A stretch of 64,000 nt of DNA from Malania oleifera (Eukaryota > Streptophyta > Magnoliopsida > Santalales > Ximeniaceae). Made by a program: the position numbers and the translations under genes. The notes under the pieces were generated by a model. It worked only from the letters and a program-made list of their open reading frames with translations. It was not told the DNA's origin and made no database searches. Shown here one piece after another: positions 1 through 64,000 of this stretch; the stretch's first letter is position 1; every line of letters starts with the position of its first letter. Location of the stretch: positions 9,691,062 to 9,755,061 of the forward strand of contig NC_080418.1 in the NCBI RefSeq assembly GCF_029873635.1. The letters run 5' to 3'.

Positions 1-420
1 ATGCCACCTATGGCACCCATAACATCGTGCACGAGATGAATCCCCCTGTGAGCCCCATGGTTCCACCTCCTATCATTTACCAACATCGTAGTTATTCTTC
101 TTCCATTGCCCCAGACAAGCACTAGTATGAGAACTAGAAGGCGCTAGCCTTTTCTTCTGATCTTGGACTACCACTTCCTCTTGAAGACTAGCTTCAGCCA
201 CGGTAGCTTTATCCACCAGCACAGCAAATTCCCGAATCTTCAGAACTGCCACCTACTTACGGATATCCTTCCTCAAACCCTTCGCGAACCTCCGAGTCTT
301 CTTATACTCACTCGATATCAAGCACGTAGTAAAATGAGATAGCTCGATGTACCTGGCCGCATATCTCTGCATCGTCAAGGTTCCCTGGGTTAGACTTGAG
401 AACTCATCTGCCTTCACGTC

Positions 421-867
421 TCAGGTGGAAGCTGAGAAGTATCGATCGAAGAATACCTCCTTGAAACGGCTCCACGTCATCTTTGATGGCCCGATCCTCT
501 GCTCCTCCAACAGACTCACGACCATCCACCATCTCTCAGCTTCACCTACTAGCTGAAATGTAACATAGAGAACCCTCTGTTCGTCTGTGCAATGTAGAAC
601 TTTCAATATCTTCTCCGTCTTCTGCACCCAGTTCTCAGCCACTATTGGGTCAGATCCTCTAGTGAACATCGGAGGATGCATGAGGGTAAATTTCTCGATA
701 GTGCAACCCGCAGTAGTAGGTGGACGTTCCTGTCCCCTAACACTCCGCCCAATATCCCACAAGACCTGCTCAGTCAAGCCTCGAGGCACGGTAGGAGACC
801 CATCACCTGAAGTCCCCTTCGAGCTACCGTCCAAGTTGTTATCCTTGGGCTTCATTCTAAAAACTGG
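421..867 (-). pseudogene. gag region of the left-edge gypsy element
   Basis: This is retrotransposon gag-like coding sequence on the minus strand. It begins with a lysine-rich MKPKDNN stretch and carries the retrotrans_gag signature around [10 protein letters not shown]. The same protein family occurs at 44970-45500 (plus) and 38715-39280 (minus), which confirms a retrotransposon origin. It is a fossil fragment and no host role is inferred. Confidence 0.8.
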
Positions 868-1185
868 ATAAGAATAAATTAGTATTCCTATGTCATAGCA
901 CAATTAATACAATCCTTGTAAAATAATTATGTCAACATCTAAACTCTCGATTCCAGGTCTGCCTCACCACACTGACACGAAACCATCATTGGTTTGTCGT
1001 GGTTTTACTAAAATCGTCATTCCAAGAAAAACACAAAACACCGTCAATGAATTCTTGTCTAGCTACAAGACAACCCTCAACGTACTCTACCCATATCTCA
1101 ATCTACCCATTCCTTACATTCCTATACTCTGGTATGTTCACCTAATCAAGCCTAACCAAGTCTTCAAGACCTAACAACCTGGTTA

Positions 1186-1197
1186 GCTCTGATACCA
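1186..1197 (-). other. primer-binding site, tRNA-Met type
   Basis: On the minus strand this reads TGGTATCAGAGC, the usual plant LTR-retrotransposon site complementary to the 3' end of initiator tRNA-Met. It lies immediately inside the LTR that starts near 1200, which sets the element's orientation as minus. Confidence 0.85.
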
Positions 1198-1199
1198 AT

Positions 1200-3237
1200 C
1201 CATCACGCCCCGAACGCCAAAAGTGGGCTCCAGGGTGTGATCTGAGAACCTAACATGTAACGACCTGCTATTTATTTTCCAGTTCCATTTTATTTTTTTA
1301 TTTTTTTATTTTTTTTATTTTTTTATTTTTTTATATATATACTATGAAATTTATAATGCTCTGATACCTACTAGATTAAACCAAATCATAAACCTAAGCA
1401 GCGAGAAGCGGAACTTATATAAACACAATAAAGAAAATATACAATACCAAAGTGCTAAAATATTCCCAAAATATACATATACGACTTTTTCCCAAAATAC
1501 CCTCAACTGAGTAACCTTTCTAAAATATTCACTCTACTGACATACCTGAACTGTAACCTCCTTTATCTGCGAGCCTGATATACTCGCCTAATTGGATCAC
1601 CTGAAAAAAAAATTAATTTAATGGGATGAAACGACGCTCAGTAAAACGAAATATGTTATTGCTAGTGTGTGGCAAGTGAGTTACAATACTATTAAGATCT
1701 GTTTCTATATAATCATGTATAACTGAATCTGTAAATATAGTACAAATAATATAAACCACCACCCTTCTTATGTTGCTTAACATATCTGTATTTTAGGTTT
1801 CTATACATAATACTTTATATATATATATAGGTACATTCCCTGTTTTTGTGAAACTGTACATACATAATAATAACTGAAAACTTCCCTGGATGGATAAATG
1901 TATGTCATGATTTAACCCCTCATGACAGGGTTGTACGGCCTATAGGCGGGATCTATCCTGGTTGGCCGACCGACCAGGATAAACCACTATACTCTGTCAA
2001 TCTGATCAGTCCTCCTCAACCCATATTCGATGGGGAGCCTGTCCACTCGTGGGCATACGATCGACCTACCTACCACATATTATTTGAATAGGTGGTTGCA
2101 CTCTATACTGTATATAGCTACGGTACTGTGCTCTGTAAACTGTATCTGTAATGATCTATCAGGGTCTGATACTATATAATACATCTCTATATACAACTAT
2201 CTATTTTACCATGATTCTGTAATAACTGTATTAACCATGACGTTGTAGTAAACTGTATCTATAACAACTGTGTTTCTGAAATTAACTGTAAATATGTATG
2301 TCATGGTACTGTAAACAGTATAATAATGGTATTCTGTCATTGCTATAAAATATATCCACTGTCTGTATATTCTGTAAAACATAACTCTGAAAAATACTGT
2401 AAAACATGTTTTTGTACTATATCTATATTCTCAAGCCACACAGTAATTTAAAACATATTATTTATAATTGATAAATTGTATAAAATTCTGCTGTGAATAA
2501 TAACTTGGTAAAAATATACATTTCATACTAAAAATCATTGTAGAACTGCCTAGCATAGCATATTTCTCTTACCTGATTCCTGTTAAAAACTCCTACTATG
2601 ATGAGTCCTACACCCGCAGGGTTTTCCACTCAACACCCTGAAAATCATATATCCCAGAACAAAATATTACTATTTCTACATCTACAGCATATCCTACAAC
2701 TGTTAGAAAGTCAAATTTCAATAAAAGGTCATACCTTGAATCTGGGATGAAATTCAACTTCATCCCACGGACGATCTGCTCCAACAAACTTGGAGAGAAC
2801 TTCCCCAGGAGCATCGTGGTGGCCTCAGATCGTCGATCCGGAGAATGACGGGGCCGAAATCGAAGAGAGAAGAGGGAAGGACCATAGGGGAGAGAGAAGA
2901 GAGGGTTTTGATGAGTTTTCTGCGCAAGAAAACTGAGTTTAGCACTATTTATACTGCAAGCTTCGTCGACGAACCACGTCATCTCGTCGACGAGGTCACA
3001 AAGAAGGTTTGTCAACGAACACCATCTCCTCGTCGACCAAAATTCAGAACTTAAGATAACCTCTCGGTATCTTCTCGTCAACGAAACTTGTCTTTGTCGA
3101 CGAGACTCTCTTGTACCCTCGTCGACGAATCCTCTGTGTTTGTTGACAAGGACCTGATAAATTCTCTTGGGTCATTATATCCCAAAGTTGATGTTGCGAG
3201 ATAAGGCTCTGACTGTTAAAATAACTTTTATATAACA
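1200..3237 (-). repeat. 5' LTR of the left-edge gypsy element
   Basis: The LTR is about 2 kb. Its inner end resembles the LTR ends at 39597 and 44646 (a GGGGCGTGA-like end next to the primer site). Near its outer end there is a TATA box (TATAAATAG on the minus strand, about 2948-2956), preceded in the direction of transcription by a cluster of TCGTCGACGA-type palindromes (about 2965-3135). The outer boundary at about 3237 is a best guess from a TGTTATAT...-type end; no target duplication can be checked. Confidence 0.7.
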
Positions 3238-3960
3238 AAAAAACGAGTTGTTATATGTATAATAATACTGTTTTTCAACATATAATTTGTTGATTATATG
3301 ACATAATAAAAAAGTATATAATCATTAATTTATGGTAATGATACTATTTATAATTAATTAAACTTAAATTTATATATTTCAATTAATATTACGCAAGCTA
3401 TTATGTTAATAATGAATAAACCAAACTCTGCAATTTTTTCTTTATTTCTTGCATAGGTGTGTGCTTATTTCTTCCTTCCACCTCTACCCATATTTTTAAT
3501 AAATGAATCGTATTGCAATTTATCAAAAATTTATTAATTCTGCATTTTTTCAGTTTATATTTTTTAATTACTCAATTTGTATTATTATTTGAAAGAGGAC
3601 ACCATGGATCTCAATATGAGTTTTTCATCCTAATTTAGGTATGAATAATATTTGATTCATAATGTTTAATCATATTTGAATAAATTTTCATTTTTAATAC
3701 TTTATAATATGGTGAGAAAATATAATAAAAAAGCATTTTCTTTTTATTTTTTTCTTCTTTCTTAAAATAATATTTAATTGTAATGGACTAAATGAATAAT
3801 TAAGTAAATAAAAATCTTATCTATAAACTAGTAATCATATGGTTAGGTAACAATAAAATCAAAAATAAAAAATTCAGAAAAAATTATTATCCATTGACTA
3901 TTAATAATATGGTTAGTTAACGATAAAATAATTAATTCAGAAAAAAAAATTATTAAAATG
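3238..3960. other. AT-rich intergenic stretch
   Basis: This is very AT-rich sequence with short direct repeats around 3830-3950 (repeated ATATGGTTAG blocks). I see no gene, RNA gene or element ends in it. The T-run at 3945-3955, read on the minus strand, would serve as the Pol III terminator of the neighbouring tRNA gene. Confidence 0.6.
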
Positions 3961-4042
3961 CGTGAGCGGCAGGATTCGAACCTGCGCGGGCAGAGCCCAC
4001 ATGATTTCTAGTCATGCCCGATAACCACTCCGGCACGCCCAC
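3961..4042 (-). tRNA. tRNA-Ser (AGA anticodon), copy 1
   Basis: On the minus strand the sequence folds as a class II tRNA. The acceptor stem GTGGGCG pairs with CGCTCAC (one G-U pair), there is a D-arm with GGTTATCGGG, the anticodon loop CTAGAAA gives AGA, a long variable arm runs GTGGGCTCTGCCCGC, and the T-arm has GGTTCGAATCC. The long variable arm and the anticodon identify serine. A discriminator G follows the acceptor. An oligo-T run lies just downstream, as expected for Pol III termination. CCA is not encoded, which is normal in plants. No intron is visible. Confidence 0.93.
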
Positions 4043-4364
4043 CGGATGCGCCTTCAGTTGCACAATGTTTTATTCGTTAAATATTTTAAGATTGGGTCCC
4101 AGATTGACGTAAGAAGATGCGTGAGGCTGCTGAAACTGTAGTACAGGGAATTGAAAACTCCGCTTCTTTCATCCCACCATCACATTCAAGTCCGACCTTT
4201 CTTGTTCTCCCTTATGATTTGCAAACCAGATCAACTTCCCAAAACAGGCAGAACAAAAAACCGGAAATACAAAAAATGAAATATGAAAACCCAGTTTTTT
4301 CGAATGCAGTTTGTTCTTTCGTGCCAATGATCCAAAAGATGGGGGTGGGGAAAAGTAAAAATCG

Positions 4365-4446
4365 CGTGGGCGGCAGGATTCGAACCTGCGCGGGCAGAGC
4401 CCACATGATTTCTAGTCATGCCCGATAACCACTCCGGCACGCCCAC
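4365..4446 (-). tRNA. tRNA-Ser (AGA anticodon), copy 2
   Basis: This is almost identical to the copy at 3961-4042, differing in the 3' acceptor strand, where CGCCCAC gives perfect pairing with GTGGGCG. It has the same AGA anticodon, long variable arm and T-arm. A T5 run lies just downstream on the minus strand (about 4355-4360). The two genes lie in the same orientation about 400 bp apart, pointing to a local tandem duplication; the sequences between them are not similar, so only the gene itself appears conserved. Confidence 0.94.
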
Positions 4447-6560
4447 CGATGCTCATAACTTTGTTAAAATATTTTTTCACCAAGTTGTGAGTTTTTTTTT
4501 TCCCCCTTCTTAAGAATTCCAATGTTGATTTTAAAATGCAGAGATATGCATGGGAGTGATTCTGACTTCTGTGCCGAAAATCCAAATCCAATTCCTTTTC
4601 ACAATGCATTTCCCAGTTTCAAAATCCTCCCCAGAAAATACTTGTTTTGTTCTTGATATTAAGCCCAAACTCATGCCCACCAACTGTTCGATGAGATGAA
4701 TGAACCACACTTTGCAACCACTGCTTGAATTTAATTGAAAGTCTTCCTCTTTGGTGGCTCTGATCATTGAAACTAAGATGTTTCCGAAGAAAATAGGATT
4801 GGCAAACGGGCAAAGGCTCTGCTATGAATTTACCCACTTAACGTCGGTGCGCCGCGGCTGTACAAGGATTCGTAAAACTATGAAGAGTTGCTGAGCAAGA
4901 ACTTCAAACGAGAGGCTCAGAGGCTTCAAGTGAAGGGTTTCAAGTTTCAGCTTACAATGTTGAATGGTTCCCGCTGAAAAGCTTTGCTCATGAAGCCTAA
5001 AAATTTGCATAACGTTTGGTATGTGAAACTTAAATGGCACAATTCTTAATTTTGTTTTACTCATGACCCATTGTGCTCTGTCACTCTTATTTCATATAGA
5101 TCCTTCACCTTCAGCTTCTGGCTGAGGTCTGCTTCACACTTGGGCGGCCGGAACGTATTAAATCCAAATCCGATTTAAACTAACGGATTCATCGATTTGT
5201 TTTCCCACCCCTGGCAGTCTTATATATTTGACGACATTGAAACAGTGAAACCACTTCCGTTCCGTGTGTTCTTTGGATCAGATTTTACTGTGGACTACAG
5301 GAACGACTCAAAGAAGAAATGTATTTTCTTGCTAGAGAAAGGATCAAATTTAATATATTAATATATTTAAATAAAAATATATTTTGCTTTTAACTAAAAA
5401 TTTAATAGGCAATTATGTTAATTATTTTTAATTAAAATTTAAACATTTTTTGCAAGTAAAAAATTATAATATCATTTTTAACTAACAATAATCTTTTCTT
5501 AATGTATATTTATAACGTATAATTGTCATCTTAATTTATTTTAAAATAATATTTTTAATTAAATTAATATTTTAAATTTATTTAATATTAGTTTAAATTA
5601 ATATATAATTCATATTTTACAGAATTGAATTATGTTTAATCAATAATTAATATGTTACAATACGTAACTATTCTTTAATTTTTTTAAAATTGCAAAATTG
5701 TCACTATAAATTTAAAATAATAATATTATTAAATTAATATATTAAATTTATTTAATGCTAGTTTAAATTAATAGATAGTTCATATTTTTTATTCCAAAAA
5801 TGAATTATACTTAATTAATAATTAATATGTTACAATACATAATAAAACAAGATATAACTATTCTTTTAACTTTTTTTAAATTATAAAAATACCACTATAA
5901 TATATTATATATACAAAATTATGGTCACACATGAATCACGATTTTGTATTATTTACATGTTTCTTTTTTCCATGATTCACATGCTTTTTACCACTCTTAT
6001 AAATTTGTATCTCATCGATACATAAATCTTTAAACAATTTAATTTTGTTTCAAAATCTTGAATCCAAATCAAGGTAGATTCAAGAAAATCAAATCAAGAT
6101 TAAGAGGATCATCGAAGATTGTGAGCAATCGTTAGAAGATTTTACATATATAACTAAAATTTTCTTACCCAATTCAATGATATTGTTAGCTAAAATCAAG
6201 ATGTGCTTTTGAATTTTGCATGTGTATGACATTTTTATTGGATAAATCCTAATAAATTGTTCATGAGTCATCTTGTTTTATTGATTAAATATTATTGTAT
6301 ACATTAAGAGACTCCTATATGTTTACAAAATAATTTAGGTTTGTTATTTACGATCATTGATCGTGTTCAAATTTAGATTTATGTAAATTTGATAAAAATG
6401 TAATATAATTATATAAATTCACACAAATATAAATTGAATATGCAAATATCATATTTCCAAACGCAAAATCCATAGCTGGTAATTTTTATTTTTTACAACT
6501 AGGAATGCATCCAAATGTTACAAATCAGAAAGACCCAAAAAAAAAACAAGGAAAAAGAAA
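4447..6560. other. Intergenic region with a short tandem duplication
   Basis: Between 4447 and about 5330 the base composition is mixed but I recognise no gene. From 5340 the DNA becomes extremely AT-rich. Segments around 5540-5715 and 5715-5880 are clearly similar to each other (shared TTTAATTAATA, AATATGTTACAATAC and ATAACTATTCTT blocks), so a unit of about 175 bp has been duplicated in tandem. No terminal repeats or coding potential were seen. Confidence 0.5.
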
Positions 6561-6623
6561 AAGATTTAAGCCTGGGTCTCTTGCGTGCCGGCCATTGCCG
6601 CCGGGATAGACGCGGCGGTAGGT

Positions 6624-7277
6624 TCAGCGGGCACCGCCGTCGGCTGTGCCAGTAGCTTGAACGCACTTCCCAACTCCATTCCCCAACAACAATTTCTTCC
6701 TGGTCTCATCCTTCAGCTTCGTAACTTCCATCTTCAATTCCAGAAATGCCCCCCATACATCCCGCAACCGCATCTCCATCTCCTTCAATTCCTCTCCCGA
6801 TCGTCCGTAACACGCCTCCATTTCTTTGTTCATCAACTCTGCATCGACCACATCCCAACTGTCTATCTCAATCCTCATCTCCAACTCCTCGATCTCCTTC
6901 ATTATCTTCGGATCATCATCGGCGCCTCTCTCCTCGTTACGCAGCAAGTACGCCACCTTGACTTGATCCAGTTCATCGCCAAAATCACACATCTCATTGA
7001 GGCTCTGTTTCGGCCCTCCGCTCTCTCTCTTCTTCTTCGAACTCAACTGGATCAGATCAATTCGCAAGTTGTCGAGGTCTATCTCGATCGCGTCCAATCG
7101 ATCATTCATTGATTTCAAAGCCAATTCTTTGCGCTCTTCCTCGATGCCCTTCCCGTATCCGGACACGCGACTGAATTCGCAGTAGCCAAAATCCGGCACG
7201 GGGAAAGCCTCCTTCCCCGCTTCCGCTTGATGACCAATGCACGGTGATGCGCCGATGAAGATCGGATAAGCTGCCAT
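6624..7277 (-). CDS. Single-exon 217-aa coiled-coil protein, function unknown
   Basis: I do not recognise this protein. It runs from an ATG at 7277 to a stop at 6624 without introns. The first 50 residues are neutral and Gly/Pro-rich (MAAYPIFIGASPCIGHQ, then VPDFGYCEFSRVSGYGKG). From about residue 45 to 195 it is dominated by Glu, Lys, Leu and Met in heptad-like patterns (MNDRLDAIEIDLDNLRIDL; EIEELEMRIEI; EELKEMEMRLRDV), so long coiled coils are likely. There is no signal peptide or membrane segment. The GC content is much higher than its surroundings, and a TATA box lies about 85 bp before the ATG, which supports a real gene. It may be lineage-specific or retroposed; no function is assigned. 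Confidence 0.7.
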   Translation of the reverse strand: MAAYPIFIGASPCIGHQAEAGKEAFPVPDFGYCEFSRVSGYGKGIEEERKELALKSMNDRLDAIEIDLDNLRIDLIQLSSKKKRESGGPKQSLNEMCDFGDELDQVKVAYLLRNEERGADDDPKIMKEIEELEMRIEIDSWDVVDAELMNKEMEACYGRSGEELKEMEMRLRDVWGAFLELKMEVTKLKDETRKKLLLGNGVGKCVQATGTADGGAR

Positions 7278-7361
7278 TAATACTGAAGATCGAATTGTAT
7301 TGGAACTCTGAAAGATTTGGTGGTTTATGGTGAAAGGAAAACCCTAACCGATGAAGAGGAG

Positions 7362-7368
7362 ATATATA
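7362..7368 (-). promoter_or_regulatory. TATA box of the 217-aa gene
   Basis: On the minus strand CTATATAT lies about 85 bp upstream of the ATG at 7277, preceded by a CT-rich stretch (7370-7400). A short leader containing AACCCTAA follows, which is typical of a plant core promoter. Confidence 0.6.
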
Positions 7369-7929
7369 GCGAGAGAGCGAGAGAGAAAGAGGGAGGGAAT
7401 GGAGAGTCGTAGAGAGTTAAGTGATACTTAGCGCCAAAATGCATGCCTAAGAATATGAACTCACAAGCGATCGTGGCATTCCATAATTGGTTGAAATTAC
7501 TTAATTTTTTCACATTTAATAAATTATTATTTGTAATTTTTTATTGTGATGTTTTTCTTGCGAATAAAATTGTATTAATTTTCTGTAAAAGGACAATTAA
7601 AGATTATTTTTACTAAAATAAAAATAATTATGTTTTTTTATTTATTACAAATTTTATACCGAAAAGGGTTAAGATGAACAAAGTAAACAAATTCAAAACT
7701 TAATCACAAATTTCGCATTAATTCGAAATAGAAAAATATTATGCAACCAATAACTAGTTTGAACTATTAATTGGTCATTAATTTATAATTATCATTTGTT
7801 ACTTTGAATCTATTTTTCAGTTTGCAGAATTATTCCAATAAAATCTTAAATTTTAATTAAGAATTTTATAAATCAAATAAATTACAACAATTTATATTTG
7901 TTTTAGTGACAATAAATTTAACTAAGTTA

Positions 7930-8650
7930 TTAAGAAAAAAATAAAACAAAAAAATTAAAAATTAAATAAAAATGCAACATACGAGAATATCCTATTTTTA
8001 ATTGAATAAAAATGCGATATTTATTTAGAAAATAAAAAAAATAAACATTAAATTAGAATAATCCCTAAGAATATACCATTTTTAATTTTAAACATCTTTA
8101 CCATTGATACGTACAAGTTAATGTCATTTGCATTTGAAGAAAGAAATTCTTCAAAAGATTTGGTGTGTTTTTATGAAAGCAAAAAACCCCTAATTGATGA
8201 AAGAGAGATTGTTAATTTGTGCTTAAATTTTGTGTAAGAATAAGAAAGAAAATATTGTGTGAGATCAAATGAATTCTAATGTAAGGATAAGCATATTTAT
8301 GACCTTAATATATTAACAAAATGAGATCACAATTAAAATATTACAAGCAATATTTAAGGGATATTTGTTTTCTCACAATAATCTCTTAATGAGCACGATC
8401 TCTGATATACATTATTAATTAAGAAGAAGTATTTTATATATATATATATAAATATATCTTAAAATGCTCTTATTGTCGTATGTCTTAAAAATTTATTAAA
8501 GGGTCTCTTATTTGATGAGCATTTCATTAGGAGAAATTTATGGATAGAACTATGCTTAACAAATAATCTGAAAAATACAGTTCAAGAATCATGAATGCCT
8601 GTTTGTTTGGCATTTAGTTTTTATATTTTTGTTTAGCTGTTGTATTGCTG
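7930..8650. repeat. Direct repeat unit, copy 1 (relic of a gene leader region)
   Basis: This segment is closely similar to 9826-11010: both contain AAATAAAAATGCAACATA, AGATTTGGTGTG, CCTAATTGATGAAAGAGAG, AAATTTTGTGTAAGAAT and GGATAAGCATAT in the same order. Part of it (8150-8205) also resembles the leader of the 217-aa gene at 7305-7360 (AGATTTGGTG, then AAACCCTAA and GATGAA). I infer decayed duplication of a gene's upstream region; no coding sequence remains. Confidence 0.55.
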
Positions 8651-9199
8651 AAAAAAAAAAATGTAACAATTTGTTTATTTATGTTGTTAGTTTTTTATTT
8701 TTATCTGTAAAATTTGGAAATCCTATTTTATGATTTTCAATTATTGTGGCAAACTATTGCTATAGTACTTTAATGGGCTAAATTGACTTTACGGATTGAA
8801 ATATTTACTCTACATAAAATTCTTGATTAAAAATAAAATACCATGACATTTAAAATATAAGTAAAACAAGAAATATCCATAAATGTTATAGAATTTAGAG
8901 GAAAAAAAAAAAGGCATTCCAAAATTTATTTTTATCATTTTTCAAAATTTTTATCAGAAGAAAAAAATTAATTTGAATTTTTTGTTTTACAACAATTTTT
9001 TTTTATTCAAGGGGTTAAATAAACGAAATACTATCAAACGACTGTAGACAATTCAACATACAAATTCAAATATAAGTTCATTTTTTTCTTTGTTTTTTTT
9101 TGAGTTGATACTACTTTTTATATTTTCTATATTTCTAATATTCATAGGTTATTCCACTACAAATTATTGTGCATCGTTGAACAAAATATGATCAAGTAA

Positions 9200-9415
9200 T
9201 AATTAATTTCTTGGCTCAAGTGGTAAGGGCAATTTGTGACTTGGTGACCCCAAGGTCACTGGTTCGATTTCCTCCCGAGAGTTTACCTTGGTGAATTACC
9301 AAGGATACGTCAATAAGCGGACGGCTTTTATCCTCCCGAGTTTGGTGTCACACCATAGTATCCAAAGTAGTGCAATAATGGCTGGAGTCACCGGGTTATC
9401 AAAAATATTTTTTTT
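9200..9415 (+). mobile_element. tRNA-derived SINE
   Basis: The 5' end shows a Pol III A box (GGCTCAAGTGGTAAGGGC) followed about 40 bp later by a B box (GGTTCGATTTCC). The body runs about 150 bp further and ends in a T-rich tail near 9410. It sits in AT-rich intergenic DNA. Possible short target duplications (AGTAAT near 9196 and 9417) are weak. Confidence 0.7.
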
Positions 9416-9419
9416 AGTA

Positions 9420-9825
9420 ATTGACTGGAAGCTCAAATTAAGCTTAGACCACACAACGAGCTTTATCCGTTGCTCCCAAAACTCGAACTTGAGACTTTAA
9501 ATATGGAAGTCTCTACTCTTAAGTTTAAAGATATTTATTTAAAAAAAATTTATTGATTGACATTTAGAATTTAAGTAGAAATATTTTTTATGTTAACATA
9601 TTTAGTACATGTATAAAGAGAAGTTTGTTCTTTACTTTTCATTTTTAAAAATGTTTAATATGAATATTTATAGAATAGTAAAAATAATCTAAATTATGTA
9701 ATAAAAAAAATACTAAGCAGCTGTTAACTAATGTAAATTAACACATAATCATCTTACAAATAACTGATGATAACTAATTGATAATGAAAACAGGCACAAA
9801 TGAAAATATAAATAATTAACTAATT
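9420..9825. other. AT-rich intergenic stretch
   Basis: No gene, RNA gene or repeat ends are visible here; it is simple AT-rich sequence between the SINE and the second direct-repeat copy. Confidence 0.5.
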
Positions 9826-9856
9826 AAAAATTAAATAAAAATGCAACATAGACGGC

Positions 9857-10232
9857 CTAGGGGTGAGCATAATTTGGTTAAAACCAAATTAACCAACTTA
9901 ACTGAGTAAATTCGATCGGTTCGGTTTGATTTTCATTTTCTTTGAATTTCAGTTTTCGATTTTCGATTTGGTTTTTGGGTTCAGTTAATTCGGTTAACCG
10001 AATTAACCAAATAGTATAAATTAATAATAAATAATTATATATATTATATATTAAAATATTAAATCGGTTAAAATTGGTTAACCGATTTAACCAAAATTTG
10101 GTTTGGTTGGTTTTGAGTTCGGTTAAATATGAAATTTCAGTCGGTTCGGATAATGAAATTTTTTAATCGAAATTTTTTGATAAATTCAGTTAATAAACAG
10201 AATTCATCGAACCGACCGAATGCTCACCATTT
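9857..10232. mobile_element. Foldback/MITE-like element with GGTGAGCAT ends
   Basis: The left end GGGGTGAGCATAA and right end ATGCTCACC are inverted repeats. The interior is built of GGTTAAAACC, CGGTTAACCGAA and TTCGGTTCGG-type inverted motifs around an AT core. This layout is common in plant non-autonomous DNA elements (hAT-like MITEs). No clear 8-bp target duplication is visible, so the superfamily is tentative. It has no coding capacity. Confidence 0.55.
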
Positions 10233-10319
10233 ACACTCGCATATTGGTTGTGTCTAATTACTATAGACAATTGAAAAGTGTTGCAATCATGAAGTAATTA
10301 TGAATTTTTTGATTTATTA

Positions 10320-10378
10320 ATTATGAGTAATTATGAGTGAGTTAAGAAATATATATATATATATATATATATATATTT
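10320..10378. repeat. AT microsatellite
   Basis: A perfect (AT)n run lies at about 10348-10376, within the second direct-repeat copy and absent from the corresponding place in copy 1. Confidence 0.8.
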
Positions 10379-11010
10379 CTCAACCAATATTTATTTGAAA
10401 ATATTTTAGGAAATTAAAAAAAAACATTAAATTAGAATAATCCCAAATATTATTAAGAGAATTCCCCTCTTAGTGGAATCTTCAATTTTAGACATCTTTT
10501 AATGCTATTTGCATTTAAAGAAAGAAACTCTTCAAAAGATTTGGTGTGTTTTTGACAAAAGCAAAAACCCTAATTGATGAAAGAGAGATTGTTATTCTAT
10601 GCTTAAATTTTGTGTAAGAATAATAAAAAAATATTTGTGAGATCAAATGGACTCTAATTTAAGGATAAGCATATATTTATGACTTTACTAAGAAAAGGAG
10701 CTCACGATTAAAATGTTAGAAGCAATATTTATGGGATTTTTATTTCTCACAATAGTCTCTTAATAAGCACTGGTCTTTGATACACATTAATTAAGAAAGC
10801 GATTCTCTCAAAGAAGTGTTGTTTTTATATACTTTAATTAAAGGATTTCGTATTTGATTAGTATTCCATTAGGAGAAATTCGTGGATAGAACTACACTCG
10901 ACAAACAACTTGAATTACAATTAAAAAACACTATTCAAGAATCATGAATGTCCGGGCAAGAGACTGTTTGACATTTAGTTTTTATTTTTTGTTTAATTGT
11001 TGCATTGTTG

Positions 11011-11690
11011 AAAAGAAAATGATGAAATAATATATTTACACTTTTAAAAGGTGTTAAACTTTTAAAAAACCTACTAGCCCACACTAAGACTTTAAAATTG
11101 TTAGGGAGGACCAAAGTATATTGAATATATTTTAGGCTTCCTTTGAAACTTGAAGAATATTAAGAAAAAAATTTGAATGGATCCCTTTTTTCATATTTAG
11201 TATCAACGGAAGTAAAAAAAAAATGAAATAAAAGTATACCAAACCAAACAAAATTTTAATTTTACAAGTCATAACATTCAATTTTTTTATTCTTATTTTA
11301 ATAATTTTTAAAAATTTTATATTTTTAAAATTATTTAATATAAAGAGAAAATATAATGAAAAATGAGTTTCCTTCTTATTATTATTATTTTTTCTTTCCT
11401 TGCATAAAATCTTTGAGCTAAATAAACCCTTGACATGTTTGTACTTATTGTATTTTTTCATTGAGTGTTGACTAAATTATCTACTCTATTAAAAAAAAAA
11501 AATACTTTCTTAATTATAAATACGAATAAGTACATTCCAATAGCAATAAAAAAGAGTAAAAAAAATAACATGGTCAATTATTTAAACAAATATGAAGAAT
11601 AATTTTTACTAGAGTTAGCTTGAAATAATTATTTTTTTCTAACTCGAAATCCAACTTAAATGCGCTCTTTAAACCCTCCCAAATGAAATT
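11011..11690. other. AT-rich intergenic stretch
   Basis: Simple AT-rich sequence with several homopolymer runs. No gene or element ends were recognised. Confidence 0.5.
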
Positions 11691-11709
11691 AAACATGACC
11701 CGCCCCATA

Positions 11710-11920
11710 ACCCCAGGGTGTGGTTCAGGTGGTAGTGCGGGTTGTAGGAGTACCTTTCACGAGGTCAAGTGTTTAAACCCTTCTGAACTCGTTTCCGTCT
11801 CTGGACTCTTGAATTTACCCTCCCTTTGGAGTTGTGGGGTCAACTTCAAAGGGCGCAAGATTAGTCACGTGGACCGTAAAACGGACGCGTGGATACCCAT
11901 TGCGTATTCCAAAAAAAAAA
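11710..11920 (+). mobile_element. tRNA-derived SINE with clear target duplication
   Basis: An A box (GTGGTTCAGGTGGTAGTGC) near the 5' end and a B box (GGTCAAGTGTTTAAACCC) about 35 bp later mark a Pol III promoter. The element ends in an A11 tail at about 11920. It is flanked by near-identical direct repeats AACATGACCCGCCCCA (11693-11708 and 11922-11937), a long target duplication of the kind LINE machinery makes. This is a well-bounded SINE; its tail is A-rich, unlike the T-rich tails at 9410 and 24950, so it is a different family. Confidence 0.85.
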
Positions 11921-11939
11921 AAACATGACCCGCCCCACA

Positions 11940-13600
11940 ATTAACTCTTAATAAATTAAGGGGTGACCTTTGGGTGGAGTCTAATTTTTATTTTTTTTAA
12001 AATAAAAGTGTGGTAGTAATAAAATCCGATCCAAGCATAAGAATGAAAACTATTCTTCCACTAGCAACGGTATTTTTACGATCTCATAAAAATAACACTT
12101 ACTATTCTAAAACCACAATATTTGTCACATTAATATCTTTTAATTGTTCAAATTTTAACTTTTTTTACAATTTCAATTTAAAAATTTATAGCTCATTTTG
12201 ATTCGATGGAATAGCTATTCATTGGAATAATATGGAATACATTTTAAGTTTTGGAAATCAAGGAAATAATTATTTTTACATATTTCTAATTATTTAATTT
12301 AACATATAATGAGAAATGAATAAATATTTGCATGATGAAATTTGGAAATAGCTATTTCTTGTTTATTATTTATTATGGACTCATAAAATATTTTACATTA
12401 TTATTTATTTTACATTAACAACATAATTTTTTATATAACTAATTGTACTAGCTTATTAAAACTAATCCCTTTCTAGGAATAGGCATTCCACAAACTAGGG
12501 TCGTCTTGTATCACTGTCACAAATTAGAGAACTCAAAACTAAAGCCAGAAATATAAACTAAAAACTAGAAACTAGCAATCTGTTTAATTAACATTTATAA
12601 AATTAATACAAATTAAAAACTTAATTAGTAAATTTCTCATTTTCATATTTAAATCAAAATATCATAAAAATATGATTAAAATAATAAAATTACAAATAAT
12701 ACACATAAAATGTATCACTATAATAAAAATAAAATTTATTCTAATTATTTTACTTAGTTGTTATACTTTCAAAATTTATTTTACAAAAAAAAAAAATTAT
12801 ATTAGACATGGCAATTGAAAAATAATAAAAATACATTGTAATTGACTTTATTATTGTTTTTTAAAATTTATGTATATTTTTATTTTAATTATATTTAAAT
12901 TTATATGATCATTGTAATTTTTATTTTAATTTAAAGGTGTATAAAATAAATAATTTAATCCAAAAAAAAGTATTCCTAGATATAAAAATGTTTAGCAATA
13001 GGTTGTCAAACTAACTAAAAATCATAAAATCTGATTTTCAATTTTTTGACAAATAATTAAAAACCAGCAACAAAAATAGAAAATTAACAACATAAACAAG
13101 CGTGTTTTTATAATTTATTTATTTTTTTATTGTGGAGAAACAAAAACAGAAAATAACGTAATAATGTGCCAAACAAACCATAGCAGTTGTTAACAAATAC
13201 AAACATTAAAATACAATACAAACTTAACAGACCATATATTTTCTTTTTCCCTCCACAATGCTTAGCATTTGAATTTGTTACATGTACAATAACAATGGTA
13301 GCTGCATGCAGTTTGGCTAAATCGATCCCCTCCTCAGCTTACACTGTCCTAAACGAAGCAGTTATTATTACACATAAAAGGGGCAAAGATACCACTTTGC
13401 AGAGCAGCAAGCAATGGATGAAACCAAACAAAGTCAGAGATCCTAAAATATTTGAGCCTTCTTGGGCAACAAGACCAAAATCCTTCATTGTTCCGAAGAA
13501 TAATTTTGAGCCAGGGGCCTGCAGAGAAAAAGAAAATTGTGTGTAAAAAAACATTCTACCTTAATAATTCCCAACCAAAGCAAGTAATTAAATTAGTTAC
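11940..13600. other. AT-rich intergenic stretch downstream of elongin C
   Basis: No gene is recognised. The part nearest 13680 (about 13190-13680) is less AT-rich and probably holds the 3' untranslated region of the elongin C gene, which is read leftwards. Confidence 0.5.
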
Positions 13601-13681
13601 GTCGCATAAGGCAAGATTTGAAGTGGGAAACTTACAATTCCAAAGAGACTAGCCCCCCAAGAAGGACGAATTGTGGTTCAT

Positions 13682-16600
13682 TCAAGTATGAAGATAATTG
13701 GCAGCCATCATCAACTCCAGAGTCAGTTCAGGTTCAATGTGGAACTCCGTCTCCTTTCCACTGGCAAGAGAAGCATTTCCGAGTCAAAAGAAGAGAAAAT
13801 CAAGGTATTGATGACATAAGAAATTTGTACTCACAAGCGTAAGTCATAATACACGAGCATATTCAAGACAGTCTATGAGGGCCAAAATGCTTAAGATTCA
13901 GTTTTGTCAGTCTAACTGGAATAGTGCACTCCAGTCAAAGAAAAGTAACCTGTGCCACTTTCAGTAAATAGATATTACCCCACTGCTGTAATAAAAATGT
14001 TCTTCTTTATAACCAAAAACTAGTATATTAATAGGCTTCTACAATTTTGGTGCTGCAAACAATGGCCAAAGAGATGGGAAGAGAAGCATGCAGACGCAGA
14101 GAGAGAGGCAACAGGTCCAAAAATGCAATCAGGAGAGAATACCACCCTTCTTGCCCTTTCCTAGAATACATCATTCTAGACTTCCAGTTGATAGCTAAAA
14201 ATGAAGCTAAGATAGCTAAAATAAAGTGATTGTTACTTCAACCTAGTTTCCAGGAACAGCATAGACATACAAGCAAACAATAAATGCAGGAAACAGTATA
14301 GTTTTGCATGGTTTAGAGCTTCAGATTCTCAATATTTTTTAAAAAATAAAAAATAAAGAAAAAGAAAAGAAGCCACCATAGAAAACTTAAGGGCCTGTAT
14401 TATTATGCAAAACAGTTTCTATTTCCCTCGCCTTATTTTCTGAAAAACTACAAAAATGCCACCTTGTTTTCTAATTTCCCAAACTTAGTATGGAGAACTT
14501 AGAAAACAATAAAAATGATAGGAGCTCGGAAAACAACTAAAAATGTAGGCTAAATTTCTGAAAATTAGTGCTAGGAACTGTTAAATACAAATACTGCAAT
14601 ATTTCAATGATTCTTTTCCAGCAAACTTGGTGCGCACAACAACAACGAAATAAGAACACGTGGCAGAAGACTAAACACACCCATGTTGTCAAAAAGCATT
14701 GTTTTTAAATTGTTCGTACAAACACTTTTGCGTAACTTGAGAATCACATGTATTATCAAAAACAGAGAAGATGCTCTAGCAAACAACTAAACTATGGCAT
14801 GTTCACAGAGCTCGCAATAATAAAAATTTGTCATCTCCTAGTGTTTGGTGTATCATATAATATAAAGGGGCGATATCCAACGAGGTTACAACATGCAGGA
14901 AATAAAATAATAATAAAAAGGTAAAAGTGTAAAATCTAATCACCCATATGCAGTATGTTGCTTTGGATATTTAAAATCGGCAGAACTAGAAAACATATTC
15001 CCTTTGGAAATTTTACTAGGGCTGTTTTCAGCAAAAAATACCCAACTAGTAGAATGAATCAACTTCTGTGTCATATCCAACTGCATCATAACACAGGCAG
15101 CCAAAGCCACTAACCAACAAATTTCTTCATATCCAAACAGATTTTGAGTAAGAATTAGTACGGTATGGAAGGAAAGAACAGCATAATAATGCCCAAATGG
15201 TTTTCCTAAGTATGATCAGTTAGTTAAGAAGGTACACTGAGTGTTAAAGGTCTAAAACATTATCATTTGTACCATACTACAGAAATTGGGGGAGGGGGGA
15301 AAAAGGGGAAAACATAAAGCAAAACCGAGCAAAAAATTGAATATTATCTCCATCTACAAAGACATTAGCATCTTTATGGCTGATCATTTCAGGTTGATAG
15401 AAAATCAAGCTCAGACCCACGAAAAACTAACATGTTCACATGCATGCTGCAAACAAAACAAATGAATTAAAATTAAAAATATTGTAGGTGGGGAAGATAA
15501 GAACCTGGCAAATTGAAGGTGCCAGTGAAAGTACTGGCAAATCTTCTCAAGAATATTGGTGCTAATCTCAGGGAAAGTGACTTCTCCATGCTCCGTCTCG
15601 GCGAAACCCCCTACGACATATCAAAACAACTCATTAAATCAGAAGCCTCAAACTATCCTCTGCATACAAGAATTGTATTTGTGCCTGAGGCATCTCAAAA
15701 CAACTCGCCACATCTAAGCCATATAATTGTGCCTAGGAAAGTTGTTTTTGATATTGAGTCACAATGAAATAAAAGCATCCAAGAATCAAGATTCAGATTT
15801 CTTGTCTTCTCATTTCCCACATTTTCTCAGCAACCAACCAAAATCACTCAAAAATTTAAAATTCAGATTTCATTTCTTCTCCTTTCCTGCATTTTCTCAG
15901 CAATTAAACAAATACTAACATGGCATTGCTTGTAATAATTGAAGGATTTACAAATCACGCCATTTGTAATTCGTGTTCTTCGTTAATTTGGTGCTTGGAA
16001 TACAAAGGAAAGGAACTGACTAGAATCACATTTCAAAATATATAATATTACCAAAAAAAAAAATCTGATGTGGTGCGAATTGGGAATGAAATACAGTTAT
16101 TATCCCAATTTATAAGTCCTCCTTCAACTGTTATTTAAGTAAGTCCACAAATTTTTCCATTTGCAACCCAAGCAAAAAGATTCAATGAAATTCACTTAGA
16201 AAGTTAGACTTTATCCATTCCGAGTATCTTTATTGGATTTTCTAAATGAACTGAACTGAAACAATTTATTTTTAACTATGATTCCAAGCATAGTGTACAT
16301 CTAAGCCATCAAGTTGCGCCGAAGAAGGGATTTTTAATAAACAGGTCGAAATGAACAAAAGAAAAAACTTAAAACTCAATATTCTGATTCCTTTCCTGAT
16401 CATTTCCTGCATTATATCAGCAACAAAACCAAAAACACCCAAAAAAAGAACACGTAGATTACATTTCCCGCATTTTCTCAGCAGCCAAACGAGGATCGCC
16501 ACATCTAAGCCATATTACTGTTCCTAAGAAGAAAGATTATTCGTATAATCGAGTCTCGGAGAACCCAAAAACACTCAAAAATCATTATTCAGACTTCTCT

Positions 16601-16834
16601 TATTCTCATTTCCCGCATTTTGTCCGCTAGCAAACAAAGTTCACTCAAGAACCCTAGTTTTTACTCGGAAAAGAACGAACGAAACGAAAGGGCAACAGAA
16701 TATAGAGAGCGATGAGACCTACCTGGGGAAGTGAGCATATTGCGGATGGTCTGAGAAACCATAGCTGCCTTCTTATCGATCACGAATTCGAAACCCTCGG
16801 CGCTGATCAGCTTCACGGTATCTTCTTTCTTCAT
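13682..16834 (-). CDS. ELC: Elongin C (SKP1/BTB-fold subunit), three exons, complete
   Basis: The exons on the minus strand are 16723-16834, 15505-15610 and 13682-13760, giving 98 aa. Introns of 1112 and 1744 bp have GT donors and AG acceptors, and the reading frame joins exactly (phases 1 and 2). The protein starts MKKEDTVKLISAEGFEF, continues IRNMLTSPGGFAETEHGEV and ILEKICQYFHWHLQFA, and ends LTLELMMAANYLHT, matching plant elongin C along its whole length and at the usual size of about 97 aa. It takes the SKP1-like POZ fold and, by family knowledge, pairs with elongin A-type or BC-box proteins in transcription elongation and cullin ligase complexes. The start is the ATG at 16834; an in-frame GTG nine bases upstream is not a start. 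Confidence 0.95.
15720..16640. repeat. Degenerate repeats in elongin C intron 1
   Basis: At least four segments (about 15780-15850, 15850-15910, 16375-16490 and 16560-16635) share blocks such as TTCAGATTTC, TTTCCCGCATTTTCTCAGCA and CACTCAAAAA. They are diverged and unevenly spaced. They look like an old local tandem duplication inside the intron; no coding signal is present. Confidence 0.45.
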
Positions 16835-16970
16835 CTTTTCCACCTCTCTGCGAATGCTTCAATCTCCGTCGAACGACCCCATCGTTCTCGAGTATTGCCT
16901 GTGGAATAAAGGACCTGGGGCGAGTGATGATTGCTAGCATCTAAAACGATGTCGTTTGATTAATTTTGTA
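16835..16970 (-). promoter_or_regulatory. Probable elongin C promoter / 5' UTR
   Basis: This GC-richer stretch precedes the start codon. It contains the near-palindrome AAACGATGTCGTTT (about 16944-16957), similar to the AAACGACGTCGTTT-type motif often met just upstream of plant housekeeping genes. No clear TATA box is visible, as in many housekeeping promoters. Confidence 0.4.
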
Positions 16971-17139
16971 AGAGAAGTAAGAACCCCATTTACTCAAGTT
17001 TTGCTAATTATCTCCACGCTTCAAGAAACTGTTTCTGTAAAATTAAAATAATTTAGAAATTCAAAAAATTATACGTAAAGTATTTCAAAAAAGGTTTTTA
17101 CTATTCTATATATATTGAATACTTCTATATTTATTTGGC

Positions 17140-17450
17140 ATTTAGAGATTTAACAAAAAGACAAAACCTCTTTTGAAGTTTCAAAATTTTTATTAACCTC
17201 CCCTTAGGTTTAAAATTTTCACAGATCTTTCTTAAGGTTTGTTAAAAAGATATAAACTTTCTCTCAAAATACTTGTCTTTTTGTAAAATATAATGGGAGA
17301 TTCATATCTTTTCGACAAATCTCATGGAAGGTTTTTGAAATTCTTAAAATTTTAAGAATGGTTCTTAAAAAAAATTGAAATTTAAGAAAACGTCAGTATC
17401 TTTTCATCAAACCTTAAGGGAGGTTAATGTCTTTTGATTTTTTTTTTTTA
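17140..17450. repeat. Possible small foldback repeat
   Basis: The left side has ATTAACCTCCCCTTAGGTTT and AAAAAGATATAAAC; the right side has, in opposite orientation, CCTTAAGGGAGGTTAATG and GTATCTTTTCAT. This suggests an imperfect foldback element of about 300 bp. Ends and target duplication cannot be fixed by eye. Confidence 0.3.
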
Positions 17451-18146
17451 AATAATAGGATTTTTTCTTCACTTCAACTATTCATTTCGGTCAACATATT
17501 TTTGACATTCTTCACTCTACATGATTTTTTTTATAACTTCAATGGCTATTATCTATTTTTCAAATTAGGTATAACATTGCATCTAATATAGAATTCAAGA
17601 AACTAAAAAATGTACTATTTTAAAAATTATAATGAATACGGATGAATTCAATTCGTAAGTCAACGTTTACTTTTAGAAAAAAAGACGAACAAAATATAGA
17701 TGGGACTAAAAACTGAATGCAAGTAACACCCAACCACTCTCAGTGAAAAAAAAAAACATTACTTTATAAACTTTTAATAAAATCAAGCCATAAATCTATG
17801 CAAAATTGTTGTTTAAGTCCTAAACCTCAAAATATTTATTTATTTATTTATTTTGCTTGAAGATGTGAGGATAAGAGTTGCTTTGTTTTTTTTTCCCTTT
17901 TTACTGCTTAACTTTTATTTAGAAGATACAATCAAACTTAACTTGAATAAAAGTAATTAATATAGGTGAGTGTCATTAATGTTTTTCATTAACTATTTCA
18001 ATAAAAGATGTTATTTCTACCGTTACGGTAATAAATTTATTTAATAGCACACCTTAACAGTGAAATAAATTTATTTAATTAGCATACGGTTAACACCGAA
18101 GGCTTTGATATTCTTTACTTTTAAAATAAAAACTTTGGGATGAATT
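17451..18146. other. AT-rich intergenic stretch
   Basis: No gene or recognisable element. It forms the left flank of the transposon nest. Confidence 0.5.
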
Positions 18147-18469
18147 TGTTGATTTTTTGAGTCCAATTATTTTGATGCTGACAAAACACCAGTATCTTAT
18201 GTACGTATTTAATATGTGAACATATTTAAATTTCAGCACACATAAGGAAATGGAAAATGGAAGCCATAATTGAACTTAAAAATTCACATCATCTAGCATA
18301 TTCCAAGAAGGCAATAGAGTAAAGATGAAGAAAAAGACTTATATTTTTAATTTGTAATGCATTTTGTTTTATATTTGGTCTGTAATAATGCATAACATGC
18401 ATAATGTGAATAATAAGCTCAACATGAACATAGATTGACCATAGGGAACCAAATCACCGTAGGGTACTC

Positions 18470-18960
18470 TTCGGTCGACCGACGTCGGATTTTTAGGGTT
18501 AACTCAAAGACCATAGATTGACTTTAAGTCCCCAAACGTCATGTGACAAGGCCCCTGTAACTTAGAAATTACAATTATGTGAACAGGGGTGGCTTTAAAT
18601 GTCAATTGGGACTTAAATGCACATTTTTAGTGTGTTCGGTCGACCAAACCCAAACCTACATAGACTATTCAGTCGACCGAACCTCCTAGGGTCAACAGGT
18701 TGACTATTCAGTCGATCATTTTTAAAATCAACTTGAACGGTCTGATCGACCGAACCCTTAGTTCAAATTGGATATGGTCGACCGAACCTTAAAATTTGGT
18801 CAACCGAACATACCTTGGTCGACCGAACTTCAGAGGGTTCAAAATCATCTTAATATGGTCAACCAAAACCTTAGTTCAAAAATACCTCGATCGACTGAAC
18901 TCAGTAGTATGGTAGATTGAACCTTGAATATGGTCGACCGAATCTTGAATATGGTGGAGC
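18470..18960 (+). promoter_or_regulatory. Array of GGTCGACC palindromes in the copia LTR
   Basis: About ten copies or near-copies of (T)CGGTCGACCGAAC occur in about 490 bp, in the U3 region upstream of the TATA box. Many copies differ by changes of the CG to TG or CA kind. The matching array in the second LTR is at about 52740-53090. Confidence 0.65.
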
Positions 18961-19386
18961 AAACCCCTCGGGTTGGTCAATTTTTTACCACAGGTAAACG
19001 AGGTTAAGTTTAATTAAACATCATTAATCTTTTTCTAAAATGACATTCGTATCCCCAACGGTCATATTTTTCCCCAAGTCTATATATGCCCATTCATTTG
19101 TCTTAATTAGTATGAGATTAGAAAAATCATTAAGAAAAATTCTCTCAAACTTTTATACTCATTTTTTATGCTCTCTTTATTATTACTTTAAAAAATCTAT
19201 CTTCAAGAGAGCATTATATTTATTTTGGACATTTGTTTTTACAGATCATATTGTTTACTCTCATATCTTGTTTATTCTTTCAAATATTATTTTTTAAAGT
19301 AAATCAAAATTTTCTTCATATATATTCATTGATATACATCTTTGGAGATACTTGTTTATTGCTTGTGAATCTTGCACACATACTGC

Positions 19387-19580
19387 AAGTTTTTTTTTTT
19401 CCATTTTATTATTATTTTATAATAAAATATTTAAAAATACTTTATTTGAAAAAAAAAAATCCCATTATAAGGCTTACGTAATCTTGCAGGACTATCCTAT
19501 GACATTTAAAAGGGTAGGCACATTTGTGTGGTGACACGTGGGCTAAATCTCGCAGGATGGTCTTGCGAGATTTGCATGGA
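19387..19580 (+). repeat. Left terminal inverted repeat of the Pack-MULE
   Basis: This pairs in inverted orientation with 41935-42113. Matching blocks include CCATTTTA, TAATAAAATATT, ATACTTTA, GCTTACGTAATCT, GCAGGA and AAATCTCG. It also contains its own nested inverted motif ATCTCGCAGGATGG/GGTCTTGCGAGAT (19546-19572). Confidence 0.65.
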
Positions 19581-19932
19581 TTTTTGCACGCGTGTTTTCC
19601 CCCCTCCCCCATTAGCAGCTATTCTGAAATCTCATTTCATCTCTATTCTTTGTTTGATTCCCACTCACTCGCTTTTCCCCATCACCTCATTACTTCTTTA
19701 GTGTAAACAGCTTTATCTCTATAGAAGATAAGCTCCCAGATTTGCAGATCCGCGGCAGATTTGAATGTCTCGCTGAGCTAGAAATGGTGATCTATCTCCA
19801 ACGTCGAAGAAGATGGTGGCACCGACAAAGGTGACTGAGACAACGACGTCTAAACCCTGCAACTAAAAATAGAGCAAAAAAAATGATTTCATCAATGTAT
19901 ATCTCTGGCTCTGGCATGGAAATTTGGCAAAG

Positions 19933-20034
19933 GCTGGGGAGACCATTGATCTCAGCAGCAATGAGTTTGTTGAAATTTTGGGGCTTGATGGCTACTTCAT
20001 ACTTGAACTCTTCCGGGGCGCTGCTAAATACTAG
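19933..20034 (+). pseudogene. DUF247 (UPF0481) gene fragment captured by the Pack-MULE
   Basis: In one frame the sequence reads AGETIDLSSNEFVEILGLDG and then YFILELFRGAAKY followed by a stop. This matches the conserved core of plant DUF247 proteins, which have (I)DLSSDEFVEMMxLDGCFIIELFRK in this position. Only about 33 codons are left, with no other DUF247 block on either side, so it is a captured exon piece and not a working gene. DUF247 proteins are membrane-associated plant proteins, some of which act in self-incompatibility; no role is inferred for this piece. Confidence 0.7.
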
Positions 20035-22004
20035 AGAGGTTCATGCGGCTCATGGTGTCACGCCCCAAACCCGTAGGTGGGTCCCAGGTGTGAATTTAAG
20101 TAACCTAACCTGTCTCTGTATCAATTTAAACATACATGATACCACATACAAAGAGGGTCCGACCCCGTGGGGTGAACGGAAACCCTATATACATACGTAT
20201 AATCCTCCATACTCATCAAAATACACAACGAAATATGGTCTTTTATACATAACCAATATCATACCAGAGTCTATACTAACAAGCTAGGATATACATTCCC
20301 ATAATACAAAACATACCCTAGGTGTCTACAAAACTATCCTGACGACCTGGATACCAAAACCTGTACCTAGCTAGTACTAGCAATAGCTACGACTGTAACA
20401 CCCCGACCCCGAGGGGCCTGGGATATTAACTTTTTACTACTAATTTACAGCGGAAGCAAAATAAACTCAATTTTTATTAAACCAGAGCACTAATATTCCA
20501 TATTACAATCATTTATTTCAAAAGAAGGAAAATTACACAAACATAAATATCTGAAACCATACTAATATTTCTAATCAATCTTTATTTTTCTAATCCCCAC
20601 CCGCATGCTTGTTAAGCCTGATTTCTGACATGTCCTTCAGAGTTATCTGAAATAAAATATGATTGGGGTGAGACGACGCTCAGTAAGTAAATAAGATTAT
20701 TATTAGTGTGTGGCCAAAATGAGTTTTTAAAGAATTTCGTAAAACAATAATGAATACTATAACTTCAAGATTTCTTTTAGAATAAACATAAATTTAACAA
20801 TTTCTGCATAAAACTTTTGTCATCAATTTCAACAGTAAATTTTTAAATCATATACTATAACTGCTAAATTAAACTTTTAACTTTAAAACTGTAAAAATAT
20901 TTAATGATAAACATACATATACTTTTCCTTATACGTTTTCCTTAGATCGTCATATAAGCACCAAAATGATCCTTTTCACGTAAACTTACACTTTTCCTTC
21001 AAATTATCAGTAACTTTGTACACGTAATTAAATATGTATAAACATATATTGTAAAAACCACCCTTAGGCCTGTTTGCCGTAAGTCATGTTTACCCCCATG
21101 ACTGGGTTGTGCGGTCCGAAGACTGGACTTAGCTGGCTGGCCGACCAAACTAAATCAACGTACGTAAACTTTAAGTGAGATTTTCCTTATTAAGTCCTGG
21201 ACTTAAACCAGGTGTGCACTCAGGAGAAATCCACTAACATAAATAACCACTCTGTAAACAGTGTGGGTGCACTCTGATCCGTATAAACTTTAAGCTGCGG
21301 TACCGAGCATCTGTAACTTTGAACTTTCGTTGCCATAAGGGGTTTGAAAATCATCTTATTATCATTTATGCAATTTAAAATAATATCGTGAAAATCTTAT
21401 CTTTACTCATATTTACATAAAAAATGTAACGTAGAAATAAACTCATGCCACACAATTTTTGTGTTAAAAATATATATATAATTTTATTTTTGAATAGAAA
21501 GAAATGCTGAAAATTTACCCGAGGGGATTGGAACATTTCTTAACCCAAAAATAGATGCAAGTATATTAAAGATAGAACTGGTATAATTAAATATGCGTGA
21601 AAATAAACTCATGAAAATTTTGTGGAACTAATTGACATAATTAAAATTTACGTACAAAATAAGCTCGGGTATGAATTTAAAATAAAAAGAAACTAACATA
21701 ATCAAAATTTACTTACAAATAAACTCGGGTATAAATTTTGAATAAAAATACTAACATAATCAAATTTACTTACAAATAAACTCGGGTATAAATTTTGAAT
21801 AAAAATACTAACATAATCAAATTTACTTACCTTCTTCTTTTACTGTGTGCTACGAACACAATAATTATCTTTAAGAAATGAGATCGGAAAAAGTGGGTGA
21901 TTAAGAATTTATTCAAAAATTCTCTCTCCACCACAAATTCTTTCACTCACTAATCCTTCTCTTCCTTGGAAAATTGTTGTGAAAAATCAAGGTTGAGAGC
22001 TCCC

Positions 22005-22012
22005 TATTTATA
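22005..22012 (-). promoter_or_regulatory. TATA box in the LTR of the homeobox-bearing element
   Basis: CCTATAAATAGGGAG on the minus strand is a strong plant TATA box (the same sequence lies at 27766-27773 in the other LTR). It sits about 1.2 kb inside the LTR, so U3 is about 1.2 kb and R/U5 about 1.6 kb. Confidence 0.65.
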
Positions 22013-22507
22013 GGAAAATTTTGGGGAAGAAATAGAATTTATAAAAGTGTGGGGAGATGGGTGAAATTAAAATTTTTAAAAATTAAAGAATGGGCAAGGG
22101 ATGGGCAAGGTATGGGTTGTGTGGAGGCTATTTGGGAGTGCTTGCCACCATTCCCACTAAATAAATTTTTAATTAATTACTTACCTAATTAATTAATCCA
22201 TTACCTAACTAATTATTTTATTATTTTATTATTTTTTCTTAATCATTATTATCATTATTATTATCATTGTTATTAATTTTAAACTTGAGTGGAGGCCATT
22301 TGGGAGTGCTTGCCACCATTCTCACTAAATAAATTTTTAATTAATTACTTACCTTATTAATTAATCCATTACCTAACTAATTATTTATTATTTTATTATT
22401 TTTCTTAATCATTATTATTATCATTGTTATTAATTTTAAACTATATTTATTATTTAATTTATTTTATTTAATTGTTGAACAAGAATTAAATTTAAATTTT
22501 AAAAACT

Positions 22508-22860
22508 CATGTGGGCCCCACATGGTCTTGTGGGCCCCATGTAGTCTTGTGGGCCCCACACAATTTCGAGACCCAAATGGATCGTACGTAATTCCAATAA
22601 CTCTTATACGATTTTATGCATCCTGCATAGTTTTGAGACTTGTGAAAACCTTCATATGGTTTCGGGACTCATGTGGGCCCCACACAGTCTTGTGGGCCCC
22701 GCATAGGATACCTATATTATTATTATTTTATCATATATTTCTTCAAATTATATCAGTTAAAACATTGTTTTATGTACTCATTTACGTATATAAACAGTGT
22801 CTTATGGCTCCGGGACTCATATGGACCCCACATAGTCTTGTGGGCCCCACATATGATACC
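22508..22860. promoter_or_regulatory. Array of GTGGGCCCCAC palindromes in U3
   Basis: About seven full or near copies of GTGGGCCCCA(C) occur in 350 bp, spaced unevenly. GTGGGNCC is the known core bound by plant TCP transcription factors, and TGGGCC is the site II element; binding here is inferred. The same array is at 28268-28620, and a reduced one lies in the related solo LTR at 32450-32580. Confidence 0.6.
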
Positions 22861-23155
22861 TATATTATTATCATCTTATTATGTATTTCTACAAATTATG
22901 TCTGTCAAAACACTATTTTATGTATATATACTTATTTACGTATACAAATAGTGTCTATCCTGTTTATCCTATGAAATTCCATTTTGACCAGGCCGACCTC
23001 TAGGGAGCGACTGAGCCGCAATGGTCTCTGAGCACTCGCTAAGACAAGGTCTTTCTTAGGCATCAAACATGGAATCAAGGATCCTACAGAAAAACACTTC
23101 TGTATTGATATTAACTTAATGACTATTTTTATTATTTTATTATTATTGTACTTTA

Positions 23156-23159
<4 letters not shown>

Positions 23160-23208
<49 letters not shown>
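23160..23208. repeat. AT microsatellite in LTR
   Basis: A perfect (AT)n run of about 50 bp. The corresponding run in the partner LTR (28921-28940) is about 20 bp, so the tract length has changed since insertion. Confidence 0.85.
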
Positions 23209-23211
<3 letters not shown>

Positions 23212-23221
23212 GGTCATCACA

Positions 23222-23260
23222 ATCTCCCCTCCTTATAAAAATTTCGTCCTCGAAATTTGC
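23222..23260 (-). other. Polypurine tract and conserved Tekay-type end of the internal region
   Basis: The minus strand reads CGAGGACGAAATTTTTATAA then GGAGGGGAGAT immediately before the LTR. The same sequence, slightly changed, precedes the 3' LTRs at 34933-34975 and 49851-49888. It primes plus-strand synthesis in this family. Confidence 0.75.
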
Positions 23261-23516
23261 TAATTTAAAATGAGTACTGTATAACTGGTTTGCGCTATTA
23301 GAAAGAGTAAATCGATTAATGATTTAATTAAGTCTTAGAATAGATTAAGAGTCAATTTGACGAAGTATTTTATTTTGGGAATTGAAGTGTGAATCGTCGG
23401 TCTAATAGTGGTTGAAATGGAAAAGAAATTCAGAAGATGTGGAAAAGGATAATTATATATATGTATATATATTATACATGTCCTATAAATAAATAAAAAT
23501 ATACGAGATCTGGCCT

Positions 23517-24209
23517 TTAGAGCCTTAGATCAACGTCAACATCTATCGCAGTACTAGCGGTGTCACTGCTAACCGCTTGGGTCCTTTCTTGGCAGAGTTG
23601 ACCTCTTATAATGTCGCCGGCTTGGGTCGGAAAAAGGGAGAGGACGCCCATTTGTTCGGCGAAGGAGGAAGAGCTGCTCTCTTCCCGAGTTATTGGTGGC
23701 CCATATATGAGTCTCATTGCGAATCGGGTTTGCTTGAAATGGTGAAGTAGGCCAGCATTATCCGAAACCCTTAGTGTGGTGACTGCGATATTGCCATTGT
23801 AAGGGGTATGGCTCATTGGTGAGATATTAGTTGTAAGTTTCACAGCCGGAATATTCTCGATAGGGAAGAGGGTTGGAAGAATGGCAGGGGCACTACTTGG
23901 GTCGGTAGTGGCGGAGGAGGTAATATGGAGAATTGTTGGGGCAGTAGTTGAGATAGTGGCTTCTCCAACTGATCCCCGCCTACGCCTACGGTTCTCAAAC
24001 CAAAAGCGTATATTTTTCGGCTCGATTGAACCATACCGTCGGAGTTGTGCTGCAAGCAAGATAGTCTGCTCCACTGAAGGGAGTTCCCCTTGACTGTTGT
24101 GGAAAACCTCCTCTAGAATCTCCAGCTGTGCCTTACCGGGTTTCCATCTTTGAATCAACGATCTAGTGCTGCTCTCAGCAACTTCGGGAGTTGGGTGATT
24201 TGGCAACAT
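23517..24209 (-). CDS. WUSCHEL-related (WOX-type) homeodomain protein inside an LTR retrotransposon
   Basis: The 230-aa protein has a WOX-type homeodomain at residues 19-80: RWKPGKAQLEILEEV, then LPSVEQTILLAAQLRRYG, then IEPKNIRFWFENRRRR. The spacing between helices 1, 2 and 3 is that of the enlarged WUS/WOX homeodomain, and W, F, N and R of the recognition helix are kept; position 50 is E where WOX proteins have Q. A WUS-box-like VLSLFPT lies at residues 189-195, and the C-terminus DVDLRL resembles an EAR repression motif. The start is the ATG at 24209; an in-frame TTG further up is not needed. The gene is intronless, whereas WUS genes usually split the homeodomain by an intron, which suggests capture from RNA. 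It lies in the element's sense with its own TATA box 120 bp upstream. It is probably a nuclear transcription factor; whether it is expressed is unknown. Confidence 0.85.
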   Translation of the reverse strand: MLPNHPTPEVAESSTRSLIQRWKPGKAQLEILEEVFHNSQGELPSVEQTILLAAQLRRYGSIEPKNIRFWFENRRRRRGSVGEATISTTAPTILHITSSATTDPSSAPAILPTLFPIENIPAVKLTTNISPMSHTPYNGNIAVTTLRVSDNAGLLHHFKQTRFAMRLIYGPPITREESSSSSFAEQMGVLSLFPTQAGDIIRGQLCQERTQAVSSDTASTAIDVDVDLRL

Positions 24210-24327
24210 TTTCGAGTAATGAGACAACTAAGAGACAAGTTGGGAAGAGCTAATCACTACAAACCGAAATGTGATTGTTCAAGATGATAGAAAACTGTGA
24301 TGCTTAGAGTTCGAGGAGGGCGTACCC

Positions 24328-24335
24328 TTTTTATA
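24328..24335 (-). promoter_or_regulatory. TATA box of the homeobox gene
   Basis: The minus strand reads CCCCTTATAAAAAGGG, with TATAAAAA about 120 bp before the ATG at 24209. It suggests that the gene has its own promoter, separate from the LTR promoter. Confidence 0.65.
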
Positions 24336-24349
24336 AGGGGATGACCGCG

Positions 24350-24710
24350 TGTTGTGGAAATCGAGAGAGAGCGACGTGTGTCACGGATATCGAGCAACGC
24401 ATTTTGCACAAATCGAGAGAGAACGATATGTGTCACGAGAATCAAGAGAGGGCGACACGTGTCATGGATATCAATCAACGCATTTTGCACAAATCGAGGG
24501 ATAACGATGTGTGTCGTGAGAACCGAGAGGGGGTGACGCGTGTCACAGATATCGATTAACGCGTTTTGCACAAATCGAGGGAGAACGACGTGTGTCACAA
24601 GAATCGAGAGAGAGCGACGCGTGTCACAGATATTGAGCAACGCGTTTTGCACAAATCGAGAGATAGCGACATGTGTCGCGGAAATTGAGCGAGTGACACG
24701 TATTGCAAAA
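24350..24710. repeat. 81-bp minisatellite upstream of the homeobox gene
   Basis: There are about 4.3 units with an exact 81-bp period (CAACGCATTTTGCACAAAT or variants start at 24395, 24476, 24557 and 24638). Each unit carries two ACGTGTGTCAC/ACACGTGTCA-type motifs, close to the G-box/ABRE core ACGTGTC. The 81-bp period is a multiple of three, which makes a long open frame by chance; I do not call it a gene. The repeat lies directly upstream of the TATA box. Confidence 0.8.
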
Positions 24711-24789
24711 TTTGCAAACTCTAGGTTCTTTTTATGTTTTTACATCTTTATTAATGCTTTAACTATAATTAATTTCATCCTTAGATCAC

Positions 24790-24955
24790 CACTTGGGTGG
24801 GTGGCCTAGTGGTAAGGAACCGGCCGTGCATCCATGTGATCACGGGTTCGAATCCCCACTACGCCCAAGTGGTCTCATGCCCTGACCTTGCTTCGGGGGT
24901 AAGTGAGCTATAGCCGATGATTTCCACCTATGAGGCCCATTTTTTTTTTTTTATA
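24790..24955 (+). mobile_element. tRNA-derived SINE inside the homeobox-bearing element
   Basis: The head looks like a tRNA: A box GGTGGCCTAGTGGTAAGGA, B box GGGTTCGAATCCCC and a closing GGGCG-like/CGCCC pairing. A body of about 90 bp and a T12 tail (24939-24950) follow. It is not a tRNA gene, since no good anticodon stem forms. It lies antisense to the homeobox gene. Confidence 0.7.
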
Positions 24956-24969
24956 ACCACAAGAGTACC

Positions 24970-24974
<5 letters not shown>

Positions 24975-25034
<60 letters not shown>
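24975..25034. repeat. AT microsatellite
   Basis: A perfect (TA)n run of about 60 bp just after the SINE tail. Confidence 0.9.
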
Positions 25035-25037
<3 letters not shown>

Positions 25038-25039
25038 CA

Positions 25040-26130
25040 TTAACATTAGTATTATTATTATTATTATTATTAGATCAAATAAATGTTGGGCATGTTTAGC
25101 CGATTGATGATTTGACATTGGTTAGTTATTTGAAGGAAATTAGTAAATTTTTATATTGCTTTCATTAAAAATATATATATATATATTTTTATATAGAAAA
25201 TTTTAAGTTGTATTAACTTTTAGAAAGTTATACAAAATTAAAAATTTCATCAAAATTTGTACTCCTAAATTAAACTTGGATACTTGATGGAAATTGAATA
25301 TGTAATGGGAAAAAAAAAAATAGATATACATATTTAACTTGCACATGCTAAGGGATTATATATATATATTGAATTTAAATATAATAAGTAATATTTAAAT
25401 GATATTTAATTCCTTATATACTAATACAAAATAAAAATTAAAGATTTTGTCAAAATATATATTCCTAAATTAAGCTTGAATGTTTTGTTGATAACTGAAT
25501 ATGTAATGTAAAAATACATATTCATATCCAACTTATACATGCAAAGAAATTTTGGGTAAATTCAGATTTCATAATAGACCGTTTGCTCATATCTATTTGT
25601 ATGTGTAGCACTTCTAAATTCAGTAGGGTCTAATAGGTTATTTCTTATAAATTTAGTGAAAATAACAACAGTAAAAATAATTAAATCTCAGATATTATTA
25701 TTATATTTATATATTAAAAAAAAATTTAAATTATCAATTGCATTTGACAATTAATTATGAATTATCAATACGGGTACGTGTTTCTACAAACATAAATAAC
25801 ATATTTAAATTAATTAACGTGTCTTCAATAATACTACCATTTTTCTCAGAGAATTTATAATTATTACCTATCCTTGGGAGCCTTCACGTAAATCTCATTT
25901 CCTCCAATGCTACTATCTTTAGGATCAATCCTTAAATAATAATCAAATGTTATTTTAAAATCATAAATCTATTATTAACGTATAATAATATAACAAACTA
26001 CAATAAATATTCTAAACTACCCAATCCTACCCAAATCATATTTTATACCTATGCTCTGATATATATTAGATTATGCAGAACCTATATCCTATGCTCTGGT
26101 AAAATTATTTCTTTAAAGTCTGCAGAACCT
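25040..26130. other. AT-rich leader of the homeobox-bearing element
   Basis: This is the region between the primer site and the homeobox gene unit, read on the minus strand. It is AT-rich, with no gag-like or other coding sequence. Two blocks at about 25255-25330 and 25450-25550 resemble each other (CCTAAATTAA(A/G)CTTG(G/A)A...). I see no other structure. Confidence 0.5.
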
Positions 26131-26137
26131 ATAACCT

Positions 26138-26153
26138 ATTGCTCTGATACCAA
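26138..26153 (-). other. Primer-binding site of the homeobox-bearing element
   Basis: The minus strand reads TTTGGTATCAGAGCAA directly inside the 5' LTR, complementary to the 3' end of initiator tRNA-Met. Confidence 0.9.
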
Positions 26154-26154
26154 A

Positions 26155-28953
26155 TGTAACACCCCGACCCCGAGGGGCCTGGGATATTAACTTTTTACTA
26201 CTAATTTACAGCGGAAGCAAAATAAACTCAATTTTTATTAAACCAGAGCACTAATATTCCATATTACAATCATTTATTTCAAAAGAAGGAAAATTACACA
26301 AACATAAATATCTGAAACCATACTAATATTTCTAATCAATCTTTATTTTTCTAATCCCCACCCGCATGCTTGTTAAGCCTGATTTCTGACATGTCCTTCA
26401 GAGTTATCTGAAATAAAATATGATTGGGGTGAGACGACGCTCAGTAAGTAAATAAGATTATTATTAGTGTGTGGCCAAAATGAGTTTTTAAAGAATTTCG
26501 TAAAACAATAATGAATACTATAACTTCAAGATTTCTTTTAGAATAAACATAAATTTAACAATTTCTGCATAAAACTTTTGTCATCAATTTCAACAGTAAA
26601 TTTTTAAATCATATACTATAACTGCTAAATTAAACTTTTAACTTTAAAACTGTAAAAATATTTAATGATAAACATACATATACTTTTCCTTATACGTTTT
26701 CCTTAGATCGTCATATAAGCACCAAAATGATCCTTTTCACGTAAACTTACACTTTTCCTTCAAATTATCAGTAACTTTGTACACGTAATTAAATATGTAT
26801 AAACATATATTGTAAAAACCACCCTTAGGCCTGTTTGCCGTAAGTCATGTTTACCCCCATGACTGGGTTGTGCGGTCCGAAGACTGGACTTAGCTGGCTG
26901 GCCGACCAAACTAAATCAACGTACGTAAACTTTAAGTGAGATTTTCCTTATTAAGTCCTGGACTTAAACCAGGTGTGCACTCAGGAGAAATCCACTAACA
27001 TAAATAACCACTCTGTAAACAGTGTGGGTGCACTCTGATCCGTATAAACTTTAAGCTGCGGTACCGAGCATCTGTAACTTTGAACTTTCGTTGCCATAAG
27101 GGGTTTGAAAATCATCTTATTATCATTTATGCAATTTAAAATAATATCGTGAAAATCTTATCTTTACTCATATTTACATAAAAAATGTAACGTAGAAATA
27201 AACTCATGCCACACAATTTTTGTGTTAAAAATATATATATAATTTTATTTTTGAATAGAAAGAAATGCTGAAAATTTACCCGAGGGGATTGGAACATTTC
27301 TTAACCCAAAAATAGATGCAAGTATATTAAAGATAGAACTGGTATAATTAAATATGCGTGAAAATAAACTCATGAAAATTTTGTGGAACTAATTGACATA
27401 ATTAAAATTTACGTACAAAATAAGCTCGGGTATGAATTTAAAATAAAAAGAAACTAACATAATCAAAATTTACTTACAAATAAACTCGGGTATAAATTTT
27501 GAATAAAAATACTAACATAATCAAATTTACTTACAAATAAACTCGGGTATAAATTTTGAATAAAAATACTAACATAATCAAATTTACTTACCTTCTTCTT
27601 TTACTGTGTGCTACGAACACAATAATTATCTTTAAGAAATGAGATCGGAAAAAGTGGGTGATTAAGAATTTATTCAAAAATTCTCTCTCCACCACAAATT
27701 CTTTCACTCACTAATCCTTCTCTTCCTTGGAAAATTGTTGTGAAAAATCAAGGTTGAGAGCTCCCTATTTATAGGAAAATTTTGGGGAAGAAATAGAATT
27801 TATAAAAGTGTGGGGAGATGGGTGAAATTAAAATTTTTAAAAATTAAAGAATGGGCAAGGGATGGGCAAGGTATGGGTTGTGTGGAGGCTATTTGGGAGT
27901 GCTTGCCACCATTCCCACTAAATAAATTTTTAATTAATTACTTACCTAATTAATTAATCCATTACCTAACTAATTATTTTATTATTTTATTATTTTTTCT
28001 TAATCATTATTATCATTATTATTATCATTGTTATTAATTTTAAACTTGAGTGGAGGCCATTTGGGAGTGCTTGCCACCATTCTCACTAAATAAATTTTTA
28101 ATTAATTACTTACCTTATTAATTAATCCATTACCTAACTAATTATTTTATTATTTTATTATTTTTCTTAATCATTATTATTATCATTGTTATTAATTTTA
28201 AACTATATTTAGTATTTATTTTATTTTATTTTATTTTTGAACAAGAATTAAATTTAAATTTTAAAAACTCATGTGGGCCCCACATGGTCTTGTGGGCCCC
28301 ATGTAGTCTTGTGGGCCCCACACAATTTCGAGACCCAAATGGATCGTACGTAATTCCAATAACTCTTATACGATTTTATGCATCCTGCATAGTTTTGAGA
28401 CTTGTGAAAACCTTCATACGGTTTCGGGACTCATGTGGGCCCCACACAGTCTTGTGGGCCCCGCATAGGATACCTATATTATTATTATTTTATCATATAT
28501 TTCTTCAAATTATATCAGTTAAAACATTGTTTTATGTACTCATTTACGTATATAAACAGTGTCTTATGGCTCCGGGACTCATATGGACCCCACATAGTCT
28601 TGTGGGCCCCACATATGATACCTATATTATTATCATCTTATTATGTATTTCTACAAATTATGTCTGTCAAAACACTATTTTATGTATATATACTTATTTA
28701 CGTATACAAATAGTGTCTATCCTGTTTATCCTATGAAATTCCATTTTGACCAGGCCGACCTCTAGGGAGCGACTGAGCCGCAATGGTCTCTGAGCACTCG
28801 CTAAGACAAGGTCTTTCTTAGGCATCAAACATGGAATCAAGGATCCTACAGAAAAACACTTCTGTATTGATATTAACTTAATGACTATTTTTATTATTTT
28901 ATTATTATTGTACTTTAATCATATATATATATATATATATTTGGGTCATCACA
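26155..28953 (-). repeat. 5' LTR of the homeobox-bearing element
   Basis: This 2799-bp LTR has the same landmarks as the 3' copy: TATA box at 27766-27773, GTGGGCCCCAC array at 28268-28620, (AT)n at 28921-28940. As the 5' LTR it would drive transcription leftwards through the homeobox gene. Confidence 0.92.
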
Positions 28954-29524
28954 ACGACACCCTTACTTCTAGATGCTAGGATGCTACTTACCGCTACCTG
29001 AAGGCCCTAAAAAATATTGTACGTACATTCGGGGTGAGACACCTCTCAGTAAGGAAGAAAACAGTTTATATCAAAGTGTGACATACCAGTATCATTTTAC
29101 ATACTTCATAACACTATACATACGATACAATTTCATACCAATACATGCAGTTCCAGTATTTTCAGAAAAACCATTCCAGTACATACGATACCTAACATAC
29201 ATATATACATACATACGGTCAGTGTTATCACACTAGTTTGCGACTACACCAGGTCACCTCGTCACACAACGACTACATTGCTACATACGCAACTACGCTG
29301 GAACGATCAAGGCCCAATGGTGAATCCATTACATCATACGCAACTACACAAGGTCACCTAGTCTCACAGCGATTACATTGTCATATGCAACTACGAAAAT
29401 CTACAACTCAGGCCCAATAGTGAATCCATTACTACATATGTAACTACACAAAGGTCACCTAATCTCACCACGATTACATTGCCATATACACAACTACACT
29501 GCGACGACCTAGGCCCACTGTGAA
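28954..29524 (-). repeat. Middle piece of the split 3' LTR of the Tekay-like element
   Basis: This matches 39880-40470 of the intact LTR (shared CTAGGATGCTACTTACCGCT and ACTACACAAGGTCACCTAGT). It lies between the homeobox-bearing element and the solo LTR at 29525. Confidence 0.85.
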
Positions 29525-30595
29525 TGAAGTGACTCGAAGAATAATAGTATTTTAATAATAATAAGAGGGAGAGAAAATGGATACAGAAACAGAAGGAGAC
29601 CATAGACTTCATTGACGACATTGCATTTTGAGGGAAATAAAAATTTTTGAAAATTCCAAGGCTTAGTCGACAAACACAGGGTTTCGTCAACAAAGGTATA
29701 AAGGATTTCGTCAACGAACACAGGGCTTCGTTGACGAGAAAATACCGAAAGATGGTTCGGGCTGCTCTGAGTTTCGTCGATGAATACAGGATTCGTCGAT
29801 GAATTTTATGAAAGACTCGTCGATGAGGTGACGTGTCTCGTCAACGAACTTGACCCTATAAATAGAAGAAACTCGAGATTTTTATCATTTTCACCGCACC
29901 TCTCTCTCTCTCTCTCTACGTCTCCCTCTCCCTTCTCTCTACGATTGCGGCCCCACCAATCACCAGATCGACGATTCGAAGCTACCACAATGCTCCTGGC
30001 GGAGTTCTCTACAAATCTGCCGGAGCGGATCTTCAAGAAAACAGAGTTGGAATTCATCCCAAATTCAGGGTAAGGTCTTTTAGTTCCTTTTTGGCCTTAT
30101 GGTAGTTATAGAAAATAATGTAGGCGGAGAAATACTAATATTATGTTATAGCGAATATTGTTTTCCGGGTGTTTTGTAAGAGGCGCTACGGGTGTTAGGC
30201 TAGTATTCCGTAGGGGCTTTCCAGTAGTCAATTAAGGGAAATATGTTATGCTAGACATTTCTTAAAATATGATACAGTTTATTTAATTATGAAAACTATG
30301 TATTTAGTATGGTGTGACTTGTGAATATGTATATGGTACGGGGATATATTTTACAAATTTAGTTTCATGATTTTACGAATTTCAATATTATGATTATGCG
30401 AATTTCAATACCATGATTTTATGGATTTTAGTACCATGCTTATACGGATCTCAGTACCATGATTACACGAATATCAATATCATGATTATGTAGTTTCAGT
30501 GTTATGAATATTCAGTTCTCAGTATTACGACATATGAATTACAGTACAGTTTATGTAGCATCATGGTTATTACGATTATTTCAGAATCATGGTAA

Positions 30596-30641
<46 letters not shown>

Positions 30642-33600
30642 AACACCCCAACCCCGAAGGGTCTGGGATATTTACTTTTTATCATTGATTTACAGCGGAA
30701 GCAAATAAACTCAATTATTATTAAATCAGAGCGCTAATTATCTATATTACAATCATTTATTTCAAAAGAAGAAAAATTACACAAACATAAATATCTGAAA
30801 TCATACTAATATTTATAATTAATCTTTATTTTTCTAATCCCCACCTACATGCTTGCTAAGCTTGATTTCCGACATGCCCTTTAGAGTTATCTGAAATAAA
30901 AATATGATTGGAGTGAGACGACGTTCAGTAAGTAAATAAGGATATTATTAGTGTGTGGTCAAAATGAGTTTTTAAAAAATTTCGTAAAACAATATTTAAT
31001 ACTATAACATCAAGACTGCTTTTAGAATAAATATAAATTTAAAAATTACTACATAAAACTTTTACCATCAATTACAACAGTAAAATTTTAAAATCATATA
31101 CTATAACTGTTAAATTAAACTTTTAACTTTAAAACTGTAAAAATATTTAATGATAAACATACATATACTTTTCCTTATATGTTTTCCTTAGATCGTCATT
31201 TAAGCACTAGAATGATCATTTTCTTGTAAACTTACACTTTTCCTTTAAATCATCAGTAACTTTGTACACGTAATTAAATATGTATAAACATATATTGTAA
31301 AAACCACCCTTAGACCTATTTTCCGTAAGTCATGTTTACCTCAATGACTGGGTTGTGCGGTTCAAAGACTGAACTTAGCTGGCTGGCCGACCAAACTAAA
31401 TCAACGTACGTAAACTTTAAGTGAGATTTTCCTTATTAAGTCCTGGTCCGGAATTAGGTGTGCACTCAGGATAAATCCACTAACATAAATAACCACTCTG
31501 TAAACAGTGTGGGTGCACTCTGATCCGTATAAACTTTAAGCTGCGGTACCGAACATCTATAACTTTGAAGTTTCGTTGCCATAAGGGATTTTAAAATCAT
31601 CTTATTATAATTTATGCAATTTAAAATAATATCGTGAAAATCTCATATTTACTCATTTTTTTATGAAAAAAAATGCAACGTAGAAATAAACTCATGGTAC
31701 ACAATTTTTGTATTAAAAATATATATAATTTCTTTTTTTTTAATAGAAAGAAATGCTGAAAATTTACCCAAGGGGATTAAAACATTTCTTAATCCAAAAA
31801 TAAATGCAAGTATATTAAAGATAGAACTGGTATAATTAAATAGACGTAAAAATAAACTCATGAAAATTTTATGGAACTAAGTAACATAATTGAAATTTAC
31901 TTATAAAATAAACTCGGGTATGAATTTTAAATAAAACAAATTAACATAATCAAATTTACTTACCTTCTTCTTTTACCTTGTGCTACGAATACAAAATTAT
32001 CTCTAAGAAATGAGATCGGAAAAAGTGGGTGAGTAAGAACTTACTCAAAAATTCTCTCTCCACCACAAATTCTTTTTCTCACTAATCATTCTCTTCCTTG
32101 GAAAAATTGTTATGAAAAATGAAGGTTGAGAGCTTCCTATTTATAGGAAAATTTTGGGAAAGAAATGAAATTTATAAAAGTGTAGGGATGGGCAAGGTAT
32201 GGGTTGAGTATGGGATGGGGATGGAGGCCATGTGGGAGTGCTTGCCACTATTCCCATTAAGTAAATTTTTAATTAATTACTTACCTAACTAATTAATTAA
32301 TTAGTTAATTAATTATTTTATTATTTTTCTTAATCATTATTATCATTATTATTAACATTGTTATTACTTTTAAACTATTTTTAGTATTTATTTATTTTAT
32401 TATTTATTTTTGAACAAGAATTAAATTTGAATTTTGAAAACTCACGTGGGCCCCACATAACTTCAAGACTCAAGTGGGTCCTATGTAACTCCAATAATCC
32501 TTATACGGTTTTATGAGCTCTACATAACTCCGGGACTCATGTTAATCCCACACGACTTCGGGACTCATGTGGGCCCCACATATGATACCTATATTATTTT
32601 TTTTATCTTACTATGTATTTCTATAAATTATGTCTGTCAAAATACTATTTTATGTATATGTACTTATTTACGTATACAAAAAGAGTTTATTCTATTTATC
32701 CTATGAAATTCTATTTTGACTAGTCCGACCTCTATGGAGCAACTGAGCCACAATGATCTTTGAGTACTCACTTAGACAATACTTTCTTAGGCATCAAACA
32801 TGGAATCAAGAATCCTATAGAAAAACATTTCTGTATTGATATTAACTAAATGACCATTTTTATTATTATTGTGCTTTTAATTGTATATATATTTTTGGGT
32901 CATCACAAATATATTATATGATATCAGACCTTGTTGAACTTGCAGCTCCAGAGCTCAGTACCGTTGCTACAGACATTATGTTACCTTATCAGTGCAACCA
33001 CCTATTCAGATAATACGTGGTAAGGTCAATTACCTAGGTCCTTGAAGAGGTTAGGCTCCCCATCCAGATATGGGTTGAGGTGGGCAGATCGACTCACGAA
33101 GTTCAGTGATTTATTCTTGGTTGGCCAGTCATGGTAAATCCATCCTACGGGCCACACAACCTTGTCATGAGGGGGCAAGTCATGACGCACAGATAGCCAC
33201 AGGGAACAGTTTCAGTTACTATTACATACGTACGGATTTATAGAAACAGGGACCATACTTATGTACACTAGAAGTACTTTGAATTATAACCATAATACTG
33301 TTATGTTAAGCAATAAGGAAAAGGGGTGGTGTATTTTATTATTTGTACTGTACTTTCGTATTCGGTTAATCATGTTTATATAAAAACAGATTTCATGATA
33401 TATAGTAGCTCATTTGTCACACACTAGTAATAGCATATTTCTTCTTACTGAGCGTTGGCTCATCCCAGTGTTGAAACATTTTTCAAGTGATCCAGGCAGG
33501 TGAGCAGATCAGGCTCGTAGGTAGAGAGGCGTCTGTAGTGTCTTGACAGTAGAGTGAGTATCATTTTTGGGAGCATTTTTGTATAGCCCTCACCAGTTGA

Positions 33601-33799
33601 GGTTATTTTGGGAACAGTGATATATCTATATTTTGAGATTACATACTAGCACTCTGGTATTGTACATAAACGTATGTGAATATGTTTATATGATTTCTGC
33701 TTCTCGCTGCTTAGGTTAATGATGTGGTGTCAGAGTATGTTAATTATTACAGTATATATATTTATATATAAAACCCACTTTATTAAACAAGTAGTTACA
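29525..33799 (+). mobile_element. Solo LTR related to the left-edge gypsy family, itself interrupted
   Basis: The ends are TGAAG and TTACA, with a perfect 5-bp target duplication GTGAA (29520-29524 and 33800-33804). Without the nested solo LTR it is about 2.0 kb. Several stretches match the LTR at 1200-3237 in reverse (for example CCTAAGCAGCGAGAAGC and the GGTTGGCCAGTCATGG region). It has a TCGTCGACGA-type array (29650-29840) followed by a strong TATA box at 29857-29863 (CCTATAAATAG) and a CT-rich stretch. No internal region remains, as after LTR-LTR recombination. Confidence 0.75.
30639..32907 (-). mobile_element. Solo LTR of the homeobox-bearing element's family
   Basis: It runs from TGTAACACCCCAACCCC to GGGTCATCACA on the plus strand, matching the LTRs at 20394 and 26155 along its length but with clear divergence and a shorter GTGGGCCCCAC array. 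Flanking TATAT/AATAT is a likely target duplication inside an AT microsatellite (30600-30638). It shows that this LTR family has inserted here more than once. Confidence 0.85.
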
Positions 33800-33804
33800 G
33801 TGAA

Positions 33805-34932
33805 TCCATTACAACATATGATGTAGCATATAGCTCACACCACTTCGGTGACCAACCAGAATGAGACTGGTGATATTTCACACCCTCGGATATAGAGCCG
33901 GCCACACTCGGCTTACGGTAATTAGCCGCCCCTAGCCGATTTCACAAAACCTAGAATCATTTTGGACCTCACGTCCCTATACATTTCAGCGTACAGTAAT
34001 TAGCCGCCACATAGCTGTTTTACAAATACCTGGAACAAAGACATACATTCATACATCCCACACTTATTTAGTTTACAGAAAATCATATAAATTACAATTT
34101 CAAGTATACAGTTTATGCAAATATGGATTACGATCACCTCAATAATACAGTTTTAACGTAAACAACAATTTTCCAAACAAAATAGAGATGATACTCAAAA
34201 TCCCCAATTTTCCTGAAAAACTATAACCTGAAAATCCCGTATTTTTACCCAATAGATTTTCCCAAATAAGTAGTCATAACATACATACGATCGTAGCCTA
34301 CAAGCTTACCGATCCTGATTTTGAAAATGGACTGATATAAAAAGAATCCCCTTACCTTAACCTGAATTCCAACTACAAACTTTACGATCCTCAAAAGTAC
34401 GAACCGAGACTCCAAAACCTACAAACCATAGTTCAAAACATACTTACAATCCGTACTACTACACATATACTGAATCAAAAATGAAAACCGAGCCTTACCT
34501 CGATTTTGGCCCGAAACCCGAAATCGCTCCAAACGAGATTCCGATCCGCTAGAAACGTAGAGAATCCTTCACTGATCCTCGCAGTAACTTTGGATTTTTG
34601 AATCCGGTGACAAACGGCGAAGAAATCAAAGAGAGAGAGAGAGAGAGAGAGCTTTTGGGAAAACTTAGCCCCAAAGCAACCCCTAAAGATCTTTTATAAG
34701 CCTTTGACCCGAGGGGCTTCGTTGACAAAAAGGTGTCATCTTCGACAAGGCCTTCAGGGATTTCGTCGATGAGGCAGCGATTTCGTCGACGAACCCTGAT
34801 ATTTAAATTTTCTTGGACCCCTCGGCTTTTTCTCATCGACGAAATCCGGCTTCATCGACGAACCTGCTCTTTTACCAAAATGTCCCTCTCATTACATAAA
34901 TAAACCCCATTATCACGGTTCGGGTTCTTACA
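33805..34932 (-). repeat. Outer piece of the split 3' LTR of the Tekay-like element
   Basis: This matches 40475-41616. It contains a (GA)n tract (34629-34650), a TATAAAAG box (about 34692-34699, minus) and the TCGTCGACGA array (34716-34862). It ends TTCTTACA next to the polypurine tract. Confidence 0.85.
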
Positions 34933-37900
34933 ATCTCTCCTCCTTACAAAAATTTCGTCCTCGAAATTTGCAATCTCTCTTTACAATCGCATTCATACTA
35001 CTACATACATACCTACTCTGAGGTGAAACAGTGACTATCTATACGTAGTCCCTCTACGATACATACACACATACTCTAGAGAATACGGCAGCCATTTATA
35101 TGCAGTCCCGTTACGATACATACATACATGCTCTAGAGAATACGACGGCCATTTATACGCAGCCCCGTTACGATACATACATACATGCTCTAGAGAATAC
35201 GACGGCCATTTATACGCAGCCCCGTTACGATACATACATACATGCTCTAGAGAATACGACGGCCATTTATACGTAGCCCCATTACAATACATACATACAT
35301 GCTCTAGAGAATACGCCAGCCATTTATACGCAGCCCTGTTACAATAAATACATACATGCCCTCACTTATGGCGGAGAAATACCGTGGTCACATACATACA
35401 CGATCTTAGGAGCTCACAATACAACAGGACTCTCCTAGAGACTAACCACTACGTACAATATGATAAGAGAGGTTTACATACATACATACTCATGCCACCT
35501 TGCTATCCAAATACTATTCAAAACAACTGCGGATACTTCCGGCGTATTTCTGTCTCTAGTTCCCAAGAAGATTCCTCAACCTCGTGGTTTCGCCACAATA
35601 CCTTCACTAATGGTATCTTTTTCGTACGAAACTTCTGAACTTTATGGTCCAGAACCTGAACAGGTATCTCCTCATACGCTAAAGTATCCTCAAGTCCCAA
35701 GGACTCGTAATTGATAACATGCGATGGATTCAACACGTATCTCCTCAACATGGATACGTGAAATACACATTGGACCCTTAAGAGTGCTGGGGGTAATGTA
35801 ACTCTATAGGCTACCGAACCTACTCGCTCAAGTACCTTGAATGGTCCGATATACCTCGGGCTCAACTTGCCCTTCCTTCTGGAATAGGCATAGGTTGTAA
35901 CAGCCTTGCCGGTCTCTGATGTTCAGCCTTCACCTGCTGACACGTCAGGAACTGCTTCACAAACCAAGCAATATCTCTCTTCATACCACTCCACCAGAAG
36001 GACTCCCGCAAATCCTGATACATCTTCGTACTACCCAGATGTACCGTATACAGAGAACAATGCGCTTCCTCCAAAATCGTCCTTCTGATCTCATCATTAT
36101 TTGGAACGCATAGCCTGGTCCCAAATCTCAAGACTCCTCTATCAGAGATGTTAAAGTCTGTAGCCAAACCCTGCTACACTTTCTCCACAATCCCAGTTAA
36201 CTCTACATCATTAGCCTGCGCAGCTTTAATACACTCAAACAACGTCGATTGGATTACCAAGCTAGCAATGAAAGCCTGATGATCGCCAAATACCAACTCC
36301 ACACCTAGGCTTTCTAGATCTCGCCTAACATGATGCTGAGCTACAACTGCAATTACCGCCGCATACTCTGACTTCCAACTCAACGCATCTGCTACCACAT
36401 TAGCCTTTCTAGGGTGATTACTGATCGTGCAATCGTAGTCCTTAATCAACTCTAGTCACCACCTCTGTCTCATATTCAACTCCTTCTATGTGAAAAAGTA
36501 CCTGAGGCTTTTGTCGTCAGTGAAAATCTCACACTGAACACCGTACAAGTAGTGTCGCCAGATCTTTAGTGCATATACCACAGTAGTCAACTCTAAGTCA
36601 TGCGTAAGGTAATTCTTCTCATACTCTTTCAGTTGCCGAGAAGCATAAGCTACCACTTTACCCTGTTGCATAAGTACACATCACAAACCCTTCAAGGACG
36701 CGTCGCTATAAATCACAAAATCCCCATCCCCCGAAGGAATGGTCAATACTGGAGCAGTAACCAGCCGGTGCTTCAACTCGAGAAAACACTGCTCGCAATC
36801 ACTAGTCCAGTCAAACTTCACTCCTTTCTTAGTCAACCGTGTCAGAGGTCCAGACAGTTTAGAAAATCCCTCCACAAACCGATGATAGTAACCCACCAGT
36901 CCCAGAAAACTCTGAAGCTCCTACACATTCTTCGGTCTAGCCCAGTCGACCATAGCTTCGATCTTGCTAGGATCAACCGAGATACCGCCCTCAGACACCA
37001 CATGGCCTAGGAACGCGACCTAACTCAACCAGAACTCACACTTCTTCAGCTTAGCATATAGCTTCTTCTCTCGCAGAATCTGTAGCACCAACCTTAAATG
37101 TTCCAGATGCTCTTCCATACTCCTCTAGTATACCAGAATGTTGTCAATGAATACCACTACGAATCAATCTAGGTACTCATGGAAAACCTCGTTCATCAAA
37201 TCCATGAACACTGCCGGAGCATTGGTCAGCCCAAATGGCATAACCAAGAATTCATAATGGTCGTATCTAGTTCGGAAAGCATTCTTCGCTACATCCTCAT
37301 ATCTAACCTTCACCTGATAATACCCTGATCGTAGATCGATCTTTGAAAAGACCTACGTTCACTGAATTTGGTCAAAAAGATCATCTATACGAGGTAAAGG
37401 GTAACGGTTCTTTACCGTCACTTTGTTGATCTCACGGTAATCAATGCACATACGCATCAACCCGTCCTTCTTCTTCACAAATAATAATGGAGCTCCCCAG
37501 GGCGAAACACTAGGTTGAATGAATCCCCTGTCCAATAATTCCTGCAACTGCTCCTTCAACTCCCGAAATTCTGCTGGAGCCATCCGGTATAGAGCTTTAG
37601 AGATCGGTGCCTTACTAGTCAGCAACTCAATCGTAAACTCCACCTCACGATCTGGAGGTAAACCAGGTAAGTCGTTTGGAAACATATCTGGAAACTCGTT
37701 GACCACCCGAATGTCCTCGAATCTCAACTCGTCCCGTGGCGGTTCCTTCACACAAGCTAGGTACCCTTGACAACCATCCAAGAGTAACCTCCTCGCCTGT
37801 AAAGTTGATAGAATCTGTGGCGTAGAATGCACACACGATCCAGCGAACTCAAACTCTTGCTTCCCAGGAGGTCTGAACACTACTACCTTCCTACGACAAC

Positions 37901-39596
37901 CAATCACCACATAGCTGGAGAACAACCAATACATTCCCAGTATGACGTCAAAACCTGACATGTCGTATACTCAAGGTTCGCCGATAACAGTCTCTCCTGA
38001 ATCACCACTGGGTAGTCTCCGAACATTTTACTACACATCATTATACTTCCACTCAGCGTAGCCACAACCAAACATTCCTCCAAAAGTTGGGTTTCAACCC
38101 CACACAATTTCACAAATCTAGCATATATGAATGAATGGGTTACCCCCGAATCAAATAAAACAATAGCTCTATTTGAAAGCAATAACATGGTACTTGTCAC
38201 TGCATTCCCAGCGTGTTCTGCATCTGATGGAGTAAGTAAATATACTCTCGCCGGAGCTGTAGTTCCCTGATAATTCACCCGAGGCACCTGGTCACTTCCA
38301 CTGCTCTGACTCGGTGCAGGCATAATCCTCCTCGGTTCCCGGTAGTTCTTCGCTATGTGGCCCAATTCATCACAGTTGTAGCAAACACCCCAGAATGGCT
38401 GACACTCGCCCTCATGCCATTTACGGCACTTCACACACGGTGCAGGGGATGGATTCCCCTGAAAACTCAACCACTCAGTGTTCTGCCGATAACTAGAGCT
38501 GTAATTCTTCTTCTTCTTCTTCTTCCACTATCTCTGCTGAGAACCACTCTGAGGACCAGAAGATAATGGCCTCTTCCCCTGAACCTGTACTATCTCATCT
38601 CCTCGAAGATCGGTCTCAACTATGGTGGCTTTATCCACCAGGACAGAGGACTCATGGATCTGCAGCATCCCCACCAGATGGCGGATGTCTTTCCTTAGAC
38701 CCCTCGCGAAACCTTCAAGCCTTCTCATGCTCATTCGGAACCAAGTACGGTGCAAATCGAGACAACTCGATAAATCTAGCAGCATACGTCTGCACCGTCA
38801 AAGTACCTTGTGTCAGGCCTGAAAACTTATTGGCCTTTGCATCCCGAGTGGAGACCGGAAAGTATCTCTCAAAAAATACCTCCTTGAAACGACCCCACGT
38901 CATACAAGATGGACCAGCTCTTTACCGCTCCAGCAGGCTCACTGACGTCTACCATCGCCCTGCCTCCCTAGTCAACTAGAAGGTAGCGTACAATACCTTC
39001 TACTTCTCAATGCAGTGGAGGACTTCCAAAATTCTCTCGGTCTGCTTAACCCAATCCTCCGCCACTATCGGATCAGATCCTCCCGTGAATGTCGGAGGGT
39101 GCATGCATGTGAACCTCTCAATGGTACACCCCGCATCAGTAGGAGAGCTCTCGCGTCTCCTAACACTCCACCCAATCTCTCGAATCACCTATCTCGCTAA
39201 ACCACGAGACACAAAAGGAGACTCGTTGCTCGCCGTCTCCTCGGACCCACTCTCCAAGTTATTATCCTTGGGCTCCATACTGAAAATAGAATAGGAATCG
39301 GTTAGAATTCCTATATCGGACACAATTAACATAATCATAGACCAAATCATGTCAACTATTACTCTCACAAGTCTCAGCCTGTCCCGTCACACCGACACGA
39401 AAGTCGTCAATGATCTGCCCTGCCTTTACTAGAATCGTCATTCCAGGAAAAACACAGAATACCACCGACACATCCCAATCTAGCAACAAAATAACCCTTG
39501 ACCAACACTACCCATTTCCTATATCCTATACTCTGGTATGTACACATCAATACTCCTAACCAAGTCTACAAGACCTAACAACCTGGTTAGCTAAGC
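34933..39596 (-). mobile_element. Internal region (gag-pol fossil) of the minus Tekay-like element
   Basis: Reading leftwards: gag (about 38500-39290), zinc knuckle CYNCDELGHIAKNC (about 38350-38390), protease region (about 37950-38200), reverse transcriptase (about 36900-37900, with [20 protein letters not shown]), RNase H (about 36480-36900), integrase with its zinc-binding domain (about 35870-36450), and a chromodomain-like end (35518-35650, PLVKVLWRNHEVEESSWE). The order and the chromodomain-like end place it in the chromoviruses, most likely Tekay/Del. It is a broken fossil with roughly ten interruptions. Confidence 0.85.
35041..35370. repeat. Tandem repeat of about 60 bp beside the polypurine tract
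   Basis: About five units of ATACATACATACATGCTCTAG and AATACGACGGCCATTTATAC occur between the end of the pol region and the polypurine tract. Four similar units lie at the matching place in the relative (49590-49800), so the array is a family trait. Confidence 0.8.
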
Positions 39597-41292
39597 TATC
39601 ACACCCCAAACCCGCAAGTGGGTCCTAGGTGTGAATTTAAGTAACCTAACCTGTCTCTGTATCAATTTAAACACCACATACAAAGAGGGTCCAACCCCGT
39701 GGGGTGAATGAAAACCCTATATACATACGTACAATCCTCCATACTTATCATACCAGAGTCTATACTATACAAGCTAGGATATACATTCCCATAATACAAA
39801 ACATACCCCAAGTGTCTACAAAACTATCCTGATGACCTAGATACCAAAACTCGTACCTAGCCGGTACTAGCAGTAGCTATGACACCCTTGCTTCCAGATG
39901 CTAGGATGCTACTTACCGCTACGTGAAGGCCCTATAAAAATATTGTACGTACATTCAGGGTGACACACCTCTCAGTAAGGAAGAAAACAGTTTATATCAG
40001 TGTGTGGCATACCAGTGTCATTTTACATACTTCATAACACTATACATACGATACAATTTGAAACAATTCGTACAGTTTCATACAAATACATACAGTTCCA
40101 ATATTTTCAGAAAAACCATTCCAGTTCATACGATACCCAACATACATACATACATACATATGGTCAGTGTCGTTACATTAGTTTGCAACTACACTAGGTC
40201 ACCTCGTCTCACAGCGAATACATTGCTATATACGCAACTACGCTTCAACGATCAAGGCCCAATGGTGAATCCATTCCATCATACGCAACTACACAAGGTC
40301 ACCTAGTCTCACAGCGATTACATTGTCATATGCAACTACGAAGATCTACGACTCAGGCCCAATAGTGAATCCATTGCTACATACGCAACTACACAAAGGT
40401 CACCTAATCTCACCATGATTACATTGCCATATACACAACTACGCTGTGACGACCTAGGCCCACTGTGAATCCATTGCAACATACGATGTAGCATATAGCT
40501 CACACCACTTCGGTGACCAACCGGAATTAGACTAGTGATATTTCACACCCTCGGATATAGAGCCAGTCACTCTTGGCATACGGTAATTAGCCACCCCTAG
40601 CTGATTTCACAAAACCTGGAATCATTTTGGAACTCACGTCCCTATACATTTCAGCGTATGGTAATTAGCCGCCACATAACTGTTTTACAAATACTCGGAA
40701 CAAATACATACATTCATACATACCACACTTATTTGGTTTATGGAAAATCATATTAATTACAATTTCAAGTATACAGTTTATGCAAATATGGATTACGGTC
40801 ACCTCAATAATACAGTTTTAATGCAAACAATAGTTTTCCAAACAAAATAGAGATGATACCCGAAATTCCTAATTTTCCTGAAAAACTGCAACCCAAAAAT
40901 CCCGTATTTTTACCCAATAAGTTTCCTCAAATAAGTAGTCATAACATACATATGATCGTAGCCTATAAGTTTACCGATCCTAATTTTGAAAATGGACTAA
41001 TATGAATAGAATCCCCTTACCTTAACCCAAATTCCAACTATGAACTTTACGGTCCTCAAAACTACGAATCGAGACTCCAAAACCTACAAACCATAGTACA
41101 AAACATACTTACAATCCGTACTACTACACATATACTGAATCAGAAATGAAAATCGAGCCTTACCTTGATTTTGGCCCAAAACCCAAAATCGCTCCAAACG
41201 AGATTCTAATCCGCTAGAAACGTAGAGAATCCTTCACTGATCCTCATAGTAACTTTGGATTTGTGAATCCGGTGACAAACAGCGAAGGAATC

Positions 41293-41327
<35 letters not shown>

Positions 41328-41616
41328 TTGGGAAAACTTAGCCCCAAAGATCTTTTATAAGCCTTTGACCCGTGGGGCTTCGTCGACGAAAAGGTATCCT
41401 CGTCGACGAGGTCTTCAGGGATTTCGTCGACGAGGCAGCGATTTCATCGACGAACCCTGATATTTAAATTTTCCTGGACCCCTCGACTTTTTCTTGTCGA
41501 CGAGGCTTTGAATTTCGTCGACGAGAAAAAAAGGCTTCGTCGACGAACCTGCTCTTTTACCAAAATTCCCTCTCTTTACATATATAAACTCCATTATCAT
41601 GGTTCGGGTTCTTACA
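39597..41616 (-). repeat. 5' LTR of the minus Tekay-like element
   Basis: A 2.0-kb LTR, unbroken by insertions. It carries the TCGTCGACGA array (41378-41548), a TATA box (CTTATAAAAG, about 41355-41362, minus) and a (GA)n tract (41296-41324). Its outer end joins the target copy CATGG at 41617. Confidence 0.9.
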
Positions 41617-41934
41617 CATGGAAAGTCGCAAGCATCATAGAGATTCAAGTGTAATTTACCAAAAGAAGATAAAACAAATAAGAACCACGACATATTCTTA
41701 ATTTCTTGTTATGAAATGAAAACACAAGTTGCAGCTACATAGAAAGAGCATAACAGAGAGAGACAGAGAGAGAATGAATGCATGGGCAGAAAAAGAAACG
41801 GGGCATGGATTCCTAATGATAATATGACACCAAAAATCAGATGGGCATTTCCCATTTCCTGAAAAATAAAAAAGGGAAGCTGAGAGAAAAAGCACTACAT
41901 ATCAGAGAAACATTAGGAAACTGATTGCGTGAGT

Positions 41935-42113
41935 TTCTTGAGGACCATTCTCCTTAAATCTCGGATGGTCCTACGAGATTTGGCTGCTTGCCATTCAAAT
42001 CCTGCAGGACCACCCTGCGAGATTATGTAAGCATTAAAATGGAAATTTTTTTTCCAATTAAAGTATTATTTAATATTTTATTAAATAATAAAATTAAAAT
42101 GGGAAAAAACTCC
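41935..42113 (+). repeat. Right terminal inverted repeat of the Pack-MULE
   Basis: This is the reverse complement of the left end (19387-19580) with moderate divergence. It ends in GGGAAAAAACTCC next to the 9-bp target copy ACATATTGC. Confidence 0.65.
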
Positions 42114-42464
42114 ACATATTGCAATACTTCCAAGACTCATATATTCTTTAATGCAAAATTATTTTTGAGCAAGAATCCTAATTCCCCTAAACTTTATTTG
42201 AAAAACTACTTTTTGGGAAAACTCTTAACATATTGAAAAGAGTACCTTGAGCATATTCTTATTTTAATATCTTTGCTTGGAAGGTTTCTTACTCTTGTTA
42301 GTAATAAAATCATTTTTCACACTCGGTCTTAATGAGAAATATTTTTTTGGGTGAAAAATACACATTCTCACATTGAGCTTATTTGCATATCATATGTGAG
42401 TGTATTTGTGCTTATTGTTGTACACATCTGCTTGTAGTAGAAATATTTCCTTGTACACAAAAAT

Positions 42465-42785
42465 TGTAAGAACTCGATCTGTGTTGTACAGGTTAATTAT
42501 TTAAGAGAGGTATAAAAAGGGAATTCTATAGACTTCGTCGACGAGTCCATAATTCGTCGACGAAGGCAAAAGGTTTCTCGTCAACGAAATTCAAAGGTTT
42601 GTCGACGAGGAAAAGCCGAGAGGTCCAAGAAAATTTAAATATCAGGGTTCTTCGATGAAATCGCTGCCTCTTCGATGAAATCTCTGAAGACTTCGTCGAC
42701 AAGGACACCAATTCGTCGACGAAGGCTCTCGGGTCAAAGGTCTTTATAAGGATATTTTGGCTTGCTTCATTGCTAAGTTTTGGAA

Positions 42786-42819
<34 letters not shown>

Positions 42820-44646
42820 GGATTTGAAGCTCTCTCTCTCCCTCCTCGATTGCTTCACTATTTTTCATCGGAATCTTAAAGCCAAAGTTACTGCGAGGAT
42901 CAGTGAAGGATTCTCTACGTTTCTAGCGGATCGGAAGTTCGTTTCGAGCGTTTTCGGGTTTCGGGCTAAAATCGAGGTAAGGCTCGGTTTTCATTTATGA
43001 TTCAGTATATGTGTAGTAGTATGGATTGAAAGCATGTACTGTACTGTGGTTTGTAGGTTTTGAAGTCTTATTTCGTAGTTTTGAGGGTCGTAGAGTTTGT
43101 AGTTGGAATTCGGGTTAAGGTAAGGGGATTCTGTTTATATTAGTTCATTTCGAAATCAGGATCGGTAAGCTTGTAAGCTACAATCGTATGTATGTTTTGA
43201 CTACTTATTTGGGGAAATCTATTAGGTAAAAATGTGGGATTTTTGGGTTACAATTTTTTGGGAAAATTGGGAATTTTGGGCATCATCTCTATTTTGTTTG
43301 GAAATCTGTTGGTTGTGTTAAAACTTTATTATTGAGGTGACCGTAATCCATATTTGCATATATTGTATACTTGAAATTGTAAATGATATGATTTGTCGTA
43401 AACCAAATAAGTGTGGTATGTATGGATGTATGTATTTGTTCCAGGTATTTGTAAAATAGCTATGTGGCGGCTAATTACCGTACGCTGAAATGTATACGGA
43501 TGTGAGTTCCAAAAATGATTCTAGGTTTTGTGAAATCGGTTAGTGGCGGCTCATTACCGTACATCGAAATAGCTATGTGACGGCTAATTACCGTATGCTG
43601 TGCCATGGATCGATTAACTACCGTAGGCAAGAGTGTTCGGCTCTATATCTGAGGGTGTGAAATATCACCAGTCTAATTTCGGTTGGTCACCGAAGTGGTG
43701 TGAGCTATATGCTACATCGTATGAAGCAATGGATTCACTGTGGGCCTAGGTCGTCGCAGCGTAGTTTTGCATATGGCAATGTAATCAAGGTGAGACTAGG
43801 TGACTTTGTGTAGTTGCATATGTAGCAATGGATTCACTATTGGGCTTGAGTCGTAGATCTTCGTAGTTGCATGTGTAGTAATGTAATCGCTATGAGACTA
43901 GGTGACCTTGTGTAGTTGCGTATGAGGCAATGGATTCACCATTGGGCCTTGATCATCGCAGCGTAGTTGCGTATGTAGCAATGTAATCACTGTGCGACAA
44001 GGTGACCTGGTATAGTTGCGAACTAGTGTGACGACACTGACCGTATGTATGTATGTATGTATGTATGTTGGATATCGTATGAACTGGAATGATTTTGTGA
44101 AAATACTGGAACTGTATAAAATTGTACGAATTGTTTCAAACTGTATCGTATGTATAGTGTTATGAAGTATGTCAAATGACACTAGTATGCCACACACTGA
44201 TATAAACTGTTTTCTTCCTTACTGAGAGGTGTCTTACCTCAAATGTACGTACAATATTTTCAGGGCCTTCAGGTAGCGGTAAGTAGCATCCTAGCATGGG
44301 GAAGCAAGGGGTTTCATAGCTACTACTAGTACTTTTTAGGTACGAGTTTTGGTATCCAGGTTGTCGTGATGGTTTTTGTAGACACCTGGAGTATATTTGT
44401 ATTATGGGAATGTATATCCTAGCTTGTGTAGACTCTCGTATGATACTATTATTGTATAAAAGACCGTATTCCACTACGTATTATGGATGAGTAGGGATGA
44501 TTGTGTGTATGTATGTGGGCATCCGTTTACCCTACAGGGTCGGACCCCCTTAATGTATTGTATCGTGTATGTTTAAATTGATACAGAGACATGTTAGGTT
44601 ACTTAAACTCATACCTGGGACCCACCTACGAGTTCGGGGCATGACA
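42465..44646 (+). repeat. 5' LTR of the plus Tekay-like element
   Basis: A 2182-bp LTR. It has a first TATA-like box at 42512-42519 (TATAAAAA), a TCGTCGACGA array at 42534-42725, a second TATA-like box at 42743-42750 (CTTTATAAGG) and a (CT)n tract at 42787-42819. A (TATG)n tract lies at 44042-44068. Confidence 0.9.
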
Positions 44647-47600
44647 GCTTGGTATTAGAGCTAACTAGGTTATTAGGTCTTGTAGACTTGGTTAGGAGTA
44701 TTGATGTGTACATACCAGAGTATAGGATGTAGGAAATGGGTGGTGTTGGTCGAGGGTTGTTCTGTTACTAGATCGGGATTTATCGGCGGTATTCTAAGTT
44801 TTTCCTAGGATGACGATTCCAGTAAAGGCAGGGCAGACCATTGATGGATTTGTGTCGGTGTGACGGGGCAGGCTTTGACCTGTGAGAGTAATAGATGACA
44901 TGATTAGGTCTATGATTGTGTTAACTGTGTACGATGTAGGAATTCTAACTAATTCCTATTATGTTTTCAAAATGAAGCCCAAGGATAATAACTTGAAAAG
45001 TGGCTCCGAGGAGACGGCAAGTGATGAGTCTCCTTCTGTGTCTCGTTGTTTGGCAAGACAGGTGATTCGAGAGATTGGACGGAGTGTTAGGAGATGTGAG
45101 AGTTCTCCTACTGATGCGGGGTGTACCATCGAGAGGTTCACACACATGCACCCTCCTATATTTACGGGAGGACCGGATCCGATTGTGGTAGAGGACTGGG
45201 TCGAAAAGACCGAGAGGATTTTGGAAGTTCTCCACTGCACGAAGAAGCAGAAGGTTTTTTACACCACCTTCCAGCTGACTAAGGAGGCGGGGCGATGGTG
45301 GACGGCAGTGAGCCTGCTGAAGAGGCAGAGGGCTGGTCCATCTAGTATGATGTGGGGCCATTTCAAGGAGGTATTTTTCGAGAGGTACTTTCCTATCTCC
45401 ACTCGGGATGCGAAGGCCGATGAGTTTTCGGGCCCGAAGCAGGAAACTTTGACGATGCAAAGGTATGCTTTCAGATATATCGAGTTGTCTTGATTTGTAC
45501 CATACTTGGTTCCGAATGAGCACGAGAAGTCTCGGAGGTTCAAGAGGGGTCTGAGGAAAGACATCTGCCGTCTTGTAGGGATGCTGCAAATCCAGGAGTT
45601 CTCTGTCCTGGTGGATAAAGCCACCATAGTTGAGACTGACCTTCGGGGAGATGAGATAGTGCAAGTTCAGGGGAAGAGGCTAGTATCTTCTGGTCCTTAG
45701 AGTGGTCCTCAGTAGAGAACGTGGAAGAAGAAGAAGAATTACAACTCTGGTTATCGGCAGAACACCGAGCGGCTGAGTTCTCAGGGGGATCCATCCTTCG
45801 TGCCGTGCACCAAGTGCCATAAATGGCATGATGGTGAGTGTCGGCCATTCTAGGGTGTTTGCTACAACTGTGGCAAGTCGGGCCACATGGCGAAGAGTTG
45901 CCACGAACCGAGGAAGGATATGCTTGCACAGAGCCAAAATTGTGAGAGTAATCAGATGCCTCGAGACCACGGCTCCGGCGAGAGTATATTCACTTACTCC
46001 AGCAGATACGAAACACGCTGAGAATGTGGTGACAGGTACCATGTTATTGCTTTCGAATAGAGCTGTGGTTTTGTTTGATTTGGGGGCATCCCATTTGTTC
46101 ATATCTGCTAGTTTTGTGAAATTGTGTGGGGTTGAAACCAGCGTGATGAATGAGATGTTATCTATAACTACGCCGACTGGGAGTGTAACGATTTGTAATA
46201 AGATGTTAGGAAACTGCCAGTTGTGATTCAGGAGAGACTGCTACCGACGAATCTTGTAGTATACGACATGTCGGGCTTCGACGTCATATTGGGAATGGAT
46301 TGGTTGTTCTCCAGTTATGCGGTTGTTGATTGTCGTAGAAAGGTAGTAGTGTTCAGACCTCCTGGGAAGCAGGAGTTTGAGTTCGTGGGATCATGTGTGC
46401 GTTCGACGCCACAGATTTTATCGGCATTATAGGCGAGGAGGTTACTCTTGGATGGTTGTCAAGGATACCTAACTTTGTGTGAAGGAACCGCCACGGGATG
46501 AGTTGAGACTCGAGGATATTCGGGTGGTCAACGAGTTTTCGGATGTGTTTCTTGATGAATTACCCAGTTTACCTCCGGATCGTGAGGTGGAGTTTGCGAT
46601 AGAATTGCTGTCTGGCAGGGCACCGATCTCTAAAACTTCGTATCGGATGGCTCCAGTAGAACTTCAAGAGTTGAAGGAGCAGTTGCAAGAATTACTAGAC
46701 CAGGGTTTTATTCGACCGAGTGTTTCACCCTGGGGAGCTCCAATATTATTTGTGAAGAAGAAGGACGGGTCGATGCGTATGTGTATTGACTACCGTGAGA
46801 TCAATAAAGTGACGGTGAAGAACCATTACCCTTTGCCTCATATAGATGATCTTTTTTACCAATTGGAGGGGACGCATGTCTTTTCAAAGATCAAACTACG
46901 GTCAGGATATCATCAGGTGAGGTTAGGTCTGAGGATATAGCTAAAACTGCTTTCCGAACCAGATACGACCACTATGAATTCTTGGTTATGCCATTTGGGT
47001 TAACCAATGTGCCAGCAGTGTTCATGGATTTGATGAACCGAGTTTTCCATGAGTACCTAGATCGATTCATAGTGGTATTCATTGACGACATTCTGGTATA
47101 CTTGAGGAGTACGAAAGAGCATGTAGAACATATGAGGATAGTATTACAAATTCTTTGGGAGAAGAAGTTGTATGCTAAGCTGAAGAAGTGTGAGATCTGG
47201 TTGAATCAGGTTGCGTTCTTAGGCCATGTGGTGTCTAGGGGTGGTATCTCCATTGATTCCAGTAAGATTGAGGCTGTGGTTGACTGGGCTAGACCAAAAA
47301 GTGTGTAGGAGGTTCGGAGTTTTCTAGGACTGGTGGGTTACTATCGTCGATTCGTGAAGGGTTTCTCGTTGTCTAGACCTCTGACACGATTAACTAAGAA
47401 AGGGGTGAAGTTTGATTGGACTAGTGATTGCGAGCAGTGCTTCTCGAGTTGAAGCACCGTCTAGTTATTGCTCCAGTGTTGACCATTCCTTCGGGGGATG
47501 GGGACTTTGTGATTTATAGCGACGCGTCTCTGAAAGGTATGGGATGCGTGCTTATGCAACATGGTAAGGTGGTGGCGTACGCTTCTCGGCAACTGAATGA

Positions 47601-49888
47601 GTATGAGAAGAATTACCCTACGCATGATTTGGAGTTGGCTGCTGTGGTATATGCATTAAAGATCTGGCGACACTATTGTTACGGTGTTCAGTGTGAGATT
47701 TTCACTGACCACAAAAGTCTCAAGTACTTTTTCACACAAAAGAAGCTGAATATGAGGCAGAGGCGGTGGCTAGAATTGATCAAGGACTACGATTGCACGA
47801 TTAGTTATCATCCGGAAAAGGCTAATGTGGTGGCAAATGCGTTGAGTCGGAAGTCAGAGCATGCATCAGTAACTGCAGTTGTAGCTCAGTATCATGTCAA
47901 ACGAGATCTGGAAAGCCTTGGCGTGGAGTTGGTGTCTAGTGATCATCAGGCTTTTGTTGCTAGCTTGGTGATCCAGCCGACTTTGTTTGATCGTATTAAA
48001 GTCGCGCAGGCTAATGATGCAAAGTTAGCTGAGATTGTGGAAAAAGTGCAGCAGGGTTTGGCTGCGGATTTTAATATTTCTAACAGACGTGTGTTGAGAT
48101 TTGGGACCAGAATATGTGTTTCAAGCAACGATGAGATCAGAAGGACGATTCTGGAAGAAGCGCATCGTTCTTTGTATATGGTATATCCGGGTAGTACGAA
48201 GATGTACCGGGATTTGCGTAAGTCCTTCTGGTGGAATGGTATGAAGAGGGATATTGCCTGGTTTGTGGAGCAGTATTTGACATGTCAGCAGGTGAATGCT
48301 GAACATCAAAGGCCGGCAGGGCCGTTGCAGCCTTTGCCTATTCCGATATGGAAATGGGAACATATTTTCATGGACTTTGTTACCGGATTGCCGCCAGCGC
48401 TTCACGGGCAGAATGCTATTTGGGTGATTGTGGACAGATTGACGCGAAATCTGCTCACTTTGTACCGATGAAGGTTAGCTACCCATTGAGTAGGCTAGCT
48501 GATATGTACGTGCATGAGATTGTGAGAATGCACAGAGTACCGGTGTCCATTGTTTTAGATCGGGATCCGAGGTTTACTTCTTGATTTTGGAAGAGCTTGC
48601 AGGAAGCATTGGGGATGAAGCTTACATTCAGTATGGCGTTCCACCCCCAAATAGATGGACAGTCGAAAAGGACGATACAAATCTTGGAAGATATGTTACG
48701 AGCCTGTGTATTGGACTTCGGTGGTAGTTGGATTCAATTTATGCCACTTGTGGAGTCTGCCTATAACAATAGCTTCCAGGCTAGTATAGGGATGGCACCG
48801 TTTGAGGCTTTGTATGGTCAGAGGTGTTGATCTCCTTTGTATTGGGATGAGGTCGGTGAATGTTAGGTTTTAGGACCTGAACTCATGCAGCAGGCGTCTG
48901 AGAAGGTAGGTTTGATCCGGGAGAGGATTAGATCAGCTCAGAGTCGGTAGAAGAGTTACGCGGATGTTCGTCGCCGTGAGTTGGACTTCGAGGTGGGGGG
49001 TAAGGTATTCCTTAGAATTGCTCTGATGAAGGGAGTGATGAGATTTGGAAGGAAGAGCAAGCTGAGCCCGAAGTATATCGGACCATTCGAGATACTTGAG
49101 CGAGTGGGTCTGGTAGCCTACAGAGTTGCATTACCCCCAGCACTCTCGAGGGTCCATGATGTGTTTCACGTATCCATGCTGAGAAGGTACGTATTGGATC
49201 CATCGCATGTTATTAGTTACGAGTCCTTGGGGCTTGAGGATACTTTACTGTATGAGGAGAAACCTGTTCAGGTTCTGGACCATAAAGTTCAGAAGTTTCG
49301 TACCAAAGAAATACCGTTAGTAAAGGTATTGTGGTGAAACCACAAGGTTGAGGAAGCTTCTTGGGAACTGGAAACAGAAATACGTCAGAAGTATCCGCAG
49401 TTGTTTTGAGTAGTACTTGGATAGCAGGGTGGTATGAGTATGTATATATGAATGTATGTAAACCTCTCTTATCATATTGTATTTAGTGGTTAGTCTCTGG
49501 AAGAGTCCTGTGGTATTGTAAGCTCTCGAGACCATGTATGTATATAACCACGGTATTCCTCCGCCATAAGTGAGGGAATGTATGTATGTATCGTAACAGG
49601 GCTATGTATAAATGGCCACCATATTCTCTAGAGTATGTATGTATGTATCGTAACGGGGTTGCATATAAATGGCCGCCGTATTCTCTAGAGCATGTATGTA
49701 TGTATCGTAATGGGGCTGCGTATAAATGGCCGCCGTATTTTCTAGAGTGAGTATGTATGTATCGTAAAGGGGCTGCGTATAGATAGTCACCATTTCACCA
49801 CAAAGTAGGTATGTATGTAGTAGTATGAATGTGGGTGTAAAGAGAGATTGCAAATTTCGGGGACAAAATTTTTGTAAGAAGGGGAGAT
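44647..49888 (+). mobile_element. Internal region (gag-pol fossil) of the plus Tekay-like element
   Basis: Domains in order: gag (about 44970-45700), zinc knuckle CYNCGKSGHMAKSC (about 45860-45902), aspartic protease (about 46060-46300), reverse transcriptase (about 46480-47310, with [20 protein letters not shown] and the catalytic FIDDILVY), RNase H (about 47460-47760, with [10 protein letters not shown] and [13 protein letters not shown]), integrase (about 48120-48830, with [11 protein letters not shown] and HPQIDGQSKRTIQ) and a C-terminal chromodomain-like piece ending near 49410. This is the chromovirus order; the Tekay/Del clade fits best. It is a broken fossil. Confidence 0.88.
49590..49810. 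repeat. Tandem repeat of about 60 bp beside the polypurine tract
   Basis: Four units of GTATGTATGTATCGTAACGG and TATAAATGGCCGCCGTATTC. It is the counterpart, in reverse, of the array at 35041-35370. Confidence 0.8.
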
Positions 49889-52029
49889 TGTAAGAACCCG
49901 ATTTTTGTTATACGGGTTAATTATTTAAAGAGGGATAAAAAGGGAATTCTGTAGACTTCATCGACTAGGCCATAATTCGTCGACAAAGGCAGAAGGTTTC
50001 TCATCGACGAAATTCAGAGGTTCGTCGACAAGGAAAAGTCAAGAGGTCCAGGAAAATTTAAATATCAGGGTTCTTCGATGAAATCGCTGCCTCGTCGATG
50101 AAATCCCTGAAGACTTCGTCAACGAAGACACCAATTCGTCGATGAAGCCTCTCGGATCAAAGGTCTTTATAAGGAGATTTTTGGCTTGCTTCATTGCTAA
50201 GTTTTGGAAAAGCTCTCTCTCTCTCTCTCTCTCTCTCCTTGATTGCTTCGCTGTTTGTCACCGAAATCTTAAATCCAAAGTTACTGCGAGGATCAGTGAA
50301 GGATTCTCTACATTTCTAGTGGATCGGAAGTTCGTTTTGAGCGTTTTCGGGTTTCGGGCTAAAATCGAGGTAAGACTTGATTTTCATTTCTGATTTAGTA
50401 TATGCGTAGTAGTATGGATTGTAAGCATGTATTGTACTGTGGTTTGTAGGTTTTGAAGTCTTGTTTCATAGTTTTGAGGGCCATAGAGTTCGTAATTGGA
50501 ATTTGGGTTAAGGTAAGGGGATTTTGTTTATATTAGTTCATTTTCGAAATCAGGATCGGTAAGCTTGTAGGCTACAATCGTATGTATGTTTTGACTACTT
50601 ATTTGGGGAAATTTATCGGGTAAAAATGCGGGATTTTTGGGTTACAGTTTTTCGAGAAAATTGGGGATTTCGAGCATCATCTCTATTTTGTTTGGAAATC
50701 TGTTGGTTGTGTTAAAACTGTATTATTGAGGTGACCGTAATCCATATTTGCATAAACTGTATACTTGAAATTGTAAATGATATGATTTGTCGTAAACCAA
50801 ATAAGTGTGGTATGTATGGATGTATGTATTTGTTCTAAGTATTTGTAAAATAGCCATGTGGCGGCTAATTACCATGCGCTAAATGCATAGGGACGTGAGT
50901 TCCAAAAATGATTCCAGGTTTTGTGAAATCAGCTAATGGCGACTAATTACCGTACACCGAAACAGCTATGTGACGGCTAATTACCATACGTTGTGCCAAG
51001 GATCAGTTAACTACCGTAGGCAAGAGTGTCCGACTCTATATTCGAGGGTGTGAAATATCACCAGTCTAATTCTGGCTGGTCACCGAAGTGGTGTGAACTG
51101 CTACATCGTATGAAGCAATGGATTTACTGTGGGCCTAGGTCATCGCAGCGTAGTTTTGCATATGGCAATGTAATCGGGGTGAGACTAGGTGACCTTGTGT
51201 AGTTGCATATGTAGCAATGGATTCACTATTAGGCCTGAGTCGTATATCTTCGTAGTTGCATGTGTAGTAATGTAATCGCTGTGAGACTAGGTGACCTTGT
51301 GTAGTTGCGTATGAGGCAATGAATTTACCATTGGGCCTTGATCATCGCGGCGTAGTTACGTATGTAGCAATGTAATCGCTGTGAGACGAGGTAACCTGGT
51401 ATAGTTACGAACTAGTGTGACGACACTGACCATATGTATGTATGTATGTACGTATGTCTGTATGCATGTATGTTGGGTATCTTATGAACCGGAATGGTTT
51501 TGTGAAAATACTGGAATTGTATGAAATTATACGAATTGTTTCAAACTGTATCGTATGTATAGTGTTATGAAGTATGTAAAACGACACTGGTATGCCACAT
51601 ACTGATATAAACTGTTTTCTTCCTTACTGAGAGGTGTCTCACCTCGAATGTACATACAATATTTTCAGGGCCTTCAGGTAGCGGTAAGTAGCATCCTAGC
51701 GTCGGGAAGCAAGGGGTGTCATAGCTACTGCTAGTACCTTTTAGGTACAAGTTTTGGTATCCAGGTTGTCGTGATGGTTTTTGTAGACACCTGGGGTATA
51801 TTTGTATTATGGGAATATTTATCCTAGCTTGTGTAGACTCTGGTATGATGCTGTTATTGTAGAAAAGATCGTATTCCACTGCGTATTATAGATGAGTAGG
51901 GATGATTGTGTGTATGTATGTGGGCATCCGTTTACCCCACGGGGTCGGACCCCTTTTATGTATTGTATCATGTATGTTTAAATTGATACAGAGACACTTG
52001 GGACCCACCTGTGGGTTCGGGGTGTGACA
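49889..52029 (+). repeat. 3' LTR of the plus Tekay-like element
   Basis: A 2141-bp LTR that matches 42465-44646 along its length. The TCGTCGACGA array is at 49953-50150 and the (CT)n tract at 50212-50237. Confidence 0.9.
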
Positions 52030-52461
52030 AAAATTATTTGATTATTTGTTGTATTCCCGATGTATGGTCGGAAGAGGGAGACTAGACTTATGAATAATCC
52101 CGGATTGGTTTAGACCCGGTTAAGAGAACTAGGTGTACCATCCTAGTAAGGTATTGTAAACTGTGTTGCTCCACCTGTGAAGTAAGCAACTAGTGAAATC
52201 ATTGAGTTGTGGCTTAAGACGGGGACGTAGGTATCATTGGTTGAACCCCGATAACATTTCTGGTGTCTGCTTTTATTTTCTGCAATTTAAATTTCAACAC
52301 TTGAATGTTTGCATTTATTTGTTTAAATATTTGATTGAGTTTATGATTGTATAGAAAAACCCTAGGTTTGTGCAATACTGCTACTGGATTTGAATTGACC
52401 TAGGAAGATAATTTTAAATACCCAATTCACCACCTCACTTGGGAATATACCAATTCCAACA

Positions 52462-54403
52462 ATATGTATCTGGCGCATTCCATGAAGACACATGAGTAAA
52501 AAGATTGAAGACATTTGTTCTTATTGTAAAATGCATTTTGTTTTATATTTTGGGTCTCAATATTTGCATATCATGCATGATAAGAATTAAATGCTCAAGA
52601 CCATAATTTGACCTTAGGGATCACCTTAGAATGACCATAGGAACCATCACTCATATAACCTAAAATGTCTTATGCTTAATTAGACTGGGTTGATGAAACA
52701 CTGAGATCAAAACAGGACTTAAATGCATATTTTTAGTGGTCTCGGTTGACTGAACCCAAAGCTATATAAAGGCTTTGGTCGATCGAACTGAAGTCAACAC
52801 TTTGGCTTTGCTCGGTCGACCATCACAAAATGAACGTGACACTTAGGATCGACCGAATCCCCACGTTCCTAACACCCCGTACACTCGGTCAACCAAATTT
52901 GTTAATTCATTTGGCTACGGTCAACTGAACCTGTGAAGATGGTCAACCAAACCTGTCTTGGTCAACCTAACCTCGAAGGGTTCGAAAATCTCCTTGAGAT
53001 AGTCGACCATATTTCCGGTTCAAAATTGAATTTGTCTACTGAACTCAGCAATACAATCGACCGAACCTTAAATATGGTCGACCGAAACTCTCTGGTTGAT
53101 AATATTTTTACCATAGTAAATTAGGGTTAATTTTCATTAAACTCAATTAAACTTTTTTCGAAAATCCCCATTGTGTTCCCAACGGTTATATTTTCCCCCA
53201 ACTCTATATATACCCTCTCATTTGTCATAATTAGTAAGTGATTAGCATATAGATTAGCAAAAAATTTTCTAAAAATTTATTGTGCTTTTTTTCATTCTCC
53301 TATTTTTTGCAAAGCATATTGCAAAAATCTCCTTCGGATACTCATTTAAATTACATATCTTCGAGAGAGATTATTTTTGTGGGTATTAATTTATTCTCTT
53401 TGTAAACTAACAACTCTCCCATACTTGCATTTGTTGATTGTTGATTTTGGAGAGTAGTTTAAAGTTTTTCCCATAGTATTTTACTTATAAATATTATATT
53501 GGGAAAAACTCTTCATTAGCTTAAGAACTTGCATCCTTATTGCGAGTTTCATAAGCTTGCTTTGTGTTTTGATAAAATCATTTTTGGCAAACTTAAACTC
53601 TAATATCCATTGTGCTTGATATTTGAAAAATATTTTTAAGATATCTGCTTAGGGTTTTTGAGATGCTTTGAATATTCATATTACAAATACATTATCTTGA
53701 AATCAAAGGTCTCACTCTCACATATACATATTGACACACATATTGTTGAGAGTTAACACATTGGTTAACAAAATCTCACTTGAGCTTAAATCCTTATTAT
53801 CTGTGAGTGCATATTCATTTGAGCTATATAGTGGTATATATCTGCTTATGTTAGAAGCATTTGAATTGTACGCAAATTTCATATTCATTGATTGTATTTT
53901 AGGCATGGCCTGAGAGGGTATTGATATAACTCGTAAGGGTCGGTAGAGTTTTCTCCGCCCCTTATTGAGAGTTTGTAAAGGTTGAGGTCAGCCTTGGTAT
54001 AATTTGACTTGGTTGTAACCAGTGCCGCTCCACCCGTTAAGTGAGCAATAGTGATAATCTTTCGATTTGCGAGCTAAGGCGAGAATGTAAGCATATTTGT
54101 CGAACCCCGATAACATATTTAGTGTCACTTTTACTTTCCTTAATTTATATTATGTTTTGTGCTTAGTTTAATTTCCTTACTGAATATACTACATATCTAG
54201 TTGATACATTATTGTTTTTGGTTAAGAGATACTAAAATTGCTTTGCATGTATGGAAAATTAACAAATATATCATCTCTGCAATTTTATACATATTTAGAC
54301 TGCCCCTAGGTTGTGTAATACCGTTGTTGGATTAGTTGAACTTAGGAATAAATTTTTTAAATCTCAAATTCACCCTCCTTTTTGGATTGCACAAAAGTCA
54401 ACA
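52462..54403 (+). mobile_element. SIRE/Maximus-like copia LTR, copy 2
   Basis: This follows copy 1 directly, with no internal region between them. It matches copy 1 from about 18290 onward: ATGCATTTTGTTTTATATTT, a GGTCGACC-type array (52740-53090), a TATA box (CTCTATATATACC, about 53202-53214), CGAACCCCGATAACAT, GTGTAATACCG and an end TCAACA. It is somewhat shorter than copy 1 at its start. It is old and has no coding region. Confidence 0.7.
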
Positions 54404-55690
54404 AGATTAATTACTAAGAATACTTTATTTTTTTATTTTTTATTTTTTAAAAATATAAAAATGTCAACTTATTTTTTTTACTTTTCAATTTTATATTAAA
54501 AATGTGAAAATAAAGAATTTTTTTAGTTATGAAAAATAAATTTCTTTTCTAATTTTTAGTTTTCCAATTTGTTACAGTAATTATTTTTTACTTAAAAAAA
54601 ACATATGAGAATCCATAAATCCAGAAAAAAAAAAAAATCTACTTTTCTATACAAATTTTTAAAAATTAAAAAATAAGCTAACATTTTTAAAATTTCTTGA
54701 AAATTTTAATATGCTAAAAAACTATTTCCTATAAGTGAATAATGTAACAAATGTTATTTTGTTTTGTTTCGTTATTAATGAAATGGTTGTTTGGTTTGCA
54801 TAATGGAATGATTAAGAGTATAATGAAAAACATGCAATTTTGTTGATTAGTGAATTCTAAACTTTACATGGACTTTGGCAAAAGACACGAAAGTTCTTTG
54901 ATATTTTAAAAACCTTATAAACTTTTAGTTTTTTCTTAATTTTTAATCATATAAAAATAAATTTTTATTTTTAAAATCAAATAATTTAAAAAATGTATTC
55001 ATTAAACCATACAACCCGTTAAGTTATGAAACATAGTTTTCCTTTTATAAAAAAATAAAAATAAATAAAGATAAATAATTTTTCATTTTTACAATATTTA
55101 CATAATATAAATAAATAACAATAAACAGTTTTGATACCATTTTCTTAAGAAAATAATTTTAATTTTTTATTTTTAATTCTTTAAGTAATTATAAAAATGA
55201 TATCTTGTTTTTCAATTCTTTAAAATTTATATGAAAAAGTTAGAAAATATATTTTCATTTTCTTTTTTATAGATTTATAATTCTTACTTTACATATGAAA
55301 ACATGGAATTCAAATTTAAGACTTTAATTATAAAATTTGTTCTAAATTTACATAAATAAATTTAGGATTTTTAATTTTGTCTTTTTGTGTTACTTTAAAA
55401 TCTAAAAATAAAAATAAAAAAATTATTTTGCACATTTAAATAAATTTTTTATTTTTTATCTTTTAATATTTAAAACTAAATTAAATTTTTATAATTTTTT
55501 TTAAAATTAAAATTTTAAAAATAAATAATATTTTTCATGGCTAAACGGCATCAACCGCTCCAACTAAATTATTCCAAAATTTGGTTGAACAATTTTGTAC
55601 GATTAAATTTGTAATTTCATCTCCATAGTTTAACATATCCACGTGCCTTAGATTTAATAAATAATAAATACTCATTACCAAAAAAACCTA
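54404..55690. other. AT-rich intergenic stretch
   Basis: Extremely AT-rich, rich in A and T homopolymers. No gene or element ends were recognised. It separates the transposon nest from the RABA2 promoter. Confidence 0.55.
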
Positions 55691-55800
55691 ACTTCGCCAA
55701 CTTTATTATGGCGAGAAAATATAACGGGTGTGCGCCCCGACGCACCGCGCGCACTGTAGCACTATCCCTCCTTCATTAATTTTATTTCAAAAAAAAAATC

Positions 55801-55810
55801 TATATATAAA
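55801..55810 (+). promoter_or_regulatory. TATA box of the RABA2 gene
   Basis: TATATATAAA lies about 310 bp before the ATG at 56122. The stretch between is C/T- and CG-rich, as expected for a transcribed 5' UTR. Confidence 0.6.
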
Positions 55811-56121
55811 CTGTCAAGAATGGACCGTTCCAGAGCCTCCTCGTCGGTTTTTTCGTTTCGTTATTTTCTCATTTCATTGCCTGGGGAGACCGAAGCGGTG
55901 CTTCTCCTCGACCATGAGTCCTCTCCGTTCTCATCGGTGCCACTGAAATCCACATAGCACCGCCGTCCTGATCTCCGTCGATCCCTCCCCCGCCTCCGAC
56001 TAGGTTGCGTTCCGAAGCGCGCCAAATCGATCCGTTTTCGCTCGTTCTGGTTCGTGCGTCTCCGGATCTGAATCTGGCTTTGGATCTGGTAGCTCCGGGA
56101 GAGTAGCGGCGAACGGCAGCC

Positions 56122-58642
56122 ATGGCGCACAGAGTAGATCACGAGTACGATTATCTCTTCAAGATCGTGTTGATCGGAGACTCAGGCGTCGGGAAATCGA
56201 ACATTCTCTCGAGGTTTACCAGAAACGAGTTCTGCTTGGAATCCAAGTCCACCATCGGAGTTGAATTCGCCACGAGAACGCTTCAGGTTATTTGATAATA
56301 AGTTTTCTATATTCTTATATGCTTTTTCTATTCTGGTGCTGGTTCTGTGTGGTTGAGGCATTTTTGTGATCGATCCATTTGGCTTTTCGATATTCGTGGT
56401 TTTCAAAACAATAAATAAATAAATAAAATACTCGTGGTTTATTGATTTGGTGCTGATTATTTCATGGTATTTATAATGATATATATGCTCGTATTCTTGA
56501 TAAGAAGAAAACATGGAAGGAATATATAGATTTTAGGAGGGGCTCTGGGATGTAGTTCTGGTGCTATTATGAATCTTGCCAATCAGTAGATTGTTTTGAT
56601 TTTGAGAATTTTCATGTGTGAGATTTCTGGAGACTCTGTTATGACAAAACTAAGCTAAATAGACTTGACATCCTGGGCAATAGGCATGAAGAGATTGCAC
56701 TCCGTTTTTTTGTGCATTCTAGTTTTGATAGACCAACGGATCTGATTTTTTTCCCCCCATCAATTTATGAGTATTATTTAAAGTTATGGAAATAAACATT
56801 GTTCTCCAATGTGGATCTTCAGCCCATTTCAGCAAAATTGAGGTCTTTTAGGTTATGATTATTTTTCATTATGGACACGCATAGTCTAGCTAGGAGACTG
56901 ACACAAGTTGTTGGACTGGGACAGGCACATTCCCAAGAGCTGTGCATTTTTTGTTTGGGTTTGTGTATTATGTGCGAAGAGAATAAGATACTGAACAAAA
57001 TAATTATTTAAAGGAAAAGGCCAAAAACCACCCATTTGGCAGCCCATTTAAATTAAATAGAGGTGATGATAAAAGTGTTGGTAGCATATAAACAAGCGTA
57101 TTGTGTGGGCGAGTTTTGAATATGGTAGACATGTCCTAGACCATACATCTGTGGTGCAGGAGAGAGAGAGAGAGAGGGAGAGGAATGGATTACAGCTACA
57201 CGCCAACTGTTCCTTACACATACATACAAAATACTTATTTACAAAGCATAGACACACACTATATTAGACAGGATATGTGCTCAATTCGTTGACTCGTGAT
57301 ATCATAAAAAAATTTTAACATGAGATGACAAGGACATGAGGATTTAAAAATATGAAAAATTTGTGTCTATTATCAAAATAAAAAATTATCAATAAACCAT
57401 ACAACAAAGCCACGCCTATGACCATTTAAAGGAAGGAAACCATCCATCATCATTACACGGTTCCTAGCAAGTGAGAAAGCATCTTCAATTCAGTCCTACA
57501 ACTCTTCATTGATCAATGTAAGTTACGAGTTCATTTGATTTAGGGAAAATACCTTTCTAAAACATAAGAAATCTCCCAAATTTTGATAATATTATTACAT
57601 GCAGATTAAATGTTTATGTATCTCTTTTAATGATGATGTTGTGTCTTGCAAGTCTAGCACACTCTAGATTTATTTACCATGTTCAACATGTGTCTCAAAA
57701 TAATTACAAAAAATTTCAAAAGAAGGTGAGATGGGCAGCCAATGAACATTGACTTATGCATTCAAGTTACTGCATTTTATTGTTAGGCAAGAGGGACTGC
57801 TCTATCAGGATTTACAAGGTTTGAATTGGCATAAATTTGTCAATATTCCCCCCATTTATGCTATGTAATCTGTGCAAGCAAAAACAATTTTTTGGTTTGA
57901 AATATTTGGGATCTTCGGTTGTTCCCCCCTTGAGCTGGAAATGAAGTTCAAGGTCCAAAAAACTCAACTGCTGTTGCAAACCAAAACCAGCTTATGTGTT
58001 CAATAATTGGAACCAACTGATATACACTTTTTCAAAAATTGGAATGAGCATAATGAAAATGGTAAAATCAATGAATTATACAAAAAATAAATATTGATTC
58101 ATGTCATCAATGCAATGATCTTTTTATTTTAAACCAAATTTGATAAATTGATACAGGTAGATGGAAAGACAGTGAAGGCACAGATATGGGATACAGCTGG
58201 TCAGGAACGGTACCGAGCTATCACCAGTGCTTACTATAGAGGAGCTGTTGGTGCATTGCTAGTCTATGACATAACAAAAAAGCAAACATTTGACAATGTC
58301 CAGAGATGGCTTCGTGAATTGAGAGACCATGCAGACTCAAACATTGTCATCATGATGGCGGGAAACAAGTCAGACCTGAATCATCTCAGAGCTGTCCTGG
58401 AGGAGGATGGTCAGGCGTTGGCTGAAAGAGAGGGACTTTCATTTCTCGAGACATCGGCATTGGAAGCACTGAACATCGAGAAGGCATTCCAAACAATATT
58501 GACGGAGATTTATCATATCATAAGCAAGAAGGCATTGGCAGCTCAGGAAGCAGCTGGGACAACTGCAGCTCCTGGTCAAGGAACCACAATCAATGTCTCC
58601 GATTCTTCAGCGATGAACAAGAAAAGCTGCTGTTCTGCTTAA
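56122..58642 (+). CDS. RABA2: RABA2-type (RAB11) small GTPase, two exons, complete
   Basis: Exon 1 is 56122-56286 (55 codons) and exon 2 is 58157-58642. The 1870-bp intron has a GT donor and an AG acceptor and sits between codons, after ATRTLQ. The 216-aa protein has the G1 loop GDSGVGKS (residues 19-26), switch I with the effector TIGVEF (44-49), G3 WDTAGQE, G4 NKSD and G5 ETSA, and ends in CCSA, a double-cysteine site for geranylgeranylation. The sequence [20 protein letters not shown] and SALEAL(N)IEKAFQTIL point to RABA2 within the plant RAB11 group, which acts in trans-Golgi/endosome to plasma-membrane and cell-plate traffic. AATAAA at 59014-59019 may be the poly(A) signal. Confidence 0.96.
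56287..58156 (+). other. Intron of the RABA2 gene
   Basis: A long AT-rich intron with GT...AG ends. It contains a (GA)n tract at 57161-57182 and no recognisable element ends or coding sequence. Confidence 0.9.
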
Positions 58643-59766
58643 GATGACATTTGAAAAGAAGATTTGCTTGTAACCCGAGTCCTTTAATATATTTTTTTTT
58701 TGTTTTAAAATATTTTTGAGTGAAGTAGATTTGTAGAATACTTCATGGAGTCGTGATGAGAAGAAAGCTTATGAAAGTAAAAGAGGGAATTATTGGTAGT
58801 GTAGGAAGAAAGATCAGCTCTTTTTTATGCTTCACCATTAGTTGTTGCCGTAGAAAGGAACTGACTGATACAGTGTGTGGGTGTGGGCGTGGGGGTGGGG
58901 GTGGGATTGAGCCATCTCATTTGGGTGAGAAAGATATTGCGGGGAAGAGAGGCAGGTTTTTTTTTAGTGTAGTTTTCCTTATGGCTGGCTTTGTTGAGTA
59001 CTTCTAACTTTGGTAATAAAAGCTCTTCGTATTGTGATATTTTGAGTATTGAAATCTCTTTTTGGTATTAAAATTTTAAAAGCTTTTCATTTCTTTTCTT
59101 CTATTTTTCCCTTACACCAGTTGGAACTTAGAAAATATTTAGAAAATAAAAGAAAAATGTGGAGATTTGTTTTTCCATGTTTGATTATTAAAGAAAGTGA
59201 GAAAAAGAATAACAAGTATTAGAGAGAGTACACTGGAAATTTATTTATTTTTTATTATTTTTCTTTCCTTTCCTGCAACAAGATCCTTGATTCAAAGTGG
59301 CCATTAGGCTTTGTTTGAGTTAAGGATTGTTTGAGAAAAAGAAAAGAAATAAGAAAATTCATTTTTTGTTGTATTTTCTCTCTATATCCAAAGAACATGA
59401 AAAATAATTTTTTTCTATATGATTAAAAATTAAGAGAAGTCAAATATTAATGATGAGAAATATTAATTTTACATTCATTTGTTGTATAATTTATTTTCTT
59501 TCTTTCTTTAACAATCAAATGCAAAAAAAAATAAATAAATAAACAAATTACCTTAATATTTTCATTCCCTTTTTTAACATTTTCTACGTTCCAAATGAAC
59601 CTTTATAGTTTTATTATCCTTGCAATCTATCTTGCAATGTGAGTGGCATGACCTTTCCTTTAGAACCATGTTATGCATGCTTATGTAGGGTCACATTGCT
59701 TACATGGCATAATTTGCGCTGAACCAGCCTTACTACCACAGTCATCTAATATGTAGAATGACACCC

Positions 59767-59815
<49 letters not shown>

Positions 59816-59854
59816 TGGGGGTGATATGATAAAATTGAACTATGATTTCTGTAA
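58643..59854. other. 3' UTRs of the RABA2 and MTP genes and intergenic DNA
   Basis: The RABA2 3' UTR probably reaches about 59040 (AATAAA at 59014). The MTP gene, read leftwards, ends at 59855 and its 3' UTR includes a (GA)n tract (59773-59810). The two genes are convergent, about 1.2 kb apart. Nothing else is recognised. Confidence 0.6.
59773..59810. repeat. GA microsatellite
   Basis: A perfect (GA)n run of about 36 bp in the likely 3' UTR of the MTP gene. Confidence 0.9.
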
Positions 59855-60985
59855 TTACTCCTGTTCAACTTGTATAGTTACATGATGAATTCTGTATGTT
59901 TTTTCACAGTAATCCCTAATCTTGTGAAGAATTTCATTTGATTTCACTCCAGGCTCAGCTACTATATGGCATACCAACACTATTTTCCCAGTGGTTATGG
60001 ACCAAACATGCAGATCAAGAACAGCATTAACTCCTTCAATACACCTTAGGCCTTTCTCGAGCATCACAGGATCAATCTCACTTGGAGTCCTCTCCGTTAA
60101 TATACCAAATATGTCTCTAAGCATAGATATCGTAGTGCTTAAAACAAAAACAGAAAAGATGAGGGTGCATATCAGATCGACAGCCAACCAGTTCGGTTTC
60201 GCCCATATAATGCCTCCAGCTATCATCACCCCGATGGATTGAATAAGATCGGCCATGGCATGAAGGTAAGGTCCTTGGAGATTTATGTTCAATGTATTGC
60301 TCTCTTTCAGAGAACTTGAGACAAGACCGGTGCTCTCTTCTGCGGTTGCTGCACATTCTGCCTCCTTCTCATGGTCATGATCTTCGTGCAAGCAGGCATG
60401 ACCATGATGAATGTGATTGTGGCCGAGCCACGTGATCATGATTAAGTTGATCAAAAACCCAAATGCTGCCACTGCAAACATGATCTTCCCATTCACCATT
60501 GCCATTTCGTGAAGTATTCTGTTAATCGCTTCGTAGATCAAGATTCCTGAAATCAGCCAAATGAGAAGTACAGATGTAAGGGCTCCCAAAACCTCAAGAC
60601 GATCAAATCCAAAGGACTGACGTGATGTCGGTTTCCAACTTGAAGCCCATATGGTGAAAAGAGAAATGGAGACACTGGCAACATCACTGAGCAAGTGGAG
60701 AGCATCTGTTAGAACCGCAAGGCTGTTGGCTTTCATGCCTCCAATAATCTCCACTGTCATGAAAATCAGATACAAAACGATAAGCCCAGAAAGTTTTGTG
60801 GCTGACTTTGATCGTTGTTCTGACTCTAAAACATTACTTTCTAGATTTGAGAAGGCACAAAAACGAGGGCTAGACAGTTGTTGGGGAGTAGAAAGTATAT
60901 TAATTTGTTCAGAGGTTTTCAGCATCTCAATTTCTTGCTTGTGTTCTGTTGTCAAAATAGATATGTCCTGATGTTCCATCTGCAT
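59855..60985 (-). CDS. MTPB1: Metal tolerance protein (CDF/ZnT family), MTPB1-like, single exon
   Basis: The 376-aa protein has about 64 N-terminal cytosolic residues and then six membrane helices. The first is KLSGLIVLYLIFMTVEIIGG, followed by the second helix with LTDALHLLSDVASVSISLF, which holds the metal-site His and Asp residues. After helix 4 comes a short His-rich loop, GHNHIHHGHACLHEDHDHE, and helix 5 has HAMADLIQSIGVM with the second His/Asp pair. A C-terminal cytosolic domain (LDLHVWSITTGKIVLVCHI) ends VTIQVEQE. Members export Zn2+ from the cytosol, usually into the vacuole, in exchange for protons. The length and the short His loop fit MTPB1 better than MTP1, which has a longer His-rich loop. 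Lack of introns is normal for this clade. An alternative start, the third codon (MEHQD), is possible. Confidence 0.93.
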   Translation of the reverse strand: MQMEHQDISILTTEHKQEIEMLKTSEQINILSTPQQLSSPRFCAFSNLESNVLESEQRSKSATKLSGLIVLYLIFMTVEIIGGMKANSLAVLTDALHLLSDVASVSISLFTIWASSWKPTSRQSFGFDRLEVLGALTSVLLIWLISGILIYEAINRILHEMAMVNGKIMFAVAAFGFLINLIMITWLGHNHIHHGHACLHEDHDHEKEAECAATAEESTGLVSSSLKESNTLNINLQGPYLHAMADLIQSIGVMIAGGIIWAKPNWLAVDLICTLIFSVFVLSTTISMLRDIFGILTERTPSEIDPVMLEKGLRCIEGVNAVLDLHVWSITTGKIVLVCHIVAEPGVKSNEILHKIRDYCEKTYRIHHVTIQVEQE

Positions 60986-61090
60986 GAACTATTGATGGTG
61001 AAGACTTACAAATCTAACTTCATTGCAAGAAATCAATCAAATCATGTGGAATGTAACAAGGAGATTCAATTATACGAGCTGGCATGATCC

Positions 61091-61097
61091 TTATATA
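61091..61097 (-). promoter_or_regulatory. TATA box of the MTP gene
   Basis: CTATATAAGG on the minus strand lies about 106 bp before the ATG at 60985, a normal plant distance. Confidence 0.65.
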
Positions 61098-61099
61098 GA

Positions 61100-63680
61100 T
61101 AACAATTGAGCCATGTGTCTTCTCTGACCTCTAAATGGCCAATCCTAATTTACAGTGTTTTTTAATTGAAATTTTAGTTAAATTTATGAGGACCAATTAG
61201 ATATCCTACTTTCAATTTTAAAATTTGTAAATTTTTTTTATTTTGAATGAGAGGTCCACATAATTTTAATTTTTTACCAATCATTCTTCCTGATTCTGAC
61301 TTGGTAATATTTCTTTGGAAAGAAAAGGAGGCACATTTATTATGTTTTTAAAAAGGGAACCTCATAGATTATCAGTATTTTTTTTTCTGTCATACTTTCA
61401 TTTTTGGAAACATAGATATGCATATTTATGATAATTTTAAAAGAGAGACATCTTTTTTCTCCTGATATTTGAAAGAATGCAAACATATTTATTTTAATTT
61501 CAAAACCTTTTCTTTTGGAAAAAAATGATCATGTATTTTTAAATTTCAAATGCTAGCAATTACTTTTTTGAAAAGTGCTTATACATGTAGACAGATTACA
61601 TAGTGATAAAAAACACAAAAAATATTTCTCATAATTAAAATTAATATTTTATCCACTAAAACTATACATTTTTTACATTGAACCAAATCTTATTAAGAAC
61701 ACTGTGCAAAACATCACATTAAAATCTAAACAGTAAAACACAGTCAGTAAATATTTCTACCTAAACTGTGGAACAAAACAGACTACAAAATGCCTCAACA
61801 AAAACACCCAACTACTCATAAATAATTTATGAATTGAAAAAAATACAAAAAAATCACATCAATGCTACAAGGGTAGTATCCCATAAAACTTCTATTTAAG
61901 AATTGATGGGCAACTTTTTAATGCGTTTTGCATTGCACAAAAGTTTATTAATTTTTTTTAGACAATAGAAATCCTTAAGTGTAGGTGAATTACAATACCC
62001 GTGCGATGGGCTCGTTGCTTTTAATGCAAAAAGGTTAGCTGTATCTGTTAAAACCCACTTATATTGAAGAATCAGAAGGAAACTAGTATGCTCATAGCAA
62101 AAAATTAGGATTTCAAGATGCTAGGCTACCTCCTCTTTTTAAGACGTAGATGTGTTGTATACACATATATGAGAACAAACAACAGTTGGCTAATATCAAC
62201 AGAACGAATTTTAAAAATGGAACAAAATACTGTAGTAGATAATTTGCTAACAGATGAGAGACAGATATGACTGACTAGAGACTTAAATAGAAGGGAATTG
62301 ACCAATAAGAGCCAAAGAAAGTTGTTTTAGAATAATGAAGTTTTGAACGAAGTGGTAAATTTGAAGATAAGATGAAAGGGAACCAGGGAAAAAAAAATCA
62401 TATCACATCAAGTGATCCAAAACTGTGAATAGATGGACAATTCTGCGAGGTTGGGCTAAGAAAGAACTACAATCAGGATAACTAAATATGTGTTATTTTC
62501 TCAATGGTCCCCTCTAGTGTTGTAACTATAATCAAGATGATTAAAATTAATTACGCATTCATAATCACAATGTTTTCCTCTAGTTAAATGCATACTGACA
62601 TATAAGCATAGAAAGTTTGAATGAATAGGTCAAATCATATCATCCATAATAACCCAAGAGTCTAAAATTCAAAATCCCCGGGTCTATGCATTGCATGCGA
62701 CGAACCATTTCAGATGGCTTTCCCTGTTCTCTCTTGGTCTATGCTAATTCTTGCTTTTCATTGATTCTACCTTTTTTCTTTTAATAAGATCTGTTGTTCT
62801 TGGATATTAGCATCCCCATTTTGACCATGCTCATTTTATAGATGTAGAGGTATTTGAACACTTAAACAACTTTTATTATAAAGCATTATTGGCCATGTGA
62901 CCATTAAATTTAGACTTTAAATATATAGGTATTCAATGATCAAACAACAATAAAGCACTTTCTCAGTTCATCAAGCCTGCTCTATTGCCATGGCCAACAA
63001 GCTCTTCAATCACCCCTCTCTAATGGAGATTGATACATGATGATGACAATGATAGATTTTTGGCGTGCAATGACCAATTAATGTTTTCCCTTGTTTTAAA
63101 AGATTGTGATACACAATCCAACTCGTTCAGTCTTTATCTTTCTTACTTCCCACACAATATGGCCAATGGATTGACATTTATAATTAAAGAAAATAGTTTA
63201 CAGAAACTTGGCATCGTGAAAAATCAGCATTTCCAAACTCAGACACGACTAGCTCATGGATCACCCGCACTTCGACCGTCCAACCCCGTTACCCAATATT
63301 GAGTCAACCCACTAAAAGATGGAAAAAGACTAGAAAACACGATTTGTTACTAAGTATACACACACAAAGGAAATTTAACCAGGTGAAACCAATGGCAAGC
63401 CTTTGTTAAATCTCCCCCCTTTTTTCAATAAATAATTTCTACTATTTTATTGGCAACTTAAGTACTCCAAAGACTAATATAAACATCCTATCCAATTCAT
63501 GTCAGAGAACACGGGGTAAGTCGCAGTCATAGGCATATATGCATCCTAAACAACCCTAGGTTATACTCTTTACTCAAAGTAACAAATGAGGGTTCAAACA
63601 TGGTTACATGCACAAATTAAGACTTGAATATGTATACATCCGAGAACATAAAATGGAGCAACACAGGATCTTGCATAATT
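61100..63680. other. Long stretch without a recognised gene
   Basis: AT-rich sequence with no convincing coding region, RNA gene or transposon ends. Open frames here (for example 63030-63302, plus) show no recognisable protein. Confidence 0.5.
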
Positions 63681-64000
63681 TTCATTTATTCTGGAATGGG
63701 AACACCAAAAAAATAAATAAAAAATCCGCTTACAAATCACAAACTACAAACAGAATCACCATGTACATACAATGAGAGAACAAATAGGAAATTTACCATC
63801 TTCTCTCCTCGTCAACCGATGATGCTTCTACAAAATTATACATACAGGAGGACAGGTTTTGAGATTGGTACCTGGCCCTCAACCCAAAAGAGAGCGATAC
63901 GATACAGCAGAAGCGCCAATGGCCTAGATTATATCAGCGAACGCGAACGAAACATTTAGCCGGGAATCAGCGAACAATGGGAAGCTTCAAGAGAGTCTTC
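63680..64000 (-). other. Possible 3' end of a gene continuing to the right
   Basis: Composition becomes less AT-rich towards the right edge. Read on the minus strand, the last bases allow short C-terminal tails in two frames (for example KTLLKLPIVR then stop). This would fit the last codons and 3' UTR of a leftward gene whose body lies beyond 64000. The call rests on composition only. Confidence 0.25.

What the first reader, a model, noticed from the sequence alone, without database searches (positions are those of the whole stretch)
20394..28953. An LTR retrotransposon that carries a WUSCHEL/WOX-type homeobox gene instead of gag-pol
The element has perfect 5-bp target duplications, two near-identical 2.8-kb LTRs, a tRNA-Met primer site and a polypurine tract. 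Its only clear gene is an uninterrupted 230-aa WOX-type homeodomain protein (23517-24209) in the element's sense. WOX proteins control stem cells and organ growth in plants, so a mobile, LTR-driven copy could spread a developmental regulator and change where it is expressed. Gene capture by plant LTR elements is known in general; I know of no described family built around a WOX gene. That the gene moves as a stable part of a family is inference.
Basis: partly seen in the sequence, partly recalled or inferred. Interest (0 to 1): 0.88.

Follow-up and report, generated by a model that had tools for sequence, protein, structure and literature searches.

The report
Jumping element carrying a plant stem-cell-type gene
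A recently inserted plant retrotransposon that lacks its own replication genes carries an intact gene related to the WUSCHEL stem-cell regulators, a kind of cargo already reported once, in wild beans, so it is probably a second, distant example rather than a new kind of thing.

Summary
20394-28953 is a young LTR retrotransposon, sense on the minus strand. It has 5-bp ACGAC target duplications, LTRs 99.8% identical, a tRNA-Met-type primer site and a polypurine tract; three paralogous target sites without it lie in the window. None of 34 internal ORFs matches gag-pol. The 230-codon intronless ORF (23517-24209, minus) is a WUSCHEL/WOX-type homeodomain protein (Pfam 3.5e-9; WUSCHEL structure 1.7e-10) with a WUS-box-like LSLFP and an unusual WFEN recognition helix.
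One close database relative was found: Malania oleifera LOC131144967, 70% identical over 159 columns, beyond the homeodomain. The window is probably Malania too, so a diverged second gene copy probably exists. Whether that copy lies in an LTR element, and the family's size, could not be tested; genome search did not complete (15 tries).
LTR-driven expression of the protein is doubtful: 3.5-kb leader with 60 ATGs, against none from a TATA motif 126 nt before the start. Evidence for selection is weak and mixed.
The claim of no precedent fails: a 2023 meeting report describes more than 1000 WOX copies in Vigna riukiuensis, mostly LTR-flanked. I file it as a new member of a known kind, a non-autonomous LTR element with a captured gene.

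The parts
20389..20393 (.). target-site duplication ACGAC, left copy
   Evidence: direct reading
20394..23221 (-). 3' LTR (element sense is minus), 2828 bp, TG...CA
   Evidence: 99.785% identical to the other LTR over 2786 columns
23222..23234 (-). polypurine tract AAGGAGGGGAGAT next to the 3' LTR; the 39 bp 23222-23260 are 95% and 90% identical to the corresponding stretch of two gypsy elements in the window
   Evidence: E 2.7e-11 and 1.4e-8
23517..24209 (-). intronless 230-codon WUSCHEL/WOX-type homeodomain ORF: Pfam homeodomain residues 20-77, WUS-box-like VLSLFP (residues 189-194), C-terminus DVDVDLRL
24210..24348 (-). candidate own promoter and 5' leader: TATAAAAA starting at 24335, about 94-nt predicted leader without any ATG
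   Evidence: sequence motif only, start site assumed 32 nt after the motif; one of five TATA-like matches between the LTRs
24359..24677 (-). 3.9 tandem copies of an 81-bp unit upstream of the ORF
24785..24960 (+). SINE-like insertion: tRNA box A TGGCCTAGTGG (24802), box B GGTTCGAATCC (24845), T-rich tail; probably a passenger
   Evidence: pattern match; box consensus recalled
24961..26140 (-). very AT-rich (21% GC) leader region, no Pfam match in its ORFs
26141..26152 (-). primer binding site TGGTATCAGAGC
   Evidence: identity as tRNA-Met type recalled
26155..28953 (-). 5' LTR, 2799 bp; TATA box TATAAATA at 27773
28954..28958 (.). target-site duplication ACGAC, right copy
30639..32907 (-). related solo LTR of the same group (91% over its best 1328 columns); no sequence like the WOX internal region beside it

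Best explanation
A non-autonomous Ty3/gypsy-type LTR retrotransposon captured a WUSCHEL-clade WOX gene, probably through a spliced RNA since the ORF has no intron, and now replicates with it as part of the element, moved in trans by gag-pol of gypsy elements. This copy jumped roughly 70-130 thousand years ago into the LTR of another gypsy element. Shown: element structure, young age, intact WOX-type ORF in the element's sense, no recognisable gag-pol. Inferred: capture from RNA, gypsy membership and trans-mobilisation, that the gene moves as a stable family part, and that the protein, if made, comes from the TATA motif just upstream of the ORF rather than from the LTR. The protein would be a fast-evolving DNA-binding factor with a changed recognition helix (WFEN). 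Most likely it is cargo that is tolerated; a regulatory role for host or element is possible but hardly supported.
For: LTRs, target duplications, primer site, polypurine tract, three paralogous empty sites. 34 internal ORFs of 40 aa or more listed, 34 of 34 scanned against Pfam: only the WOX ORF matches a family at E up to 0.01. WOX homology by profile, sequence and fold (the first 11 of 28 fold matches are WUSCHEL or STENOFOLIA homeodomains, the best at rmsd 1.2). A Malania relative with the same conserved tail and the same WFEN change. Shared 39-bp polypurine region with gag-pol elements in the window. Leader ATG count 60 against 0. LTR divergence 5 of 2785, giving 69-128 ky at 1.3e-8 and 7e-9 (the first rate is the one used for Malania in PMC6377399, passages; the second is recalled).
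Against: No second full element containing the gene was seen; genome search did not complete. P0001's genomic surroundings are unknown. Homeodomain and tail are about equally diverged between the two copies (43 of 58 and 68 of 98 identical), unlike a conserved WOX factor. The 39-bp shared motif does not prove gypsy membership or that those elements are the partner. The internal TATA is a motif match only, one of five between the LTRs, and the 3.5-kb leader could be spliced out. Arabidopsis WOX genes range down to one exon, so absence of introns alone does not prove capture from RNA.
Confidence: 0.74

Rival explanations
1. One-off capture: only this copy (or a tiny lineage) has the gene, the bulk of the LTR family lacks it, and the ORF is intact merely because the insertion is young.
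For: LTRs differ at 5 of 2785 sites, so an intact frame needs no selection since insertion. No homeodomain-specific conservation. Only one close relative protein seen in two searches (best 120 of 4926 listed).
Against: P0001 is 30% diverged, so the gene type has existed in more than one copy far longer than this insertion. Its divergence is frame-preserving, with conservative changes 19 of 45 against 27% expected; 33 of 2000 neutral runs reached this.
Confidence: 0.2
2. The WOX gene gives the element an advantage, for example expression in stem-cell or germ-line precursors or control of the element's own promoter, and is maintained by selection on the element.
For: Intact ORF with homeodomain core, WUS-box-like motif and a candidate own promoter. 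Weak excess of conservative changes. WOX cargo is reported in Vigna. Retand elements carry extra ORFs, some with DNA-binding domains, that their author suggests are regulatory.
Against: WUS-type sites (TAAT, TGAA, TGAATGAA, TTAATGG, CACGTG; chosen from recall and the titles) are not enriched in LTR, leader or upstream module over 200 shuffles each (only the short core ACGT was, in LTR and leader). The homeodomain is not clearly better conserved than the tail. No expression data.
Confidence: 0.15
3. The ORF, its upstream repeats and the SINE-like piece were inserted into an already integrated LTR element, so the gene is not part of the mobile unit.
For: The GC-rich module (ORF 49%, repeats 47%) lies among stretches of 21-29% GC. 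A SINE-like piece (52% GC) shows that insertions probably did occur.
Against: LTR age leaves little time after integration. No shared word of 9 or more bases between 23235-23530 and 24690-24800; two of 8 bases, about what chance gives (the chance figure is my own estimate). The ORF lies in the element's sense, as transduced retroviral genes usually do.
Confidence: 0.1
4. Chance ORF or spurious homology, or an assembly artefact.
For: An ORF of this length appears in 1-2 of 500 shuffles.
Against: Significant profile, sequence and fold matches, a 70%-identical annotated protein, and LTRs that differ by point changes and a microsatellite.
Confidence: 0.01

Closest known systems
LTR-flanked amplified WOX genes of Vigna marina and V. 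riukiuensis (meeting report PMC10714607; passages and section 7 read)
   Same: WOX-family gene between near-identical LTRs with target duplications; recent activity
   Different: Legume, not Santalales; more than 1000 WOX copies reported in V. riukiuensis, copy number here unknown; relatedness of LTRs and genes not tested; no hit named Vigna among the 120 listed of 4926 (many rows carry no name)
Maize Bs1 and other gene-transducing plant LTR elements (PMC13317346, passages; PMC3726574, passages)
   Same: Host gene sequence carried inside an LTR element
   Different: Bs1 carries segments of three genes, none full length; here one apparently complete regulatory ORF and no recognisable gag-pol
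Retand gypsy elements (PMC11963269, passages and discussion)
   Same: Extra ORF encoding a possibly DNA-binding protein, and tandem repeats in the 3' part of the internal region
   Different: Retand ORFs are mainly antisense, with TRP28 in 97% of clusters, LTRs 315-1194 bp; here sense, WOX-type, LTR 2.8 kb, no gag-pol
WUSCHEL-clade WOX transcription factors
   Same: Homeodomain, IE.KN motif, WUS-box-like LSLFP, WUS-type fold
   Different: Intronless, WFEN instead of WFQN, basic RRRRR after it instead of HKARE, long branch (1.34 substitutions per site)

Membership tests
LTR retrotransposon | paired direct LTRs with TG...CA ends and target duplication | tested here: met
LTR retrotransposon | primer binding site and polypurine tract | tested here: met
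   tRNA identity recalled
autonomous Ty3/gypsy element | gag, protease, RT, RNase H, integrase | tested here: not met
   34 of 34 internal ORFs of 40 aa or more scanned against Pfam, none matches these; badly broken frames under 40 aa not scanned
Ty3/gypsy lineage (as non-autonomous derivative) | shared non-coding cis regions with a gag-pol partner | tested here: inconclusive
   39 bp at 95% and 90% next to the 3' LTR; apart from about 14 adjoining bases no match between the LTR and the gypsy LTRs of the window at E 1e-5
WOX family | WOX-type homeodomain | tested here: met
WOX family, WUS clade | WUS box T-L-x-L-F-P | tested here: inconclusive
   VLSLFP at 189-194: L.LFP met (530 of 200000 shuffles of residues 81-230), first T is V; consensus recalled
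WOX family | WFQN recognition helix (Q50) | tested here: not met
   WFEN in window and P0001; position number recalled
host WOX gene | introns (2-4 exons in cotton, 1-4 in Arabidopsis, PMC5501002) | tested here: not met
   single uninterrupted frame
Vigna-type WOX-carrying LTR family | many copies with gene and LTRs | not testable with these tools
   The genome search unreachable in 15 tries; one close relative protein only
Retand | antisense TRP28 ORF and LTR of 315-1194 bp | tested here: not met
   sense ORF with a homeodomain, LTR 2.8 kb; the library scanned was Pfam only

The most novel reading that the evidence does not exclude
LTR retrotransposons have repeatedly and independently taken up WOX stem-cell regulators as a functional accessory gene with its own promoter, in at least two distant eudicot lines (Vigna and Malania), because driving stem-cell or germ-line-precursor programmes helps the element be expressed where insertions are inherited. 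The WFEN homeodomain would be an element-specific form.
Probability: 0.15. Interest if true: 0.85.

Novelty: new member of a known kind. Interest (0 to 1): 0.5.

Why it matters
If several copies carry the gene, plants as far apart as Vigna and (probably) a Santalales tree would both host retrotransposons loaded with a stem-cell-type regulator. That would make testable whether mobile elements gain from carrying developmental genes, and whether such copies alter meristem or organ growth. If it is a single lineage of passive cargo, it is one more captured gene among the hundreds known (672, 1,343 and 424 counted in rice, sorghum and maize, PMC3726574).

Tried and rejected
LTR-driven translation of the ORF: 3530-nt leader with 60 ATGs, against 94 nt and none from the internal TATA, start sites assumed 32-35 nt after each motif; disfavoured, though splicing is not excluded. 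Four other TATA-like matches lie between the LTRs (25713, 25195, 25155, 24955), so the motif at 24335 is not unique.

Self-regulation through WUS-type sites: no enrichment in LTR, leader or upstream module over 200 shuffles each. ACGT was enriched in LTR (2 of 200) and leader (1 of 200), which I do not interpret.

Placing the gene in one WOX sub-clade: the homeodomain tree separates window and P0001 from the rest at 100, but the deep nodes among the other WOX have 44-54. One search aligned the window gap-free with WUSCHEL but with a gap to STENOFOLIA, which suggested WUSCHEL itself; in the joint alignment the gaps fall in different places, so I give 'modern/WUS clade' only.

Selection test without DNA of P0001: conservative changes 19 of 45 against 27% expected (33 of 2000), mean BLOSUM reached in 55 of 2000, no-stop 250 of 2000, zero frameshift about 0.03 with an assumed 80% of indels frameshifting. 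These lean to constraint, most weakly the stop count, and are weakened by how the relative was found (an annotated open gene model, local alignment ends). Within the homeodomain only 5 of 15 changes are conservative, in the tail 14 of 30. A first version of the simulation gave no-stop 275 of 2000. P0001's N-terminal 59 residues have no significant match in the window.

Own insertion footprint of the gene module: no shared word of 9 bases or more between 23235-23530 and 24690-24800, two of 8 bases. Beyond the SINE-like piece (24940-25100) the shared words of 9-10 bases are AT-repeat only.

Relatives in viral contigs: 6 stretches matched a pattern, none a relative. P0123, second, is a WOX13-like protein with two homeodomains, not an element protein (label recalled).
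Full report
What is there. The window holds an LTR retrotransposon at 20394-28953 whose sense is the minus strand. The two LTRs (20394-23221 and 26155-28953) align over 2786 columns at 99.785%, with five mismatches and one gap. The element starts TG and ends CA and is flanked by ACGAC on both sides. Read in its sense, the 5' LTR is followed after two bases by TGGTATCAGAGC (the plant tRNA-Met primer site, recalled), and AAGGAGGGGAGAT precedes the 3' LTR. The element sits inside a repeat that also forms the LTRs of gypsy elements in the window. Three paralogous stretches (39599-40470, 44646-43733, 51996-51122) run across the site without it. With 5 differences in 2785 sites the insertion is about 69 ky old at 1.3e-8 per site and year, or 128 ky at 7e-9. 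The first is the rate used for Malania in PMC6377399 (passages); the second is recalled.

The gene. ORF 23517-24209 (minus) has 230 codons from ATG to TAA. Frames of 236 codons or more occurred in 1 of 500 shuffles of 23222-24740 and in 2 of 500 of 23517-24740, so length alone is only suggestive. Homology settles it. Pfam Homeodomain is matched at 3.5e-9. Solved structures matched at E up to 1 are WUSCHEL (1.7e-10), STENOFOLIA (2.1e-10) and, weakly, the worm ceh-37 protein (0.26). An AlphaFold model from 13 aligned sequences (window, P0001 and 11 listed WOX proteins) is confident only over the homeodomain (about residues 21-79); 122 of 230 residues fall below 50. Its first 11 of 28 fold matches are all WUSCHEL or STENOFOLIA homeodomains. 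The tail contains LSLFP, as in the WUS box (recalled consensus); L.LFP arose in 530 of 200000 shuffles of residues 81-230. The recognition helix reads WFEN in place of WFQN, also in the Malania relative.

No gag-pol. The internal region has 34 ORFs of 40 residues or more, stop to stop (some run into the LTRs). I scanned 34 of 34 against Pfam. Only the WOX ORF matched a family at E up to 0.01; a 131-residue piece of the repeat ORF had one 0.039 match below its cut-off. The 39 bp next to the 3' LTR are 95% and 90% identical to the same place in two gypsy elements of the window. One of these has gag, RT, RNase H and integrase zinc-finger matches in separate frames. This fits, but does not prove, trans-mobilisation by gypsy proteins.

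Relatives. A single-sequence search of 5.8 billion proteins scored 431 candidates and returned 1 at E up to 1e-3: P0001, Malania oleifera LOC131144967 (Santalales), E 3.9e-63. It is identical at 111 of 159 columns, far beyond the homeodomain. A profile search with the window protein, P0001 and four WOX homeodomains (two, two from memory) gave 4926 hits among the 7980 candidates scored. P0001 led at 472 bits, followed by a WOX13-like protein at 121 bits; the rest of the 120 listed lie between 102 and 94 bits, and those with a name are WUS/WOX-type, plain homeobox, hypothetical or unnamed-product entries, one called tubulin-like. I read 14 of them besides P0001. No further element-type protein was recognised in that list; the other 4806 were not shown. 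A scan of viral contigs found no relative.

Species. The metal-tolerance gene at 59858-60985 found its own record on a 151.8-Mb contig, and none of the 120 listed of 663 hits is named Malania, though many rows carry no name; Malania is annotated in that database. The window is therefore probably Malania, and P0001, on a 156.9-Mb contig, probably a second gene copy on another chromosome. This is inference. It matters because 30% protein divergence means the gene type is much older than this insertion.

Expression. From the LTR TATA box at 27773 the RNA would carry about 3530 nt with 60 ATGs before the ORF. From TATAAAAA at 24335 the leader would be about 94 nt with none (starts assumed 32-35 nt after the motif). 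Four other TATA-like motifs lie in the internal region. Just upstream are 3.9 tandem 81-bp units. Repeats and ORF are GC-rich (47% and 49%) among stretches of 21-29% GC, except for the SINE-like piece at 52%. I read this as a gene module with its own promoter. That is motif evidence only.

Selection. The homeodomain is not clearly better conserved than the rest between the two copies: 43 of 58 and 68 of 98. Neutral simulations calibrated on the LTR/solo-LTR comparison gave 27% conservative changes against 42% seen (33 of 2000 runs reached it). 250 of 2000 runs kept an open frame, and the chance of no frameshift was about 0.03 under an assumed 80%. These lean to constraint but suffer from the way the relative was found. 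A test for WUS-type sites in the element was negative.

Origin of the gene. WOX genes have two to four exons in cotton and one to four in Arabidopsis (PMC5501002, passages). An uninterrupted ORF thus suggests, without proving, capture through RNA. In a tree of 13 homeodomains (8 of the 120 listed proteins, P0001 among them and one of them contributing two domains, plus window, PDB WUSCHEL and two recalled ones; clade labels for most are mine) window and P0001 stand apart from the rest at 100 on a long branch, with unresolved placement. I looked for an insertion footprint of the module and found two shared 8-base words only.

Precedent. PMC10714607 (passages; section 7) reports that Vigna marina and V. 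riukiuensis have many WOX copies, more than 1000 in the latter, mostly between identical LTRs with target duplications. Searches for a full paper on it found none (listed 1 of 1, 15 of 15 and 10 of 26). Searches on LTR elements with WUSCHEL, WOX or homeobox genes (listed 3 of 3, 13 of 13, 15 of 88, 12 of 138, 12 of 51) and on Malania (10 of 24) showed no report of this element in titles or abstract starts; the papers not listed were not seen. The two Malania genome papers were read as passages only; neither homeobox nor WUSCHEL occurs in the main text of PMC6377399. That paper kept as intact only elements with complete Gag-Pol, so this one would have been passed over. Gene capture by LTR elements at large is well known (PMC13317346; PMC3726574; passages). 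Retand elements carry mainly antisense ORFs, some with DNA-binding domains, and tandem repeats (PMC11963269, passages and discussion).

Verdict. The finding is real and well described, with the corrections that the gene lies on the minus strand, that LTR-driven expression is unlikely, and that a precedent exists. It is most likely a second, distant case of a WOX gene carried by a non-autonomous LTR element. Family status remains open because the genome search could not be run.

Noticed in passing
window 30639-32907: Solo LTR of the same group as the WOX element (91% over its best 1328 columns) 1.7 kb downstream, beside an AT repeat, without a perfect target duplication.
   Followed up: partly
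window 24785-24960: SINE-like sequence with tRNA box A and box B and a T-rich tail inside the WOX element; no other copy in the window by blastn at E 0.01.
   Followed up: partly
window 24359-24677: 81-bp tandem repeat (3.9 copies) that stays open as a 160-codon frame on the minus strand (24257-24739), no Pfam match at 0.01.
   Followed up: partly
window 33797-51996: Gypsy elements in both orientations with gag, protease, RT, RNase H and integrase matches in separate frames; related LTR sequence hosts the WOX element.
   Followed up: partly
window 3960-4042 and 4364-4446 (-): Two tandem tRNA-Ser(AGA) genes about 400 bp apart.
   Followed up: no
window 58133-58642 (+) and 59855-60988 (-): Host genes: a Ras/Rab-type GTPase exon and a single-frame metal tolerance (cation efflux) protein, the latter used to guess the species.
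   Followed up: partly
P0123 (Acacia pycnantha K1719_000283): A WOX13-like protein with two tandem homeodomains, with WFQY and WFRS in place of WFQN.
   Followed up: no
window LTR 26155-28953 and leader 24961-26154: ACGT tetramers exceed shuffles (2 of 200 and 1 of 200 reached the count); meaning unknown.
   Followed up: no
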